Shown here piece by piece: positions 1 through 64,000 of a stretch of DNA of 64,000 bases. Position 1 is the stretch's first letter; every line of letters begins with the position of its first letter. Below the pieces are notes generated by a model. The model had not been told where the DNA came from. It did no database searches and saw nothing but the letters and a program-made list of their open reading frames with translations. The translations under genes and the position numbers were made by a program. This stretch comes from Artemia franciscana. Lineage: Eukaryota; Arthropoda; Branchiopoda; Anostraca; Artemiidae. The DNA is taken from positions 53,638,068-53,702,067 of the forward strand of contig NC_088866.1 of the NCBI RefSeq assembly GCF_032884065.1. Reading direction: 5' to 3'.

Positions 1-1672
1 TAATTTTAATTATTTATAATTTATGTAAAATTGTGATCAAAGTTATGCTCTGACAAATTACAAATCAAGGATAAAAGCGGAGTTTTTACTCATACGCTTT
101 AGAATAGTACGTCTTCTTTTAGCAATTACAGGTTTTTCAGTCAAGACTATTTGACCCTCTTTCCTTTTTTCCCCGTCCTGACGCTGCATGTGAAGCTTTT
201 TAGAGGCTAATGCAATCCATATGTGTTGCAATAACTCCTTGGATTCCAGGCATTGTAGAATGTTAAAAAAGAATGTCTTATAGTAGCTTCGTGGATGCAA
301 GACACTTGAGTGTGTTGGTGGACATTTCGAGTTTAATACCCTTTGTAAGGGTAAGTCAACCAGGTTAAGTCAGGATGGTATTTTGTAACGTTTAAGACAC
401 GTTAGCAAATTATTTTAGTGGGTATGCAGTGTTGGTGTTAGAACATTACATTCCAATAGGCTATGATCAAGGGTTTTTATTTTGTATTGCAGGATCTGCA
501 ATATAGAGATGAGGGTGTGAGTACAGTAGCATTAGGGATTTTATTAGAAAAGGGATTAGGGATTTGATTAGAGCCTGTATATTGAGGTAATTTAAGCCTT
601 CAAGGATTCGCTGGTACATTTTGGAGTGAAATTTGGCAGAAAACACAGAAATTGTATAGTACAATTTTAATGAGAATATTTTATATTTTACCTAAAAATG
701 TCGGCGATCCTTATAATTTGCAATCGGCCTCATATGTTACTGGTGCTTTACTAGAGCTATGATGTAAAAATAGCCAATTTTTGATTTTGCAGTTCGATTT
801 CAGTTTGCTACAGTCCTGGAATCATGGCTGGAAATTTGATTCTTAGGTCAGCAAAGTATAATCTTTTGGTTTACTCGCGTCAAAATTGACTATTAATATT
901 CTATTCTAGATAGTTCTAATATATTTAAGTAAAACCTTTATTTCAATCTATTCACACAATTAAACTATTAAATCAAATAAACAATCAAAAATACAATCAA
1001 GTTTAAAAAAACTTCTCATGAATATGTTATGATTCTTAAAACCACTTGTTATACACAAATTTTAGCACCAACTGACTTATTAATGACTCAATTAAAATAT
1101 CTTAGTGTCACAGATGAACTGCTATGTGCTAGCTTGCAAAGAAAGGGGAGGTAATCTGTCCTTACAAATCTGGTAATATATCTTGTTCTTCCATGAAGAT
1201 GCAGCTGTGTGAACCTGGGTTAAGCAGTTTAAACTTTGGTTTTTCCATGTAAGTGAACGTGGAACTTCAGTCACTTCTTAGCCTTCATAATCGATTTAAT
1301 GTTCGAGAGGATATGTCTATTGTGACCTTCTAATTCACTATTAATCTTTTTAATGAAGGAAACTTAGTTTCTGAGCTTCAATTTACGAATATTTCCTAAA
1401 TCCTTTGTTTTTAATCTTAAAGGAGTTTCATTGCTCGGACTTACGGCCTATAGCTTCCATGTTGTGATTACACTATTAATGTTAAGGAATCTGAGTTTTT
1501 TAATTTAAGGTATTTTATTTTTTTTAGAAACAGTAATTTAAGTTCAAGATTGGACCTAGATTAGTGAAGTAATAATTTTAAACCAATTACTGTAAATGAG
1601 AACAAAAATAAAATTCTAAAATTTGTAGATTTCAAAATTTAATTTTTCTAAATTTTTTTTCTAAAATTGGTA

Positions 1673-1756
1673 AAAAATTTGATAACAATGCTGATAGTAT
1701 GATCACTCATGCTAATAGCTATATTAAAATGAATGAGTCGGATAAGGAGAATACAC
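1673..1756 (+). pseudogene. Fragment of exon family B upstream of copy A
   Basis: This stretch translates to a short piece ending in SYIKMNESDKENT, matching the middle of family B (SYIKMKESDKENT at 3027-3377, minus strand). It stops where an intron-like T-rich tract begins that also resembles the tract before the B exons. It is therefore a B exon scrap fused to a B-type intron end directly in front of copy A. It is in frame with copy A through the intron, which is why an uninterrupted frame of 202 codons runs from 1699 to 2307; the real exon most likely starts at 1822. Confidence 0.6.
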
Positions 1757-1821
1757 TTTTGTGTTTTCTTTTTCATGTTTACTGGTTTTATTTTTTATTT
1801 TTTCAATTTTTTTTTTTTCAG

Positions 1822-2307
1822 TCAGATTCTGATTCAGATACATACAGCTACAGTGTCGATGAAATCGAGTCTGACGACCAGACATCAGACTTGCATGTAA
1901 AAACTGTCGCTGATGTGTTTGTGAGTGAAATTGTGGAAAGACTTCGTAAAAAATTTGATAACACTGCTTATAACATGATCTCTAATTCTGAGAGTTATGT
2001 TCAAATGACGGAGTCAGACAGGAAGAAAATGCCGGTGCAGCTAATGTATGCAAAAAAAAATGCAGCCATTTCCGAAGAGAAAGTCACAAGGGGAATTATT
2101 GTTTCTCCACCCCTCTCAAAAAGGGGGTCGACTCTCTCGAATCCAATCTGGGGAGCTTTCAACAAAGAGGAGTATAATAATCAAGTACATGAGGTCCTCA
2201 AAGAGATTCAGTGTAACACCGACAATTACAATCGGATAATGAAGCACGTTGGTCTCATTGGGATGGAAAGTAACAGCACACCAGCTGTGACAGCTGCAAT
2301 ATATTAG
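1822..2307 (+). CDS. Unrecognised exon, family A, open copy
   Basis: Codons 1-161 are open from a polypyrimidine tract plus AG at 1820-1821 (ttttttttcag) to TAG at 2305-2307. The start is an exon start after a splice acceptor, not an ATG. The protein begins with an acidic Ser-Asp repeat (SDSDSD), then a Tyr/Asp/Glu-rich part, a helical-looking middle (VADVFVSEIVERLRKKFDN), a basic patch with IVSPPLSKRG, and a C-terminal part with SNPIWGAF, EVLKEIQCNTDNYNRIMKHV and LIGMES. Family B shares SNPIW-AF, VSPP, SY-KM-ESD and LIGMES. I do not recognise the domain. Acidic N-terminus, basic centre and a following coiled coil would suit a nuclear protein, but that is inference. This is the only one of four copies without stops or frameshifts. 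Confidence 0.45.
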   Translation, partial: SDSDSDTYSYSVDEIESDDQTSDLHVKTVADVFVSEIVERLRKKFDNTAYNMISNSESYVQMTESDRKKMPVQLMYAKKNAAISEEKVTRGIIVSPPLSKRGSTLSNPIWGAFNKEEYNNQVHEVLKEIQCNTDNYNRIMKHVGLIGMESNSTPAVTAAIY

Positions 2308-2550
2308 AACTTGAAAAAAAAAAATAATGTTTTTTGAAATAAACAAATTGTCTGAGAAAGTCTAAGAAAGAAGCTGATTAATTGAAGTCAAGCTTAACTG
2401 AAGAAAGAATAGGTTTAAGAAGCAAATGGATAATGAAAAACGAAGATGGCAGTTGCAGATTGAAGAGGAAAAAAGAAATTAAAGAGTTCAGACAAGCATG
2501 AAGATGAGACTCCAAAGATGACAGATGAAGGAATGGAGTTGAAAAATAAG
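2308..2550 (+). pseudogene. Coiled-coil continuation of exon A, interrupted
   Basis: Directly after the TAG of copy A the sequence continues in other frames as a lysine/glutamate-rich segment (EEKNRFKKQMDNEKRRWQLQ, then EDETPKMTDEGMELKNK) ending at a good splice donor, AAG|GTATGG at 2551. The mirror copy at 8491-8734 (minus) keeps more of it open and ends at AAG|GTGTGG. The conserved donor suggests the ancestral exon ran from 1822 to 2550 and encoded the A domain followed by a charged coiled coil, now broken by frameshifts. Confidence 0.5.
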
Positions 2551-2787
2551 GTATGGTAAAAAGAACCTTCTTTGATGAAACACTTGTAGATCAAGTTATA
2601 GTCTTGCTGTTTAATTTTGTTCACTATTTTAAACATGATATATTAAAACAAGTAATAAAAAGAGATAAGGAATAATAACAGTAAGAAAAGAACTAACAAG
2701 ATTTGCAACAGTATTTTTTTGTTATAGCTGTAACAAAATCCTGTATGCATGAGAACATATTAAATTAGCATTATTATACATGCTGAA

Positions 2788-3377
2788 TTGGAAAGTTGTA
2801 ACAGGGCCTACCAAAATCTCAATTATTTTGAACGACTTTACTTGTTTTTGCTTTTGTTGAACTCCCCTTCTTCTCAATTGTTACTCTCTCTTCAGTTCTC
2901 TCTTCTTCTATCTCCCCTTCAGTTGTTACTTTCCATCCCAATGAGACTAACATGCTTCATTATCCAATTGTAATCGTCGGTGTTACACTGAATATCTTTG
3001 AGAACCTCACTTACTTCATTATTATACTATTCTTTGTCCCTAAAAGCTTCCCAGATGGGATTTGAGGGAGTCAACCCCATTTTAAAGGAGGGAGGAGAAA
3101 CAATCTTTCTACTTGTGACTTTCACTTTGGTAGTTGCTGCACTGTGTTTGTCACAAAATAGCCGCACTGACGTATTCTCCTTATCCGACTCTTTCATTTT
3201 AATATAACTATCAGCATGAGTGATCATGCCATCAGCTGTGTTATCAATTGTTTTACGAAGTTTTGAAATAATCTCACAAGCAAACACATCACCAACAGTT
3301 TTTACACCAGAATGGTTGTCAGAATCAATTTCGTCGATACCGTAGCTTGTAACCATTGTATCTGAATCAGAATCACC
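2788..3377 (-). pseudogene. Exon family B, left-arm copy
   Basis: On the minus strand a splice acceptor (TTTTAG|GGTGATT) at 3378-3380 opens a frame that runs to a stop at 3027. Its order matches copy A: acidic start, VGDVFACEIISKLRK, SYIKMKESDKENT, IVSPPSFKMG, SNPIWEAF. After the stop, homology continues in another frame (EVLKDIQCNTDDYN, then LIGMES) down to about 2790, so a frameshift lies near 3027. It is convergent with copy A in the same arm. Function unknown. Confidence 0.6.
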
Positions 3378-3550
3378 CTAAAAATAAAAAACGAAAACAT
3401 TAAAAAAAATTAAAAAGGAAAACCTGTAAACATAAAAAAGAAAACACAAAAGCAGGTTTTTCAGCCAGTTTTCCAGAAAAAAAAAATTCCAGAAATTTCA
3501 ACAATGAAACAAATTTCAGCAATACAAAATTCGTGTTCATTGCTGGTTCT

Positions 3551-6261
3551 GAAATCCTTTTCAGGATTATTATCCTTTCTGAAAGAGTTGAAGCTATAGT
3601 TTAGTAATGGCAACGCATCAACCCATTACTTTTCTTTACTTTGTATGGACTTGGTCAAAATGGCTCCTGAATAATTAAAAAAAATGACATCAGCCAATGT
3701 TCAGATGACAATTCGATTTTAAATTGTGTCTACCATTTTTTCCACGGGAGATAACCTATTTGAAGCTCGCCACAATAAGGCAAACAGCTACAATTTCTTT
3801 GCCTTCGGACGCGATCAAATGTTGACACTACACCTGACGGGTTTTGAGTTTACATATTCTGCTTGTGGCAGAATATGGAACACAATCATCCAAAAAGTAT
3901 TTAGGTTAGCTAGCTTTATTTTTTCTTCAAAAAAACACAAAAGTTGGTTTACCAGCAGCAATCATTAAATAAATTGTTTAGAAACTGAATTGACAAAAGC
4001 CATATAGCAGTCAGCTTAGAAATTAAAGAAATTTTGCTGGTTTTTATCTTATGGTACCAATCATCTAAAGTATCCAAACAAAATCTCAAAATCAAGTGCA
4101 GTGTCAACTTAAAAAAAAAACTCACCAGAAATGTAAAACAGATATTTATTACCTCTTGGTTTCTGGGAATTTTTCTGCTCTGTGCTGTTATTATAAAAGT
4201 TAAGCATAACATTCAACCCCAAAATGAGTAGAATTTATTCTGTACAGGAGTGGGACAGCACCTTCCTCATCTCCACCCTAACCCTATAACCCTAGCCTCT
4301 AACCCTGTAGCCCTCTGCCCAGTAACCCTAATCCTGTTTGTTGTAATTTCTGTTCGTTTTTAAGTTGACCTTCTTATTCATTTTAGTTTTGACTTGTTTT
4401 AGATTTTGTTTCTAGTCTGTTTACTTGTTTTTAGTTTCTTTTTAAGAAATAAAATTCACCGTTTTAGAAATAAAGTCTGACGAAGCTAAAAAAAAAAAAA
4501 AAATAAATAAATAAAAAACTAACTAGTTTAACATTCACATTATTAAAACTTCTCTTTAAGGTTCTGTACTCCCCAAAATTCAGACAAATTTTATGAAAGT
4601 GAGCTACTGCCTCATTAGTCACGCTAAAAAATTTAATTACTTAAAAACTGAAATCATTTTTTAAGTGTCATAGGGAAGATTTGGTCCCATAAAGGACAAG
4701 ATTGACAGCAAAAAACTTTTCAAAACTTGTGATTTTGGAATTGAAATTTTGGACATGTTTGCTACATTTGTTCCACTTTAGGGAAGATTGGAGGCTACTA
4801 AATAATGCCCAGTGTGCCTCTAGGGGCACTGGAGGAACTAAGGTCTAAGGTTGCTTTATTTGATATTTTGTCTGGGAAAATATTCCCATTTAAGGTAAAA
4901 GTACTAAGACTCCACCAAAGAAATGGGCCCCTAGCATAAATAGTGCTCAGCAACTATGATCCTCAACAAGCAGTATGTATTCTCACTAAAACAGTTCTAA
5001 ATCACTTCTGGCTAATTTAAATTTCATCCCTTCAGAAAAAAAAGCTGCAAAACTAGTAAAATTAAATCCAAGCCTTGCAGATTATTGTTACGTGTTACTA
5101 ATTTTATTTTTTCCTAGTTTTTGAGTTGTTTTATGTTTTCTCGTACTATGATTTTTAAACCCTTGAAAAGTTTTGATCTTTTCCAAATTGAGACAATCTG
5201 AAAAAAAATTTCAGATGTTTTGGAAATGTTGCCTATTATTTCATACATCTTCACTAGTTTGTCGAACTTTCCAAATGATTGTTAACTTTACAAAGAACGC
5301 AAACTTTCCAAAGATGTAGAATGAAAAATTCTGTTGGGTTCAAACTGCACATGCATGGATGCGGGTCTAAGTGAAAAATCAGTTTCTGTAAAATTCAACT
5401 AAACAATACTTGTAAACTGTAGCTGGTATAGGAAAATGTAAAGTTATTACTCATTTGTCTAGATTACCCTAGTCAAGGTAAAAAGAAAAGAAAAACCCAC
5501 CCTCTAAACTTAGACTGAAATTTGTAATTTCATCTGTCCAGAGTAAAAATGCTTTATTTTTAATAATAATAAAAAAAAAAAAAACAAGGCTTAAGCCATA
5601 GCAGATTGAGGTTTTCAGCATTCCACATTTCAATCAGACTTTTAAAAAAAGCTTCAGCTAGGGGAGAATAATATCTTAGGCTTCAATAATATCATGGCTT
5701 GCTTAAACCTATCTAGTTTATTTTTCAAGATGTTGAAATATCTGCTTGTGTTTCTTATGGTATTCTACATAGGCTGCTTCTCAGATGTTTTTGGATTCGT
5801 TTTGTCCAGTGCAAGATAAGCAGATGCGTGAGAGGAGGAACAGTAATCTTAAAATTCCAAAGGTGGCTACCACTCAATCACATCTGACTTTTGGCAATAC
5901 CAATCTTAGAGCATGGCCATCTTACATTTTAGGGCTAGAAAGAAAGAAATTTGTGCACGTTCTACAGATGAAGGATGACAGATTGATAAAGACTACTAAT
6001 TTTTGCCATCTATCAGGGGTAAAACAAAAAGCAAGTTGTGAATGGAATGGGACAGATCATAGGGAAGGATTCAGGGTTGTATCCAGGATTATTTTTCAGG
6101 GGGAGGGGTACAAAAGGATCTTTTTCTGGGTGTCTTGCAAAAAGACCTTCATAAATCATATAAAAAAGTTATATTCATTTTTTTACGTTTTTATGTGTCA
6201 GACAAACATTTCGGTAGGGGAGGGGTGCCAACTCCCACCTGAATACGGCCTTTGAAGGATC
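3551..6261. other. Spacer of the inverted repeat, left part; no gene seen
   Basis: AT-rich sequence with A-runs (for example 4489-4503 and 5570-5584). A 156-codon open frame at 5785-6255 has no recognisable motif, and its second half overlaps G-rich interspersed sequence, so I do not call it a gene. A 45-codon frame starting with ATG at 4806 is also unsupported. Confidence 0.6.
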
Positions 6262-6390
6262 TAAAGGAAATGTAAGCTTCTTGGGTTAGGGTAAAGAGTA
6301 AAGCCTTGAAAATGTTGGGTTGGGGGAGAGCATACAATATTTGTGGCCTGATGTGGCTTGGTACTGCAGTGATTTTTATTAGTGGTATTA
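6262..6390 (+). pseudogene. LINE ORF2 C-terminal scrap
   Basis: Translation gives ALKMLGWGRAYNICGLMWLG followed by TAVIFI. It aligns with the scrap at 34250-34455 (ALNRLGWKRTELSRVGLMWL) and, in reverse, with 6935-7130 (ALNRLKWRRSVHGCVGLRRI). This W-x-x-V-x-x-x-AL-x-R-L-x-W ending with a GLxxLGA motif is familiar as the last residues of reverse-transcriptase ORFs of several LINEs. Only the last ~40 codons remain, with one stop. Confidence 0.6.
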
Positions 6391-6787
6391 GCTATAATTT
6401 ACTCAATCAAAAGTCGCAAAATGTAAAGCCATTAGTAATGGAAAATGATTGTAAACCTTGTCCTTTGAATTGTATTTTAATTGTTAAAACAGCACAAAAA
6501 ACGTTTACCCTTGATGGAAATAATTTTTTTGAAAGTTGATTAAATGTATTAGCTTGTTCCATTAAGAACAAGCTAAACTAGGGAATGGGTGCCAAGGAGC
6601 TATTTATCGCTAATGGAACCTCCACTATCTCCTGTTTTCTGATACAATCGATGGTACTTGTTAATTAAATGAAACACACTCAAGGATTATGCTTAGGTTA
6701 GATTACAAAAAACCGGTTTCATAACTACAAAGACAAGTGACGGGTGATGCAATATATTGGACTTAGACAGAATGCTTTGGACTTGAA

Positions 6788-6905
6788 CAATTTGGGCTAT
6801 ATATTTAACACTAGAGGGTGGGGAAGGGGGGTTAGGTTAGTGGCGCTGTTCAAATAATTTTATCCCTCCCCCTTAATGTTCAAATATATAGCCCAAATTG
6901 TAGTA
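6788..6905. repeat. Imperfect hairpin, ~40-bp arms
   Basis: 'acaatttgggctatatattt' at about 6790 recurs as its reverse complement at about 6885-6902, and the G-rich inner parts also pair roughly. Related 'ggctatatatttg' phrases occur at about 38060 and 40670, so this is probably a foldback remnant of a dispersed family. Confidence 0.6.
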
Positions 6906-6934
6906 TTACATAAACTATAGGTTATATGAAGGTT

Positions 6935-7130
6935 ATGTTTCATCAGGATTAGCGCCAATCTGTCTCACTGTAGCACCAATCCGTCTAAGGCCAACACAGC
7001 CATGCACACTTCTCCTCCATTTCAATCTATTCAAAGCCTTCCTCTCTACGCCTTGCCAATAAGTTCCAATTTCACTTAAATCTAACCTTACGAACTTCCC
7101 CACCGCATTTGGGAACAACCTGCTTTTTAT
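6935..7130 (-). pseudogene. LINE ORF2 C-terminal scrap, minus strand
   Basis: Open for 61 codons: KFVRLDLSEIGTYWQGVERK followed by ALNRLKWRRSVHGCVGLRRI. It is the same protein end as at 6262-6390 and 34250-34455, in the opposite orientation. Only the 3' end of the element is present, as expected for a 5'-truncated LINE. Confidence 0.65.
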
Positions 7131-7434
7131 TTGATCCTTGATGGTTGGTTAACAAGGACAATCCTAGACAGATATCTGACTTTGTTGAGATACATACTAT
7201 TCACTAAAAAGGCTGTAGGCCCTTAGCCATGGTGCACCCTCCCCCTCCTCCCAACAGTAGCTTTCAATGCTAGAGAAAACAGATTATGTCTTTAATTTAA
7301 ATTGTCTATTTTAATTTTGAAACTGCCATAAAAGCCAAAAAATTATTTAATCCAGCAATGAATAGGAATTTTTCATTCTTGAAATTTGTTTCACAAAGTA
7401 AAAGAAAAACCAGAAGCCAGTGAAACCAGTTTTT
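7131..7434. other. Spacer end, nothing recognised
   Basis: AT-rich sequence between the LINE scrap and the inner border of the right arm. No coding or structured element seen. Confidence 0.5.
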
Positions 7435-7605
7435 GTAAAACCAGCAATGAACTCGAATTTTGTATTGCTGAAATTTGTTTCATTGCTGAAATTTCTGGAA
7501 TTTTTTTCTGGAAAACTGGCTGAAAAACCAGCTTTTGTGTTTTCTTTTTTATGTTTATAGGTTTTCTTTTTTATTTTTTTTAATGTTTTTCTTTTTTATT
7601 TTCAG

Positions 7606-8030
7606 GGTGATTCTGCTTCAGATACAATGGTTACAAGCTATGGTATCAATGAAATTGATTCTGACAACCATTCTGTTGGTGATGTGTTTGCTTGTGAAAT
7701 TATTTAAAAACTTCATAAAACAATTGATAATGCTGCTGATAGCATGATCACTCATGCTGATAGTTATATTAAAATGAAAGAGTTGGATAAGGAGAATACG
7801 TCAGTGCAGCTATTTTGTGACAAACACAGTGCAGCAACTACCAAAGTGAAAGTCACAAGCGGAAAGATTGTTTCTCCTCCCTCCTTTAAAAGGGGGTTGA
7901 CTTCCTCAAATCCCATCTGGGAAGCTTTCAAGGACAAAGAATAGTATAATAAAGTGAGGTTCTTAAAGAGATTCAGTGTAACACCGACAATTACAATTGG
8001 ATAATGAAGCATGTTAGTCTCATTAGGATG
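7606..8030 (+). pseudogene. Exon family B, right-arm copy
   Basis: Acceptor TTTTCAG at 7601-7605 precedes GGTGATTCTG. The frame reads SDTMVTSYGINEIDSDNHS, then VGDVFACEII, a TAA at 7705-7707, and goes on to SYIKMKELDKENTSVQLFCD, IVSPPSFKRG, SNPIWEAFKDKE and a stop at 7942-7944. Compared with the left copy it lacks four residues after NHS (GVKT in the left copy). The tail (IQCNTD region) is out of frame, as in the left copy, so that frameshift predates the inversion-duplication. Confidence 0.6.
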
Positions 8031-8490
8031 GAAAATAACAACTGAAGGGGAGATAGAAGAAGATAGAACTAAAGAGAGAGTAACAATTGAGAAGAAGGGG
8101 AGTTTGACAAAAGCAAAAACATGTAAAGTTGTTCAAAATAATTGAGATTTTGGTAGGCCCTGTTACAACTTTCCAATTCAGCATGTATAATAATGCTAAT
8201 TTAATATGTTCTCATGCATACAGGATTTTGTTACAGCTATAACAAAAAATTACTGTTGCAAATCTTGCTAGTTCTTTTCTTACTGTTATTATTCCTTATC
8301 TCTATTTATTATTTGTTTTAATATATGATGTTTAAAATTGTGAACAAAATTAAACAGCAAGACTATAACTTGATCTACAAGTGTTTCATCAAAGAACGTT
8401 CTTCTTTGAGCTCACTAGAGTTCAAGCGCTAATTATTTTTTTTTGAGTAATTCCCCACTTATATTCAAAAAAGTGTTCTTTTTACCACAC

Positions 8491-9223
8491 CTTATTTTTC
8501 AACTCCATTCCTTCATCTGTCATCTTTGGAGTCTCATCTTCATGCTTGTCTGAACTCTTTAATTTTATTTTTTCCTCTTCAATCTGCAACTGCCATCTTC
8601 GTTTTTCATTATCCATTTGCTTCTTAAACCTATTCTTTTCTTCAGTTAAGCTTGACTTCAATTAATCAGCTTCTTTCTTAGACTTTCTCAGACAATTTGT
8701 TTATTTCCAAAAACATTAATTTTTTTTTCAAGTTCTAATGTATTGCAGTTGTCACAGCTGGTGTGCTGTTACTTTCCATCCCAATGAGACCAACATGCTT
8801 CATTATCCGATTGTAATTGTCGGTGTTACACTGAATCTCTTTGAGGACCTCATGTACTTGATTATTATACTGCTCTTTGTTGAAAGCTCCCCAGATTGGA
8901 TTCGAGAGAGTTGACCCCCTTTTTGAGAGGGGTGGAGAAACAATAATTCCCCTTGTGACTTTCTCTTCGGAAATGGCTGCATTTTTTTTTTTACATACAT
9001 TAGCTGCACTGGCATTTTCTTCCTATCTGACTCTTCCATTTGAACATAGCTCTCAGAATTAGAGATGATGTTTTAAGCACTGTTATCATATTTTTTACAA
9101 AGTCTTTCCACAATTTCACTCACAAACACATCAGCGACAGTTTTTACATGCAAGTCTGATGTCTGGTCGTCAGACTCGATTTCATCGACACTGTAGCTTG
9201 TATGTATCTGAATCAGAATTCAA
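8491..9223 (-). pseudogene. Exon family A, right-arm copy with coiled coil
   Basis: Acceptor TTTTTTCAG at 9224-9226 opens the exon. An A-run of 11 here, against 9 in the left copy (2052-2060), causes a frameshift after QLMYVKK. The A part ends at a stop (8735-8737) and the coiled-coil part follows to the donor AAG|GTGTGG at 8491, reading EEKNRFKKQMDNEKRRWQLQ and KSSDKHEDETPKM. Same architecture as 1822-2550. Confidence 0.55.
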
Positions 9224-10938
9224 CTGAAAAAATAAATTCATATAAATTCATATAATAGAAACCAGTAAACATGAAAAAGAAAACACAAAGTGTATTCTCC
9301 TTATCCGACTCATTCATTTTAATATAGAGTGATCATACTATCAGCAGTGTTATCAAATTTTTTACCAATTTAAAAAATTTAGAAAAATTAAATTTTAAAA
9401 TCTAAAATTTTAGAATTGTATTTTTGTCCTCATTTGCAGTAATTGGTTTAAAATTATTACTTCACTAATCTAGGTCCAATCTTGAACTTAAATTACTGTT
9501 TCTAAGAAAAACTAAAATCCGTAAAATTAAAAAACTCAGATTCCTTAATATTAATAGCGTAATCATAATATGGAAGCTATAGGCCATAAGTCTCAGCAAT
9601 GAAACTCCTTTAAACTTAAAAACAAAGGATGCAGGAAATATTCAGGAAATATTCGGAAACATTCGAAGGAAATATTCATGAAGTACAGAAACTAAATTTC
9701 CTTCATTAAAAAGATTAATAGAGAATTAGAAGGTCACAATAGACATATCCTCTTGAACATTAAATCAATTATGAAGGCTAAGAAGTGACTGAAGTTCTAT
9801 GTTCACTTACATGGAAAAACCAAAGTTTGCACTGCTTAACCCAGGTTCACACAGCTGCATCTTCATGGAAGAACAAGATATATTACCAGATTTGTAAGGA
9901 CAGATTACCTCCCCTTTCTTTGCAAGCTAGCACATAGCAGTTCATCTGTGACACTAAGATATTTTAATTGAGTCATTAATAAGTCAGTTGGTGCTAAAAT
10001 TTGTGTATAACAAGTGGTTTTAAGAATCATGACATATTCATGAGAAGTTTTTTTAAACTTGATTGTATTTTTGATTGTTTATTTGATTTATTAGTTTAAT
10101 TGTGTGAATAGATTGAAATAAAGTGTTACTTAAATATGTTAGAACTATCTAAATAGAATATTAATAGTCAATTTTGACACAAGTAAACCAAAAGATTATA
10201 CTTTGCTGACCTAAGAATCAAATTTCCAGCCATGATTCCAGGACTGTAGCAAACTGAATATTCTCCAAAATGAAGATTCTTTTTCATTGGGTGACACAAA
10301 ATCAAACTGCAAAATCAAAAGTTGGCTATTTTAACATCATAGCTCTAGTAAAGCACCAGTAACATATGACGCCAATTGTGAATTATAAGGATCGCCAACA
10401 TTTTAGATAAAATAGAAAATATTCTCATTAAAATTGTGCAATACAATTTCTGTGTTTTCTGCCAAATATCACTTCAAAATGTACCAGAGAATCCTTGAAG
10501 GCCTAAGTATCCTCAATATACAGGCTCTAATCAAATCCCTAATCTCTTCTCTAATACAATCCCTAATGCTACTGTACTCACATCCTCATCTCTATACTGC
10601 AGATCCTGCAATACAAAATAAAAACCCTTGATCATAGCCTATTGGAATGTAATGTTATAACTCCAACACTGCATACCCACTAAAATAATTTGCTAAAGTG
10701 TCTTAAACATTACAAAATACCACCCTGACTTAACCTAGTTGACCTAACCCTAACAAAGGGCATTAAACTTGAAATGTACACCAACATACTCCAGTGTTGT
10801 ACATCCACGGAGCTACTATAAGACATTCTTCTTTAACATTCTATAATGCCAGAAACCCAAGGAGTTATTGCAACACATATGGATTTCAGTAGTCTCTAAA
10901 AAGCTTCACATGCAGCATCAGGACAGGGAAAAAAGACT

Positions 10939-11042
10939 TTCCTGGGACACACTTTAGCCTCTAGACCCATCCCTGAAAGTTTCATTTTCCTAACCTAAAC
11001 CCTTTCTGAGATAGCAAGAAGTCAATTAACTAGAATTTTACC
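10939..11042 (-). mobile_element. MITE end, truncated copy
   Basis: The last ~100 bp match one TIR of the 626-bp MITE (35573-36198) and end in GAATTTTACC. The flank 'aaaaacagataac' is the same target flank as at the full copy 51179-51800 (reverse), so both derive from one insertion that was later duplicated. The rest of the MITE is missing at the inverted-repeat border. Confidence 0.7.
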
Positions 11043-11560
11043 AAAAACAGATAACTGTCTATTTTGCTCCAGTTTAATATTTATCAGACCAACTTCATTT
11101 TTACTTGTAAAAAGCAAAGTTATTTCTCTAAAGGATATATTCACTCTAACCAATGTCAGCAGGCCTCTCCCTTTTCTCCCTTCTCTATCCCCATCTTACA
11201 GGATGAAAACCTACAAATTTTGTTTTCTTTTCACTGGTTAGAAGAGTCTCCTGAAGGAGGACCAAGTAAGGTTTTGCTGTTACTATTAATGTATTTCTTA
11301 AAGCAGTTTTAGTTTTTCCTATTCCTTATGTGTTTAGTTGCAAGACCTTCAGGATTTACTGATGTGCTTCCCCTTTTTTAAATATTTACCTTTGTCTGGT
11401 GAGGTCTCTTTACCAGGTGATGTACAAGCTCTTTTTGTCATAATTATCTTACTTTGATCCTTTTCTGCCCCATTATTTCTTAGAAATATTCTAGTTGACC
11501 AACTTCATTTAGGGTAAAGCAACCGGTACTGGGACACTTTGTTCACTCTTCACACTTTTT
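11043..11560 (+). repeat. Duplicated flank, inverted copy at 50690-51178
   Basis: Continuous similarity by eye to the reverse complement of 50690-51178, including the pyrimidine-rich block 'ccccatcttacaggatgaaa' and 'gaccaacttcatttagg'. It further joins to sequence seen at about 36715. No coding frame of note; the 82-codon frame at 11064-11312 has no recognisable motif. Confidence 0.75.
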
Positions 11561-11589
11561 GACATTTAATCTAATATAAATACTCTTTT

Positions 11590-11935
11590 ATACCAAATGG
11601 TCTAAAGTGCTAAAGAGTTTTGCCTTTATTTTAATGTTTTAGGAAGAACAGAGGAGGTGATATGTCATATAATGCAGGGCTTTAATTGGATGAAAATAGG
11701 CAGTAAAGTGGCCACCATTTCCTCACAAAAATTCAAAACTTAAATTAATAATTTTTGCACTTCTCATACATTTACTTTCTATTATACAAACCCCCTAAAA
11801 AGACCTGGGCTATGTTGTAAAAGCCACCCCTCTGCAAAAAAAGACAAAAAAAAAAGACTGCATAAAAAGTAATGACAGACCTATCAATTCCTTTGCCTCA
11901 GTGCCATAGCAAGACTCGAAAACAAATTTTATTCG
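11590..11935 (+). repeat. Interspersed repeat E, partial copy
   Basis: Shares 'ggtctaaagtgctaaagag' and the following ~340 bp (to 'gccatagcaagactcgaaa') with 14246-14585 and, in reverse, with 35380-36370. It breaks off where the minisatellite element begins. Confidence 0.8.
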
Positions 11936-14035
11936 AAAATAAATTAGATTGGTTTAAAAAGGAAAATAAGAGGCTTAATGCCGGTCAGGATTTAAAATAA
12001 GAGCTCTGAGTCACGATGTCCTTCTAAATATCAAAATTCATTAAGATCCGATCACCCACTCGTAAGTTATAAATACCTAATTTTTTCTAATTTTTCCTCT
12101 CCCTTTAGCCCCCCAGATGGTCGAATCTGGGAAAACGACTATCAAGTCAAATTGTGCAGCTCCCTGACACGCCTACTAATTTTAATCGTCCTAGCACGTC
12201 CAGAAGCACCAAACTCGCCAAATCACTGAACTCCTACCCCCAACTCCCCCAAAGAGAGCGAATCCAGTACGATTCTGTCAATCACGTATCAAGGACATTT
12301 GTGTATTCTATCCACAAAGCTTCATCCCGATTCCTACACTCCAAGTGTTTTTCCAAGATTTCCCCCTCCAACTCCCCCCAATGTCAAACGATCTGGTCGG
12401 TATTTGAAATAAGAGCTCTGAGACATGAATTCTTTCTAAAAATCAATTTCATTAAGATCCGATCATCTATTCGTAAGATAAAAATACCCCATTTTTTTAC
12501 GTTTTCCAAGAATTCCGGTTTCCCCCTCCAACTCCCCCCAACGTCACAGGATCTGGTCGAATTTAAAATAAGAACTTTAAAGCACAAGATCCTTCTAAAT
12601 ATCAAATTTCATTAAGATCTGGTCACCCTTTCGTAAGTTACAAATACCTCAATTTTCAAAATTACCCCCCCCCCTCCAATTCCACCAAAGAGAGCAGATT
12701 CGGTCCGGTTATGTCAGTCACGTATCTTAGACAGGTTTTTAATCTTCCCATCCAGTTTCATCCTGATCTCACCGCTTTAAGTATTTTCTAAGATTTCCGA
12801 CCCCCCCCCCCAACTGCCCCCCCCCCCAATTACGCTTGATCCGGTTGAGATTTAAAATTAGAGATCTGAGTTACGAGGTCCTTCTAAATATGAAGTTTCA
12901 TGAAGATCCGATCACTCCTTCGTAAGTTAAAAATACGTCATTTTTTCTTATTTTTCAGAATTAACCCCCCCCCCCAATAGATCGGATCCGTTTCAATTAC
13001 GTTAATCACGTATGTAAGACTTCTGCTTATTTTTCCCACCATGTTTCATCCCGATCCCTCCAATCTAAGCGTTTTCCATGATTTTAGGTTCCCCCTCCCC
13101 AAACTTCCCCCAACGTCACCAGATCCAGTCAGGATTTAAAATAAGAGCTTTGAGACACGATACCCTTCTAAATATCAAATTTCATTGAGATCCGATAACC
13201 CGTTCGTAAGTTAAAAATACCTCATTTTTCTAATTTTTCAGAATTAACCCCTCCCCCAACTACCCCAAAGAGAGCGGATCCGTTCCGGTTATGCCAATCA
13301 TGTATCTAGGACTCGTGATTATTTTTTCCACCAAGTTTCATCCCGATCCCTCCACTCTAAGTGTTTTTCAAGTTTTAGGTTCCCCCCTCCCAACTCCCCC
13401 CCCCAATGTCACCAGATCTGGTCGGGTTTAAAATAAGAGCTCTGAGCCACGATATCCTTCTAAATATCAAATTTCATTGAGATCCGATCACCCGTTCGTA
13501 AGTTAAAAATACTTCATTTTTCTAATTTTTCAGAAACCCCTCCCCCCCCCAACAATCCCAAAGAGAGCGGATCCGTTCCGTTTATGTCAATCATGTATCT
13601 GGGACTTGTGCATATTTTTTCCATCAAGTTTCATCCCGATCCCTCCACTCTAAGTGTTTTCCAAGATTTTAGGTTTCCCCCCTCCAACTCCCCCCAATGT
13701 CATCAGATCCTGTCGGGATTGAAATTAAGAGCTCTGAGACACAATATCATTCCAAACATCAAATTTCATTAAGATCCCATCACCCACTTCATAAGTTAAA
13801 AATACTTCATTTTTTCCGAATTAACCGGCCCCCCACTCCCCCCCCCAGATGGTCAAATTGGGAAAATGACAATTTCTAATTTAAGCTGGTCCCGTCTCTG
13901 ATACGCCTGCCAAATTTCATCGTCCTAGCTTACCTGGAAGTGCCTAAAGTAGCAAAACCGGGACCAACAGACCGACAGACAGACAGACCGATTGGCGATT
14001 GCTATATGTCGCTTGGTTAATACCAAGTGCCATAA
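11936..14035 (+). mobile_element. Minisatellite-bearing element M, copy 1
   Basis: About seven degenerate units of ~285-297 bp, each with 'gatccgatcacccgttcgta', a C-run, 'aagagagcggatccg', 'gtttcatcccgatccctcc' and 'taaaataagagctctgag'. It ends with a (CAGA)n tract, 'ttgctatatgtcgcttgg' and the hairpin CTTGGT-TAAT-ACCAAG followed by TGCCATA. The other end is truncated relative to copies 2 and 3. Pairing of TATGGCACTTG (5' side in copy 3) with CAAGTGCCATA (3' side) gives subterminal inverted repeats. A minisatellite core, subterminal inverted repeats and a terminal hairpin recall non-autonomous Helentron/DINE elements; the class is inference. Confidence 0.65.
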
Positions 14036-15065
14036 AAAGATTGTTTTCAGTTGCTAGCCAGCAAAACAAATGAATTTATAATGAGATCTATACTAGATAG
14101 AATTAACGGAAATGACAACGAGCTATTGTTACAGTTTCATTTCAAGAAGTAAATTCCGTCTACGATGACTTAGATAAACTTGCGAAGAAAGAAATACCCG
14201 CAATTTAAAGGGAACCTCGACAATCATGCGTCGTAGGTAGGTAGTAGAAATGGTCTAAAGTGCTAAAGAGCTCGGCCTTGATTTTAATGTTTTATGATGA
14301 ACAGAGGAGGTGATATGTCATATAATGCAGAGCTTTAATTGGATGAAAATAGGCAGTAAAGTGGTCACCATTTCCTCACAAAAATCCAAAACTTAAATTA
14401 ATAATTTTTGTACTTCTCATACATTTACTTTCTATTATATAAATCCCTTAAAAAACAACTAGGCTCTGTTGTAAAAGCCACCCCTCTTCGCAAAAAAAGC
14501 AAACTCAACACAGACTACCAAAAAGTAATGATAGGCCTATCAATTTCTTTGCCTCAGTGCCATAGCAAGACTCGAAAAAAAATTTCTGACAGTAAAAAGA
14601 AGTAAATAATTAGCTTTTCAGTCCTGTTGCGACAGCACAATCCTGAAATATGATTTTGACAGCCTAAAAAAGTTAGGATTTTAAATTTATCCTCCTTGCT
14701 ATTACGAAATGAAGATTTTCGCCTCGCAGTTGGGTTTTGCGGTAATACGGTCAGATTCCATTGACAAACCTAAATTTAATTAAATACTTTTTGACGGTAT
14801 ACGTTACTATACATTAGTAAAATTTAAAAAAAGACCATACAAATTGACTAATATCTTGTTTCAAACTTGTTTGCAAAAAGAAACAGTCTTAATATTGGCA
14901 AATTTATGAAAAGCTCAACTATTAAAAATCAATTACAAAAAAAAATCACTTTCGTCCAGATCCAAACCAGAGCAAGCAGTCCCAACCACAAATCCAACAC
15001 CATGTGATGGGGGGTGCACCCCCGCGCCCTCCTTGGATCCGCCCCTGTTCAGATTGAAAGATGTA
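14036..15065 (+). repeat. Interspersed repeat E, long copy without MITE
   Basis: Runs from 'agattgttttcagttgctag' to 'ggatccgcccctgttcagat'. The reverse complement appears at 34905-36430 with a 626-bp MITE inside, so this copy serves as the empty site for that MITE (around 14397-14412). No coding capacity seen. Confidence 0.8.
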
Positions 15066-15668
15066 TCTCTCATTTGAAGACTGAGCCGCTTTGAGGCGAA
15101 TTATTATTTTATTTTATTTCTGAACATTTTTGAATTAATGCATGTTTTGATTTTGGCTCTCCGCACATGAATAATTAGAACAAAATTTGGATATTCATTT
15201 ATATTTTTGGCTAAATGGTTTTCTCATAGTTTTGATTGGACGATTTTGAGAAGAAAGGAGCTGGGGAGTAGACCTAGTTACCCTCCAGTTTCTTGGTCAA
15301 ACAGTTCGTGGTAACGAACTGTAGTAAGGAGCGACCCGGCTCAATAGTAACCAAAACTCTAAAAAACGGAATTTTGATACCAATAGTAACATCAAAAGAA
15401 TCGCAATCTAATGCTGATTTTAAATATATAGGTTTCATCAAGTTTAGTCTAACCCATCAAAAGTTAAGAGCCTGAGAAAATCAACCCTATTTTAGAAAAT
15501 AGGGCGAAACACACCCTCAAAGTCATAGAATCTTAATGAAAATCACACCATCAGATTCAGCGTATCAGAGAACCCTGCTGTACAAGTTCCAAGATCCTAT
15601 CTACAAAAATGTGGAATTTTGTATTTTTTGCCAGAAGACAAATCACGGATGCGTGTTTATTTGTTTGT
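15066..15668 (+). repeat. Interspersed repeat R, 5' part, interrupted
   Basis: The segment ending 'gcgtgtttatttgtttg' normally continues into 'ttccaggggtgatcgtatcg', as seen uninterrupted at 63765-64000 (+) and 23480-23760 (-). Here element M copy 2 sits between the two halves (15669-18732). Confidence 0.75.
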
Positions 15669-18600
15669 TTTTATGGGCACTTGGTATTAACCAACTGACA
15701 TATAGCAATCGCCAATTCTGTCGGTCTGTCTGTCTGTCTGTCGGTCCCGGTTTTGCTACTTTAGGCACTTCCAGAAAAGCTAGGACGATGAAATTTGGCA
15801 GGCGTATCAGGGACGGGACCAGCTTAAATTAGAAATAGTCGTCTTCCCAATTTGACCATCTGGGGGGGGCGGTTAATTCGGAAAAATAGAAGTATTTTTA
15901 ACTTACGAACTGTTGATCAGATCTTAATGAAATTTGATGTTTGGAAGGATATCGTGTCTCAGAGCTGTTATTATAAAACCCGACCAGATCTGGTGACATT
16001 GGGGGGGATATGGGATGGGGAAACCTAAAATCTTGGAAAACAATTAGAGTGGAGGGATCAGGATGAAACTTGGTGGGAAAAATAAGCACAAGTTCTAGAT
16101 ACATGATTGATATAACCGGAACGGATTCGCTCTCTTTAGGGTGGTTGGGGGGGGGGGTAATTCTGAAAAATTAAAAAAGAGAGATTTTTAACTTACAAAC
16201 GGGTGATCGGATCTCAATGAAAATTGATATTTAGAAGGATATGGTGTCTTAGAGCTCTTATTTTAAATCCAGACCAGATCTGGTGACATTGGGGGGAGGG
16301 AGTTGGGAGGGGGAAACCTAAAACTTGGAATAAGCTTAGAGTCGAGGGATCGGGATGAAACTTGGTGGGAATATTAAGCACAAGTCCTAGATACATGACT
16401 GACATAACCAGAACGGATCCGCTCTCTTTGGGGTAGTTGGGGGGGGGGATAATTCTGAAAAATTAGAAAAAATGAGGTATTTTTAACTTACGAACGAGTG
16501 ATCCGATCTCAATGAAATTTGATATTTAGAAGGAAATCGTGTCTCAGAGCTCTTATTTTAAATCCCGACCGGATCTGGTGACATTTGGGGGGATTTGGGA
16601 GGGGGAAACCTAAAACTTGGAAAACACTTATAGTGGAGGGATCGGGATGAAACTTGGTGGGAAAAATAAGCACAAGTCCTAGACACATAATTGACATAAC
16701 CGGAACGGATCTGCTCTTTTTTAGGGAGTTGGGGGGTTAGAAATAGTCGTTTTCCCGATTTGACCATCTGGGGGGGGGAGTGGGGGGCCAGTTAATTCGG
16801 AAAAATTAGAAAAATTGAAGTATTTTTAACTTACGAACTGTTGATCATATCTTAATGAAATTTGATGTTTGGAAGGGTATCGTGTCTCAGAGCTGTTATT
16901 TTACATCCCGACCAGATCTGGTGACATTGGGGGGAGATATGGGAGGGGGAAACCTAAAATCTTGGAAAAGACTTAGAGTGAAGGGATCGGGATGAAACTT
17001 GGTGGGAAAAACAAGCACAAGTCCTAGATACATGATTGAACCGGAACGGATCCACTCTCTTTGGGGTTGTTGGAGTGGGGGGGGGGGGTAATTCTGAAAA
17101 ATTAAAAAATGAGGAATTTTTAACTTACGAACGGGTGATCGGATATCAATGAAATTTGATATTTAGAAGGATATGGTGTCTTAGAGCTGTTATTTTAAAT
17201 CCCGACCAGATCTGGTGACATTGGGGGGGGGAGTTGGGAGGGGGAAACCTAAAACTTGGAAAAACCTTAGAGTGAAGGGATCGGGATGAAACTTGGTGGA
17301 AAAAATAATCACGAGTCCTAGATACATGATTGACAGAACTGGAACGGATCCGCTCTCTTTGGGGTAGTCGGGGGAGGGGTTAATTCTGAAAAATTAGAAA
17401 AAATGAGGTATTTTTAACTTGCGAACGGTTGATCGCATCTCAATGAAATTTGATATTTAGAAGGATATCGTGTCTCAAAGCTCTTATTTTAAATCCTGAC
17501 CGGATCTGGTGACATTGGAGGAAGGTTTTGGGTGGGGATTCTAAAATCATGGAAAACGCTTAAATTGGAGGGATCGGGATGAAACTTGGTGGGAAAAATA
17601 AGAGCAGAAGTCTTACATACGTCATTTACATAATTGGAATGGATCCGCTCTATTGGGGGGGGGGGGGGGTTAATTCTGAAAAATGAGAAAAAAATGACGT
17701 ATTTTTAACTTACGGAGTGATCGGATCTTCATGAAACTTCATATTTAGAAGGACCTCGTAACTCAGATCTCTTATTTTAAATCTCTACCGGATCAAGCGT
17801 AATTGGGGGGGGGGGGCGTTGGGGGGACCGGAAATCTTAGAAAATACTTAAAGCGGTGAGATCAGGATAAAACTGGATGGGAAGATTAGAATCCTGTCTA
17901 AGATACGTGACTGACATAACCAGACCGGATCTGCTCTCTTTGGTGGAATTGGGGGGGGGGGGGTAATTTTGAAAATTGAGGTATTTGTAACTTACGAAAG
18001 GGTGGCCAGATCTTAATGAAATTTGATATTTAGAAGGATCTTGTGCTTTAAAGTTCTAATTTTAAATTCCTACCAGATCCTGTGACATTGGGGGGAGTTG
18101 GAGGGGGAAATCAGAATTCTTTTTTTGAAATTTGATTTTTAGAAGGAATTCATGTCTCAGAGCTCTTATTTCAAATCCCAACCAGATCTTTTGACATTGG
18201 GGGGAGTAGGAGGGGGAAATCTTGGAAAAACACTTGGAGTGGAGGAATCGGGATGAAGCTTGGTGGATAGAATAAACAAATGTTCTTGATACGTGATTGA
18301 CAGAATCGTACTGAATACGCTCTCTTTGGGGAAATTGGGGGGAGGGGTTCAGTGATCTGGCGAGTTTGGTGCTTCTGGAGGTGCTAGGACGATTAAAATT
18401 AGTAGGCGTGTCAGGGAGCTGCACAGTTTGACTTGATAAAGTCATTTTCCCAGATTCGACCATCTGGGGGGCTAAAGGGAGAGGAAAAATTAGAAAAAAT
18501 TAGGTATTTATAACTTACGAGTGGGTGATCGGATCTTAATGAATTTTGATATTTAGAAGGACATCGTGACTCAGAGCTCTTATTTTAAATCCTGACCGGC

Positions 18601-18732
18601 ATTAAGCCTCTTATTCTCCTTTTTAAATCAATCTATTGATTCATAGAATTTTGTTAGAGCTCATACCATATGATCTCTTGGCTCTTAGCTCTTCTCGCCT
18701 CGTCACAAGTGCCATATGAGCTCTTAGCTCTT
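15669..18732 (-). mobile_element. Element M, copy 2, inserted in repeat R/G
   Basis: About nine ~290-bp units in minus orientation (G-runs on the plus strand). It starts with GGCACTTGGTATTAACCAA and a (GTCT)n tract and ends with 'cacaagtgccatatgagctc' and 'ttagctcttg'. Both termini are present. The flanks are T-rich ('tttgtttgttttt' left, 'tttttttgttgttg' right), and two uninterrupted copies of the target exist in this window. Insertion in a T-run fits Helentron-type integration; no transposase or Rep/helicase is encoded. Confidence 0.7.
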
Positions 18733-19765
18733 GTTTTTTTGTTGTTGTTTTTTCCAGGGGTGATCGTATCGACCCAGTGGTCCTAGAATTTTGCGAGAGG
18801 GCTCATTCGAACGGAAATGAAAAGATCTAGTGCCCTTTTTAAGTGACCAAAAATATCGGAGGGCACCTAGGCCCCCTCCCACGCTCATTTTTTCCCCAAA
18901 GCAGTCGGATCAAAATTCTGAGATAGCCATTTTAGTCAGCATAGTCGAAAAACCTTATAACTATATCTTTAAGGACGACTTAGTCCCCCACAGTCCCCGT
19001 GGTTGGGGCTGAAAGTTGCTAATTTTGACCAGTGTTTGCATATATTAATGGTTATTGGGAAATGTAGAGACGTTTTCAGGGGGATTTTTGGTTGGGAGGG
19101 GGGTTTGAGAAGAGGGGGCTATGTGGGGGAAATTTTCCATGGAGGAATTTGTCATGGGGGAAGAAGATTTCCATAAAGGGGGCGCAGCATTTTCTAGCAT
19201 TATTTAGAAAAACAATGAGAAAATAAATACGAAAAAGTTTTTTTTTCAACTGGAAGTATGGAGTAGCATTAAAACTTAAAACGAACAGAAAATATTACGC
19301 ATATAAGGGGTTCACCTCCTCCTAATACCTCACTCTTTACGCTAAAGGATTTTTAGTAATTTCAGCTATTTATTCTACGGCCTTTGTGATTCAGGGGACA
19401 AAATTTAAGCTTTAATGCAAAGAGTTATTGACGAGGTATTGACGAGTGGGCGAACCTTCTCATATACGTAATAAAAACATACGAACATAGAAGTTTGTTA
19501 CGTAAGCTAATTCGTAAGTTACGTATATCTTTTACTAATGAAAACGTTCGTAAAAACTAAAATTTCTAGTTGCCTTTTTAAGTACCCAAAAAATTGGAGA
19601 GCAACTGGGCCTCCTTCCCCTCCTTTTTTCGCAAAATCATTCGATCAAAACTATGGGAAAGCCATTTAGCCAAATAAATAAATATGCAAATTTCGCTTTA
19701 ATTATTCATCTGCGGAGAGCCGAAATCAAATCATGGATTAACTAAAAAACGTTTAGAAATTAAAT
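18733..19765 (+). repeat. Interspersed repeat G and associated outer foldback arm
   Basis: Begins 'ttccaggggtgatcgtatcg' and continues through 'agtgccctttttaagtgacc', G-rich tracts and 'aaaacttaaaacgaacag'. Most of it appears reversed at 23111-23690, so 18.7-20.1 kb and 22.9-23.7 kb are arms of another large inverted arrangement. No gene. Confidence 0.7.
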
Positions 19766-20060
19766 AAAAAACAAGTTTTTTTAAATGAAAGTAAGGAGCG
19801 ACATTAAAACTTAAAACGAACAGAAATTACTCCGTATATGAAAGGAGCTTTTCTTCCTCAACGCCCCGCTCTTTACGCTAAAGTTTTTTCATTTTTTAAA
19901 AAGTAGAGCTAAGAGAGAGAGTCAAACTTTAGCGTACAGAGGGAGGCGTTGAGGAAGAAAAGCCCCTTTCATATACGGAGTAACGTCTGTTCGTTTTAAG
20001 TTTTAATGTCGCTCCTTACTTTCATTTAAAAAAACCTTGTTTTTTTTAAATTAATACCTA
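19766..20060. repeat. Foldback element F, copy 1
   Basis: Two ~125-bp arms: 'gtaaggagcgacattaaaac' at about 19792 and its reverse complement at about 20010, with inner parts 'ccgtatatgaaagg' / 'cctttcatatacgg' and 'ctttacgctaaag' also paired. Almost the whole element can fold as one hairpin. Further copies at 22855, 26935 and 31875. Confidence 0.8.
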
Positions 20061-21540
20061 TTAGAGGCAACTCTATAGCGTTACCTATAATGAAGGCCAT
20101 AAGGCTCTCATGTTTTTTTTTTTTGTTTTTTTTTTATAGTTTTTGTTACAAAGGCATATCATATGGAAGGGGTGGTTGTATAAACTTAGAAGAGGGGTCA
20201 TTCAATTGGAAATTAGAAGTTCTAGTGCCTTTTTGAGAGTAAAAAGCGATCGGAGGGCAGCTAACCTCCCCCCATACACTATTATTTCCTCCAAATGCAT
20301 CTGATTAAAATTTTGAGATAGCCATTGTGTTAAAGATAGTTTGAAGATCAGATAACAAAACTCTGGGGTCAACAAAACTACCAGGGCCCGAAGGCAAGTG
20401 TTTTAAGTTATGTCCTGGGGCTATATTTGGTTTTTACGGAAGGGATGATCGTATGAACTTCGGAGAGGGCTCATTCGATTGGAAATCCGAAGTTCTAGTG
20501 TCCTTTTTAAGAGTCAAAAGTGATCGGATGACTTTTACCCCCCCCCCCACCATCATTTCCCCAGATGTATATATTTCTTAGATAGTTTTTCATTTCGAAA
20601 CAGTCCAACGATGAGGTAACAACAGTTTCAGGGTCACAATAACCTCCAGAGCCTAGGGGAAGGATGATAACTTATTCTTCGGGGGGCACACAAAGTTTTT
20701 ATGGAAAAGGTGGTCGTATAAACTTCGGAGGGGACTCATTTGATTGAAAATTGAAAGTGATAGTTCTCTTCTTAAGAGTCAAAAGTGATCGGATGGCATC
20801 TATACCCCTTAATTCCCCCCCTACACACACGCCTTAATTTCCTCAAATACATCTGATTCTGAGATAGTCATCTTGTTCGAAATAGTCAAATGACGAGGTA
20901 ACAAAATTTTGAGGTCGAAATAACCCTTCATAACTCGGGGGAAGGATTGTAACTTATGCGCTGGGGGTACTTAAGTCTTTATTGAAGAGGTACTCTTATG
21001 GACTTCGAAGGAGACTCTGATTATTCGAAATTGAAAGTTGTAGTGCCTTTTTAAGAGTCAAAAGTGATCGAACGGTAACCCCCCCACCCCCTTCTACCAG
21101 CCCTTTTTTGCCAAAATGTGTCTGATTGAATTCTTGAGAAAGTAATGTTGTTCAAAATAGACTAAAAATCATATAACAGAACTCCGAGATTTACACAACC
21201 CCCCAGAACCCGGAGGCAAATGCTCTAAATTATGTTACACGGGTGCATATAAAGTTTTTACGGATGGGGTGGTTGTATAAACTTTGGAGGGGGCTCATCA
21301 GACTGGAAATTCAAAGTTCTCATTCTCGTTTTAAGAGTCGAAAGTGACCAGTGTGCTACTAGCCCCCCCCCCCCTAGCAGTCATCCCCAGATAGATCCGA
21401 TCGAATTTATGAGATAGACGTTTTCTTAAAATAAGTTCAAAGACCAGATAACAGAAACTCCGTTGTCGACATAACCCCTCAGAGCCCCGGGACAAGTTTT
21501 GTAAGTTATGCCCTGGGGGCATATAAGGTTTTTATGCAAT
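20061..21540 (+). repeat. ~275-bp satellite S, about five units
   Basis: The phrase 'taagagtcaaaagtgatcgg' recurs at about 20508, 20773, 21053 and (diverged) 21333, giving steps of 265-280 bp. Each unit also has 'gtataaacttcggagg', a 'ctcattcgattgg' block and a C-rich patch. The same family is found reversed at 55570-56106 and 58850-59190. Confidence 0.8.
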
Positions 21541-22194
21541 GTTTTTAAAACAGATAAGACTAACCCCCACCCCACTCAAGAAAACTTATTAACGATATTT
21601 TATTCCAAAACTTAAGCGAGCTGACCTCTGACCCTCCTTAGTCCGACTCCTCTCCTCCCCCCCCTCAAAAAAAACAATCAACGATATTTTATTCCAAACT
21701 TCTGGGAGCCGACCCCTGGCTCTCCCTCCATGGCCCAATGTTGGAATTTATTTTGGCATAAAAAATAATTTTTGATAGAGGAATTTATTTTGGTAAAAAA
21801 ATTATTTTTTTGATAGAGGAATTTCATAAAAACATTAAATTTTGGCAATCAAAAAGGAACAGAAATTCATTTAAAAAAAAAACTTTATGAAAAAAAAATT
21901 CGAGAAAAGTTAAGCCCACATTAAACTTAAAATCATGAGAAATAAAAACCTACAATAACTTAAACTCAAAATGACCAGAAATTACTATTAAAGAATAAAT
22001 GAAACCCAAAACAAGCAGAGATTAAATAAACAATCATGGCGAAAAAAGATACAGTAGATACTAATATAAACGAATAATTAAATCAAACAACGAACAAAAA
22101 TCTTTTGCTATTGAAGGATAAATGAAACTCAAAACGAACATAAATTAAATAAACAATCATTGCTAACAAACATACTTACTTGCTTAATCCTCGT
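21541..22194. repeat. AT-rich region with short tandem duplications
   Basis: 'aacgatattttattccaaa' occurs at about 21592 and 21681 (unit ~90 bp). 'gatagaggaattt' occurs twice about 40 bp apart near 21775-21830. 'aaatgaaac-caaaac' plus 'aaataaacaatcat' occurs at about 21990 and 22121. No coding frame. Confidence 0.6.
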
Positions 22195-22850
22195 GCCGGG
22201 GTGGCGTTGAGAGTGTCGTCAGCCTTCTCCATGTGGGTCTGTCTGCAGTAAGAGGATCTGCATCAGACGGCAAAATTCGAGCTTGGTCCTGGAAATTTCC
22301 GAGACTATCACTTCACTGGAACTTGGGTCTTCCTTTCGGACGCTTCCAGCCACTACTGGTTGGTTTAAAGCGGTAAAGAACCTGAGTCGGAGTGTCAGCA
22401 GGCAATCGGAAAAGATGTCCAAACCAATGAAGTGTCCGCTCGGCAACCAGGCGTGACAAATGTGACTGGGACATACTTCGTAGGCAGTCGTTGCTGACAA
22501 AGTCTGTCCATCGGATTTCTCTATATTTCCCGACGCTACTTAGACGGAAGAATGTTGAGGCGGTGCTTGACAGCTGCAGTTGCAGGCCAAGCTTCAGCTC
22601 CATGTAGTCGGATCAAATGGACTGACTCTCCAAGGATCTTCATTTTGGTGGCTCGTTTGATAGATGGCTTTTTCCAAACTTGGCTTTGACTAGCGAAGAC
22701 GGCAGAGGCCTTGGCCGCGCGGGAGGCAACCCCAAGGTCAATCCAGCCATTGAATGATATAATAGAGCCAAGATAAGGGAAGTGGTCAACTACTTCGAAT
22801 TGGTTTCCGGTAACTAAGTAATTAGGATTGTCAGCGCTAGACTTTCGCTA
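22195..22850 (-). pseudogene. LINE ORF2 C-terminal fragment (RT thumb and tail)
   Basis: Minus-strand translation starts NQFEVVDHFPYLGSIISFNG and WIDLGVASRAAKASAVF, a pattern known from the post-palm region of many LINE reverse transcriptases (VD-F-YLGS). It continues, after a frameshift near 22600, as VSNDCLRSMSQSHLSRLVAE, ERTLHWFGHLFRLPAD and GWKRPKGRPK, then in another frame as PTWRRLTTLS. The RxxxFGHxxRLP and GRPxxR parts are the usual C-terminal signature. At least two frameshifts. 5'-truncated. Confidence 0.8.
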
Positions 22851-22854
22851 ATTT

Positions 22855-23110
22855 TTTTAACTGAAAGTAAGGAGCGACATTAAAACTTAAAACGAACAGA
22901 AATTACCCCGTATATGAAAGGGGCTGCTCCTTCTTCAACGCCCTGCTCTTTACGATAAAGTTTTTACTATTTTAAAAAGTAGAGTTGAGAGAAAGAGTCA
23001 AACTTTAGTGCAAAGAGCAAGGCTTTGAAGAGGGATCAGCCCCTTTCATATACGGGGTAATTTCTGTTCGTTTTAAGTTTCAATTTAACTGACTTACTTT
23101 CATTTTTTTT
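22855..23110. repeat. Foldback element F, copy 2
   Basis: Arms 'gtaaggagcgacattaaaac' at 22867 and the reverse near 23060, 'taccccgtatatgaaagggg' against 'cccctttcatatacggggta'. Central 'actattttaaaaagtagag' is also palindromic. More diverged on the right arm than copy 1. Confidence 0.8.
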
Positions 23111-23960
23111 TTTTTAACTAGAACTTTTAATTTTACGAACACTTTTATAAGTAAAAATATACATAACTTACGAATTAACTTACGTAACGAGCTTCTATAT
23201 TCGTATACGTATATGAGGGGTTTCGCCCACTCGTCAATACCTCTCTCTTTACACTAAAGCTTAAATTTTGTCCCAATTCCTTAAGAATGACCCCCTGAAT
23301 CACAAAGGCCGTAGAATAAATAGTTGAAATTACTAAAATTACTTCAGCGTAAAGAGCAAGGTATTAGGAGAAGGTGAACCACTCATATACGTAATAATTT
23401 CTGCTCGTTTTAAGTTTTAATGCTGGTCCTCACTTTCAGTTGAAAGAACTTTTTCATATTTTTTTTTTAATGCAAAAAAATCCTTCAAGGAAATTTTCTT
23501 CAACCATGAAAAATTCCTCCATGGAAAGTTCGCGTGGGAGGGAGCCTAGGTGCCCTCCGATATTTTAGGTCACTTAAAAAGGGCACTAGAACTTTTAATT
23601 TCCGTAAGAATGAGCCCTCCCGCAACATTCTAGGACTTCTGGGTCGATACGATCACCCTGGAAAAAAAAAAAAAGAAACACGCGTCCGTGATCTGTCTTG
23701 TGGCAAAAAATACAAAATTCCTCATTTTTGTAGGTAGGAGCTTGAAACTTCTTGTGTAGAGTTCTCTGATACGCTAAATCTGATGGTGTGATTTTCGTTA
23801 AGATTCTATGACTTTTAAGTGATACTTCCCCCTATTTTCTAAAATAAGGCAAATTTTCTCAGGCTCGTAACTTTTGATGGATAAGTCAGTTTCTTTAGAG
23901 TTTCGGTTACTATTTACCCGGGTGGCTCCTCTCTACAGTTCGTTATCACGAACTGTTTGA
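23111..23960 (-). repeat. Repeat R/G, uninterrupted reverse copy
   Basis: Reverse complement of the G part (18745-19560) followed without a gap by that of the R part (15300-15668): the T-rich joint lies at about 23660-23700. This shows that M copy 2 is an insertion at that joint. Confidence 0.75.
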
Positions 23961-24065
23961 TTAGCCATGGTTTGATGTCCGCAACTATTCGATTTTAAGT
24001 CATTGGATCTCTTGAATTCTCTTGAAAGTTTTCTTGAATTTACTGGATATCTTGGGATGCACATG

Positions 24066-26455
24066 AAAACAAGAGCTAAGAGCTCATATGGCACTTGTGA
24101 CGGCATGAGCTCTAGCAAAATTCATTGAATCAATAGATTGCTTGAAAAGGAAAATCAGAGGCTTAATTCCGGTCGGGATTTAAAATAAGAGCTGTGAGTC
24201 ACAAAGTACTAAATATCAAAATTCATTAAGATTCGATCACCCACTCGTAAGCTAAAAATACCTCAACTTTTCTAATTTTTCCTCTTCCTTCAGCCTCCAG
24301 ATGGCCGAATCGGGGAAAACTACTTTATCAAGTCAATTAGTACAGCTCCCTGACACGCCTACCAATTTTCATCGTCCTAGCACGTTCAGAAGCACCAAAC
24401 TCATCAAAGCACTGAACCCCACCATCTAACTCCCCCAAAGAGAGCGGATCCAGTCCGGTTACGTCAATCACGTATCTACGACATTTATAAGAGTTTTCCA
24501 AGAATTCTAGTCTCCCCATCTAACTCCCCCCAATGTAAACAGATCTGGTCAGGATTTGAAGTAAGAGCTCTGAGACATGAGTTCCATCTAAATATCAAAT
24601 TTCATTAAGATTCGGTCACCCGTTCTTAAGTTAAAAATACCTCAATTTTTCTGACTTTTCCAAATTAACAACCCCCCAGCTCCCTCAAATAGAATGGATC
24701 CATACCAATTATGTCAATCTCGTATCTATAACTTGTGTTTATTCTTTCCATCAAGTTTCATCCTGATCTCTCCACTCTAAGCGTTTTCCAAGATTTCCGG
24801 TTTACAAGATCTCTGTTTCCCCCCTCCGGCCCTCTATGTCCCCGGATCCGATTCTAATTGATAATGGAGTATCTGAGACATAAGATTTTTCTATATAGCA
24901 AGTTTCACTAAGATCCGATCACCCATTCGTAAGATACCTCGATTTTCACGTTTTCCAAGAATTCCGGTTTCCCCATCCAACTCCCTTCAATGTCACCAGA
25001 TCTGGTCGGGATTTAAAATGTGAGTTCTAAAGGACACAGATCCTTCTAGATATCAAATTTCATTAAGATTTGATCACCCGTTCGTAAGTTTAAAATACCT
25101 CATTTTTTCTAATTTTTCCAAATTACTTCCCTCTCCAACTCCACCAAAGAGAGCGGATCCGGTTCGGTTATGTCAGCCACCTATCTTGGACTAGAGCTTA
25201 TTCTTTCCGCCAAGTTTCATCCTGATCTCTCCGCTTTAAGCGTTTTCCAAGATTTCCGGTCCCCCCCCCCTAATGACACTGGATCCGGTCAGGATTTAAA
25301 ATAAGAGATCTGAGTTTCAAGGTCCTTCTAAATATGAAATTTCACTAAGATACGATTACTCTTTCGTAAGTCAAATATACTTCATTTTTTCTAATTTTTA
25401 AAATTAACCATCCCCCCAACTCCCCCAAAGAGAGCAGATCCGTTCCAGTTATGTCAATCCCGTATCTAGGACTTGTGCTTTTTTCCCACCCAGTTTCATC
25501 CCGATCCCTCCACTCTAAGCATTTTCCAACATTTTATGTTCCGCCCCCCAACTTCCCCTTCACCGGATCCGGTCAGAATTTGACATAAGAGCTCAGAGAC
25601 ATGATATCCTTCCAAATATCAAATTTCATTAAGATCCGATCACTCCTTTGTAAGTTAAAAATATATCATTTTTCTAATTTTTCGGAATCCACCCTCCTCC
25701 CCCCAACTCCCTCAAAGAGAGAGGGCCCATTTAGGTTATGTCAATAAAGTTTCTAGGACTTGTGCTTATTTTTCCCACCAAGTTTCAGCCCGATCCCTGC
25801 ATTCTAAGCGTTTTGCAAGATTTTAGGTCCCCCTCACTTCCCCCAATGTCACCGGATCCAGTCGGGATTTAAAATAAGAGCTTTGAGACACGATATCCTT
25901 CCAAACTTCAAATTTCATTAAGATCCGATCACTCCTTCGTAAGTTAAAAATACCTCATTTTTCTAATTTTTCAGAATTAACCCTCCCTCTCAACTCCCCC
26001 AAACAGAGTAGATCCGTTTTGGTTATGTCAATAACGTATCTAGGACTTCTGTTTATTTTTCCCACCAAGTTTCATCCCGAACCCTCTACACTAAGCGTTT
26101 TCCAAGATTTTAGGTTCCCCCTCCAACTCCCCCCAACGTCACCAGATCTGGTCAGGATTTAAAATAAGAGCTCTGAGACACGATATCCTTCCAAACATCA
26201 AATTTTATTAAGATCCCATCACACGTTCGTAAGTTAAAAATACTTCATTTTTTCTATTTTTTACGAATTAACTGGCCCCCACTCCCCCCAGATGGTCAAA
26301 TAGGGAAAACGACTATTTCTAATTTAATCTGGTCTGGTCTTTGATATGCCTGCCAAATTTCATCGTCCTAACTTACCTGGAAGTGCCTAAAGTAGCAAAA
26401 CCGGGACAGAATTTGCGATTGCTACATGTCACTTGGTTAATACCAAGTGCCATAA
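24066..26455 (+). mobile_element. Element M, copy 3
   Basis: Starts 'acaagagctaagagctcata' then TGGCACTTGTGACG, runs through about eight units of ~290 bp, and ends with 'cttggttaataccaag' and TGCCATA followed by 'aaaatata'. It is complete at both ends and in plus orientation. It has the (CAGA)n tract almost deleted compared with copy 1. Confidence 0.65.
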
Positions 26456-26934
26456 AAATATAGGCTATCAATGATAGCAAGACCGAACCCAGGAACCAGG
26501 ATTAGGTCCCCCTCCCTCTCCCTCCAAAAAATGTTTCTGCAACACAAAAAGATGTTAAAGTATAAAATGTGTGAGATCCAACAATTTATGTATAAAACGT
26601 TTCATGGTCGGGCGGAGGGGGATACGTGGGAGGATCTTTCCAAGGGGTGAATTTATCACAGGGAAGAGCTTTTCCAAAAAGGGGATGTTGGATTTTCCAG
26701 CTTTATTTGAAAAAAAAACATTTTTGGTTACTTTTTAAGTAACCAAATAATTGGAGGGAAATTAGGCCACCTCCCCCGCCCCTTATTGATCAAAATCGTC
26801 CGATCAAAAGTTTGAAAAACAATTTGGCAAAAAAAAATAATATACAAATTTCGTTTTAATTATTCAGTTACGATGAGCCAAAATCAAAACCTACATTAAT
26901 TCAAATGTGTTCAGAAATTAAATAAAAAATTTTT
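26456..26934. other. Interspersed sequence, no gene
   Basis: Pyrimidine-rich 'tccccctccctctccctcc' followed by 'tgcaacacaaaaagatgtta'; a related block occurs at 27150-27310. Then a 'gattggagggaaattaggcc'-like repeat piece. Nothing coding. Confidence 0.5.
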
Positions 26935-27145
26935 TTTTCCCTGAAAGTAAGGAGCGATATTAAAACTTAAAACGAATAGAAATGATTCTGTGTATAAAAG
27001 GGGCTGTCCCCTCCTCAATGCCCCGCTCTTTAAGCTAAAGTTTTCTATTGTTTTTAAAAGTAGAACTGTGACAAAGAGTTAAACTTTAGCGTAAGGAGTG
27101 GGTGCGTTGATGAGGAGACAGCCCCTTTCATATACTGAATCCATA
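26935..27145. repeat. Foldback element F, copy 3
   Basis: 'gtaaggagcgatattaaaac' at 26946 and 'agcccctttcatatactgaa' at about 27119 are the outer parts; 'ctttaagctaaagttt' against 'aaactttagcgtaagg' the inner. The right outer arm is lost after 27140. Confidence 0.7.
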
Positions 27146-27492
27146 AAGCAGGATGTAGGGATTAGACCCCTCCTCCTCTCCCAAAAAAATTTTCTCCAAC
27201 ACAAAAAGACGTATTAAAAATACATAAACGTAGTTTTGATTTGTTTTTTAAGATTTCTTTTTGTACTCCCTCCCCCCAGCAAGCCTTAAATGGTATTAAA
27301 GTTAAAATAAAACCCAAGTTTTTTTTAAACTTGAAAAGACTTCTAAATTGCAATTTGAGATCCAATGACAGGTTATGGTTTTAAACGACAAGACCGGAAA
27401 GATAACGAACTAAGTTTGTTTCAAATATGCCATAACATGTCATTCTCCCTGGGTATTTGGTAGAACAGATCGTGCGTAATGTATCAAGAAAT
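27146..27492. other. Intervening AT-rich DNA
   Basis: Contains a second copy of the pyrimidine-rich block seen at about 26500. No gene seen. Confidence 0.5.
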
Positions 27493-28785
27493 AACTAGAC
27501 CTCCGTTGCCTGTGCAACGGGAAGTGTTGCAGCAACTGTGCCCTGTTCCTTAGGGCACAGTTGCGGAGCAACACGTACAACTGTGCCCTACGGGACACAG
27601 TTGCGGAGCAACAGTCTCCATTATGTCCTTCAGAGGACATTTTTCTAATGCGGCTTCGATTGTTATCTTGAAGCATCTTTGATATGGTTTTATTTCGAGC
27701 GATAGCACTACTCGATAAAAATAAAATAGACATCAAAATCGAAAATTTCAAAAAATCGGAACGAGATTCACTTTTCCGGAATTATTTCCGGGAAATCTGT
27801 AAGAGCTACGGAATTTCATGCTTCAGTTCTCGAAAACATCAATAAAAGTTCTATATGAGTTCATAATTATTTTATCTCTAAAACGTTTACTTCCGAAACT
27901 AGGGCCGTCTTAACTTGACGCCAATTCGAAGTATTATGTTTCGAGACGCACATTTCGAGAATTATTTCCGGGAAATCTGAAAGAGATACGGAAATAACGT
28001 CTTATAGTTTTCTGCTTAACTTTTGATGGTCTAAGCTAGGAAAATATAAAACAAACCAAATTCACCAAAAAATTTAAATTGCCCCGAGGGCATGACAAAA
28101 CTTCCAAATAGAAAAACCCACAGAAGGAATTTTATTTCGGAGAAACTATTGCAAGCTCCAGTTGTTAGGAGATCGAGACCTGTCGAACCGCGTTGGAAAA
28201 AAATTCTAGCTGGTCCAGAACAGAAGTTACCTCTAGAACGTCGAAACTTCGGAAATTATTTCTTAGAGAACGAAGCAACTTGGTATATAGAACACTTCAC
28301 TTCTTCTTGCATACTTTTCATAGCATTACTCGATAAAAATATAAGAAATATCAAAATCGAAAATTTGAGAAAATTCCAAAAAAAATCGGAACGAGATGGA
28401 CTTTTCCGGAATTATTTCCGGGAAATCTGTAAGAGCTACGGAATTTTGTGCTCCGGTTCTCGAAGAGACAAATGAAAGTTCTACATGAGTTCAGCATAAC
28501 TGTATTTCTAACAAGTTTATTTCCGAAGCTAGGGTCGTCTCAACTTGACGCCAAACATCGAACGCAGAGTTTCTAAGAAAAAAACGGTTTTATTTTTTTT
28601 TTATGGAAAACTGTTAGAAATTGTAGGAACTTCTCTGGAACTTTTTTACTCTGTTTCACGTTTCCCTTCCCTCTGAAAAATCTCAAATTTTTAACTCTTA
28701 CCACTTCGGAGCTACAGGTCGCTGATCACGGTGAAAAAAAAAAAAAAAAAAAAGCTACGAAAGCAGTAGTGTTGCTCTGCAACAC
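27493..28785 (+). repeat. 1.29-kb tandem duplication, unit 1
   Basis: From 'aactagacctccgttgcctg' to 'gttgctctgcaacac'. Unit 2 (28786-30083) follows head to tail and is nearly identical by eye. Within the unit the block 'cttttccggaattatttccg' plus 'gggaaatctgtaagagctac' recurs at about 27770, 27955 (variant) and 28394, with 'cttgacgccaa' after each longer repeat, so the unit itself grew by internal duplication. An open frame of 127 codons (28092-28475) has a related 104-codon frame in unit 2, sharing the last ~90 residues (KKILAGPEQKLPLERRNFGN to SGSRRDK). I recognise no domain and do not call it a gene. Confidence 0.85.
27505..27640. repeat. Chain of six to seven short hairpins, unit 1
   Basis: Consecutive short inverted repeats: CCGTTGC-ctgt-GCAACGG; GTTGC-a-GCAAC; GTGCCCT-gttcctt-AGGGCAC; GTTGC-gga-GCAAC; GTGCCC-tac-GGGACAC (one mismatch); GTTGC-gga-GCAAC; and ATGTCCT-tcag-AGGACAT. 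They are packed with only a few bases between them. The unit ends with one more, GTTGC-tct-GCAAC, at 28771. Confidence 0.8.
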
Positions 28786-30083
28786 AACTAGACCTCCGTT
28801 GCCTGTGCAACGGGAAGTGTTGCAGCAACTATGCCCTGTTCCTTAGGGCACAGTTGCGGAGCAACACGTGCAACTGTGCCCTACAGGACACAGTTGCGGA
28901 GCAACAGTCTCCATTATGTCCTTCAGAGGACATTTTTCTAATGCGGCTTCGATTGCTATCTTGAAGCATCTTTGATATGGTTTTATTTTGAGCGATAGCA
29001 CTACTCGATAAAAATAAAATAGACATCAAAATCGAAAATTTAAGAAAATTTCAAAAAATCGGAACGAGATTCACTTTTCCGGAATTATTTCCGGGAAATC
29101 TGTAAGAGCTACGGAATTTCATGCTTCAGTTCTCGAAAACATCAATAAAAGTTCTATATGAGTTCATAATTATTTTATCTCTAAAACGTTTACTTCCGAA
29201 ACTAGGGCCGTCTTAACTTGACGCCAATTCGAAGTATTATGTTTCGAGACGCACATTTCGGGAATTATTTCCGGGAAATCTGAAAGAGATACGGAAATAA
29301 CGTCTTATAGTTTTCTGCTTAACTTTTGATGGTCTAAGCTAGGAAAATATAAAACAAACCAAATTCACCAAAAAATTTAAATTGCCCCGAGGGCATGACA
29401 AAACTTCCAAATAGAAAAACCCACAGAAGGAATTTTATTTCGGAGAAACTATTGTAAGCTCCAGTTGTTAGGAGATCGAGACCTGTCGAACCGCGCTGGA
29501 AAAAAAATTCTAGCTGGTCCAGAACAGAAGTTACCTCTAGAACGTCGAAACTTCGGAAATTATTTCTTAGAGAACGAAGCAACTTGGTATATAGAACACT
29601 TCACTTCTTCTTGCATACTTTTCATAGCACTACTCGATAAAAATATAAGAAACATCAAAATCGAAAATTTGGGAAAATTCCAAAAAAAATCAGAACGAGA
29701 TGGACTTTTCCGGAATTATTTCCGGGAAATCTGTAAGAGCTATGGAATTTTGTGCTCCGGTTCTCGAAGAGACAAATGAAAGTTCTACATGAGTTCAGCA
29801 TAACTGTATTTCTAACAAGTTTATTTCCGAAGCTAGGGTCGTCTTAACTTGACGCCAAACATCAAACGCAGAGTTTCTAAGAAAAAAACGGTTTTATTTT
29901 TTTTTATGGAAAACTGTTAGAAATTTTAGGAACTTCTCTGGAACTTTTTTACTCTGTTTCACGTTTCCCTTCCCTCTGAAAAATCTCAAATTTTTAACTC
30001 TTACCACTTCGGAGCTACAGGTCGCTGATCACGGTGAAAAAAAAAAAAAAAACTACGAAAGCAGTAGTGTTGCTCCGCAACAC
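28786..30083 (+). repeat. 1.29-kb tandem duplication, unit 2
   Basis: Same order as unit 1: hairpin chain (28798-28935), internal repeated blocks, an A-run and the closing GTTGC-tcc-GCAAC. Differences are single bases and A-run length. The right border is followed at once by LINE sequence at 30084. Confidence 0.85.
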
Positions 30084-31525
30084 AATAAACATTAGGGTGG
30101 CATTTCGGGTTTGGTTAAAGCACCTGCTATTGAAAGTTTTGAGAGAATTAATAGTAGATATGAAAACTTGCTTTGACTGTATATTTGTTTTGAATATGGG
30201 AAGCAATTAGTTTTGGGTTTACTCCCGAAGCAATTAATTTACCTCCACGGAATAGTTAGTACAATCGAGAAAATACTTGGGAAATTATAGAAGAAAAATT
30301 ATCGTTAATACAAGAAAGTTAGAGAGATCTGGAGTGCGTGTTGATGGGGGATTTTAATACGAATACCGGCATGGAGGCTGAGATCTTAGATGTGTTGATC
30401 CCAGATTTAGGTGATTTTGTCCCAATTTGTTGTAGAATAACACGAAGTAACAAGGATGAAAAAACAAAAATAAATGTATGGGGAAGAAAGCTCCTGGTGC
30501 TTTGTGGGGAACATGGTCTGATGATTGCAAACGGTAGGTTTGGGAATGATAAGGGTACGGGGGAGTATACTTGTCTTTCGAGACCAACTCCAAGTGGTGT
30601 AGATTATGCGCTAATTAAAACGCAATTTGTACCTGAATCAATTAATATGGTAACATTAACTTTAGTTGGATCTGATCATAGAGCTATTAAGCTTCATGTG
30701 AAGGTTGGGCAGGTTCAGGGCCGCGTCCCACGAGTAAGAAATTTCTACAATGCGGAGTTTAGAAAAGTAGGTTTAGAAAAACAAATTAGATTTAACAGAT
30801 AAAGATATTGAGGCATTTAAAAAGGAGCTCTTGGAATCGATTCATGGCCTGATTACCTGACAAGCTGATTCATGGCCTGATTACCTAAAAAATCGGAAGG
30901 TCATTGCGTAGATCTTCAGGAGATAGCGCACACCCCAGAGACAGTTATTTATCCTATGAGGGAACACGATTATGATCTAGTGGGTGATGTGAATGGCCAA
31001 GACATTAAGTTGGTATTTCAGAAATTAAAAAGGCGGTACTGCTGTGGGTGGTGATGGTATACCAATAAAGTTATTTAAGGACTTTCTTACCATGTTATGC
31101 CGATAATTGTTCTTCTTTGTAATAAGGTTTTAACTTCAGGACAATAGCCAAGCGTTTGGAAGACATCATTGTTCATACCACTTTTTTTACCACCATTGTT
31201 CAAACCCGGAAGCTCATGAGAATTATCGTTTAATTGCACTTGACTCTGCTTTTAGCAAGGCATTAGAGGAAATATTCTGCAAAATAGCAACCCAATTACA
31301 ATATTTCGAGTGGGAGTGTATATAGATAAATCCTTAGTAAGAAGAAAAAGCTTATATGATTAATTTCTTTTGTCATTAGATTAGGTATTTTCACGTTGTA
31401 TTCTGTTTCTGTGCGTACTTGTAATTTCTACTGTTGTTCATTTCCTTGCTTGTTATTTATTTATATTTTTGTGTGTATATGGCCTTTGGGCTTTTGAAAT
31501 AAACGTATCTATCTATTATATGCAA
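30084..31525 (+). mobile_element. Decayed LINE: endonuclease, RT N-terminus, 3' end
   Basis: The translation shows an AP-endonuclease domain in pieces: ESFERINSRYENLL, then ENTWEIIEEKLSLIQES, then an open frame (30338-30802) beginning VLMGDFNTNTG and holding the conserved GDFN and, near its end, the SDHRAIKLH motif (SDH). After it come frameshifted RT N-terminal pieces such as EIKKAVLL and the GDGIPIKLFK-like stretch near 31045. The palm with its catalytic aspartates is absent. The end 'tatggcctttgggcttttga' plus 'aataaacgtatctatctatt' resembles a LINE 3' end with an AATAAA signal and a short tandem tail. Confidence 0.75.
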
Positions 31526-31874
31526 TAACAAGAAGTATGTTGGTGGATATTAATCCTATTTTTCATGGGAAAATCTTGCCAGACAATTTGATTCAATTTG
31601 CTGAAAATTTCCTCTGGACAATTCCACCACAACGTTCTTTCTCTGCATAAAATTGTGCATTCAAAGAGGAATAAAGACAAATTAAAAAGAATTAGCCTAT
31701 GTAAAAGAATTAAGGAGGGGGAGTAGAGCTTGGCGGATCTGCATGCAAAATGTGATATCGTTATTGTCTCAAACTAAAATAAAATAGTAACATTAAACCT
31801 TAAAACAAAGATACAATATTCAATATTTGTAAGAAGTTGTGGCCACTTTAGCATCCTGTTGTTTATGTTATTAA
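31526..31874. other. AT-rich DNA, nothing recognised
   Basis: No coding frame and no internal repeat seen. Confidence 0.5.
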
Positions 31875-32345
31875 ATAAAAACAAGTTTTTTATTGCAAGG
31901 AGCGAAATTAAAACTTAAAACGAACAAAAACTGTTCCGTCCATGAAAGGGGTTGTCCCCTCACGCAACGCCCACTCTTTACGCTACAGTTTGATTCTTGT
32001 CATAACTCTACTTTTTCAAACAATAAAAAAACTTTAGCGTAAAGAGAGAGATGTTGCAAATCGGACAACCCCTTTCATATACATATTAATTTCTGGTCGT
32101 TTTAAGTTTTAATGTCGCTCCTTATTTGCAGTTAAAAAAAAAAACTTGTTTTTATTTAATTGCTGATCGTTTTGAATTAATGCATGTTTAGATTTTGGCT
32201 CACTGCACATTTGCATTTTTTTTATTTTTTTTTTTTTGTTAAATGACTTTCTCAAAGTTTTGATCAGACGATAAAACTTTCTTATAAAAAAGGGGTAGGG
32301 GAGGAGGCCTAGTTGCCCTCCAGTTTTTGGTTACTTATAAAGGCA
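31875..32345. repeat. Foldback element F, copy 4, with outer flank
   Basis: 'gcaaggagcgaaattaaaac' at about 31896 and 'gtcgctccttatttgcag' at about 32112, with inner parts 'tgaaaggggttgtcccctca' and 'ggacaacccctttcatatac'. The flank 32150-32345 ('tgaattaatgcatgttta' and 'ttgccctccagttttt') is shared with 15090-15290 and, reversed, 19570-19760. Confidence 0.75.
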
Positions 32346-32589
32346 ACTAGATTTTTTTCTACAAACGTTTTTTGTACGAACCACAAATAATGTGGTTAGA
32401 AGATAAGCAAAAGCGAGAATTTCGAGCGACAGGAAGAATCAAATGTGTTAAAAATGAAAGTGAAGAAGAAATGATTGTTTAGTTAGCAGGCATGCAAAAG
32501 CGAGTATCAGAACATGTAAAAAATAAAAGCGAGGAGTAAAGAATTTCGCCTTTAGAGGACAAGAGAAAGCGAAGTGAAATTTGGAGTTC

Positions 32590-32835
32590 AAACGAAAGTC
32601 AGTAATTATGAAGCCACAGGCCCCCTAGGGCCCAAAACAGCGGTGCCGATCTCGGTCACGTGGTCCTTCAGTCAGGACGCGCAAGGGAGGTTGGGGGAAA
32701 ACGATTCGGCTCTTTTGCACATCTTTCCTGCTTATTTTCTCCAGATTTCTTCAGGTACCCATTTAGAGCAGGGTTGGTTCCGGCTTAGCTTACAGAGTCA
32801 AGCTACTAACTTCCATCCCAAACCAAATATATATA
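32590..32835 (-). repeat. SINE body without tRNA head
   Basis: On the minus strand the block 'atttggtttgggatgg' to 'aaggaccacgtgacc' aligns with the body of the SINEs at 38935-39190 and 41597-41850 ('tttggttttggatagg' to 'aaggaccaccaggtcc'). It is GC-richer than its surroundings. The tRNA-like head is missing. The overlapping 115-codon frame on the plus strand is not a gene. Confidence 0.5.
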
Positions 32836-32929
32836 TAGCCTACTCTAAATCTGATGCAATTGTTTTTGAAGCATGTCCCGGGAAGATATTTGTCAAGCAT
32901 TTTGATTCAAAAGGGAATTAAATTGAAAA

Positions 32930-33100
32930 AAAAACTGAAAATAAGTAGCAATATTAAAACTTAAACGAACAGAAATTATTACTAATGTAAGGGGGGCAGT
33001 CCTCTCCTCAATTCCTCACTCTTTACGCTAAAATGTGACTTCTATCCCAATTGTTTAAGAATGACTCCTGAAATACACAGTCTGTTTAATAAGAGTAATG
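32930..33100 (+). repeat. Half of a foldback element F
   Basis: 'aatattaaaacttaaacgaa' followed by 'ctcactctttacgctaaaat' and 'atgactcctgaaatacacag' matches one arm of the 19240-19390 version. The other arm is absent. Confidence 0.6.
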
Positions 33101-34249
33101 AGCTTTTTCAAATGTTCTAAAAAAAACCTTTGGCATAAGGAACTTGTGTGTGTTTTTCTCTGTATGTCTATCCCTCTCTCTCTTCCTGTGACGGTGTTTC
33201 TGTTCGTCACTTCCTCAGAACTAATTACCCTATGTATTTATCTGGCGGTTCAATGAGAGCTGGGATGTTTTGACATTAAAATGCACTCTCTTAAATCATC
33301 TCCCTCTCTAAGTACGAAGCAATCAGATAACTAATCGTCTCGCGGGTGATATGTTATTGAATATTTTAAACCCAACAAGGAACCAAATAATGACATATGA
33401 AAAGACAACAGTAGCTTGCTGTCATTTCCTTTAAGGTTATTGAAATTCATTTGTTTAGCTGGCTAGCAACTAAAAACAATCTTTTTTAATGTTAAGAGTT
33501 GACTGAATAACTAATTTTATTTTATTCCTAGCAATTTAAACATAAATTTGGAAGACGACGGACAAAAAACTTTTCAAAAGAGTGTAAGGACCAACATTAT
33601 AATTTAAAACGAACATTAATTAGCCTATTACGTGAGGGAGGTTGCTCCATATTACTCTCTTATTATGAATAGGCTAATAGGCCTAAGTGCTTCTGAAAGT
33701 GTTTAAATGATGATTCTATTTTTTGTTAAGGGGGGGGGGGTATTTACCCCGGAAAATACCCCCATGGCTGATTGATCTCCAATCACTTTTGACTTCTAAA
33801 AAAAGGACTAGGCCTACTTCTTTCAGCAAAAAAGTTTTTCTGTTTTTCTGAAGTGCGAAAAAACAAAGAAGCTTGGGCATTAGCTAAATAAAAAGTTGTA
33901 TATGGCGATTTGAAAAAGAACCACCCAAACATTTAAGTTCTTAATAAAATTCTCAATAGAGGAAATTCTTGTCAGAGAATATTTTCATTGGAGGGGGGAG
34001 GGTTCCCAAAAATATTTGCCGCACGTTGGGATCCCTTGCAATCTTAAAAAGGATCACAACTTAAGTGAAAACAGATCTTTCTTCAACTATAAGTATGCTA
34101 AATTCTGAAGGGAATCCACAACTAGAATTTTTTTTTTTTATTAGAATGGTTGAATCAAAATTTTGAGATAGCATCCTGCTTTCTATGGCTGTAATGAGAG
34201 AAAGGTTAAGATGACTAGGGCACGCTTTGTGGAAAAAGGATGACATATC
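33101..34249. other. No gene; scattered repeat scraps
   Basis: 33450-33495 resembles the reverse of 14036-14110 (repeat E edge). A G-run (33730) and C-rich repeat scraps follow. Nothing coding seen. Confidence 0.5.
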
Positions 34250-34455
34250 CTTCTTTGGCTAGCCGTTTAGGGCTAAACAGAAAGGTTGTCATCCATGGTT
34301 GGGGCAGGAGGATTTCATAAAGAAAGCTTTAAATGAAATGGGCATTTTCTGGGAGAGTGTAAAGAAAGAAGCTTTGAATAGACTGGGATGGAAGAGGACT
34401 GAGCTTAGCCGCGTGGGCCTCATGTGGCTTGGTGCTGTGGTAATTTGTTTGTAGA
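34250..34455 (+). pseudogene. LINE ORF2 C-terminal scrap
   Basis: Reads FIKKALNEMGIFWESVKKEA followed by LNRLGWKRTELSRVGLMWLG and a stop, in one open frame for about 47 codons. Same protein end as 6262-6390 and 6935-7130. No upstream RT. Confidence 0.65.
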
Positions 34456-34904
34456 AGAAGTATTATTTTGTTCAGAATAGTTGAAAGGCCAAACAAGTAT
34501 ACCTTTGAGATACCACAATCCTCCTGGGAATAGTTTTAAGTTATTAAATTTGCCCGTTCCTTATGTAGCCTATTATAGGGTAGTATACATATGTTTTTTG
34601 AGTGGGGGGGGGGGATTTTATGCTAGTGAAATTTTTCACAGGGAGAATTTCCAATGGGAGGTAAGTTTCTAGGGGATAAATTTCTCATGGAAAATTTTAC
34701 ACCAGGGGAATTTGCTAGAATTCTTATACAAAGTTTTACTGTAAAGAGTGGGTGTTGAGGGAGGGACCATCCTTTTTATATACATACCCATATGTTATAT
34801 GGTTTTAAGATACATTAAATTTGTTTTTAAGCATCTGAAATTCATTCATGTAAGGGTCTTCACCTCAAAGCAGCCCAACTTGTTGAAAGCTGTCCAACTT
34901 AACA

Positions 34905-36430
34905 GCTAGATTTTTCAATCTGAACAGGGACGGATCCAAGGAGGGCACAGGGGTGCACCCCTTCATGACATGGTGCTGGATTTGTGGTTGGGACTGCTTG
35001 CTATGGTTTGGGTCTGGACAAAAGTAATTTTTCTTTGTAATTGATTTTGAACAATTTGTTTTTCCAAAAATTTTTCAATATTAAGACTGTTCTTTTTTGC
35101 AAACAAGTTTGAAACAAGATTTTAGTCACTTTGTGAGGTCTTTGTTAGATTTTACTGATGTTAGATACCACCAAAATGTATTTAATTACATTTAGGTTTA
35201 TCAACAGAATCTGTCCGTATTACCTCAAAAGCCAACTGCAAGGCAAAAATCTTTTCATAAAAACAAGGAGGAGAAATTTAAAATCCTACCTTATTTAGGC
35301 TGTCAAAATGATATTTCAGGATTGTGCTGTCACAACAGGACTGAAAAGCAAAATATTTGCTTCTTTTTACTGTCAAAATTTCTTTTCAAGTTTTGCTATG
35401 GCACTGAGGCAAAGAAATTGATAGGCCTATCATTACTTTTTTGGAAGTCTGTTTTGGTTTTTTGGATTTGATTTTTTTTTTTTGCAGAGGGGTGGCTTTT
35501 ACAACATAGCCTAGTGGTTTTTAGGGGATTTGTATAATAGAAGGTAAATGTATGAGAAGTACAAAAATAATTGGTAAAATTCTAATTAATTGACTTCTTG
35601 CTATCTCGGAAAGAGTTTAGGTTAGGAAAATGAAACTTTCAGAGATGGTTCTACAGGCCAAAGTATGTCCTGGGAAGGTATTTTAAAGTACCCACCTCCA
35701 CTCCTTCTCCCTCTAGGGGGCCCTGAAATTTGCCTACATGACAGGTCTATTACCTATTGAAATTTTGACAAAACAAAATTTTACCTTAATTTTCAGTTAC
35801 TAGTTGCTTTTTCTCTGCCTTTAGTTCTGAAAATACAATTCCTGTTAATTGAGTAAAATTTTGAGCCATATCAATGTTTTTTTTCAAAATTTAGGAAATG
35901 TATTTGCATATCTTTAAAACTTATAAAATGGAATTGAGCAAAGTTATGAAGCTGAAAACAATTTTGTTGTAATTCAATTGAGCAGAAGATCTATTTTGCA
36001 AGGTTTCACTTTTATAGCAGACATATTTTTAAAGGTCATCAAAGGTCAGGGCCCGCTAGAGGGAGAAGGAGTGGAGATAGTTGCTTCAAAATACCTTCCA
36101 GGGACATGCTTTAATTTGTAGATTCATCCCTGAAAGTTTCATTTTCCTAACCTAAACCTTTCTGAGATAGCAAGAAGTCAATTAACTAGAATTTTACCAA
36201 ATAATTAATTTGAATTTTGGATTTTTGTGAGGAAATGGTGGCCACTTTACTGCCTATTTTCATCCAATTAAAGCTGTGAATTATATGACATATCACCTCC
36301 TCTGTTCATCCTAAAACATTAAAATAAAGACAAAACTTGTTTAGCACTTTAGACCATTTCCACTACCTACCTATGATGCATAATTGTTGAGGTTCCCTTT
36401 GAATTGCAGGTATTTCTTTGTTTGCAAGTT
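34905..36430 (-). repeat. Interspersed repeat E, copy split by a MITE
   Basis: Reverse complement of 14170-15065 from 'ctgaacagggacggatccaa' to 'gcaggtatttctttg', interrupted at 35573-36198. Joining the two sides recovers the order seen at 14246-14585. Confidence 0.85.
35573..36198. mobile_element. 626-bp MITE with ~150-bp TIRs and 8-bp TSD
   Basis: Begins GGTAAAATTCTA and ends TAGAATTTTACC; the TIRs continue for ~150 bp through 'gcaagaagtcaatt', 'ggaaaatgaaactttcag' and 'agggagaaggagtgg'. Flanked by AAATAATT at 35565-35572 and 36199-36206. The equivalent position in the MITE-free copy of repeat E (about 14397-14412) has a single related sequence. No coding capacity. Eight-bp duplications fit hAT, Merlin or Mutator-like transposases; the long TIRs lean to Mutator-like, which is inference. 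Confidence 0.85.
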
Positions 36431-36941
36431 TATCAAAGCAACCCATTATGCGCACTCCCCCTACCACCTAAAGGAAATCCTGGATTAACAATTTTCTCTC
36501 AGAAAATCCAATTTAAAATAATAAATTTCAAGACATTAAACTGTCTAATAACAAGACAAAGAGCCTGAGTCATAGATATCAGCAAAGAATGTCTAAACAG
36601 GTGTTTTTGGAAGCAACCCAGAAAAATGTACAGATTGGGTGTCCAAGATTGAAGTCTTTTGTCCGAGTATTGGACATGTTGCAATCAAATTAAAGATTCT
36701 GTCCCAGAATAAGTGTGTGTCCCAGTACCGGTTGCTTTACCCTAGGATGCTAGTGAAATTTTGTTTTATCTGATGTTTTTGGACACACAGGCTATTAGTA
36801 AGCTTTGAATGAATAATCAAGCCCTCATTACTAGGCTAATCTAAAGAAACTAGCCTCGGCGTGGCTTTTGCTAGTCTCTAAAAAATTACTCACACTTCCT
36901 TTAGATGTAATTTTTTGGCTTTCCTGTTGTGGTGTTGCTTT
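36431..36941. other. Duplicated flanking DNA, inverted copy at 50520-50720
   Basis: 36715-36925 matches the reverse complement of 50520-50720 ('gattaatcaagccctcatta'-like block, 'agcctcggcgtggcttttgc'). No gene. Confidence 0.65.
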
Positions 36942-37121
36942 GGGTGTGTTCCAGGGACTTACTGTAGTAACCGAATGGTTACTATTTCCGTTCCTAGTGG
37001 GAAAATGGTTACTGCCCAACCCGCTGGAAACGCGGGGTGTGTTCCAGGGACTTACTGTAGTAACCGAATGGTTACTATTGCCGTTCCTAGCGGGAAAATG
37101 GTTACTGCCCAACCCGCTGGG
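36942..37121. repeat. 93-bp left-end segment in tandem
   Basis: 'gtgtgttccagggacttact' recurs 93 bases later (36943 and 37036), each followed by 'gtagtaaccgaatggttact' and 'gggaaaatggttactgccca'. The open frames on both strands here are by-products of the tandem repeat. Confidence 0.9.
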
Positions 37122-37248
37122 AACGAGAATAGTTACTGCCGGCAGTAACCGCAGTAAGTGATTTTCTTACCATGCTCAAAAGAATGGTTAGCGCAGTAAG
37201 TACATAATTCACCTTCTTCAACAAAAATCTCATTCAACAAAAATAAAT

Positions 37249-37339
37249 ATGGACAAGAATAAAGTAATGGAATATCAAGGTATTTGCTTGGAAGAAGGTG
37301 GGACGGTGATTTTGCAAAAGAAAGAGGGATCTGAGCCAG
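37249..37339 (+). CDS. Candidate first exon, unit 1
   Basis: ATG at 37249 opens 30 codons, MDKNKVMEYQGICLEEGGTV and then ILQKKEGSEP, running to CAG|GTTAGT, a good splice donor at 37340. The unit-2 copy (39851-39941) keeps frame and donor with three amino-acid changes near the start. Not recognised. It leaves phase 1, which does not join in frame to the phase-0 start of the TRIM23-like exon, so it is not that gene's first exon unless another exon lies between. Could be chance. Confidence 0.25.
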
Positions 37340-38934
37340 GTTAGTAAATCACCATATTTTGGGATCAACATTAAAGGACACCCTGAGTAGTAGGCTATCT
37401 ATTAGCAAGTAGGTTAAATCAATGAAAAACTTATTATTTAATTTAAAGATTTCCATGTTTTCTGGCATATCCAGGCATAATTATTACCTTAAATTGCCAT
37501 TTGGAATCATTCTAAGGATTGACTTCTTCCAGGTAACATTGAGGCTCCATTAAATTGCCACGATGGGATCATTCTAAGTATTAACTCCTTTTAGGCTCTG
37601 TAAACAGGCCTAGGTGAAGTATTACAGATAAGTTGAGGATTTATGGGCTGCCAAATTATTATTCTGAGACTGTCTTTAATCCTATTGAAGAAGTAGGCTA
37701 GGGTAGACTATTCAGAGTCTATTCCAAAGGATGGTAATTTTATCCAGTAAAATTCTAGTTGATTGACTTCTTGCTATCACTGAAAGGGGTTAGGTTAGGA
37801 AAATGAAACTTTCAGGGATGGGTCTACAGGCTAAAGTATGTCCTGTGAAGGTATTTCAAAGTACACATCTCTACTCATTCTTGCTCTAGAGGGCCCTGAT
37901 CTTTGATGACCTTCAAAAATATATATAGCTGAAGTTACACGTTTGCCATTGATTCTGCCAATCTATCCCTCAACCTTTAACTCCCTGTTAATTGAAGCAA
38001 CTGTGACAAAGCAAGAATGGGGGGAAAGGTGACAGAATACATTGGAACTACATAATTTTGGCTATATATTTGCACATTAGGCAGGTTGGAGGTAAATTAT
38101 AGTATAGGCATGCTTTTCCCTTTGGTATGTAGATGTAGGCTAAGTAGAAGGTCACTTGTACCTGATGCTGTCCATGTTGTTTTTAGTTGGATGGGAAACA
38201 TCCAAAGAAAGTTTCCTTTGAAAAGGAATGGTGAGATTGCTCAAAAGTGAGATTAAATTTGTCAAAGCTTGGAGGTTTGCCCCTTCAGTCTGTTTAAAGG
38301 AAAATGGATTCATAATTGAAGCTTTGTTCATTTCAATCTTAAGGGTGACCTATATTTGTGACAATTCATTAAATGGTTGTAAAGGGATACTTTTGTTTAT
38401 TCATTTGTCTTCTTTTTTTTAATCTTTAAATTGATATCCATTTCTTACAAATTTTTATTGATACCAGAGGTTCATTTGCAAGTTTTCACCTACTTTGTAA
38501 TCCCTGGTCTCACAATTACATTTAAATTTACTGAAGCTAGGAAACAAAGAACTCCTATCTATTTAAAGAAAATCAATGGATATAAGTAGGTTTTATTGTA
38601 TTTAAGCCCTAGGGCCATGGCAATTAAAAAAAAATTAAAGAAGATTAACTTTAAAATACTTGACATTAAATAAGCATAATAGTCACAAAGAAAAACAAAT
38701 AACAAAATTATACTTCTGTGTTCAGTTGCCAACCTGAGCAACTGTCATAATTTTTTTAAATCTTGCAGAACATTCACCCCAGTTACATTCACAAGCTATC
38801 TCTCATGGCCCACACTCTTGTCCATACATTCACATTTCAGGGAAATAGAAGGACCATCATACTGGTATTCTTCATTTCTACTTATATTTAATGGGTTTGA
38901 AAGAAAGTTTCTATGGCTAAGTCAGTAGGCAAGT

Positions 38935-39190
38935 AGAGGACCTGGTGGTCCTTTAGCCAGGTAGTGCAATAGGAAGCTAGGGACCAGCCAGCCTATGCTC
39001 TTGCATGCCCTTCCTTCTTACTGTCCCTAGACTTCCATCTGTACTCATTTAAAGTTGGGCCAATTCTAGCTGAGGTTAGTCATATCACCAACCCCTATCC
39101 AAAACCAAATAAACTGACAATGCCAGGAATTAAACCTGTACCCCTTGGACAAAGCATTCCAACCCAGAGCGCCTACCACTTAGCAAGGAA
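38935..39190 (-). repeat. tRNA-derived SINE, in unit 1
   Basis: On the minus strand GCTAAGTGGTAGGCGC resembles a tRNA A box and GGTTTAATTCC a B box (consensus GGTTCRANTCC). Their spacing of roughly 65 nt from A-box start to B-box end would suit a Leu/Ser-type tRNA with a long variable arm. A ~180-bp body follows, ending at 'ccaccaggtcc'. Copies at 41597, 48240 and 48726. Confidence 0.6.
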
Positions 39191-39850
39191 CACAAATTTG
39201 ACCAGAGAACAATAATTATTTGAAAAAAGTAGAATATTGAAAAAAAAACTTGCTATAGTTGCCCCACTACTATCCTGTAAATGCTATAGGCCCATTTTAT
39301 TTAGACAAATCAATTTAAGACAGGTATCAACAAAACTCCATCAGGGATTGTATTTGCTTAAGATACAATCAAGTTATTTGAATGCTTAGCTTTGTGATAT
39401 TCTAGTCTTGAAATAATAAAAAAAGAGAAAATTTATATGTTCTATTTATTTTTCACCAGCTCATTTGAGCAAAATCATTTGTGACAGCCAAATGCCCATG
39501 GTTAGCTTAGAACCTCTCTAAATGCTCTGAAACAGAAGGAATTAAAAAATTATACTAATCAGCATTAAACTGTCCCTTAAATTTAAACACATGTGTTTAA
39601 TTTGAAAATGACGCTACTGTTAGTCAGCTTACTGTGCCGTTCCCACTGGCTCTACTGCAGTTAGAAATGGGCAGTTACCGCGCAGTAACTGCAGTTACTG
39701 AAAAACCATCAGCTGGAACACACCCGCGAATAGTTACTGCCGGCAGTAACCGCAGTAAGTGATTTTCTTACCGTGCTCAAAAGAATGGTTAGCGCAGTAA
39801 GTACATAATTCACCTTCTTCAACAAAAATCTCATTCAACAAAAAATAAAT

Positions 39851-39941
39851 ATGGACAATAATGAAGTAATGGAATATCAAGTTATTTGCTTGGAAGAAGG
39901 TGGGACAGTGATTTTGCAAAAGAAAGAGGGATCTGAGCCAG
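39851..39941 (+). CDS. Candidate first exon, unit 2
   Basis: Reads MDNNEVMEYQVICLEEGGTV then ILQKKEGSEP to CAG|GTTAGT. Frame and donor are kept despite substitutions relative to unit 1. See 37249-37339. Confidence 0.25.
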
Positions 39942-41596
39942 GTTAGTAAATAACCATATTTTGGGATCAACATGAAAGGACACCCTGAGTAGTAGGCTAT
40001 CTAATAGCAAGTAGGTTAAATCAATGAAAAACTTATTATTTAATTTAAAGATTTCCATGTTTTCTGGCATATCCAGGTATAATTATTACCTTAAATTGCC
40101 ATTTGGAATCATTCTAAGGATTGACTTCTTCCAGGTAACATTGAGGCTCCATTAAATTGCCAAATGGTAGCATTTTAAGCATTAACTCCTTTTAGGCTCT
40201 GTAAACAGGCCTAGGTGAAGTATTACAGATAAATTGAGGATTTATGGGCTGCCAAATCATTATTCTGAGACTGTCTTTAATCCTATTGAAGAAGTAGGCT
40301 AGGGTAGACTATTCAGAGTCTATTCCAAAGGATGGTAATTTTATCCAGTAAAATTCTAATTGATTGACTTCTTGCTATCACTGAAAGGGGTTAGGTTAGG
40401 AAAATGAAACTTTCAGGGATGGGTCTACAGGCTAAAGTATGTCCTGGGAAGGTATTTCAAAGTACACATCTCTACTCATTCTTGCTCTAGACAGCCCTGA
40501 TCTTTGATGACCTTCAAAAATATATATTGCTGAAGTTACATGTTTCCCATTGATTCTGCCAATCTATCCCTCAACCTTTAACTCCCTGTTAATTGATGCA
40601 AATGTAACAAAGCAAGAATGGGGGTAAAGGTAACAGGTGACAGAATATATTGGAACTACATAATTTTGGCTATATATTTGCACATTAGGCAGGTTGGAGG
40701 TAAATTATAGTATAGAGATGCATGCTTTTCCCTTTGGTATGTAGGCTAAGTAGAAGGTCACTTGTACCTGATGCTGTCCGTGTTGTTTTTAGTTGGATGG
40801 GAAACATCCAAAGAAAGTTTCCTTTGAAAAGGAAAGGTGAGAATGCCCAAAAGTGAGATTGAATTTGTCAAAGCTTGGAGGTTTGCCCCTTCAGTCTGTT
40901 TAAAGGAAAATGGATTCATAATTGAAGCTTTGTTCTTTTCAATCTTAGGGTGGCCTATATTTGTGAAAATTCATTAAATGGTTGTAAAGGGTACTTTTGT
41001 TTATTCATTTGTCTTCTTTGTTTTCTAACAGTTTTTTTAATCTTTAAATTGATATCCATTTCTTACAAATTTTTATTGATACCAGAGGTTCATTTGCAAG
41101 TTTTCACCTACTTTGTAATCCCTGGTCTCACAATTACATTTAAATTTGCTGAAGCTAGGAAACATAGAGCTACTATCTATTTAAAGAAAATCAATGGATA
41201 TAAGTAGGTTTTATTGTATTGAAGCCCTAGGGGGCTTAATAGGCAATTAAAGACAAATTATGGCAATTAAAGACAAATTATGGCAATTAAAGACAAATTA
41301 AAGAAGATTAACTTTAAAATACTTGACATTAAATAAGCATGATAGTCACAAAGAAAAACAAATAACAAAATTATACTTCTGTGTTCAGTTGCCAACCTGA
41401 GCAACAGTCATACATTTTTTAAATCTTGCAGAACATTCACCCCAATTACATTCACAAGCTATCTCTCATGACCCACACTCTTGTCCATACATCCACATTT
41501 CAGGGAAATAGAAGGACCATCATACTGGTATTCTTCATTTTTACTTATATTTAATGGGTTTGAAAGAAATTTTCTATGGCTAAGTCAGTAGGCCAG

Positions 41597-41850
41597 TAAA
41601 GGACCTGGTGGTCCTTTAGCCAGGTAGTGCAATAGGAAGCTAAGGACCAGCCAGCCTATGCTCTTGCATGCCCTTCCTTCTTACTGTCCCTAGATTTCCA
41701 TCTGTACTCATTTAAAGTTAGGCCAATTCTAGCTGAGGTTAGTCATATCACCAACCCCTATCCAAAACAAAATAAACTGACAATGCCAGGAATTAAACCT
41801 GTACACCTTGGACAAAGCATTCCAGCCCAGAGCGCCTACCACTTAGCAAG
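41597..41850 (-). repeat. tRNA-derived SINE, in unit 2
   Basis: Same insertion as at 38935-39190, copied with the 2.6-kb unit. A box GCTAAGTGGTAGGCGC and B box GGTTTAATTCC are unchanged. Confidence 0.6.
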
Positions 41851-42479
41851 GAACACAAATTTGACCGGAGAACAATAATTATTTAAAAAAAGTAGAATAT
41901 TGAAAAAAAACTTGCTATAGTTGTCCCACTACTATCCTGTAAATGCTATAGGCCCATTTTATTTAGACAAATCAATTTAAGACAGGTATCAACAAAACTC
42001 CATCAGGGATTGTATATGCTTAAGATACAATCAAGCTATTTGAATGCTTAGTTTTGTGATATTCTAGTCTTGAAATAATTAAAAAGAGAAAAAGTATATG
42101 ATCTATTTATTTTTCACCAGCTCATTTGAGCAAATCATTTGTGACAGCCAAATGCCCATGGTTGGCTTAGAGCCTCTCTAAATACTCTGAAACAGAAGGA
42201 ATAAAAAAATTATACTAATCAGCATTAAACTGTCCCTTAAATTTTTAAACACGTGCATTTAATTCGAAAATGACGCTACTGCTAGTCAGCTTACTGTGCC
42301 GTTCCCACTGGCTCTACTGCAGTTAGAAATGGGCAGTTACCGCGCAGTTACTGCAGTTACTGAAAAACAGTCAGCTGGAACACACCCTTTGGCTTTCCTT
42401 TCCTGGGGTTCTGTTTCTTCAACCATTTGATGATCAGTCTTGCCAATACTTCGGAAGAAAAAGTACCGTGTAACGCCCT

Positions 42480-43430
42480 AGAATTGTACATGTTCAGCTT
42501 TTATGTTCGGAGTAACCCATTGTTTGCTCTGTGCCTTAATCGTAACTCGCTTCTCAGGGAAGAATCGTTGGTACTCTCGAGTCGTTTTCTAATAGATGAG
42601 TTAGGTCATGCTGTTTGCATTTTTGTCTTTGAAAAGGCGGGACCAGCATACCGAGTTGAGCCATTCTCTGTGGCCAATCATGCCTTCCTCTGTGAGCGGA
42701 CGGTAGCTGAATTGGGTTGATTTACTAGGTTCCACTATTTACTTTGGTCACAATAGAACAGTTGCGACGTCACTGGTTGAGAGTGGTGCTTCTGCCGAGG
42801 GATTTAAGTAGAAATCACCAAGTGTAGTGAAGATCAAATCGAGGGTGTTTTCTCCCCGTGTTTTTACTTTAACTATTTGACGAAGGGCTGTAGAGCTTTC
42901 GATTCAGTTCGGCTTCAGGTCGTTGAAGTCCCCACAAAGAAAGATTCCAGCATATGGTTATTTAGTTCTGATGAGGTCGCAACTTTGTCGCAACTATGGT
43001 CCTCTTGGAGGGAAATATACCGTGGCATATATCAGTGACGACACTTGACAAGGTAGGCATTTTTGTCGTGCTCACAGCCATGAAACTTCGATGTCATGGG
43101 TTTTTTTTTGACACTGCAACATTAAGGATCCTGTGATGTGTTTTTTCTTTGCAATAGAAACCGACATCGACACCTTGCGTCATAGGCTCACCTGATGCAC
43201 TGCAGCGTGGGGAAATGTAACAGGAGTACCCGTCAATAATGGCCAAAGCAGAAGACGAAATCCATGTTTCTGTCATTCACATGACGTCAATGTCACGTTT
43301 CCTTAAGAAAACTTACATTTCTTCTGTCTTTTTGTTGAGAGAGCAAACATTTGACAGGTCTATTGTTAGAAAGCGGTAAGTTTGGGTTGGCTTCGTATTA
43401 AAAACAGTTTTCTTTTTCCCTCTTTCCAGG
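42480..43430 (-). pseudogene. LINE endonuclease and linker fragment
   Basis: Minus-strand translation gives LTIDLSNVCSLNKKTEEM, then VFLRKRDIDVM and MTETWISSSALAIIDGYSCY (the TETW motif of AP-type endonucleases), and further down FPEKRVTIKAQSKQWVTPNI, typical of the linker before RT (WVTPxI). Several stops and frameshifts. It ends at about 42480-42494, where the duplicated flank begins. Confidence 0.7.
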
Positions 43431-44561
43431 TTGCAGGAGGAAGAATCAGGAGTCTCTAGCCTTAGACCTTGAGTATTTTTTGAGGTGGAGATGGTGATGA
43501 TGCATTTTGGATTTGTTTTGATTTTCTGTGGCCAGGGGAGTCCTTTTGCAGGTAAAACGTTATGTGACAGAGTCGATTTGGTTGATAGTTTTTTTTTATT
43601 TTCTTCTTTACAAGTTTTCTATGTGCGCTTAACTTACATTGCAAAAGCTGCAATTTTTATTCAGTTGAAGTAACAACAAGAACGAAAAAAATGATTGTAT
43701 AAAGGAATTTTGAAGTCAATATGAAGGCACCCTAATAATCACTTTTATAAAAACCCTTACTTGCATGACAAAGCAATATAAGCCGGTGAAAAATTTTGGT
43801 TAATGTCAACACATTTTTTGCATTCCTACTTCTTATGATGATTAAAAAAAAGTTGTTTCTATTATCTTCAGTTCTATTTCAATCAGTGTGACAATCTTCG
43901 TGGCCAAGTCCAAATATAACAATATTCTCCCTTTCAACAAACTGTTTAGGCATAATGTGATGTAGAAAAAGACTTGAAACAAAACCAAAAGTGCCGTTTA
44001 AAAAATTTGGTCGCAACAAAAGGACATTTTCTGGATTGAAAATTTAAAACTTTTTGTGAATCAAGTATCTGACGCCCTTGATTTTAGGATTTACCATTAA
44101 CAAGGTTGCCAACAGTGGCACAGTTGTACTGTTTTGGTACATTTCACGTACAATATAGTACAATAAGATTTGACAGGACGTTAGGACGCTGCGAGCGGAG
44201 GGAATTGTAGTTTTTATTTGTTTTCTCTTCTAGAGTTTTAAGTTTTTCTTTACACATTTATTTAAGTGCCTGTTGTTGGCCTCTTGCGGTCATAATATCG
44301 CGTGAAGCAGCATAGCCATATTTGCAGTAAGTACTAAATAGGTGAGCAGCTATTGGGAGGAGTGACACCAAAATGGTCTCTGCAGGGAAAGGAGGTCTCC
44401 AAAATATCTTCGAAAGAAGATTTGTTATACTTTGTTCTCTGTATTGCAAAGTAACTTTCCGACCGTCCACGAGTTGTGCGTAAGCAAAAATATTTTTCTT
44501 CTTGCCCATAGCACAACATGCAAAAAAACAGATATGGTACAATTTTTGATCAGTGGTACAA
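43431..44561. other. Unassigned DNA
   Basis: A 94-codon minus frame (44258-44542) and 62-63-codon frames near 43480-43670 have no recognisable motif. 'cagtggcacagttgtactg' (44112) and 'cagtggtacaa' (44551) are related direct phrases, perhaps an old repeat. Nothing firm. Confidence 0.4.
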
Positions 44562-45099
44562 AGGCCTTTTTTCGCGTCAACCAGCTGGTTTAACCAATGA
44601 CAGCTTTGGTTTAACCAGCTTGTATGTTTAACGCAAAAACGGAAAAAAATTACATATGGTTGAGCTCAAACAAAACTGGTTCGCGAAAACACTCTTTTTA
44701 CTTGTCGGTTTGGGCAAAAAATTTCAAACATAAAACATCCGTATAGTGTTAAGAGTGTCATTCTATTATAATTAAAGGATTTAGCACTGTCTTAATTTCC
44801 TCCGGATTTGACATATTTCACATTAGTTTGAGGTCAGAGAGGATTGAAAAATGATCTAGCATACTCTCTGGTATATTTGAAGAGATAGGAAGGGTCTGAA
44901 TTAGTGGAATCTTTGGTTAAATTGTTCAGGTAATACATTGGAAAATGTTGTATTCATACTGTAAAAGAAAAATTATCTATAAAAAAGTCCTAAATGATAA
45001 GACTTTAGCTTTGTTGAGCTACCCTAAACAGAGGATAAAATTCTAGTTTGACTTCTTTTTGTTTTGATTTGGAATTCTACTAGCCTACCAGGCTATAGA

Positions 45100-45842
45100 T
45101 TAAATTTCCAGTCAAATTCCAGTTTAGCTACTTTTTGCTATCTTTGAATGGGGTTATGTTAGGTGAATGAAACTTTCAGTGATTAATCCATAGCTAAAAA
45201 CATACTCTGAGAAGCTATTGCTAAGCTTATGTGATAACCCTCTTCTGTTTTTAAATCTGGGAATTTTGCATACTGGACTGGTCTGTAACTATTAAAATTT
45301 TGGTAAAACAACATCTTACCTTAATTTTCAGCAAGCAGTTTCTGTTTCTCTGGTTTTAGCTCTGAAAATGCAATTCTTGTTATTTGAGTAGATTTTTAAG
45401 CCATATCAGTGTTTTGTATTTAAATATAGGGAAATGTATATCCTGAAAGTTTCCAAATCTTAGAAACTTCATAAATTGAAATTGAGCAAAGTTATGACAC
45501 TAAAAACGCTTTTTTCTTGTCATTAATTAGAAGATTTATTTTGCAAGGGTTTCACTTTTATAACACAAGCATTTTTAAGGGTGTGGACCAAATATTGAGA
45601 TTTCCAACTGTCATCATCACTAACCAGCAATTCTACTGGATTTAATCCTTATTTCATTAGACAATGTGATTTAAGGTAATTTAAGGCAAACATTTTTAAG
45701 AGAGAGAAAGAGTAGAGTTAGATGCTCCAAAATACTTTCCCATGATATAGTTTAGTCTCTAGACCCATCCCTAAAAGTTTCATTTTCATAACCTAAACCT
45801 TTTTCAAGATAATACAAATTTATCTAAACTAGAATTTTACCA
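45100..45842. mobile_element. Diverged MITE with a LINE 3' scrap inside
   Basis: Ends and interior ('ttaccttaattttcagcaag', 'atgcaattcttgttatttga', 'gcaagggtttcacttttata') match the 626-bp MITE. An extra segment at about 45590-45690 ending 'gatttaaggtaatttaaggc' matches LINE 3' ends at 52440 and 53745, so a 5'-truncated LINE tail landed in this copy. Confidence 0.65.
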
Positions 45843-46849
45843 AACAGAAGTTTAACCTAATAATTTGTAATAACATATTGTTCAGGCTAGCCTTTGCAAT
45901 CCCTACAAATTTTGACTCTTCACAATAAAGCACTATTACAGGCTTAGCCTAACAAAAGAAAATAGCAAACTGCTTAATCTTAATAAAAAAAAAATCCAAA
46001 GGGCTTTATGTTTCTTCAATACAAAATATATATTAATTTTTGTTTTCAGTAGAATACTAGTTAAGTATAAACCAGCAAATGTTTAAGAATTTTTTGAGGG
46101 GGGACAGCTGCCTAAAATTAACAAAATATTTCTGATAAGCACAAAAATATAACAAATTAAGCTAAACTAGGAAAATAGTTTTTTTCTCACTGAACAGTTA
46201 CCATAACACATAATGTGTTGTAAGATTTTTGCAGTACTTGTGCATTATAGCCACCACATTCAAGTTCTATTGAGAAGTTTAGTTTGGCTAATGTTAATGA
46301 CATAAAATATAATATGATGAATATATAAAACTTTATCAACAAAATTATGAAAACTACAACAAAGAATCCTGGAATTTGTAAATCAGCATCATATCTAAAT
46401 ATACTGTATCTTACATTGTGATGGATTGTTTTAATGCCCTACTGTACAGGGGTAAATATTTAAATTATGTATCATAGGCAATTATCTGAAGAGTAATCTA
46501 TTAAAAGTCTCCTGAGCTAACTAGGGAAGTTTTTTCTTTCTTTTTTACTTGCTTTAGCCTGTATCCAGTTCCTGATTGCCATATAAATTCCATATTCATA
46601 GTTAAATAACATAAGCCTTTGTATATAGACTATACCTTGTTGCTAATTTTTCTGGGCATAGAATGTTTGATTTGGTAAAGCCCTAGAGAAGGACCTGAAG
46701 AGAAAGAAACATAATAAAAGAAAAAATTCATGCTTCATAATTTTTAGAATAATAGCTGGTAACACATTTTACATTCAACTTTGCTCTACTTTACCCCTCA
46801 ATCCTCCCAATATAAAAATGTATTGCTGAAATTTCCTATTTTCCATTTG

Positions 46850-48000
46850 TTTTGTCAATCTGTCTCTCTAACTTCATCCCATGTAGCTGTAAATTAAACA
46901 AATGTGACAAACAATAACTAGAAAAACAGGTGACAGGAGGTTAAATGCATTGAAAATATGAAATTTGAGCCATATTTCTGCACATTGGGAGGGGGATTGA
47001 GATAAAGCATAGCCTAACTTAATGATTTTCTCTTGCTATATAGGGTAATTGGAAGGTGACTTGTATATCATGCTGTCCTTTTCAGTTTTAGTTGGATAGA
47101 AAAAATCCAAAGAAAGTCCCCTTTGAAAAGATAGGAGCCACAAAGTGAGATTGTATTTGTCAAAGCTTGGAGGTTTGTCCCTTCTGTCTGTTTAAACAAA
47201 ACAGAATCTTAATTGAAGCTTTGTTCATTTCTATCTTAAGGGTACACAACAATTATGATATAAGGTACTTTTCTTTATTCAATTGTCTTCTTTGTTGTCT
47301 AAAAGACTTTTTTTTAATCTAGATGTTTCATAAATTGCTCATTTTTACCAGAAGTTCATTTGACCTACTTTGAAATCCCTGGTCTTAAAATTACATTTGA
47401 CTTTGTTAAAGCTAGGAGACATAGACCTTGTGTTTGTTTAAAGAAAGTGAATAAACATTAGTAATTTGTATTGCACTAAAGCCCTAGGGCCATCACAATT
47501 CCAAACAAAAAAGAAACTTCACTTTAGAATATTCAACATTGTCTAACATAACAGAAACAAAGAATAAAAAATTACAAAATTTTACTTCTGCACTCTACTG
47601 TCAACATGAGAAATTGTCCAAAATTTTAAAATCTTGCAAAACATTCATCCCTCATCACATTCACCAGCCATCTCTCATCAAACCTACACTTCATTTCTCA
47701 TCTCACTCAATCCTACAAATGCATCAAATGACCCACTCTCTCATTAGTGCTTCCATAGATATGGTCAAAGTAAGAGCCATCTTGCTTACATTTTATTATA
47801 TCTAGAAGTTTTCTGTAGCTAAGTCAGTACTTAAATATTTCATACACCTTTGTAAACAACCTTAAGATGGTAAAATAGGTTGGATTATCCAAATTTTTAG
47901 TTACCACAATATATTTCAATCATTATTGTAATATAAAGGGCAGCCAATAGTAAAGGACCTGAATAAATATTTTAAGGTAATTAAAAAGGTTTATTACTCA
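46850..48000 (+). repeat. Diverged third copy of 2.6-kb unit interior
   Basis: Ordered similarity to 37960-38900: 'ggtgacttgtat-atgctgtcc', 'tttagttggatag-aaa-atccaaagaaagt', 'gtcaaagcttggaggttt', 'gaagctttgttcattt', 'aaagccctagggccat'. Clearly older than units 1 and 2. No gene; the 88-codon frame at 47539 has no motif. Confidence 0.7.
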
Positions 48001-48239
48001 AAAACTTGATAAAACTAAAAGGGAATTCTTAATGATTGATTACTTTAAAATATCTACACATATTTGTGTATAAACACAACAATAAACCTTTGCTATAAAG
48101 GGAAAGTCAGTAAGGTCCAAAAACTATTCAATACTAATTGTGCTTTGAGACAGTTTGCTGAATGTCTAAATGATTTTAGATAGTAATCAAGATAAAATGT
48201 GGGCGAACTCAACACCAACATGCAAGTAAGTAAGTATGG

Positions 48240-48525
48240 CAGCACTGACACATCAAGGTCTAAACAGGCAGTGCTAATTTCCACTTTGTGACCCTTTGGC
48301 CAAGAATTGCAATTAAGGGCTGGGGGCCAGAAATCTTGTGCTTTTGTACACCCTCCCTGCTTACCTTTTGCATATTTCTCCATTTGCCTATTTAGAGCTG
48401 GTTTAGATCTGTCTAACATCACTGACCCCCATTTAAAACAAATAAACAGGCAATACTAGGAATCAAACCTGTACCCCATGGACAAAGGATTTCTTACTAA
48501 GAGTGCTTTCCACTTAGCCAAGAAC
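48240..48525 (-). repeat. tRNA-derived SINE, diverged copy
   Basis: B box GGTTTGATTCC and an A-box-like GGCTAAGTGGAAAGCAC on the minus strand; the body resembles the unit SINEs. A second head-only piece follows at 48726-48825. Confidence 0.55.
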
Positions 48526-48725
48526 ATTATTACAACCAGAGTAGAACAACTATTAAAAAAAAAAAAATTGAAAAAAAAACCAAGATGGATTTACAGCCAT
48601 TTTCACTAATCTTCAATACACATTGTATTTTACTTAGACAAGTTATTGTAAGGCAGGTGTCAACAAAGCTCCAGTAGGGATTGCTTTACTTAAGATGCAA
48701 ACTAGCATGGTGAATACTTAGCTGG

Positions 48726-48825
48726 TAAAAACCAAATACACTAGCAATGCCAGGAATTAAACCTGTACCCCTTGGACAAAGGATTCCCAAAACAGAGTGC
48801 CAACAACTTAGCAAGGAACACAAAT
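48726..48825 (-). repeat. SINE head fragment
   Basis: 'gccaggaattaaacctgtac' repeats the B-box end of the SINE; the A-box end is worn. The flanks continue like 39200-39420, so it is a partial tandem copy. Confidence 0.5.
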
Positions 48826-49279
48826 GTGACCAGAGAACTATTATTTGAAAAAAGAAATATTGAAAAAAACTCAATTCATGGTTGTTGCCATTTTCTCTAC
48901 TGTCCCATAAACAATATATTTTATTTAGACAAATTAATTTTAAGACAGGTATCAACAAAACTCCATCAGGGATTGTATTTACTTAAGATACAACAAGCAA
49001 TGTGATTGCATAGCTTTGTGATATTCTAGTCTTAAATAATGATAAAAAAGCAAATTTACATTTGCTATTTGTTTTCCAAACCATTTTAAGCAAAACCATT
49101 TGCAACAGCAATACACCCATGGTTAGATTAGTGTCTATCCAAAATGCTTTACAACAGAAGGGACACATTTCTTGCAAAGCAAATACTCAGCTTTAATGCT
49201 ATTCTGTGTCATCTCTAAAAAATTAAACTGTATCAGGTGTATTTTGATATAAGATACTTCTAAGACTTGTGTTTCACAG

Positions 49280-49770
49280 CTTTCCTCAATCCACTTTATA
49301 AGGTTTTAAAGATATGCAAAGACATTTCCTAAATTTTGAAAAAAAATATTGATATGGCTTAAAATGCTACTCAAATAAAAGGAATTGCATTTTAAGAGCT
49401 AAAGCCAGAGTAAAAGAAACTGATAATTAAAAATTAAGGTAAATTTTGTTTTGTCAAAATTTCAATAGTATAGGTATAGACCTTTTGAGTAAGCAATTAT
49501 CTAAGACTTAGAAATCAGAAAAGGGTTGACATAGAAGCCTGGCAGTACCTTCCCAGAGTGTTTTTGACCCTGGATTAATTACTGAGTTTCATTCTTGTAA
49601 CCTATTCCCTTTCCAAGATAATGAAAATTAGCTAAACTAGAATTTTACGTAGGCTATTTTTTGCTTTGGATTCATTACTGGAAGTTCTATTTTCCTGACT
49701 TAACCCTTTTCTAAGATAGCAAACAGTAGCCAAACTAGAGTTTGACCTGAAAATTTATCCATGGCCCTAT
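49280..49770 (-). mobile_element. MITE-derived remnant
   Basis: In reverse orientation 'ggttttaaagatatgcaaag', 'taaggtaaattttgttttgt' and the end 'aactagaattttac' match the MITE, with an extra partial end at 49660-49750. Diverged, no clear TSD. Confidence 0.55.
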
Positions 49771-50412
49771 AGGGTAAGGCTGAAATGTAAAGAGTTCTGA
49801 CAAAGATGCAACACATCTTGAAGCATCTAGTAAGAATAGTAATTGGATTAACAATGCTTTATAACCACTAGGGTCTTGCTTCATCAAGGTTTTATCTCTG
49901 AAGCCAAATTACCAAGCTAAGGTCAAGCCTAGGGCATCAAAAGGATGAAACAAAGATTTCCAAGTATCTACATAAGTTTTCAAAAGCATATTCAAACTCT
50001 TGACTTCCTGTCTTAAGGCCTATGTGAATCAAATTGCAGGATATAACCTAACATTTATCCAAATAGCCCTAATACGAAAAAAACAAAATTAAACCTTACT
50101 TTTGCGTGGCTAGAATTCTAATTGTCAGCTTATAATTCTTATTTTATATAGACTTATTTATAGCCTACGAATTCTTCTTTTCGAAATCTACGCCTGAAAA
50201 GGTCAACCAACAATTATGAATGGCAGAACCCTACGGTTAAAAACAATGACAGTTCTGGTTAAATTAGAGTTCAACCAGTCAATTGTTTCACGCAAAATCA
50301 CTTTTCATGACAACCTGGTTTGTCACTGTTTCACGCAAAAACAGCGGTTGAGCTCAACCACACCGAGTGGTTGAGCCCAAACAGTCTCTTTGGTTGACGC
50401 GAAAAAAGGCCT

Positions 50413-51178
50413 CAAGTCTAGGGCGTTATACGGTACTTTTTCTTCCGAAGCATTGGCAAGACTGATCATTAAATGGTTGAAGAAACAGAAGTACAGAAAT
50501 AGAGCTAGATGTTCACAGGAAAGGAAAGCCAAAAAATTACATCTAAAGGAAGTGTGAGTAATTTTTTAGAGACTAGCAAAAGCCATGCCGAGGCTAATTT
50601 CTTTAGATTAGCCTAGTAATGAGGGCTTGATTATTCATTCAAAGCTTACTAATAGCCTATGTGTCAGAAAACAGGAAAAACAAAATTTTACTAGCATCCT
50701 AGATGAAGTTGGTCAACTAGAATATTTCTAAGAAATAATGGGGCAGAAAAGGATCAAAGTAAGATAATTATGACAAAAAGAGCTTGTACATCACCTGGTA
50801 AAGAGACCTCACTAGACAAAGGTAAACATTTAAAAAAGGGGAAGCATATCAATAAATCCTGAAGGTCTTGCAACTAAACACACAAGGAATAGGAAAAACT
50901 AAAACTGCTTTAAGAAATACATTATTAGTAACAGCAAAACCTTACTTGGTCCTCCTTCAGGAGACTCTTCTAACCAGTGAAAAGAAAACAAAATTTGTAG
51001 GTTTTCATCCTGTAAGATGGGGATAGAGAAGAGAAAAAAGGGAGAGGCCTGCTGAAATTGGTTAGAGTGAATATATCCTTTAGAGAAATAACTTTGCCCT
51101 TTACAAGTAAAAATAAAGTTGGTCTGATAAATATTTAGCTTGAGGAAAATAGATGGTTATCTGTTTTTGGTAAAATTC
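50413..51178. repeat. Inverted copy of 36715-36941, 42388-42490 and 11043-11545
   Basis: Without the 5.4-kb TIR element this copy reads straight through the 'ggctttcct' site (50520-50540, reverse), and from 50690 it matches the reverse of 11043-11545. It links three separate places in the window. Confidence 0.75.
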
Positions 51179-51800
51179 TAGTTAATCAACTTTTTGCTAT
51201 ATTGGAAAGGGTGTAGGCTTGGAAAATAAAACTTTCAGGGATAGATCTACAAAATAAAGTATGTCCCAGGAAGGTATTTTGAACTACCCTCATCCTCTCC
51301 TTCTCCCTCCAGAGGGCCCTGAAATTTGCCTATGACAGTCTAAAGGCTATCTGTCAAAATTTTGACAAAACAACATTTTACCTTAATTTTCAGTTACTAG
51401 TTGCTTTTTCTCTGCCTTTAGTTGTGAAAATGCAATTCCTGTTATTTGGGTAGAATTCTGAGCCATGTCAATGTTTTTTTTTTTTTTTCAAAATTTAGGA
51501 AATGTATTTGCATATCTTTAAGACCTCATAAAATGGAATTGAGCAGTTATGAAGCTGAAAGCAATTTAGTTGTACTTCAATTCAGCAGAAGATCTATTTT
51601 GCAAGGTTTCACTTTTATAACACTAATTTTTAAAGGTCATCAAAGGTAAGGGCCCTCTAGAGGGAGAAGGAGTAGAGGTAGTTGCTTCAAAATACCTTCC
51701 TGGGACATACTTGAGTCTGTAGATTCATCCCCAAAAGTTTCATTTTCCTAACCTAAGCCCTTTCTGAGATAGCAAGAAGTCAATTAACTATAATTTTACC
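51179..51800. mobile_element. Full-length MITE, second copy
   Basis: 622 bp, GGTAAAATTCTAGTTAATCA to CAATTAACTATAATTTTACC. Flanks 'tctgtttt' at 51170-51177 (plus one t) and 51801-51808. Interior matches 35573-36198. Confidence 0.8.
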
Positions 51801-51835
51801 TCTGTTTTCAACTACTAGGCTATAATAGAGCAACA

Positions 51836-52470
51836 GTGGATTTTGGCCTGAATCAATTTAAAAAGGTAAATAATAATCATCCACGCCTGGAGTTTGGAAT
51901 GTCATTGGCAGCCCCTTTCTTCAAAAAAGATAGGAAGTTGCTTGAGGATGTCCAGCATCATGCCACTAAGATGGTTACCAACATGAATAAATTTCCATAC
52001 AAAGAAAGACTACGTCGTTTGAAGCTGCCAACACTGACATGCTGACGGAAAAGGAGTGACATTATTTTAACCAAAAAAATCCTCTCTAAAAATACCCTTC
52101 CTGGTCTCTTTGCACAGCCCTTGCATTCTGGTACTAGAGGACATTCTTTGAAGCTCTCCATGCAGCATTCCACGAGTAGACATAGAAGCCACTTCTTTAG
52201 CCAAAGAATCATCAATATGTGGAACCATCTCTCTGAAGAAACAGTTTCTGCTACTTCAATTGACATGTTCAAGTCCCACCTTGATAGGGAATGGCTCTGC
52301 CAGGAGTTCCTTTACAATTGGGAAGCTGCAGAGTCCTCCACAAGAGTCTAATCTAACAGCCACAATCTACACCAAACGAATTCTTTTTTTTCTCATGGAG
52401 CATCACAAGGATGGATAATCCTTATATCACTCCAAGCTGCAATTTAAGGTAATTTAAGGTAATAACTGTG
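51836..52470 (+). pseudogene. LINE ORF2 C-terminus with 3' end
   Basis: One frame of 171 codons, broken by a single TGA (52043-52045). It reads HPRLEFGMSLAAPFFKKDRK, LLEDVQHHATKMV, FPYKERLRRLKLPTL, then RRKRSDIILTKKIL, RGHSLKLSMQHSTSRHRSHF, FSQRIINMWNHLSEETVSAT. This order (R/HPxLEYG, QRRATK, YxERLxxLxLxTL, RRxRGDxI, RGHxxKL, FSxRVxxxWNxLP) is the well-known C-terminal domain of CR1/Jockey-type LINEs. The element ends in the direct decamer repeat AATTTAAGGT twice (52441-52460). Only the 3' ~630 bp are present. Confidence 0.85.
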
Positions 52471-52474
52471 AAAA

Positions 52475-53215
52475 GGATGAATTTATAGGGGGTGACTTCA
52501 ATCTTCAAAATAAAATGTGGGACACTACATTACAACAGTCATTTGCCTTTGCTGATTATATTTTTGAACCTGATGGCAATCTTTGTCTTATTACACCATG
52601 TGACCATGGCAATAGGCTAATTGTAACCAATGGTAAGTATTCTACTTTAGATTTATCACTTGTTTCCTATTCATTATAAGCCAACATGTTGAACTAGCAG
52701 GTGCTGTGGAATCTGACTTTCATTAATTGTGGAACTAGAGGAATCCATAGACTGCATTGAATTACAGAGAACAAAATGTGGAATTTTTGTAGTAATAAAT
52801 AGCCTAGTTGGCAAAGTACAATAGCATCTAAACTACAAAAATATTGACTGATAATTCAATTCTTTTACTAAATAAACAAGTAACAGATTTGCTATTGAAG
52901 ACTAGTGAAGACATTTTTTGGTTCTCTAAGCCCAAGGAAAGAAAAAGAAATTCCATTCCTGGTTGGAATGCAAAATGTGAGAAAGCTTGGTTGGAGGTTG
53001 GATAAGAAAAAAAGGAGAAATCAATATGCAAGAAATCCAACAATAAATAATTTGTTATTTATTGTTAGATCTCTTGCATATTGATTTCTCCTTTTTTTTC
53101 TTGAGATGAATAGGGCTGCTGCATTAAAAAAAAAACAACTATGCTCCAAGAAACAAGAGAAGGATAGAAAAAGTCAATTGATGAAAATTTTCAAATAATA
53201 TGAATATAAAAGATA
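52475..53215 (+). pseudogene. LINE endonuclease C-terminus and linker
   Basis: Reads FIGGDFNLQNKMWDTTLQQS, then NGKYSTLDLSLVS (the GDFN and DLS motifs of AP endonucleases), then frameshifted linker KPKERKRNSIPGWNAKCEKA and WLEVG-stop-EKKRRNQYARNP. It probably belongs to the same element as the RT at 53770-54793, split by the LINE tail at 53216-53765. A snap-back hairpin lies in the linker. Confidence 0.75.
53004..53102. repeat. Near-perfect 47-bp hairpin, 4-base loop
   Basis: Left arm 53004-53050, loop tttg, right arm 53055-53102. Reversing one arm gives the other with two substitutions and one extra T. The left arm is LINE coding sequence (KKRRNQYARNP), so the right arm is the copied, inverted one. 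Confidence 0.92.
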
Positions 53216-53765
53216 TGTGGCAAAATTTCAGAATTTATACAGGCCAAAAAAAAAATCCCCCCCCAAAATTCCTATTCTCCTCAAAAAGGATGACATGGAG
53301 TCCACAGCTCCAAAAGATAAAATGAGAATCCTAGATAATTTTATAAAAATGACCAAGGGTATTAGTGTCAATTACATCTACAGATGTAAAAGGGGTGATA
53401 TTATTATGACACATAAGCTCCTGAATTCTAACTCTCCATTAAATAAGCCATTTCAACTTGACCAGTCTGCCAGAACTAGGGGACATAGTCTGAAACTATA
53501 TCAGAAGAGAGCTGCCACTAGACTATGCAATAACTTCTTCACTAACAGAATAGTGAGTTTATAGAATTTGCTCACTAAAGAAGCAGTCACTACCCCCAGT
53601 ACTGCTGCCTTTAAAAGAGCCATTGATGGAGAATGGTCATCAAAGTTGTGACAAACTGAGTAGGATGCCATTGAGATGTCCAACCATCATCATCACTAAC
53701 CAGCAATTCTACAGGATCCTTATTTTGCTGGACAATGTGATTTAATGTAATTTAAGGTAAGCACC
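53216..53765 (+). pseudogene. Second LINE C-terminus, nested
   Basis: Reads RCKRGDIIMTHKLLN, RTRGHSLKLYQKRAATRLCN, FFTNRIVSL, a stop, then LLTKEAVTTPSTAAFKRAID. Same domain as 51836-52470 but a clearly different copy, ending 'gatttaatgtaatttaaggt'. It interrupts the larger LINE between linker and RT. Confidence 0.8.
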
Positions 53766-53769
53766 AACT

Positions 53770-54793
53770 AATATAACTACCAATAATAATAACCAACCCC
53801 AAACAGAACTGTTCACTATTGAAGAACTGAAAACTGCTATAAAGAAAATAAGACCAGGAGCACCTGGCCCTGATCAAATATATAGCTTAATGCTCAAAAA
53901 TTTACCAAATGAAGCCAAAAATATACTTCTGATTCTATTTTATAAGTCCATCAAAGAAGGATACACTCCCAAAGTTTCAGGAAAGACATCCATAATCCCA
54001 GTACCTAAAACAGGAAAGGATCCCTCTAAGTCCAGATTCATCAAGGCCCATTTCACCAACATCTTGCCTCTGCAAACTAATGGAACATCTGATTAAAAAT
54101 AGAATCATTAGGCTTGTAATAAAAGCTGTAAAAAGAAGAATAGTTTGGTTTCCTACCAAGTTGGAGCACAACTGACTGGTTAGTTAGACTTGAGGACCAA
54201 ATAAAATAGGGCTTCAGATGCAAGAAAGTTACATTTACAGTTTTTCTAGACATAAAGCATTTGACTGAGTTGACTTGGATAAACTTTTAAAGAAAACAGG
54301 GGAAATAGGTATACCTGCCAATTGCATAAATTGGCTTTCTAGCTTTTTGAGAAATTGTGAGGTTAGGGTAGCTTCTAGGGGGTATTGCATAAATTTTCAG
54401 ATTAAAAATGATTTGGGTCTACCCTAAGGAGGAGTTTTAAGTCCTATTTTGTTTGTAGTTTATTGCAGTGACTTGGTTTTGTCTACTGTCCTTGGCTGCA
54501 AAGCCTATATATGTGCTGATGACATTGCCCTGGTACCAACTGGGAAAACACCTCTTCTTTCACAGTCAGTGATGCAAAAAGCATTAAAGAATGTTCAACA
54601 ATGGTGCAGCAAGAATAATAGGACATTATCACGTGAGAAAACAGTTAGTGTGCTGTTCTTAATTTTTACTTTGCCCCATGGAGGAGGAGGGTCAACCAGA
54701 AATGAATGCTCTTCTAGAATAGGCATTTCTAAGTGCTATAGTAAGGAAACTATGCTGCTTTGCAGCATAGTCTCCAGTTTAGGCAACTTGTGA
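53770..54793 (+). pseudogene. LINE reverse transcriptase, several breaks
   Basis: Starts LFTIEELKTAIKKIRPGAPG, then LMLKNLPNEAKNILL and SIIPVPKTGKDPSK; frameshift; RIVWFPTKLEHN region; then FLDIKHFD (motif A, catalytic Asp kept in LD), WLSSFLRNCEVRVASRGYC, LGLP-stop-GGVLSPILF (Q of QGG changed to TAA) and YICADDIALV (motif C, ADD kept). It closes with a thumb piece, QQWCSKNNRTLSREKTVSVL. Multiple stops and frameshifts exclude function. Confidence 0.85.
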
Positions 54794-55569
54794 TGAAACT
54801 AAAGTTTTATCTTGTTCTGCATTTTATGAAGTAAGAGTGGTTTTCTTGAAATGTTCCCTTGTGTACTGGACTAACCATGCACTTCTACCATTTTTTCTCA
54901 CTAGACAGTTTTTTTAGAAACACCTTTTTAAATCATTTGGTTTGTATAGGGGTTTAAATCACTTTAAGAGCTCAAAGGGGAATTTGTCCTGGATGTGTTT
55001 TCTGAACTTGGAAAGAGCATAAAAATAAGAATCAAATAATGTATTTACTCTTTTCTTAGCTAAATTGTATGAATATGCGTAACTTTACATTACAGGGCAT
55101 CAATAGCCAAAATATGGTCTACTATGTTTTCTCAGTGCCAAAATTAATTGTAGTTAGGTTATAATGGGTTAGGTCAAAAAGTGCTTAAATTTGAATTTGT
55201 GATACAAGCAAGTATTATATTTGTAAAGAACATAAAAAAGGCACTAAGTGATATTTTCACTTTATTGGTAAGCCAATTATTTAACTTATTGTAATTTAAC
55301 AATTATTGGTAACTGCAAAATATTTACCCAAAACACTAGTAGGCTGTTGATCATAGGCTACATCAAGTAGAATTCGGGATGAAGAGAAATTTTTGCTATC
55401 CTGGAAAGATTTTAATGTTCTAATGTAGAGGCTGCCATCCTCATCTGCAAAGTGCCAAGGAGATTTTATTTGTGTATTTAATATCAATTATTGACAAAAA
55501 TCTCTCCAACTGACAATAAATGATATAGTGGAGGGATAATCAAACAAACACACACAAAAAATTACATTT
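54794..55569. other. AT-rich DNA, nothing recognised
   Basis: No coding frame with motifs; no repeat shared with the rest of the window noticed. Confidence 0.5.
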
Positions 55570-56106
55570 TTATGAACCTCCTCTGAAGTTTATTCTAGGC
55601 TGCCACAACTTCTGAAGAAACATTATATGTTAACAATAGAAAACTTACATAAGTTACAACCTTGCTCCAAGGTCTATGGGGGGATTTGTGTTAACCCTGG
55701 GTGCTTGGTTATTTATCCTTTATACTTTTTTGGACAAAATGGCTACCTCAAAAATTTGATTGGATGCATTGGGGGAAAAGAGCTAGGGTGAGGTGGGCTG
55801 ATTGCCCTCTTAGATAACTTTTGACTCTTAAAAAGGGACTAAAACCTCTGATTTCCAATCATAGGAGCCCCCTTCAAAGTATACATAACTAACCCTTCCA
55901 TGGAAGCCTTATATGTTAACAAAGAGCAACCTGTATAACTTACAGCCCTTGCTCTGGCGTGGGGGGGGGGGCTCAAACCTGGAAGCATAGTTATTTTACC
56001 TTTGGGGTTTTCTGAACAAAATGGTTATGTTAAAATCTTGATTGGAAATATTTGGGTAAAAAGGGCATAGGAGATGATTGCCTTCTGATCAATATTTGAC
56101 TCTTAG
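55570..56106 (-). repeat. Satellite S (~275 bp units), left of LINE
   Basis: Reverse orientation of the 20061-21540 family: 'cttttgactcttaaaaaggg', 'atatgttaac-a-aga', 'cataacttacaaccctt'. About two units. It is cut by the LINE at 56107; the array resumes at 58850. Confidence 0.8.
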
Positions 56107-58849
56107 ATTCAAGATTCAAGATTTTATTTAAACTTCTGTACAACACACACAATATATAAAAAAAAAGGGTCAAGCCGGAGACACAAGGTCGATTGACAAA
56201 GACCCGGTATAACAATATAGCACACCTATTTGACAGAAAAAATAAACAAAAACAAATGCATAAAATAAATATCAATAAATCCACGACTCACCACTAGACG
56301 GGAACCCACCCCCAAAACAACTGACACTCGGCAAATATCAATCCGAAAAACAAAATAAAACAGTGTGCAAGCGAGGGTGACCGATGACTGGCAACTTATT
56401 TGAAAAAAAAATAATAATAATAAAAAAAAATAAAATGAGCCCACCTTATCAATATCAAACAAACAACTATTCACTTTAAGATTTTTTTTTTTTTATTACT
56501 GATTCTTGAATTTATTTATAAGGATAGAATGAAGTTGCTTTTTAATATGTGGGAGAGATTTATTGCAGTCAATATATGGTAGATAAAAATGCCATGAACC
56601 CATGATCGAAAAATATGGCGAGAACCGTGATCTCTCAGTGGTTAATTTCAGGTGCTGCATTCTCCATTTATTACGGGTTTCATAAACATGGTCAGGTTGC
56701 TCAGGGAAAAAATTTCTTGTACGAAAGTACGGAGGCAGTTCTGAGCGGTTATATTTTACCTTGAATAAAAAAGAATGAAGAGTGAATAATTCTGAAACAG
56801 GCAAAATATTAGTTAATAAATATATAGTTTCAGTTTTAGATTTATTTGGACAGGAAGAAGGTGACGGTAAATATCTTTGCAAAATTCGAAGAGCCCGGTT
56901 TTGAAGAGTCTGTATCGGTTTTATATGATATTTGAAAGTTGCCAAATAAATTAGGGGACAATACGTAAGATGGGAATGCACCAAGGCAAAATAAATGAGT
57001 CACAGAACTTCATAGGGGAAAAAATGCTAAAGCCTCCTCATTACACCAACTCCTTGGGCGATTTTAATGCGTGATCTATTACAATGTTCTTTATAAGATA
57101 GATTTTCATCAATAGTTATACCAAGATACCAGAGTGAAGTTACCCTTTGAATTCGAATATCTGTAGCCTGATCAATTATAGTTGAAATTCCTTTTGCTTT
57201 GTGTCCAAGTCTACTATAAATGATGAATTTCGTTTTGGCGGCATTCAATGACAAAAGATTAGCTTTTAGCCATACAATCAGCTGGGAAAACACGATTTGC
57301 AGCTTCTCTTTGACATCATCTTCCGACTTCCCTGCAAGTGTTGATCCAGTATCATCGGCGAAAAGGACATTCAGGCTGTTGGTTTCTGTTGCTGATGGAA
57401 GATCATTTATGTATATTAGGAAGAGCAGTGGTCCCAGAATTGAACCCTGAGGAACACCAATATTAGGCAATAAGCATGGATCCGAAACTGTTTTATTGAT
57501 AGTTGTTACTTGGGATCGACCTGTTAGGTAAGATGCGATAAAATCGTGCGCTGGTCCTCGTATCCCACCATGGCTTAATTTAAACAACAATATTTCGTGA
57601 CAAATCGTGTCAAATGCCTTCTCAAGATCCAAAAAAATACTTGCCGGAATCATTTTTTTATCAAGACATTCGTGAATAAATTGGACCATTGTCAGGATAG
57701 CATCCTGCGTACTATGTCCCTTTCTAAACCCATACTGATTTTTTGAAAAATAATCATTCGAAGTAAGGAAATTATACACTCGATTATAAAAACATCGCTC
57801 CATTAATTTAGAAAAGCCTGAAAGAATAGATATCGGTCTGTAATTCGTGCAATCACTCCGGTCAGAGCTTTTATACAGTGGTATCACCTTTGCTTTCTTC
57901 AATGAATCCGGAAAAGTTCCTGATCTAAATGACAGATTTATCAAATGACACATTACTTTATTAATACTCGGTAAAACAACTTTCACAATATTCGTAGACG
58001 ATTAAGTTCCTGATCTAAATGACAGATTTATCAAATGACACATTACTTTATTAATACTTGGTAAAACAACTTTCACAATATTTGTAGACGATTCATCAAT
58101 CCCCGGGGATTTCCCATTTTTCAAAAGCTTACCAATATTGGCAAGCTCTTTCTCTGTTACCGGTGTTAAAAACATAGATTTTACAGAAGGCTTTACAAGG
58201 TATGTACGATAATCACATTGACCATAAGGCAGGTTATGTTGGAGCTTGTTGGCTACCGAGTGTCCAATTGACGCGAAATGCAAATTCATGTAATTAGCTA
58301 TTTCTAGCTCCCTTTCAATTATATGACCACGAGCGTCCTTTATTTCTGATGGTTTAGAAGTTTTTGGTGATCGATTTAAGCATGAATTGATTAGCTCCCA
58401 AGTTTTCTTTGGTGACTTACTTACTTCTCTAAAAGACTCAAAATAAAATTTGGTTTTAGCATTACGTATTATTTTTGAAAGTAGATTTTTGTATTTTTTG
58501 AATGTTGTTTTATTTTCTTCGCTTGGGAATGATAACATTTTTTTATAAAGACAGTTTTTTTGTTTTATTGAGGTCAAAAGGGAGGGTGATATCCACGGTT
58601 GAATGGGTTGATTATATTTTCCTTTTCGTGTTTTTACTCTGGGGCATGACTCGTCAAAAGCAGCGTTAAATTTTTCGAAGAAATGAGCCATTGCAGAGTT
58701 TACGTCTTCAGCATCAAATACACGAGACCAATCGATAATATTCAATTTATCCTTTAAACAGTCCAGATTTTTTTTTGTTGATAATCCGGTGTGATATTTC
58801 TGGTGCTTTTTTTGGATCAAATGAGCTTCCTCTGAAATTTCTATAACCA
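56107..58849 (-). mobile_element. 5'-truncated CR1/L2-like LINE in satellite S
   Basis: The minus strand encodes, in one frame, an RT N-terminal linker (58849-58002), RT (57986-57027) and C-terminus (56984-56496), then a 3' end with tandem 'aatcttg' repeats at 56107-56125. The RT core shows YRPISILSGFSKLMERCFYN, NQYGFRKGHSTQDAIL, FLDLEKAFD (motif A), GVPQGSILGPLLFLIYINDL (motif B) and LFADDTGS (motif C with FADD). The GVPQGSxLGPLLFxxYINDL wording and the short-repeat 3' end suit the CR1/L2/Daphne group. The endonuclease is missing. In-frame stops: TAA made by a 90-bp duplication, and TAG and TGA between RT and C-terminus. About 80 bp of satellite appears lost at the insertion point. Confidence 0.9.
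57914..58093. repeat. 90-bp tandem duplication inside the RT
   Basis: 57914-58003 and 58004-58093 differ at two positions that I can see. Ninety bases are 30 codons, so the frame is kept, but the joint creates a TAA between SFRSGT and SSTNIV. Confidence 0.95.
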
Positions 58850-59190
58850 CCTATTCCATTAAAACCTTATATGTTAACTATAAGAAACTTGCATAACTTA
58901 CAACCCTTGCCCCCAGGCTATGGGGAGTTCTGTCAACCCTGGAAGCATAGTTTTATGACCTTTGTACTATTTTGAGCCAAATAGATATCTCAAATTTAAT
59001 CAGATATATTTGGGGAAAAGAGGGCAAGGGGGTCTAGTTGCCTTCCAATCTCTTTTGACTCTTAAAAAACGCACTACAACTTCCAATGTCCAATCAAATG
59101 AGTGTCCTCCAAAGTCTATACAACCACCCCCTCCATAAAAACTGAAAATAGACAATAAGTAATAAAACATTAAAGCCTTATGGCTTTTTA
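58850..59190 (-). repeat. Satellite S, right of LINE
   Basis: Continues the array: 'atatgttaactataagaaac', 'cttttgactcttaaaaaacg', 'caaccaccccctccataaaa'. One unit and a bit. Confidence 0.8.
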
Positions 59191-59284
59191 CTATAGTGTT
59201 GCCTCTGATTACATTCCAAGTGTGAAGCCTGTTTGCTTTTGGAAACATTTATGGAACATAAATTAAGTTATGTTAATTTTCTAG

Positions 59285-59447
59285 ATTTTAGAGTGCAAAG
59301 TATGTGATGAGGCATTTGCACAGCAAGGGGAACATGTTCCACGGCTGCTTCAATGTGGACACACTGTTTGTCATTCATGTCTCATGAAGCTTCCAACACA
59401 AGATGTTACTCTTCTTTGTCCATTTGATAGACAGGAAACAATTCTTG
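59285..59447 (+). CDS. RING-finger exon of a TRIM23-like E3 ligase
   Basis: Acceptor 'taattttctag' precedes ATTTTAGAG at 59285; the exon ends at ATTCTTG|GTAAGA (donor GT at 59448-59449): 163 nt, entering in phase 0 and leaving in phase 1. It encodes a complete RING: ILECKVCDEAFAQQGEHVPR then LLQCGHTVCHSCLMKLPTQD and VTLLCPFDRQETIL. Zinc ligands by position in the exon are Cys4, Cys7, Cys24, His26, Cys29, Cys32, Cys45 and Asp48; the final Asp (CPFD) is the feature I know from TRIM23/ARD1. The spacing and words such as PRLLxCGHTVCHxCL and CPFDRQ match TRIM23, an E3 ubiquitin ligase with B-boxes, coiled coil and a C-terminal ARF GTPase domain. Those domains are not in this window. Both neighbouring introns carry minus-strand LINEs. 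The conserved frame and both splice sites argue for a live exon. I did not find the upstream first exon. Confidence 0.9.
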
Positions 59448-59513
59448 GTAAGACTGTTGCTATTGTTTCAATTTTACATCTTCAGAATATTCTTCCCAAG
59501 GTTTTATGCAGTA

Positions 59514-59514
<1 letters not shown>

Positions 59515-59547
<33 letters not shown>

Positions 59548-59550
59548 TTA
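59515..59550. repeat. (AAT)n microsatellite, tail of minus-strand LINE
   Basis: About twelve AAT units. On the minus strand these are (ATT)n at the 3' end of the LINE that begins upstream at about 63400, as expected for its terminal tail. Confidence 0.85.
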
Positions 59551-59824
59551 TTTCTTACCCATTTACAAAAGGGAAAAAGTGGAGTACAAGGAGAAAAACA
59601 AAGAACTACAAATAACACAAAAACAAATAGCACAAATATAAGAAAAAAAAATGTAACAATTTAGCAAAAGAGGCGGATAAGATGATTGTTAGGACCAAGA
59701 CAGATTGGCGCTTCATCAATTAAATTTGAACTTAGTTTTTCCACTGAAAGAACAATATCCGTTGTCTGATATTTACTAATTAACCTTCGGTTCCGAAATT
59801 ATTGTGGTAAATAAAGTAGGAACT

Positions 59825-61395
59825 TTAAATACCGATAGTAATCCGTCTTGACCCTCTTACCTCACCTTTATTCGAAAGCATAAAAAAAACAGCACAAAAT
59901 AACACAGAATGGTCACAGAAACTCGAGCACAGCTTTGTAAGTGCTTGTCGCCGGAAATGTCCACAATTTCCAACAATTTTAGAATACCCCAGTTTAAGCT
60001 TAAATTGAATATCCCTAATCATCTGAAAACGAAAAGAACTTAAAGAATTGCAAACAGAAATCCCAAGCCATCGAAAATTAGTAACTTGTGGTACGGAAAA
60101 AGAAATGCAATCCAAAGGATGAGACGAACTAACCCCATTAAATATAAGAAATTAACATTTATGTACATTTAGCAATAATCCAATTCTTGCAAATGCATCA
60201 GCAACGGATCGGATAGAACGCGCTAAACCGGTCTCAGTTCGGCTAATAAGAAGCAAGTCGTCAGCATAAGCCAAGTATGATACGTCTGTGAATCCTGTAA
60301 AACAAGAACTACGTATACCAGACAAAACATTTTCAATGGAAGCATTAAAGATATGAGGAGAGAGAACTCCTCCCTGTCTCACTCCACACTTGACTGGTAT
60401 ATGTCCGAAAAAATCACCATTTCCTGACTTTAATCTTGAATAAGAATTTGAATACCAAAACTTCAAAACCAGAATCACAGACGCATTCACACCAAGCTGA
60501 CTAAGAGCATACCAAGCCTGAGCATGGCAAACACTATCGAATGCTCTAGATATATCAAGGGTGCAAAAATAAAGACTATAACTATTCCGGGTGGCTTCCT
60601 TAATAAGCTGCGCTAAAACAAGATGAGCATGTTGGCAGCTCAGACCTGACCGGAAGCCGAACTGGTTAGCCTCATAATTAACAAATTCATCGATATGTGG
60701 GAGTAGAACATACTCAAATAATTTACTTAGAGTACAGGCGACGGTAATTGGCCTGTACAAATTACACGAATTTAGATCTTTTCCTTTCTTTAATATAGTA
60801 GTAACACTTCCACATAAAAATGAATCAGGAACAATAAACCTTGAAAGGCACATGTGAAATAATAACTGAAGATGCGACAGGAGTTCAGCTGACCTCGGAT
60901 CAAGATGAGCGGCACAAATACCATCAAGGTCACAAGACTTTGACTTTGACCGTCAAAGAGATTTCACAATATTAGCTTTATCAACAGGCATAACATGTCT
61001 TTGGCTCACACTATTAGGAAGAACTTCGCCACTAAAGCAGTAAAACGGCTATGAACATCATAATTAATAGCGGAAAAGATGCGCGTATAATGTTTAATCC
61101 ACGAAAATCTTGGAATAATATCACTAGAAGAAGATTCTTTGAGTTTTGGCACATTCAGAACATTTTGCCACTGTTTACCATTTGTCGGAAATTCAGCGCC
61201 CGAAAACCGATCTGTACGAAGATGACGCTTATAAACTGATTTTGTTCTCTGCTTGATGCTAAAAAGTTTACCTCTTGAAGGTCTACCGGAAGCAATCCAC
61301 ATTTTCAACCAAAACTTGGCTTGATTCTTCACTGTCTTAAGTTCCAGATCACACTTCCAAAAGGTCTTACGGGTGTTAAGTCGCACGCGAGTCAA
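59825..61395 (-). pseudogene. ORF2 linker, reverse transcriptase and C-terminal part
   Basis: Linker at 61395-61006 (TRVRLNTRKTFWKC, then KNQAKFWLKMWIASGRPSRG); after a frameshift LDGICAAHLDPRSAELLSHL and the RT frame (60853-60152): LNSCNLYRPITVACTLSKLF, NQFGFRSGLSCQHAHLVLAQ, LDISRAFDSV (motif A), CGVRQGGVLSPHIFN (motif B) and LAYADDLLLIS (motif C). YADD is intact. One TAA after NVHKC separates the last part (60115-59825), which opens LDCISFSVPQVTNFRWLGIS. The VRQGGVLSP plus AYADD combination differs from the LINE at 56107-58849, so they are separate families. Confidence 0.85.
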
Positions 61396-61403
61396 CGGAA
61401 CAG

Positions 61404-62258
61404 CTAACCACGAGCATCACTTACAAAATGACCAGCGCCAAGAAGATGATACGGCACCGAAATAGTGGATAGCAGAATAGCGAGAGTCGAAAAATAGAGT
61501 GGCCAATTTGCATTATCCCAATCACGTTTGCAAATCCATTTTTTAGGCTTAGCAGGAGCACTGAAGCTGATTGTAGAGCTAATAGATAGATCTAAATTAA
61601 GAGGGAGCTGGTCATAGTCTCTTTTCTCATCATCAATGTGAACATCAAAGGTATGAAGAAGGGGTGAACACACACAATGGTCCAAATCAGAAACTGCTCC
61701 ACTATTATGGATATATGAGAAGCTGCAATCTTTATTTATGGTCCTATGCGCGACTGGTAGAGCATTTAGTAGGGTCTCAGATCGACTGGATGATATGTGA
61801 ATGTTGCAATTTAGATCACCGGCAAGAAGCCATGAATACCCAAGAGATTCAATTCCGCTAATTAGACCTTGTAGCTTATCACAAGACTTGGCAAAACTCG
61901 AGAACGACTGTACCGACTTTTTATCATGCAGCGGGTAAGCATTAATTAAGACAGAGTCACCAAGTCTTACAGCTAGAAAATGCTCAGATGAGTGGTAGCA
62001 CACCGGTGATAAATCTGCAAGATTCCGTCTGATATGACACGCGAGGCCACCAGAAGGCCTACCCCGAGTCCGTCTAGCATTGGTACTAAACACAATGTGA
62101 TCACGATTCCTTCGTAAAAAGTTTACGCTGCAGGCAGGAAGCAAGTGTTCTTGCAGGAGAAGGACATCAAAACGGCTTAACTTTTCCTCCAGACTTGGCA
62201 CTTTGTCTTTAGTCCCGTTAATGTTAAACGAGCACACTGAAATTTTGCGACAGTTCAT
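61404..62258 (-). CDS. ORF2 N-terminus: AP-type endonuclease domain
   Basis: ATG at 62256-62258 (MNCRKISVCSFNINGTKD) opens 284 codons. Known exonuclease/endonuclease/phosphatase motifs: FNING near residue 11; DVLLLQEHLL (catalytic Glu in QEH) near 30; GGLACHIR near 69; LLAGDLNCNI (GDLN, catalytic Asp/Asn) near 145; and a C-terminal part with SDLDHCV. In family members this domain nicks the target DNA to prime reverse transcription. The usual SDHxP/L motif seems to be read here as RDYDQLPL, so the catalytic His is replaced and activity is doubtful. The frame is lost after SDARG at about 61404. Confidence 0.8.
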   Translation of the reverse strand: MNCRKISVCSFNINGTKDKVPSLEEKLSRFDVLLLQEHLLPACSVNFLRRNRDHIVFSTNARRTRGRPSGGLACHIRRNLADLSPVCYHSSEHFLAVRLGDSVLINAYPLHDKKSVQSFSSFAKSCDKLQGLISGIESLGYSWLLAGDLNCNIHISSSRSETLLNALPVAHRTINKDCSFSYIHNSGAVSDLDHCVCSPLLHTFDVHIDDEKRDYDQLPLNLDLSISSTISFSAPAKPKKWICKRDWDNANWPLYFSTLAILLSTISVPYHLLGAGHFVSDARG

Positions 62259-62315
62259 TTATGAAGGCACCCTGTAATGGTCTTAACAAGAGCCTGGAGA
62301 CGAGGACAGCGAAAA

Positions 62316-63119
62316 CTAAATGCCACATGATCGACCGCAATTTGCGCATTTTATCGGATCCGTACATGGGGTGTCATTGCAATATTCATGAGGACAAGAG
62401 CATCTAGCAAATTTATAGCAGGTACTAGGACAGTTAGCAATTAGATGTTCAGGAGACTGGCATTTGTTACAGCGTCTCGGGATTTTTTAAAATTCATAGA
62501 CACGGATTAGTTCATATTCAATTTTCAACCCCTGTCTAAGAGCCGAAATAAGAGACCCTTGATCACTAAAGGCAATCTTGACACACCGGGAATTTCTAAT
62601 CCGGGTGGCTTCAGCAACTCCAGAACAGTTCTTGAACAGAGATAAATCAAACGAGTCGCCAATCCCTTTTGCGATTCTGTAGAACTTCCTTTCCAGAAAC
62701 TTCACATCCAATCCACGCAAGACTGATCGGGCTGAATCACAAAAGCCGCTTGCCGCAATGCTGTCAATATTCACAATTATTCTGTCTCCAGAGGTGCGAA
62801 TATTCTCAACATATTCATGTCTGGCAATTTTATCAATCACAGCTTTTCGTTTTGATGGATTGTCAAGATCACGCGGTGTCTTCGTGATAACGATTGTCGC
62901 TTGATTCGTTACAACTGGAATGGAAGCATCACCATCCCCTGGTAATCCTGGGAAGTGGAGAACATAAGCAGTCACCTTATCTTTAATTTGCAGCAGGTTC
63001 TGATGAAGAGCATTAATTTTTGCCGAGAGCCTAGAATAGGCTACTGCAGGCAAACACGGAACCTCTGTGGGGGAACGTATCACAAAAACAGGAATGATAG
63101 GAAAAGGCTCAGTTTTCAT
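62316..63119 (-). pseudogene. ORF1 main part with CCHC zinc knuckle, one stop
   Basis: Open from 63119 to a TAA at 62487-62489, and in the same frame on to TAG at 62316-62318. Before the stop: ATIVITKTPRDLDNPSKRKA and HEYVENIRTSGDRIIVNIDS, a fold resembling the RNA-recognition-like part of LINE ORF1 proteins. After it: CNKCQSPEHLIANC, an exact C-x2-C-x4-H-x4-C knuckle, followed by further Cys/His pairs (CSCPHEYC, KCANCG). LINE ORF1 proteins bind the element RNA. Only this one nonsense codon breaks the 268 codons. Confidence 0.75.
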
Positions 63120-63370
63120 TTTCTAAAACTGTTCAAGTCCTTCAGGTGATTCATTAGAGCATTTGGTCCCGTGCGTTTAGGACAAGCATCCGTAATCGAC
63201 ACCTTTTCCCACAGCAGCTTCTTCCCCTTCGTAATATCAGCCAGCTCAAAAAAGTCAACAGCTGATTTCAAAATAAGTACATCTTCTACTCCTCTCTCCA
63301 AGTTGTACTGAAGAAAGTTCAGAACAGGGGAAAAAACTAAACATTCCGAAGGTTCAAGATCGAAGTCCAT
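63116..63370 (-). pseudogene. ORF1 N-terminal part, frameshifted
   Basis: 84 codons: FSPVLNFLQYNLERGVEDVL, ILKSAVDFFELADITKGKKL, LWEKV. A helical module with 'DFF...I...K..LW' is familiar from the N-terminus of ORF1 proteins of such LINEs. It ends in a TGA that overlaps the next ATG (ATGA), one frame off, so original ORF1 probably ran on from here. Confidence 0.55.
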
Positions 63371-63470
63371 TTTCCTTGCACATTCGTCAATCTAAACCAG
63401 TAATGAAGGAACCTAGGAAAAAGGGAAGTGTAAGGACCCCCTCAACTATTCCCCGCAATTTACTTACTTA

Positions 63471-63760
63471 GACTTAGGTCCTCCCGCGCCTGAGGGCACA
63501 TAAGGCAGCAACAGTGGTTCGCCACGACGACCTGTCCTGAACCTTCGACCAAAGCTCCTCCATCAAAGACCTCGCCAGCTTCACCTCCTTCTCTAACATC
63601 CTGCCAACGGTCATTTTGGGTCTCATTGACTTGCAGAGGCCAGGGGGTATCCAACACCATATGTCATGAGGTAGCCTTCCATCACCCATTCGCACCATGT
63701 GCCCCCAATATACAGCCAGTCCACAAGCCTGGAAAAAGGAGGAGGGTTAGTAACCCGCCA
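63471..63760 (-). pseudogene. LINE ORF2 C-terminal tail, another family
   Basis: Minus strand: GLAVYWGHMVRMGDGRLPHD, then RPKMTVGRMLEKEVKLARSL and VQDRSSWRTTVAALCALRRG. The GHxxRMxxxRLP and QDRSxWR signatures are typical LINE C-termini. It is only this tail and lies directly upstream of the other LINE. Confidence 0.8.
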
Positions 63761-63764
63761 CCGT

Positions 63765-64000
63765 AAAAACCGATTACTCAAGAAACCTTATTGTGGAAGT
63801 TTCAAGCTGCTATATACAAAAATGTGAATTTCAATTTTTTTGCCAAAGACAGATCATCGATGCGTGTTTATTTGTTTGTTTGTTTTTGTTTTGTTTTTTC
63901 CAGGAATGATCGTATCGACTGAGTGGCCCTTAATTGCCACGAGAGGGCTCATTTTAACGGAAATTAAAAGTTCTAGTGCCCTTTTTAAGTGACCGAAAAA
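63765..64000 (+). repeat. Repeat R/G, uninterrupted, runs off the window
   Basis: 'gcgtgtttatttgtttgttt' passes straight into 'ttccaggaatgatcgtatcg' and 'agtgccctttttaagtgacc'. This is the intact form of the site occupied by element M copy 2. Confidence 0.8.

Follow-up and report, generated by a model that had tools for sequence, protein, structure and literature searches.

A nested palindrome in Artemia franciscana built from damaged exon copies that probably derive from a neighboring SAS-4/CPAP-type gene

A 64,000-nucleotide stretch of Artemia franciscana DNA (contig NC_088866.1, positions 53,638,068 to 53,702,067; here called the window) opens with a large palindrome that carries four copies of an exon-like sequence, two of type A and two of type B. 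The initial annotation treated these as an unknown spliced exon family, and proposed either that a host gene had been captured by a mobile inverted element or that a gene family was expanding through inverted duplication. Which gene the copies come from, how they came to face each other, and whether they still make a product are the questions addressed here.

Self-blastn of the window confirmed that the two-arm palindrome is real. The arms align in two blocks, 164-2575 with 10935-8465 (2,495 columns, 91.1%) and 2558-3548 with 8406-7439 (991 columns, 93.0%), a match far above chance. They are 3,385 and 3,497 bp long and enclose a spacer of 3,890 bp (Table 1). The palindrome is also nested, as had been described: within each arm A and B stand in opposite orientations, and in the left arm 1756-2275 aligns with 3452-2924 over 538 columns at 77.7%. 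The arms include nonexonic flank as well as the exon copies, a point on which the annotation was silent. Two further features absent from it are an extra exon fragment of about 90 nt upstream of each A copy (1663-1754 and 9292-9371) and a dispersed repeat that makes up parts of 3567-5314 in the spacer, with matches on contigs C2, C11, and C17. A second dispersed repeat lies within the spacer at about 6651-6954. Segment X and the spacer showed coding signal in short stretches only, and Rfam returned nothing at the gathering threshold for the whole window. A minus-strand open reading frame at 58-369 (64 of its 103 amino acids were searched) gave full-length matches solely in two assembled copies of the region, the rest being short and partial (16 matches).

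Table 1. Features of the palindrome, in window positions unless a contig is named
Feature	Position	Strand	Remark
Left arm	164..3548	+	91-93% vs reverse complement of 7439-10935
Outer arm segment X, left	164..1657	+	matches to parent-gene flank
A copy, left arm (A_L)	1822..2550	+	donor-like GTATGG follows
Segment D, left	2558..2874	-	matches L018 7849-8203, between intact exon A and exon 2
B copy, left arm (B_L)	2922..3377	-	then segment D
Spacer	3549..7438	+	dispersed repeat, then parent-gene flank
Right arm	7439..10935	-	self-blastn partner of left arm
B copy, right arm (B_R)	7606..8042	+	inner side colinear with L017 flank
Segment D, right	8090..8422	+
A copy, right arm (A_R)	8491..9223	-	donor-like GTGTGG, minus strand, after 8491
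Outer arm segment X, right	9367..10880	-
Second assembled copy of window 1..20080	C4:53603044-53623281	+	97.5-98.6%

All four copies are preceded by a T-rich tract and an AG (exon starts 1822, 3377, 7606, and 9223), and both A copies are followed by a GT donor, in agreement with the splice sites proposed for them. Inspection of the reading frames nonetheless revealed that none of the four is an intact exon. The 161-codon frame reported for A_L is indeed open, to position 2304, but it is accidental: it depends on a 1-nt deletion that offsets a 5-nt deletion shared with the other A copies, and the other assembled version of the left-arm A lacks this 1-nt deletion. Beyond the open frame, A_L has a 10-nt deletion and more frameshifts, and reference codons 177 and 190 are in-register stops. 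A_R carries the 5-nt and 10-nt deletions and a 2-nt insertion, and is stopped at reference codons 49, 177, and 190. Counting both assembled copies of the region, the 5-nt and 10-nt deletions and the stops at codons 177 and 190 are common to all four A copies. B_L is open for 116 codons, has a TAG at reference codon 117, and is missing the 3' coiled-coil part; B_R has a TAA at codon 38, the same TAG at codon 117, deletions of 12 and 7 nt, and likewise no 3' part. The portion after about codon 150 is missing from all four assembled B copies. The second assembled left-arm B (uB_L) reads TGG in place of the TAG of the other B copies, and shows no in-register stop or indel across its approximately 150 retained codons.

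The parent of these copies is present in the same genome. Intact versions of the exon (741 nt, 247 codons, phase 0/0, bounded by AG and AAG|GTATGT) were found on the window's own chromosome at 53.56, 54.97, and 55.05 Mb, in loci L017, L018, and L020. At all three loci, exon A is followed on one strand and in the same order by exon 2 and then by a first exon with similarity to the G-box (TCP10_C) domain, with compatible phases; a second G-box exon comes next at two of the three. One G-box exon matched PF07202 at 9.3e-14 (51.2 bits, above the cutoff), and the other scored 8.7e-8 (32.1 bits, below the curated cutoff of 36 bits). When the joined G-box exons were compared with the PDB, 5 of 12 matches were Sas-4/CPAP chains (1.6e-28 to 3.5e-25); the remaining seven, six Cake proteins and one PQQ protein, were at 1e-8 or weaker. 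The exons ahead of the G-box read as coiled coil, judged by eye. From the agreement in order, strand, and phase, and because the arrangement recurs at three loci, exon A is predicted to belong to this G-box gene. The exon alone indeed has no Pfam match at the cutoff, as "unknown" implied, and no PDB match below 0.28, but the gene predicted to carry it is of SAS-4/CPAP type. A similar protein, whose absence everywhere would have counted against the annotation, is present in the same genome. A scan of viral contigs with the intact exon yielded 12 stretches that fit a pattern and no relatives, and among the paper titles listed in literature searches none was about SAS-4 in Artemia or its pseudogenes.

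The parent resembles SAS-4/CPAP (CENPJ) centriole assembly genes in its C-terminal G-box/TCP10_C exons, which match Sas-4 and CPAP structures. The window differs in that it retains a single upstream exon, in damaged copies only: neither exon 2 (four matches) nor the G-box (seven matches) has a match in or near it, and the window copies lack the combination of intact exon, exon 2, and G-box. Flanks of the parent gene accompany the copies. Segment X, from 219 to 1657, matches what lies upstream of the intact exon at L018 and L020, with pieces upstream of L017, and the spacer consists of parent-gene flank (L017, L018, and L020) from 5311 on.

In order to compare selection on the intact exons and on the window copies, dN/dS was calculated. 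The intact exons are under purifying selection, with dN/dS of 0.37 for L017 versus L018 (Fisher P = 1.6e-4) and 0.34 for L017 versus L020 (P = 8e-5), that is, 0.34-0.37 between the two groups. The comparison of A with B that the annotation had proposed gave 0.72 and 0.86, neither of them significantly less than 1; between arms, the ratio was nominally less than 1 for both A (0.50, P = 0.23) and B (0.44, P = 0.10). Against the intact exons, A_L gave 0.56 with L017 (P = 0.012) and 0.54 with L018 (P = 0.007), B_L gave 0.51 with L017 (P = 0.035) and 0.62 with L018 (P = 0.079), and A_R and B_R gave 0.64 (P = 0.051) and 0.51 (P = 0.062) with L017. These low values can be explained by the functional parent branch of each comparison. 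The nominally low ratios of the window copies and the open frame of uB_L count as points against reading the copies as decayed pseudogenes.

The same observations bear on whether the copies are a functional family, expanding by inverted duplication, in which A or B makes a short spliced protein. The retained splice-like signals, the open frames (161 codons in A_L, 116 in B_L, and about 150 in uB_L), and the arm-to-arm ratios favor this. However, all but one of the four assembled A copies run out of frame from about codon 8, and the coiled-coil part is frameshifted or interrupted by stops in A and absent from B. The TAG at codon 117 occurs in three of the four B copies, and no match to exon 2 lies nearby. 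We consider a functional family very unlikely. Lesions that both A copies share, and those that both B copies share, are older than the arm duplication, so what was copied was already damaged.

Capture of the exon by a mobile inverted-repeat element would account for the long inverted arms. It is also favored by segment X, which occurs full length at 80% on C6 and on four other contigs (C760, C4364, C4802, and C5757), and by the dispersed repeats, which adjoin the right outer end of the palindrome and lie 18 bp from its left inner end. Against it, the exon matches found are local: 15 of 16 as DNA and 25 of 26 as protein are on C4, with one fragment on C7 (the counts are lower bounds). In addition, the arms contain the parent's own flanks, and by eye no target-site duplication was seen at 164 and 10935. 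Although segment X does occur elsewhere, the arms and their cargo are not dispersed together in the manner of a Foldback or long inverted-repeat transposon, and capture is highly improbable.

The palindrome could also be an assembly or library fold-back artifact, and the region does have a gap and what is probably a false duplication. A second copy of the palindrome lies 35 kb upstream, and the two 35-kb copies meet at a 100-N gap (C4:53623285-53623384), where their alignment stops 3 bases before the gap and resumes right after it. Because they meet at this gap, the pair probably represents two haplotypes joined one after the other. In having two near-identical copies with an assembly gap between them, it resembles the false heterotype duplications described in PMC9516828; a biological tandem duplication is disfavored by the gap at the junction. 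Recurrence in the second assembled copy gives the palindrome independent support: two contigs assembled separately contain it, their left arms diverge by as much as 2%, and within one copy the arms are about 5% apart, each with indels of its own, unlike a fold-back read. An artifact is extremely unlikely. Within one assembled copy the arms differ by 4.8-6.0%, and the same arm differs by 0-2.0% between assembled copies, which indicates that the arms are older than the 35-kb pair and are not being homogenized. Recent arm-to-arm gene conversion is disfavored by the same comparison.

Taken together, these analyses make it very probable that the palindrome arose when already broken exon copies, with their flanks, from a SAS-4/CPAP-type gene underwent local inverted segmental duplication. 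The parent, at about 53558838-53585140, is upstream of the palindrome on the same chromosome, at a distance of 18 kb from the nearer assembled copy and 53 kb from that in the window. The analysis demonstrates the structure, the intact parent, the lesions, the local position, and, from the lesions that copies share, the order of events. A segment of this gene would have been duplicated, and exon copies A and B would have decayed, A by frameshifts and stops and B by loss of the coiled-coil part. The two copies would also have come to face each other, and the A-plus-B block would then have been copied in inverted orientation, giving two arms of 3.4 kb separated by a 3.9-kb spacer that consists of flank from the parent gene and a dispersed repeat. 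Break repair or template switching at the already duplicated locus may have produced the inversions, and the splice-like signals would be inherited from the intact exon. Of what was originally proposed, copying of a host-gene exon by inverted duplication is supported, along with the splice signals of the parent; expansion of a gene family and mobile capture are not. Like duplicated (non-processed) pseudogenes, the copies retain intron and flank, carry disabling frameshifts and stops (with uB_L, open over the part it keeps, as an exception), and lie near an intact parent; they differ in forming a nested palindrome. We infer that no product is made from the palindrome today.

One further possibility is that a transcript across both arms would form long double-stranded RNA, and that the resulting siRNAs would trim SAS-4 messages. 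About 1,235 of the approximately 3,361 21-mers in the left arm are perfect in both arms, with perfect runs of up to 200 nt. The arms have exon homology to the putative target: 12 of 721 exon 21-mers are perfect in both arms for L017, 2 of 721 for L018, and 9 of 721 for L020. Drosophila hairpin RNAs born beside their progenitor gene act in this way, and D. simulans hp58, as described in PMC10317233, lies close to its progenitor and carries an inverted exon fragment, as does the palindrome here. In contrast to such loci, only a few 21-mers match the targets perfectly. The arms have also drifted by about 5%, and the 3.9-kb spacer carries dispersed repeats. A hairpin-RNA locus is very unlikely, and so is the bolder form of this reading, in which an active hairpin-RNA gene, born from its own neighbor, would give siRNAs that act in the germ line of this ZW crustacean to dampen its SAS-4/CPAP paralogs.

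An apparent new exon family is thus reinterpreted as damaged copies from a known type of centriole gene, and a probable 35-kb false duplication is flagged in the assembly. The analysis also indicates that SAS-4-type genes form two groups on a single brine shrimp chromosome, one of the groups perhaps inflated by haplotype copies. The palindrome is an ordinary pseudogene rearrangement unless it makes silencing RNA. If it is transcribed, it would be a case open to testing, in a non-insect, of a hairpin-RNA gene that arises next to its progenitor; if the silencing reading were true, endogenous RNAi would be aimed at a centriole gene.

Self-comparison of the window, which spans C4:53638068-53702067, bore out the large nested palindrome with four exon copies described in the initial annotation. 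The arms (164-3548 and 7439-10935) are 91.1% identical over 2,495 columns and 93.0% over 991 columns, and flank a 3,890-bp spacer. Within each arm, exon copies A and B are mutually inverted at 74 to 78% identity, and the AG and GT sites claimed for them are all present. The palindrome is not due to chance. The junction between A and segment D (a stretch beside the exon copies that matches related locus L018 between exon A and exon 2) is ~58 bp shorter in the left arm. On its outer side, the left arm runs on into L018/L020-like sequence (window 1-53), and the inner side of the right arm is colinear with L017. A dispersed repeat lies 18 bp from the left arm's inner end, and another adjoins the right arm's outer end.

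Several further features were observed in the window. A repeat starting at the palindrome's right outer end (10931-11513) has an inverted counterpart at 50698-51280 (93%) and shorter pieces at nine further places, and parts of 3567-5314 are a dispersed repeat also found on contigs C2, C11, and C17. A 103-aa minus-strand open frame (58-369) spans the left arm's outer end; outside the two assembled copies of the palindrome, it has short partial matches only (C4, C6, C20, and four other contigs). Beside the palindrome, 11945-18635 holds a second inverted structure of ~292-bp tandem repeat arrays in opposite orientation (12140-12449 versus 18129-18438, 94%; 11945-12140 versus 18440-18635, 98%). 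By eye, minus-strand ORFs at 56496-58850 and 60152-62258 resemble the reverse-transcriptase and endonuclease segments encoded by non-LTR retroelements.

Window positions 1-20080 and the preceding 14.7 kb occur again 35 kb upstream in pieces 96.8 to 98.6% identical, the pair covering C4:53588264-53658147. Copy 1 ends at 53623281 and copy 2 starts at 53623385, with 100 N between them (53623285-53623384). A gap between copies is described as a mark of false duplication (PMC9516828), and for the A. franciscana assembly, 15 of 255 BUSCOs (5.9%) are reported as duplicated, along with two-copy k-mers (PMC11492255). Most simply, the pair is probably a false duplication in which two haplotypes were joined one after the other; a genuine tandem duplication, at which the assembly broke, is possible. 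Under either reading, the palindrome is present in two contigs. Copy against copy, divergence is 2.0% for the outer and 0.6% for the inner part of the left arm, and 0.1% and 0.0% for those of the right arm; arm against arm within one assembled copy, the difference is 4.8 to 6.0%.

Searching the genome with 509 DNA bases of exon A gave at least 16 matches, of which 15 lie on C4 and one, a short fragment, on C7. With the intact L017 exon as protein query, at least 26 pieces matched, 25 of them on C4 and the other on C7; both counts are lower bounds.

Exon A versions and presumed further exons of the parent gene on C4
Feature	Locus	Position	Strand	Remark
Intact exon A	L017	start 53558838	plus	247 codons open
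Intact exon A	L018	start 55045331	plus	247 codons open
Intact exon A	L020	start 54968373	minus	247 codons open
Fourth exon A version	L019			2-nt insertion
Exon 2	downstream of L017 exon	53568298-53568453	plus	156 nt, phase 0
First G-box exon	downstream of L017 exon	~53575356 to 53575784	plus	
Second G-box exon	downstream of L017 exon	within ~53584820-53585140	plus	

Pfam Tcp10_C matched the two G-box exons at 8.7e-8 (below cutoff) and 9.3e-14 (above cutoff). When we joined these exons as a PDB query, 5 of 12 matches were Sas-4/CPAP chains (best, 1.6e-28); of the other seven, six were Cake proteins and one was a PQQ protein. Exon A, exon 2, and the first G-box exon follow one another in this order at L018 (plus strand) and L020 (minus strand) as well; a match to the second G-box exon exists for L020, with none downstream of L018. 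At L019, exon A is not followed by any exon 2 match, and a minus-strand set of exon 2 and G-box matches (55175990, 55171855, and 55155762) has no exon A match upstream. From these resemblances we call the putative parent a SAS-4/CPAP-type gene, of which exon A is presumed to be part. CPAP is described as required for centriole assembly, its TCP domain recognizing STIL (PMC3776556). L018, L019, and L020 share 92 to 98% identity in long aligned blocks, and haplotype copies may be among them. Near related locus L061 there is a gap of 100 N. Within C4:54935825-55176145 lie several SAS-4-type gene pieces that are nearly identical, are oriented both ways, and in some cases lack part of the exon set; these are possibly misplaced haplotype contigs.

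Lesions were scored against L018; L and R denote the arm, and prefix u the counterpart in the upstream palindrome. Common to all four assembled A copies are deletions of 5 nt (position 22), 3 nt, 10 nt, and 1 nt (position 519), an insertion of 9 nt, and stops in register at codons 177 and 190; A_R and uA_R have an extra stop at codon 49. The 161-codon frame noted for the left arm is indeed open in A_L but accidental, because it is kept by loss of one further base right after the 5-nt deletion; uA_L lacks that loss and is out of frame. B_L, B_R, and uB_R carry TAG at codon 117, and B_R and uB_R additionally TAA at codon 38, plus deletions. Codon 117 reads TGG in uB_L, whose ~150 kept codons contain neither in-register stops nor indels, a finding that counts against calling every copy dead. 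In all four B copies, the remainder of the exon is missing and the sequence passes into segment D. Searches with exon 2 (four matches) and the G-box (seven matches) found none in or near the window.

dN/dS was estimated for 19 pairs by a counting method with Fisher p values, after removal of codons with stops or gaps, which biases ratios for pseudogenes downward. Ratios were 0.37 for L017 versus L018 (p = 1.6e-4) and 0.34 for L017 versus L020 (p = 8e-5); within L018-L020 they were 0.75, 0.41, and 0.24, from few differences. A_L versus A_R gave 0.50 (p = 0.23), B_L versus B_R 0.44 (p = 0.10), and A versus B, a comparison proposed in the initial annotation, 0.72 and 0.86 (p = 0.23 and 0.53). Window copies versus intact exons gave 0.51 to 0.64 (six pairs; p = 0.007 to 0.079), low values that can be explained by the parent branch. 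Pairs across the two assembled palindromes differ by 0 to 4 changes each.

An unrooted tree of 12 exon sequences (450 nt) split L017, A, and B from L018-L020 (support, 100) and placed A with B as one group (82). A_R paired with uA_R (99), B_L with uB_L (100), and B_R with uB_R (99), but A_L and uA_L did not form a supported pair (59). Arm duplication came after the lesions that the A copies of the two arms have in common, and also after the 3' loss seen in the B copies; we infer that repair-type inversions may have acted at an already duplicated locus.

A bold, testable reading, of low probability, is that the palindrome might be a hairpin-RNA locus. Such loci are described as arising beside the progenitor gene from an inverted exon fragment (PMC10317233). 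Here, ~1,235 21-mers are perfect in both arms, as are 12 of 721 exon 21-mers from L017, 2 of 721 from L018, and 9 of 721 from L020. The earlier interpretation holds insofar as a host exon was copied by inverted duplication; its description as an unknown family is not supported, the parent being putatively of SAS-4/CPAP type. As a palindrome of exon copies, the structure is ordinary in kind.
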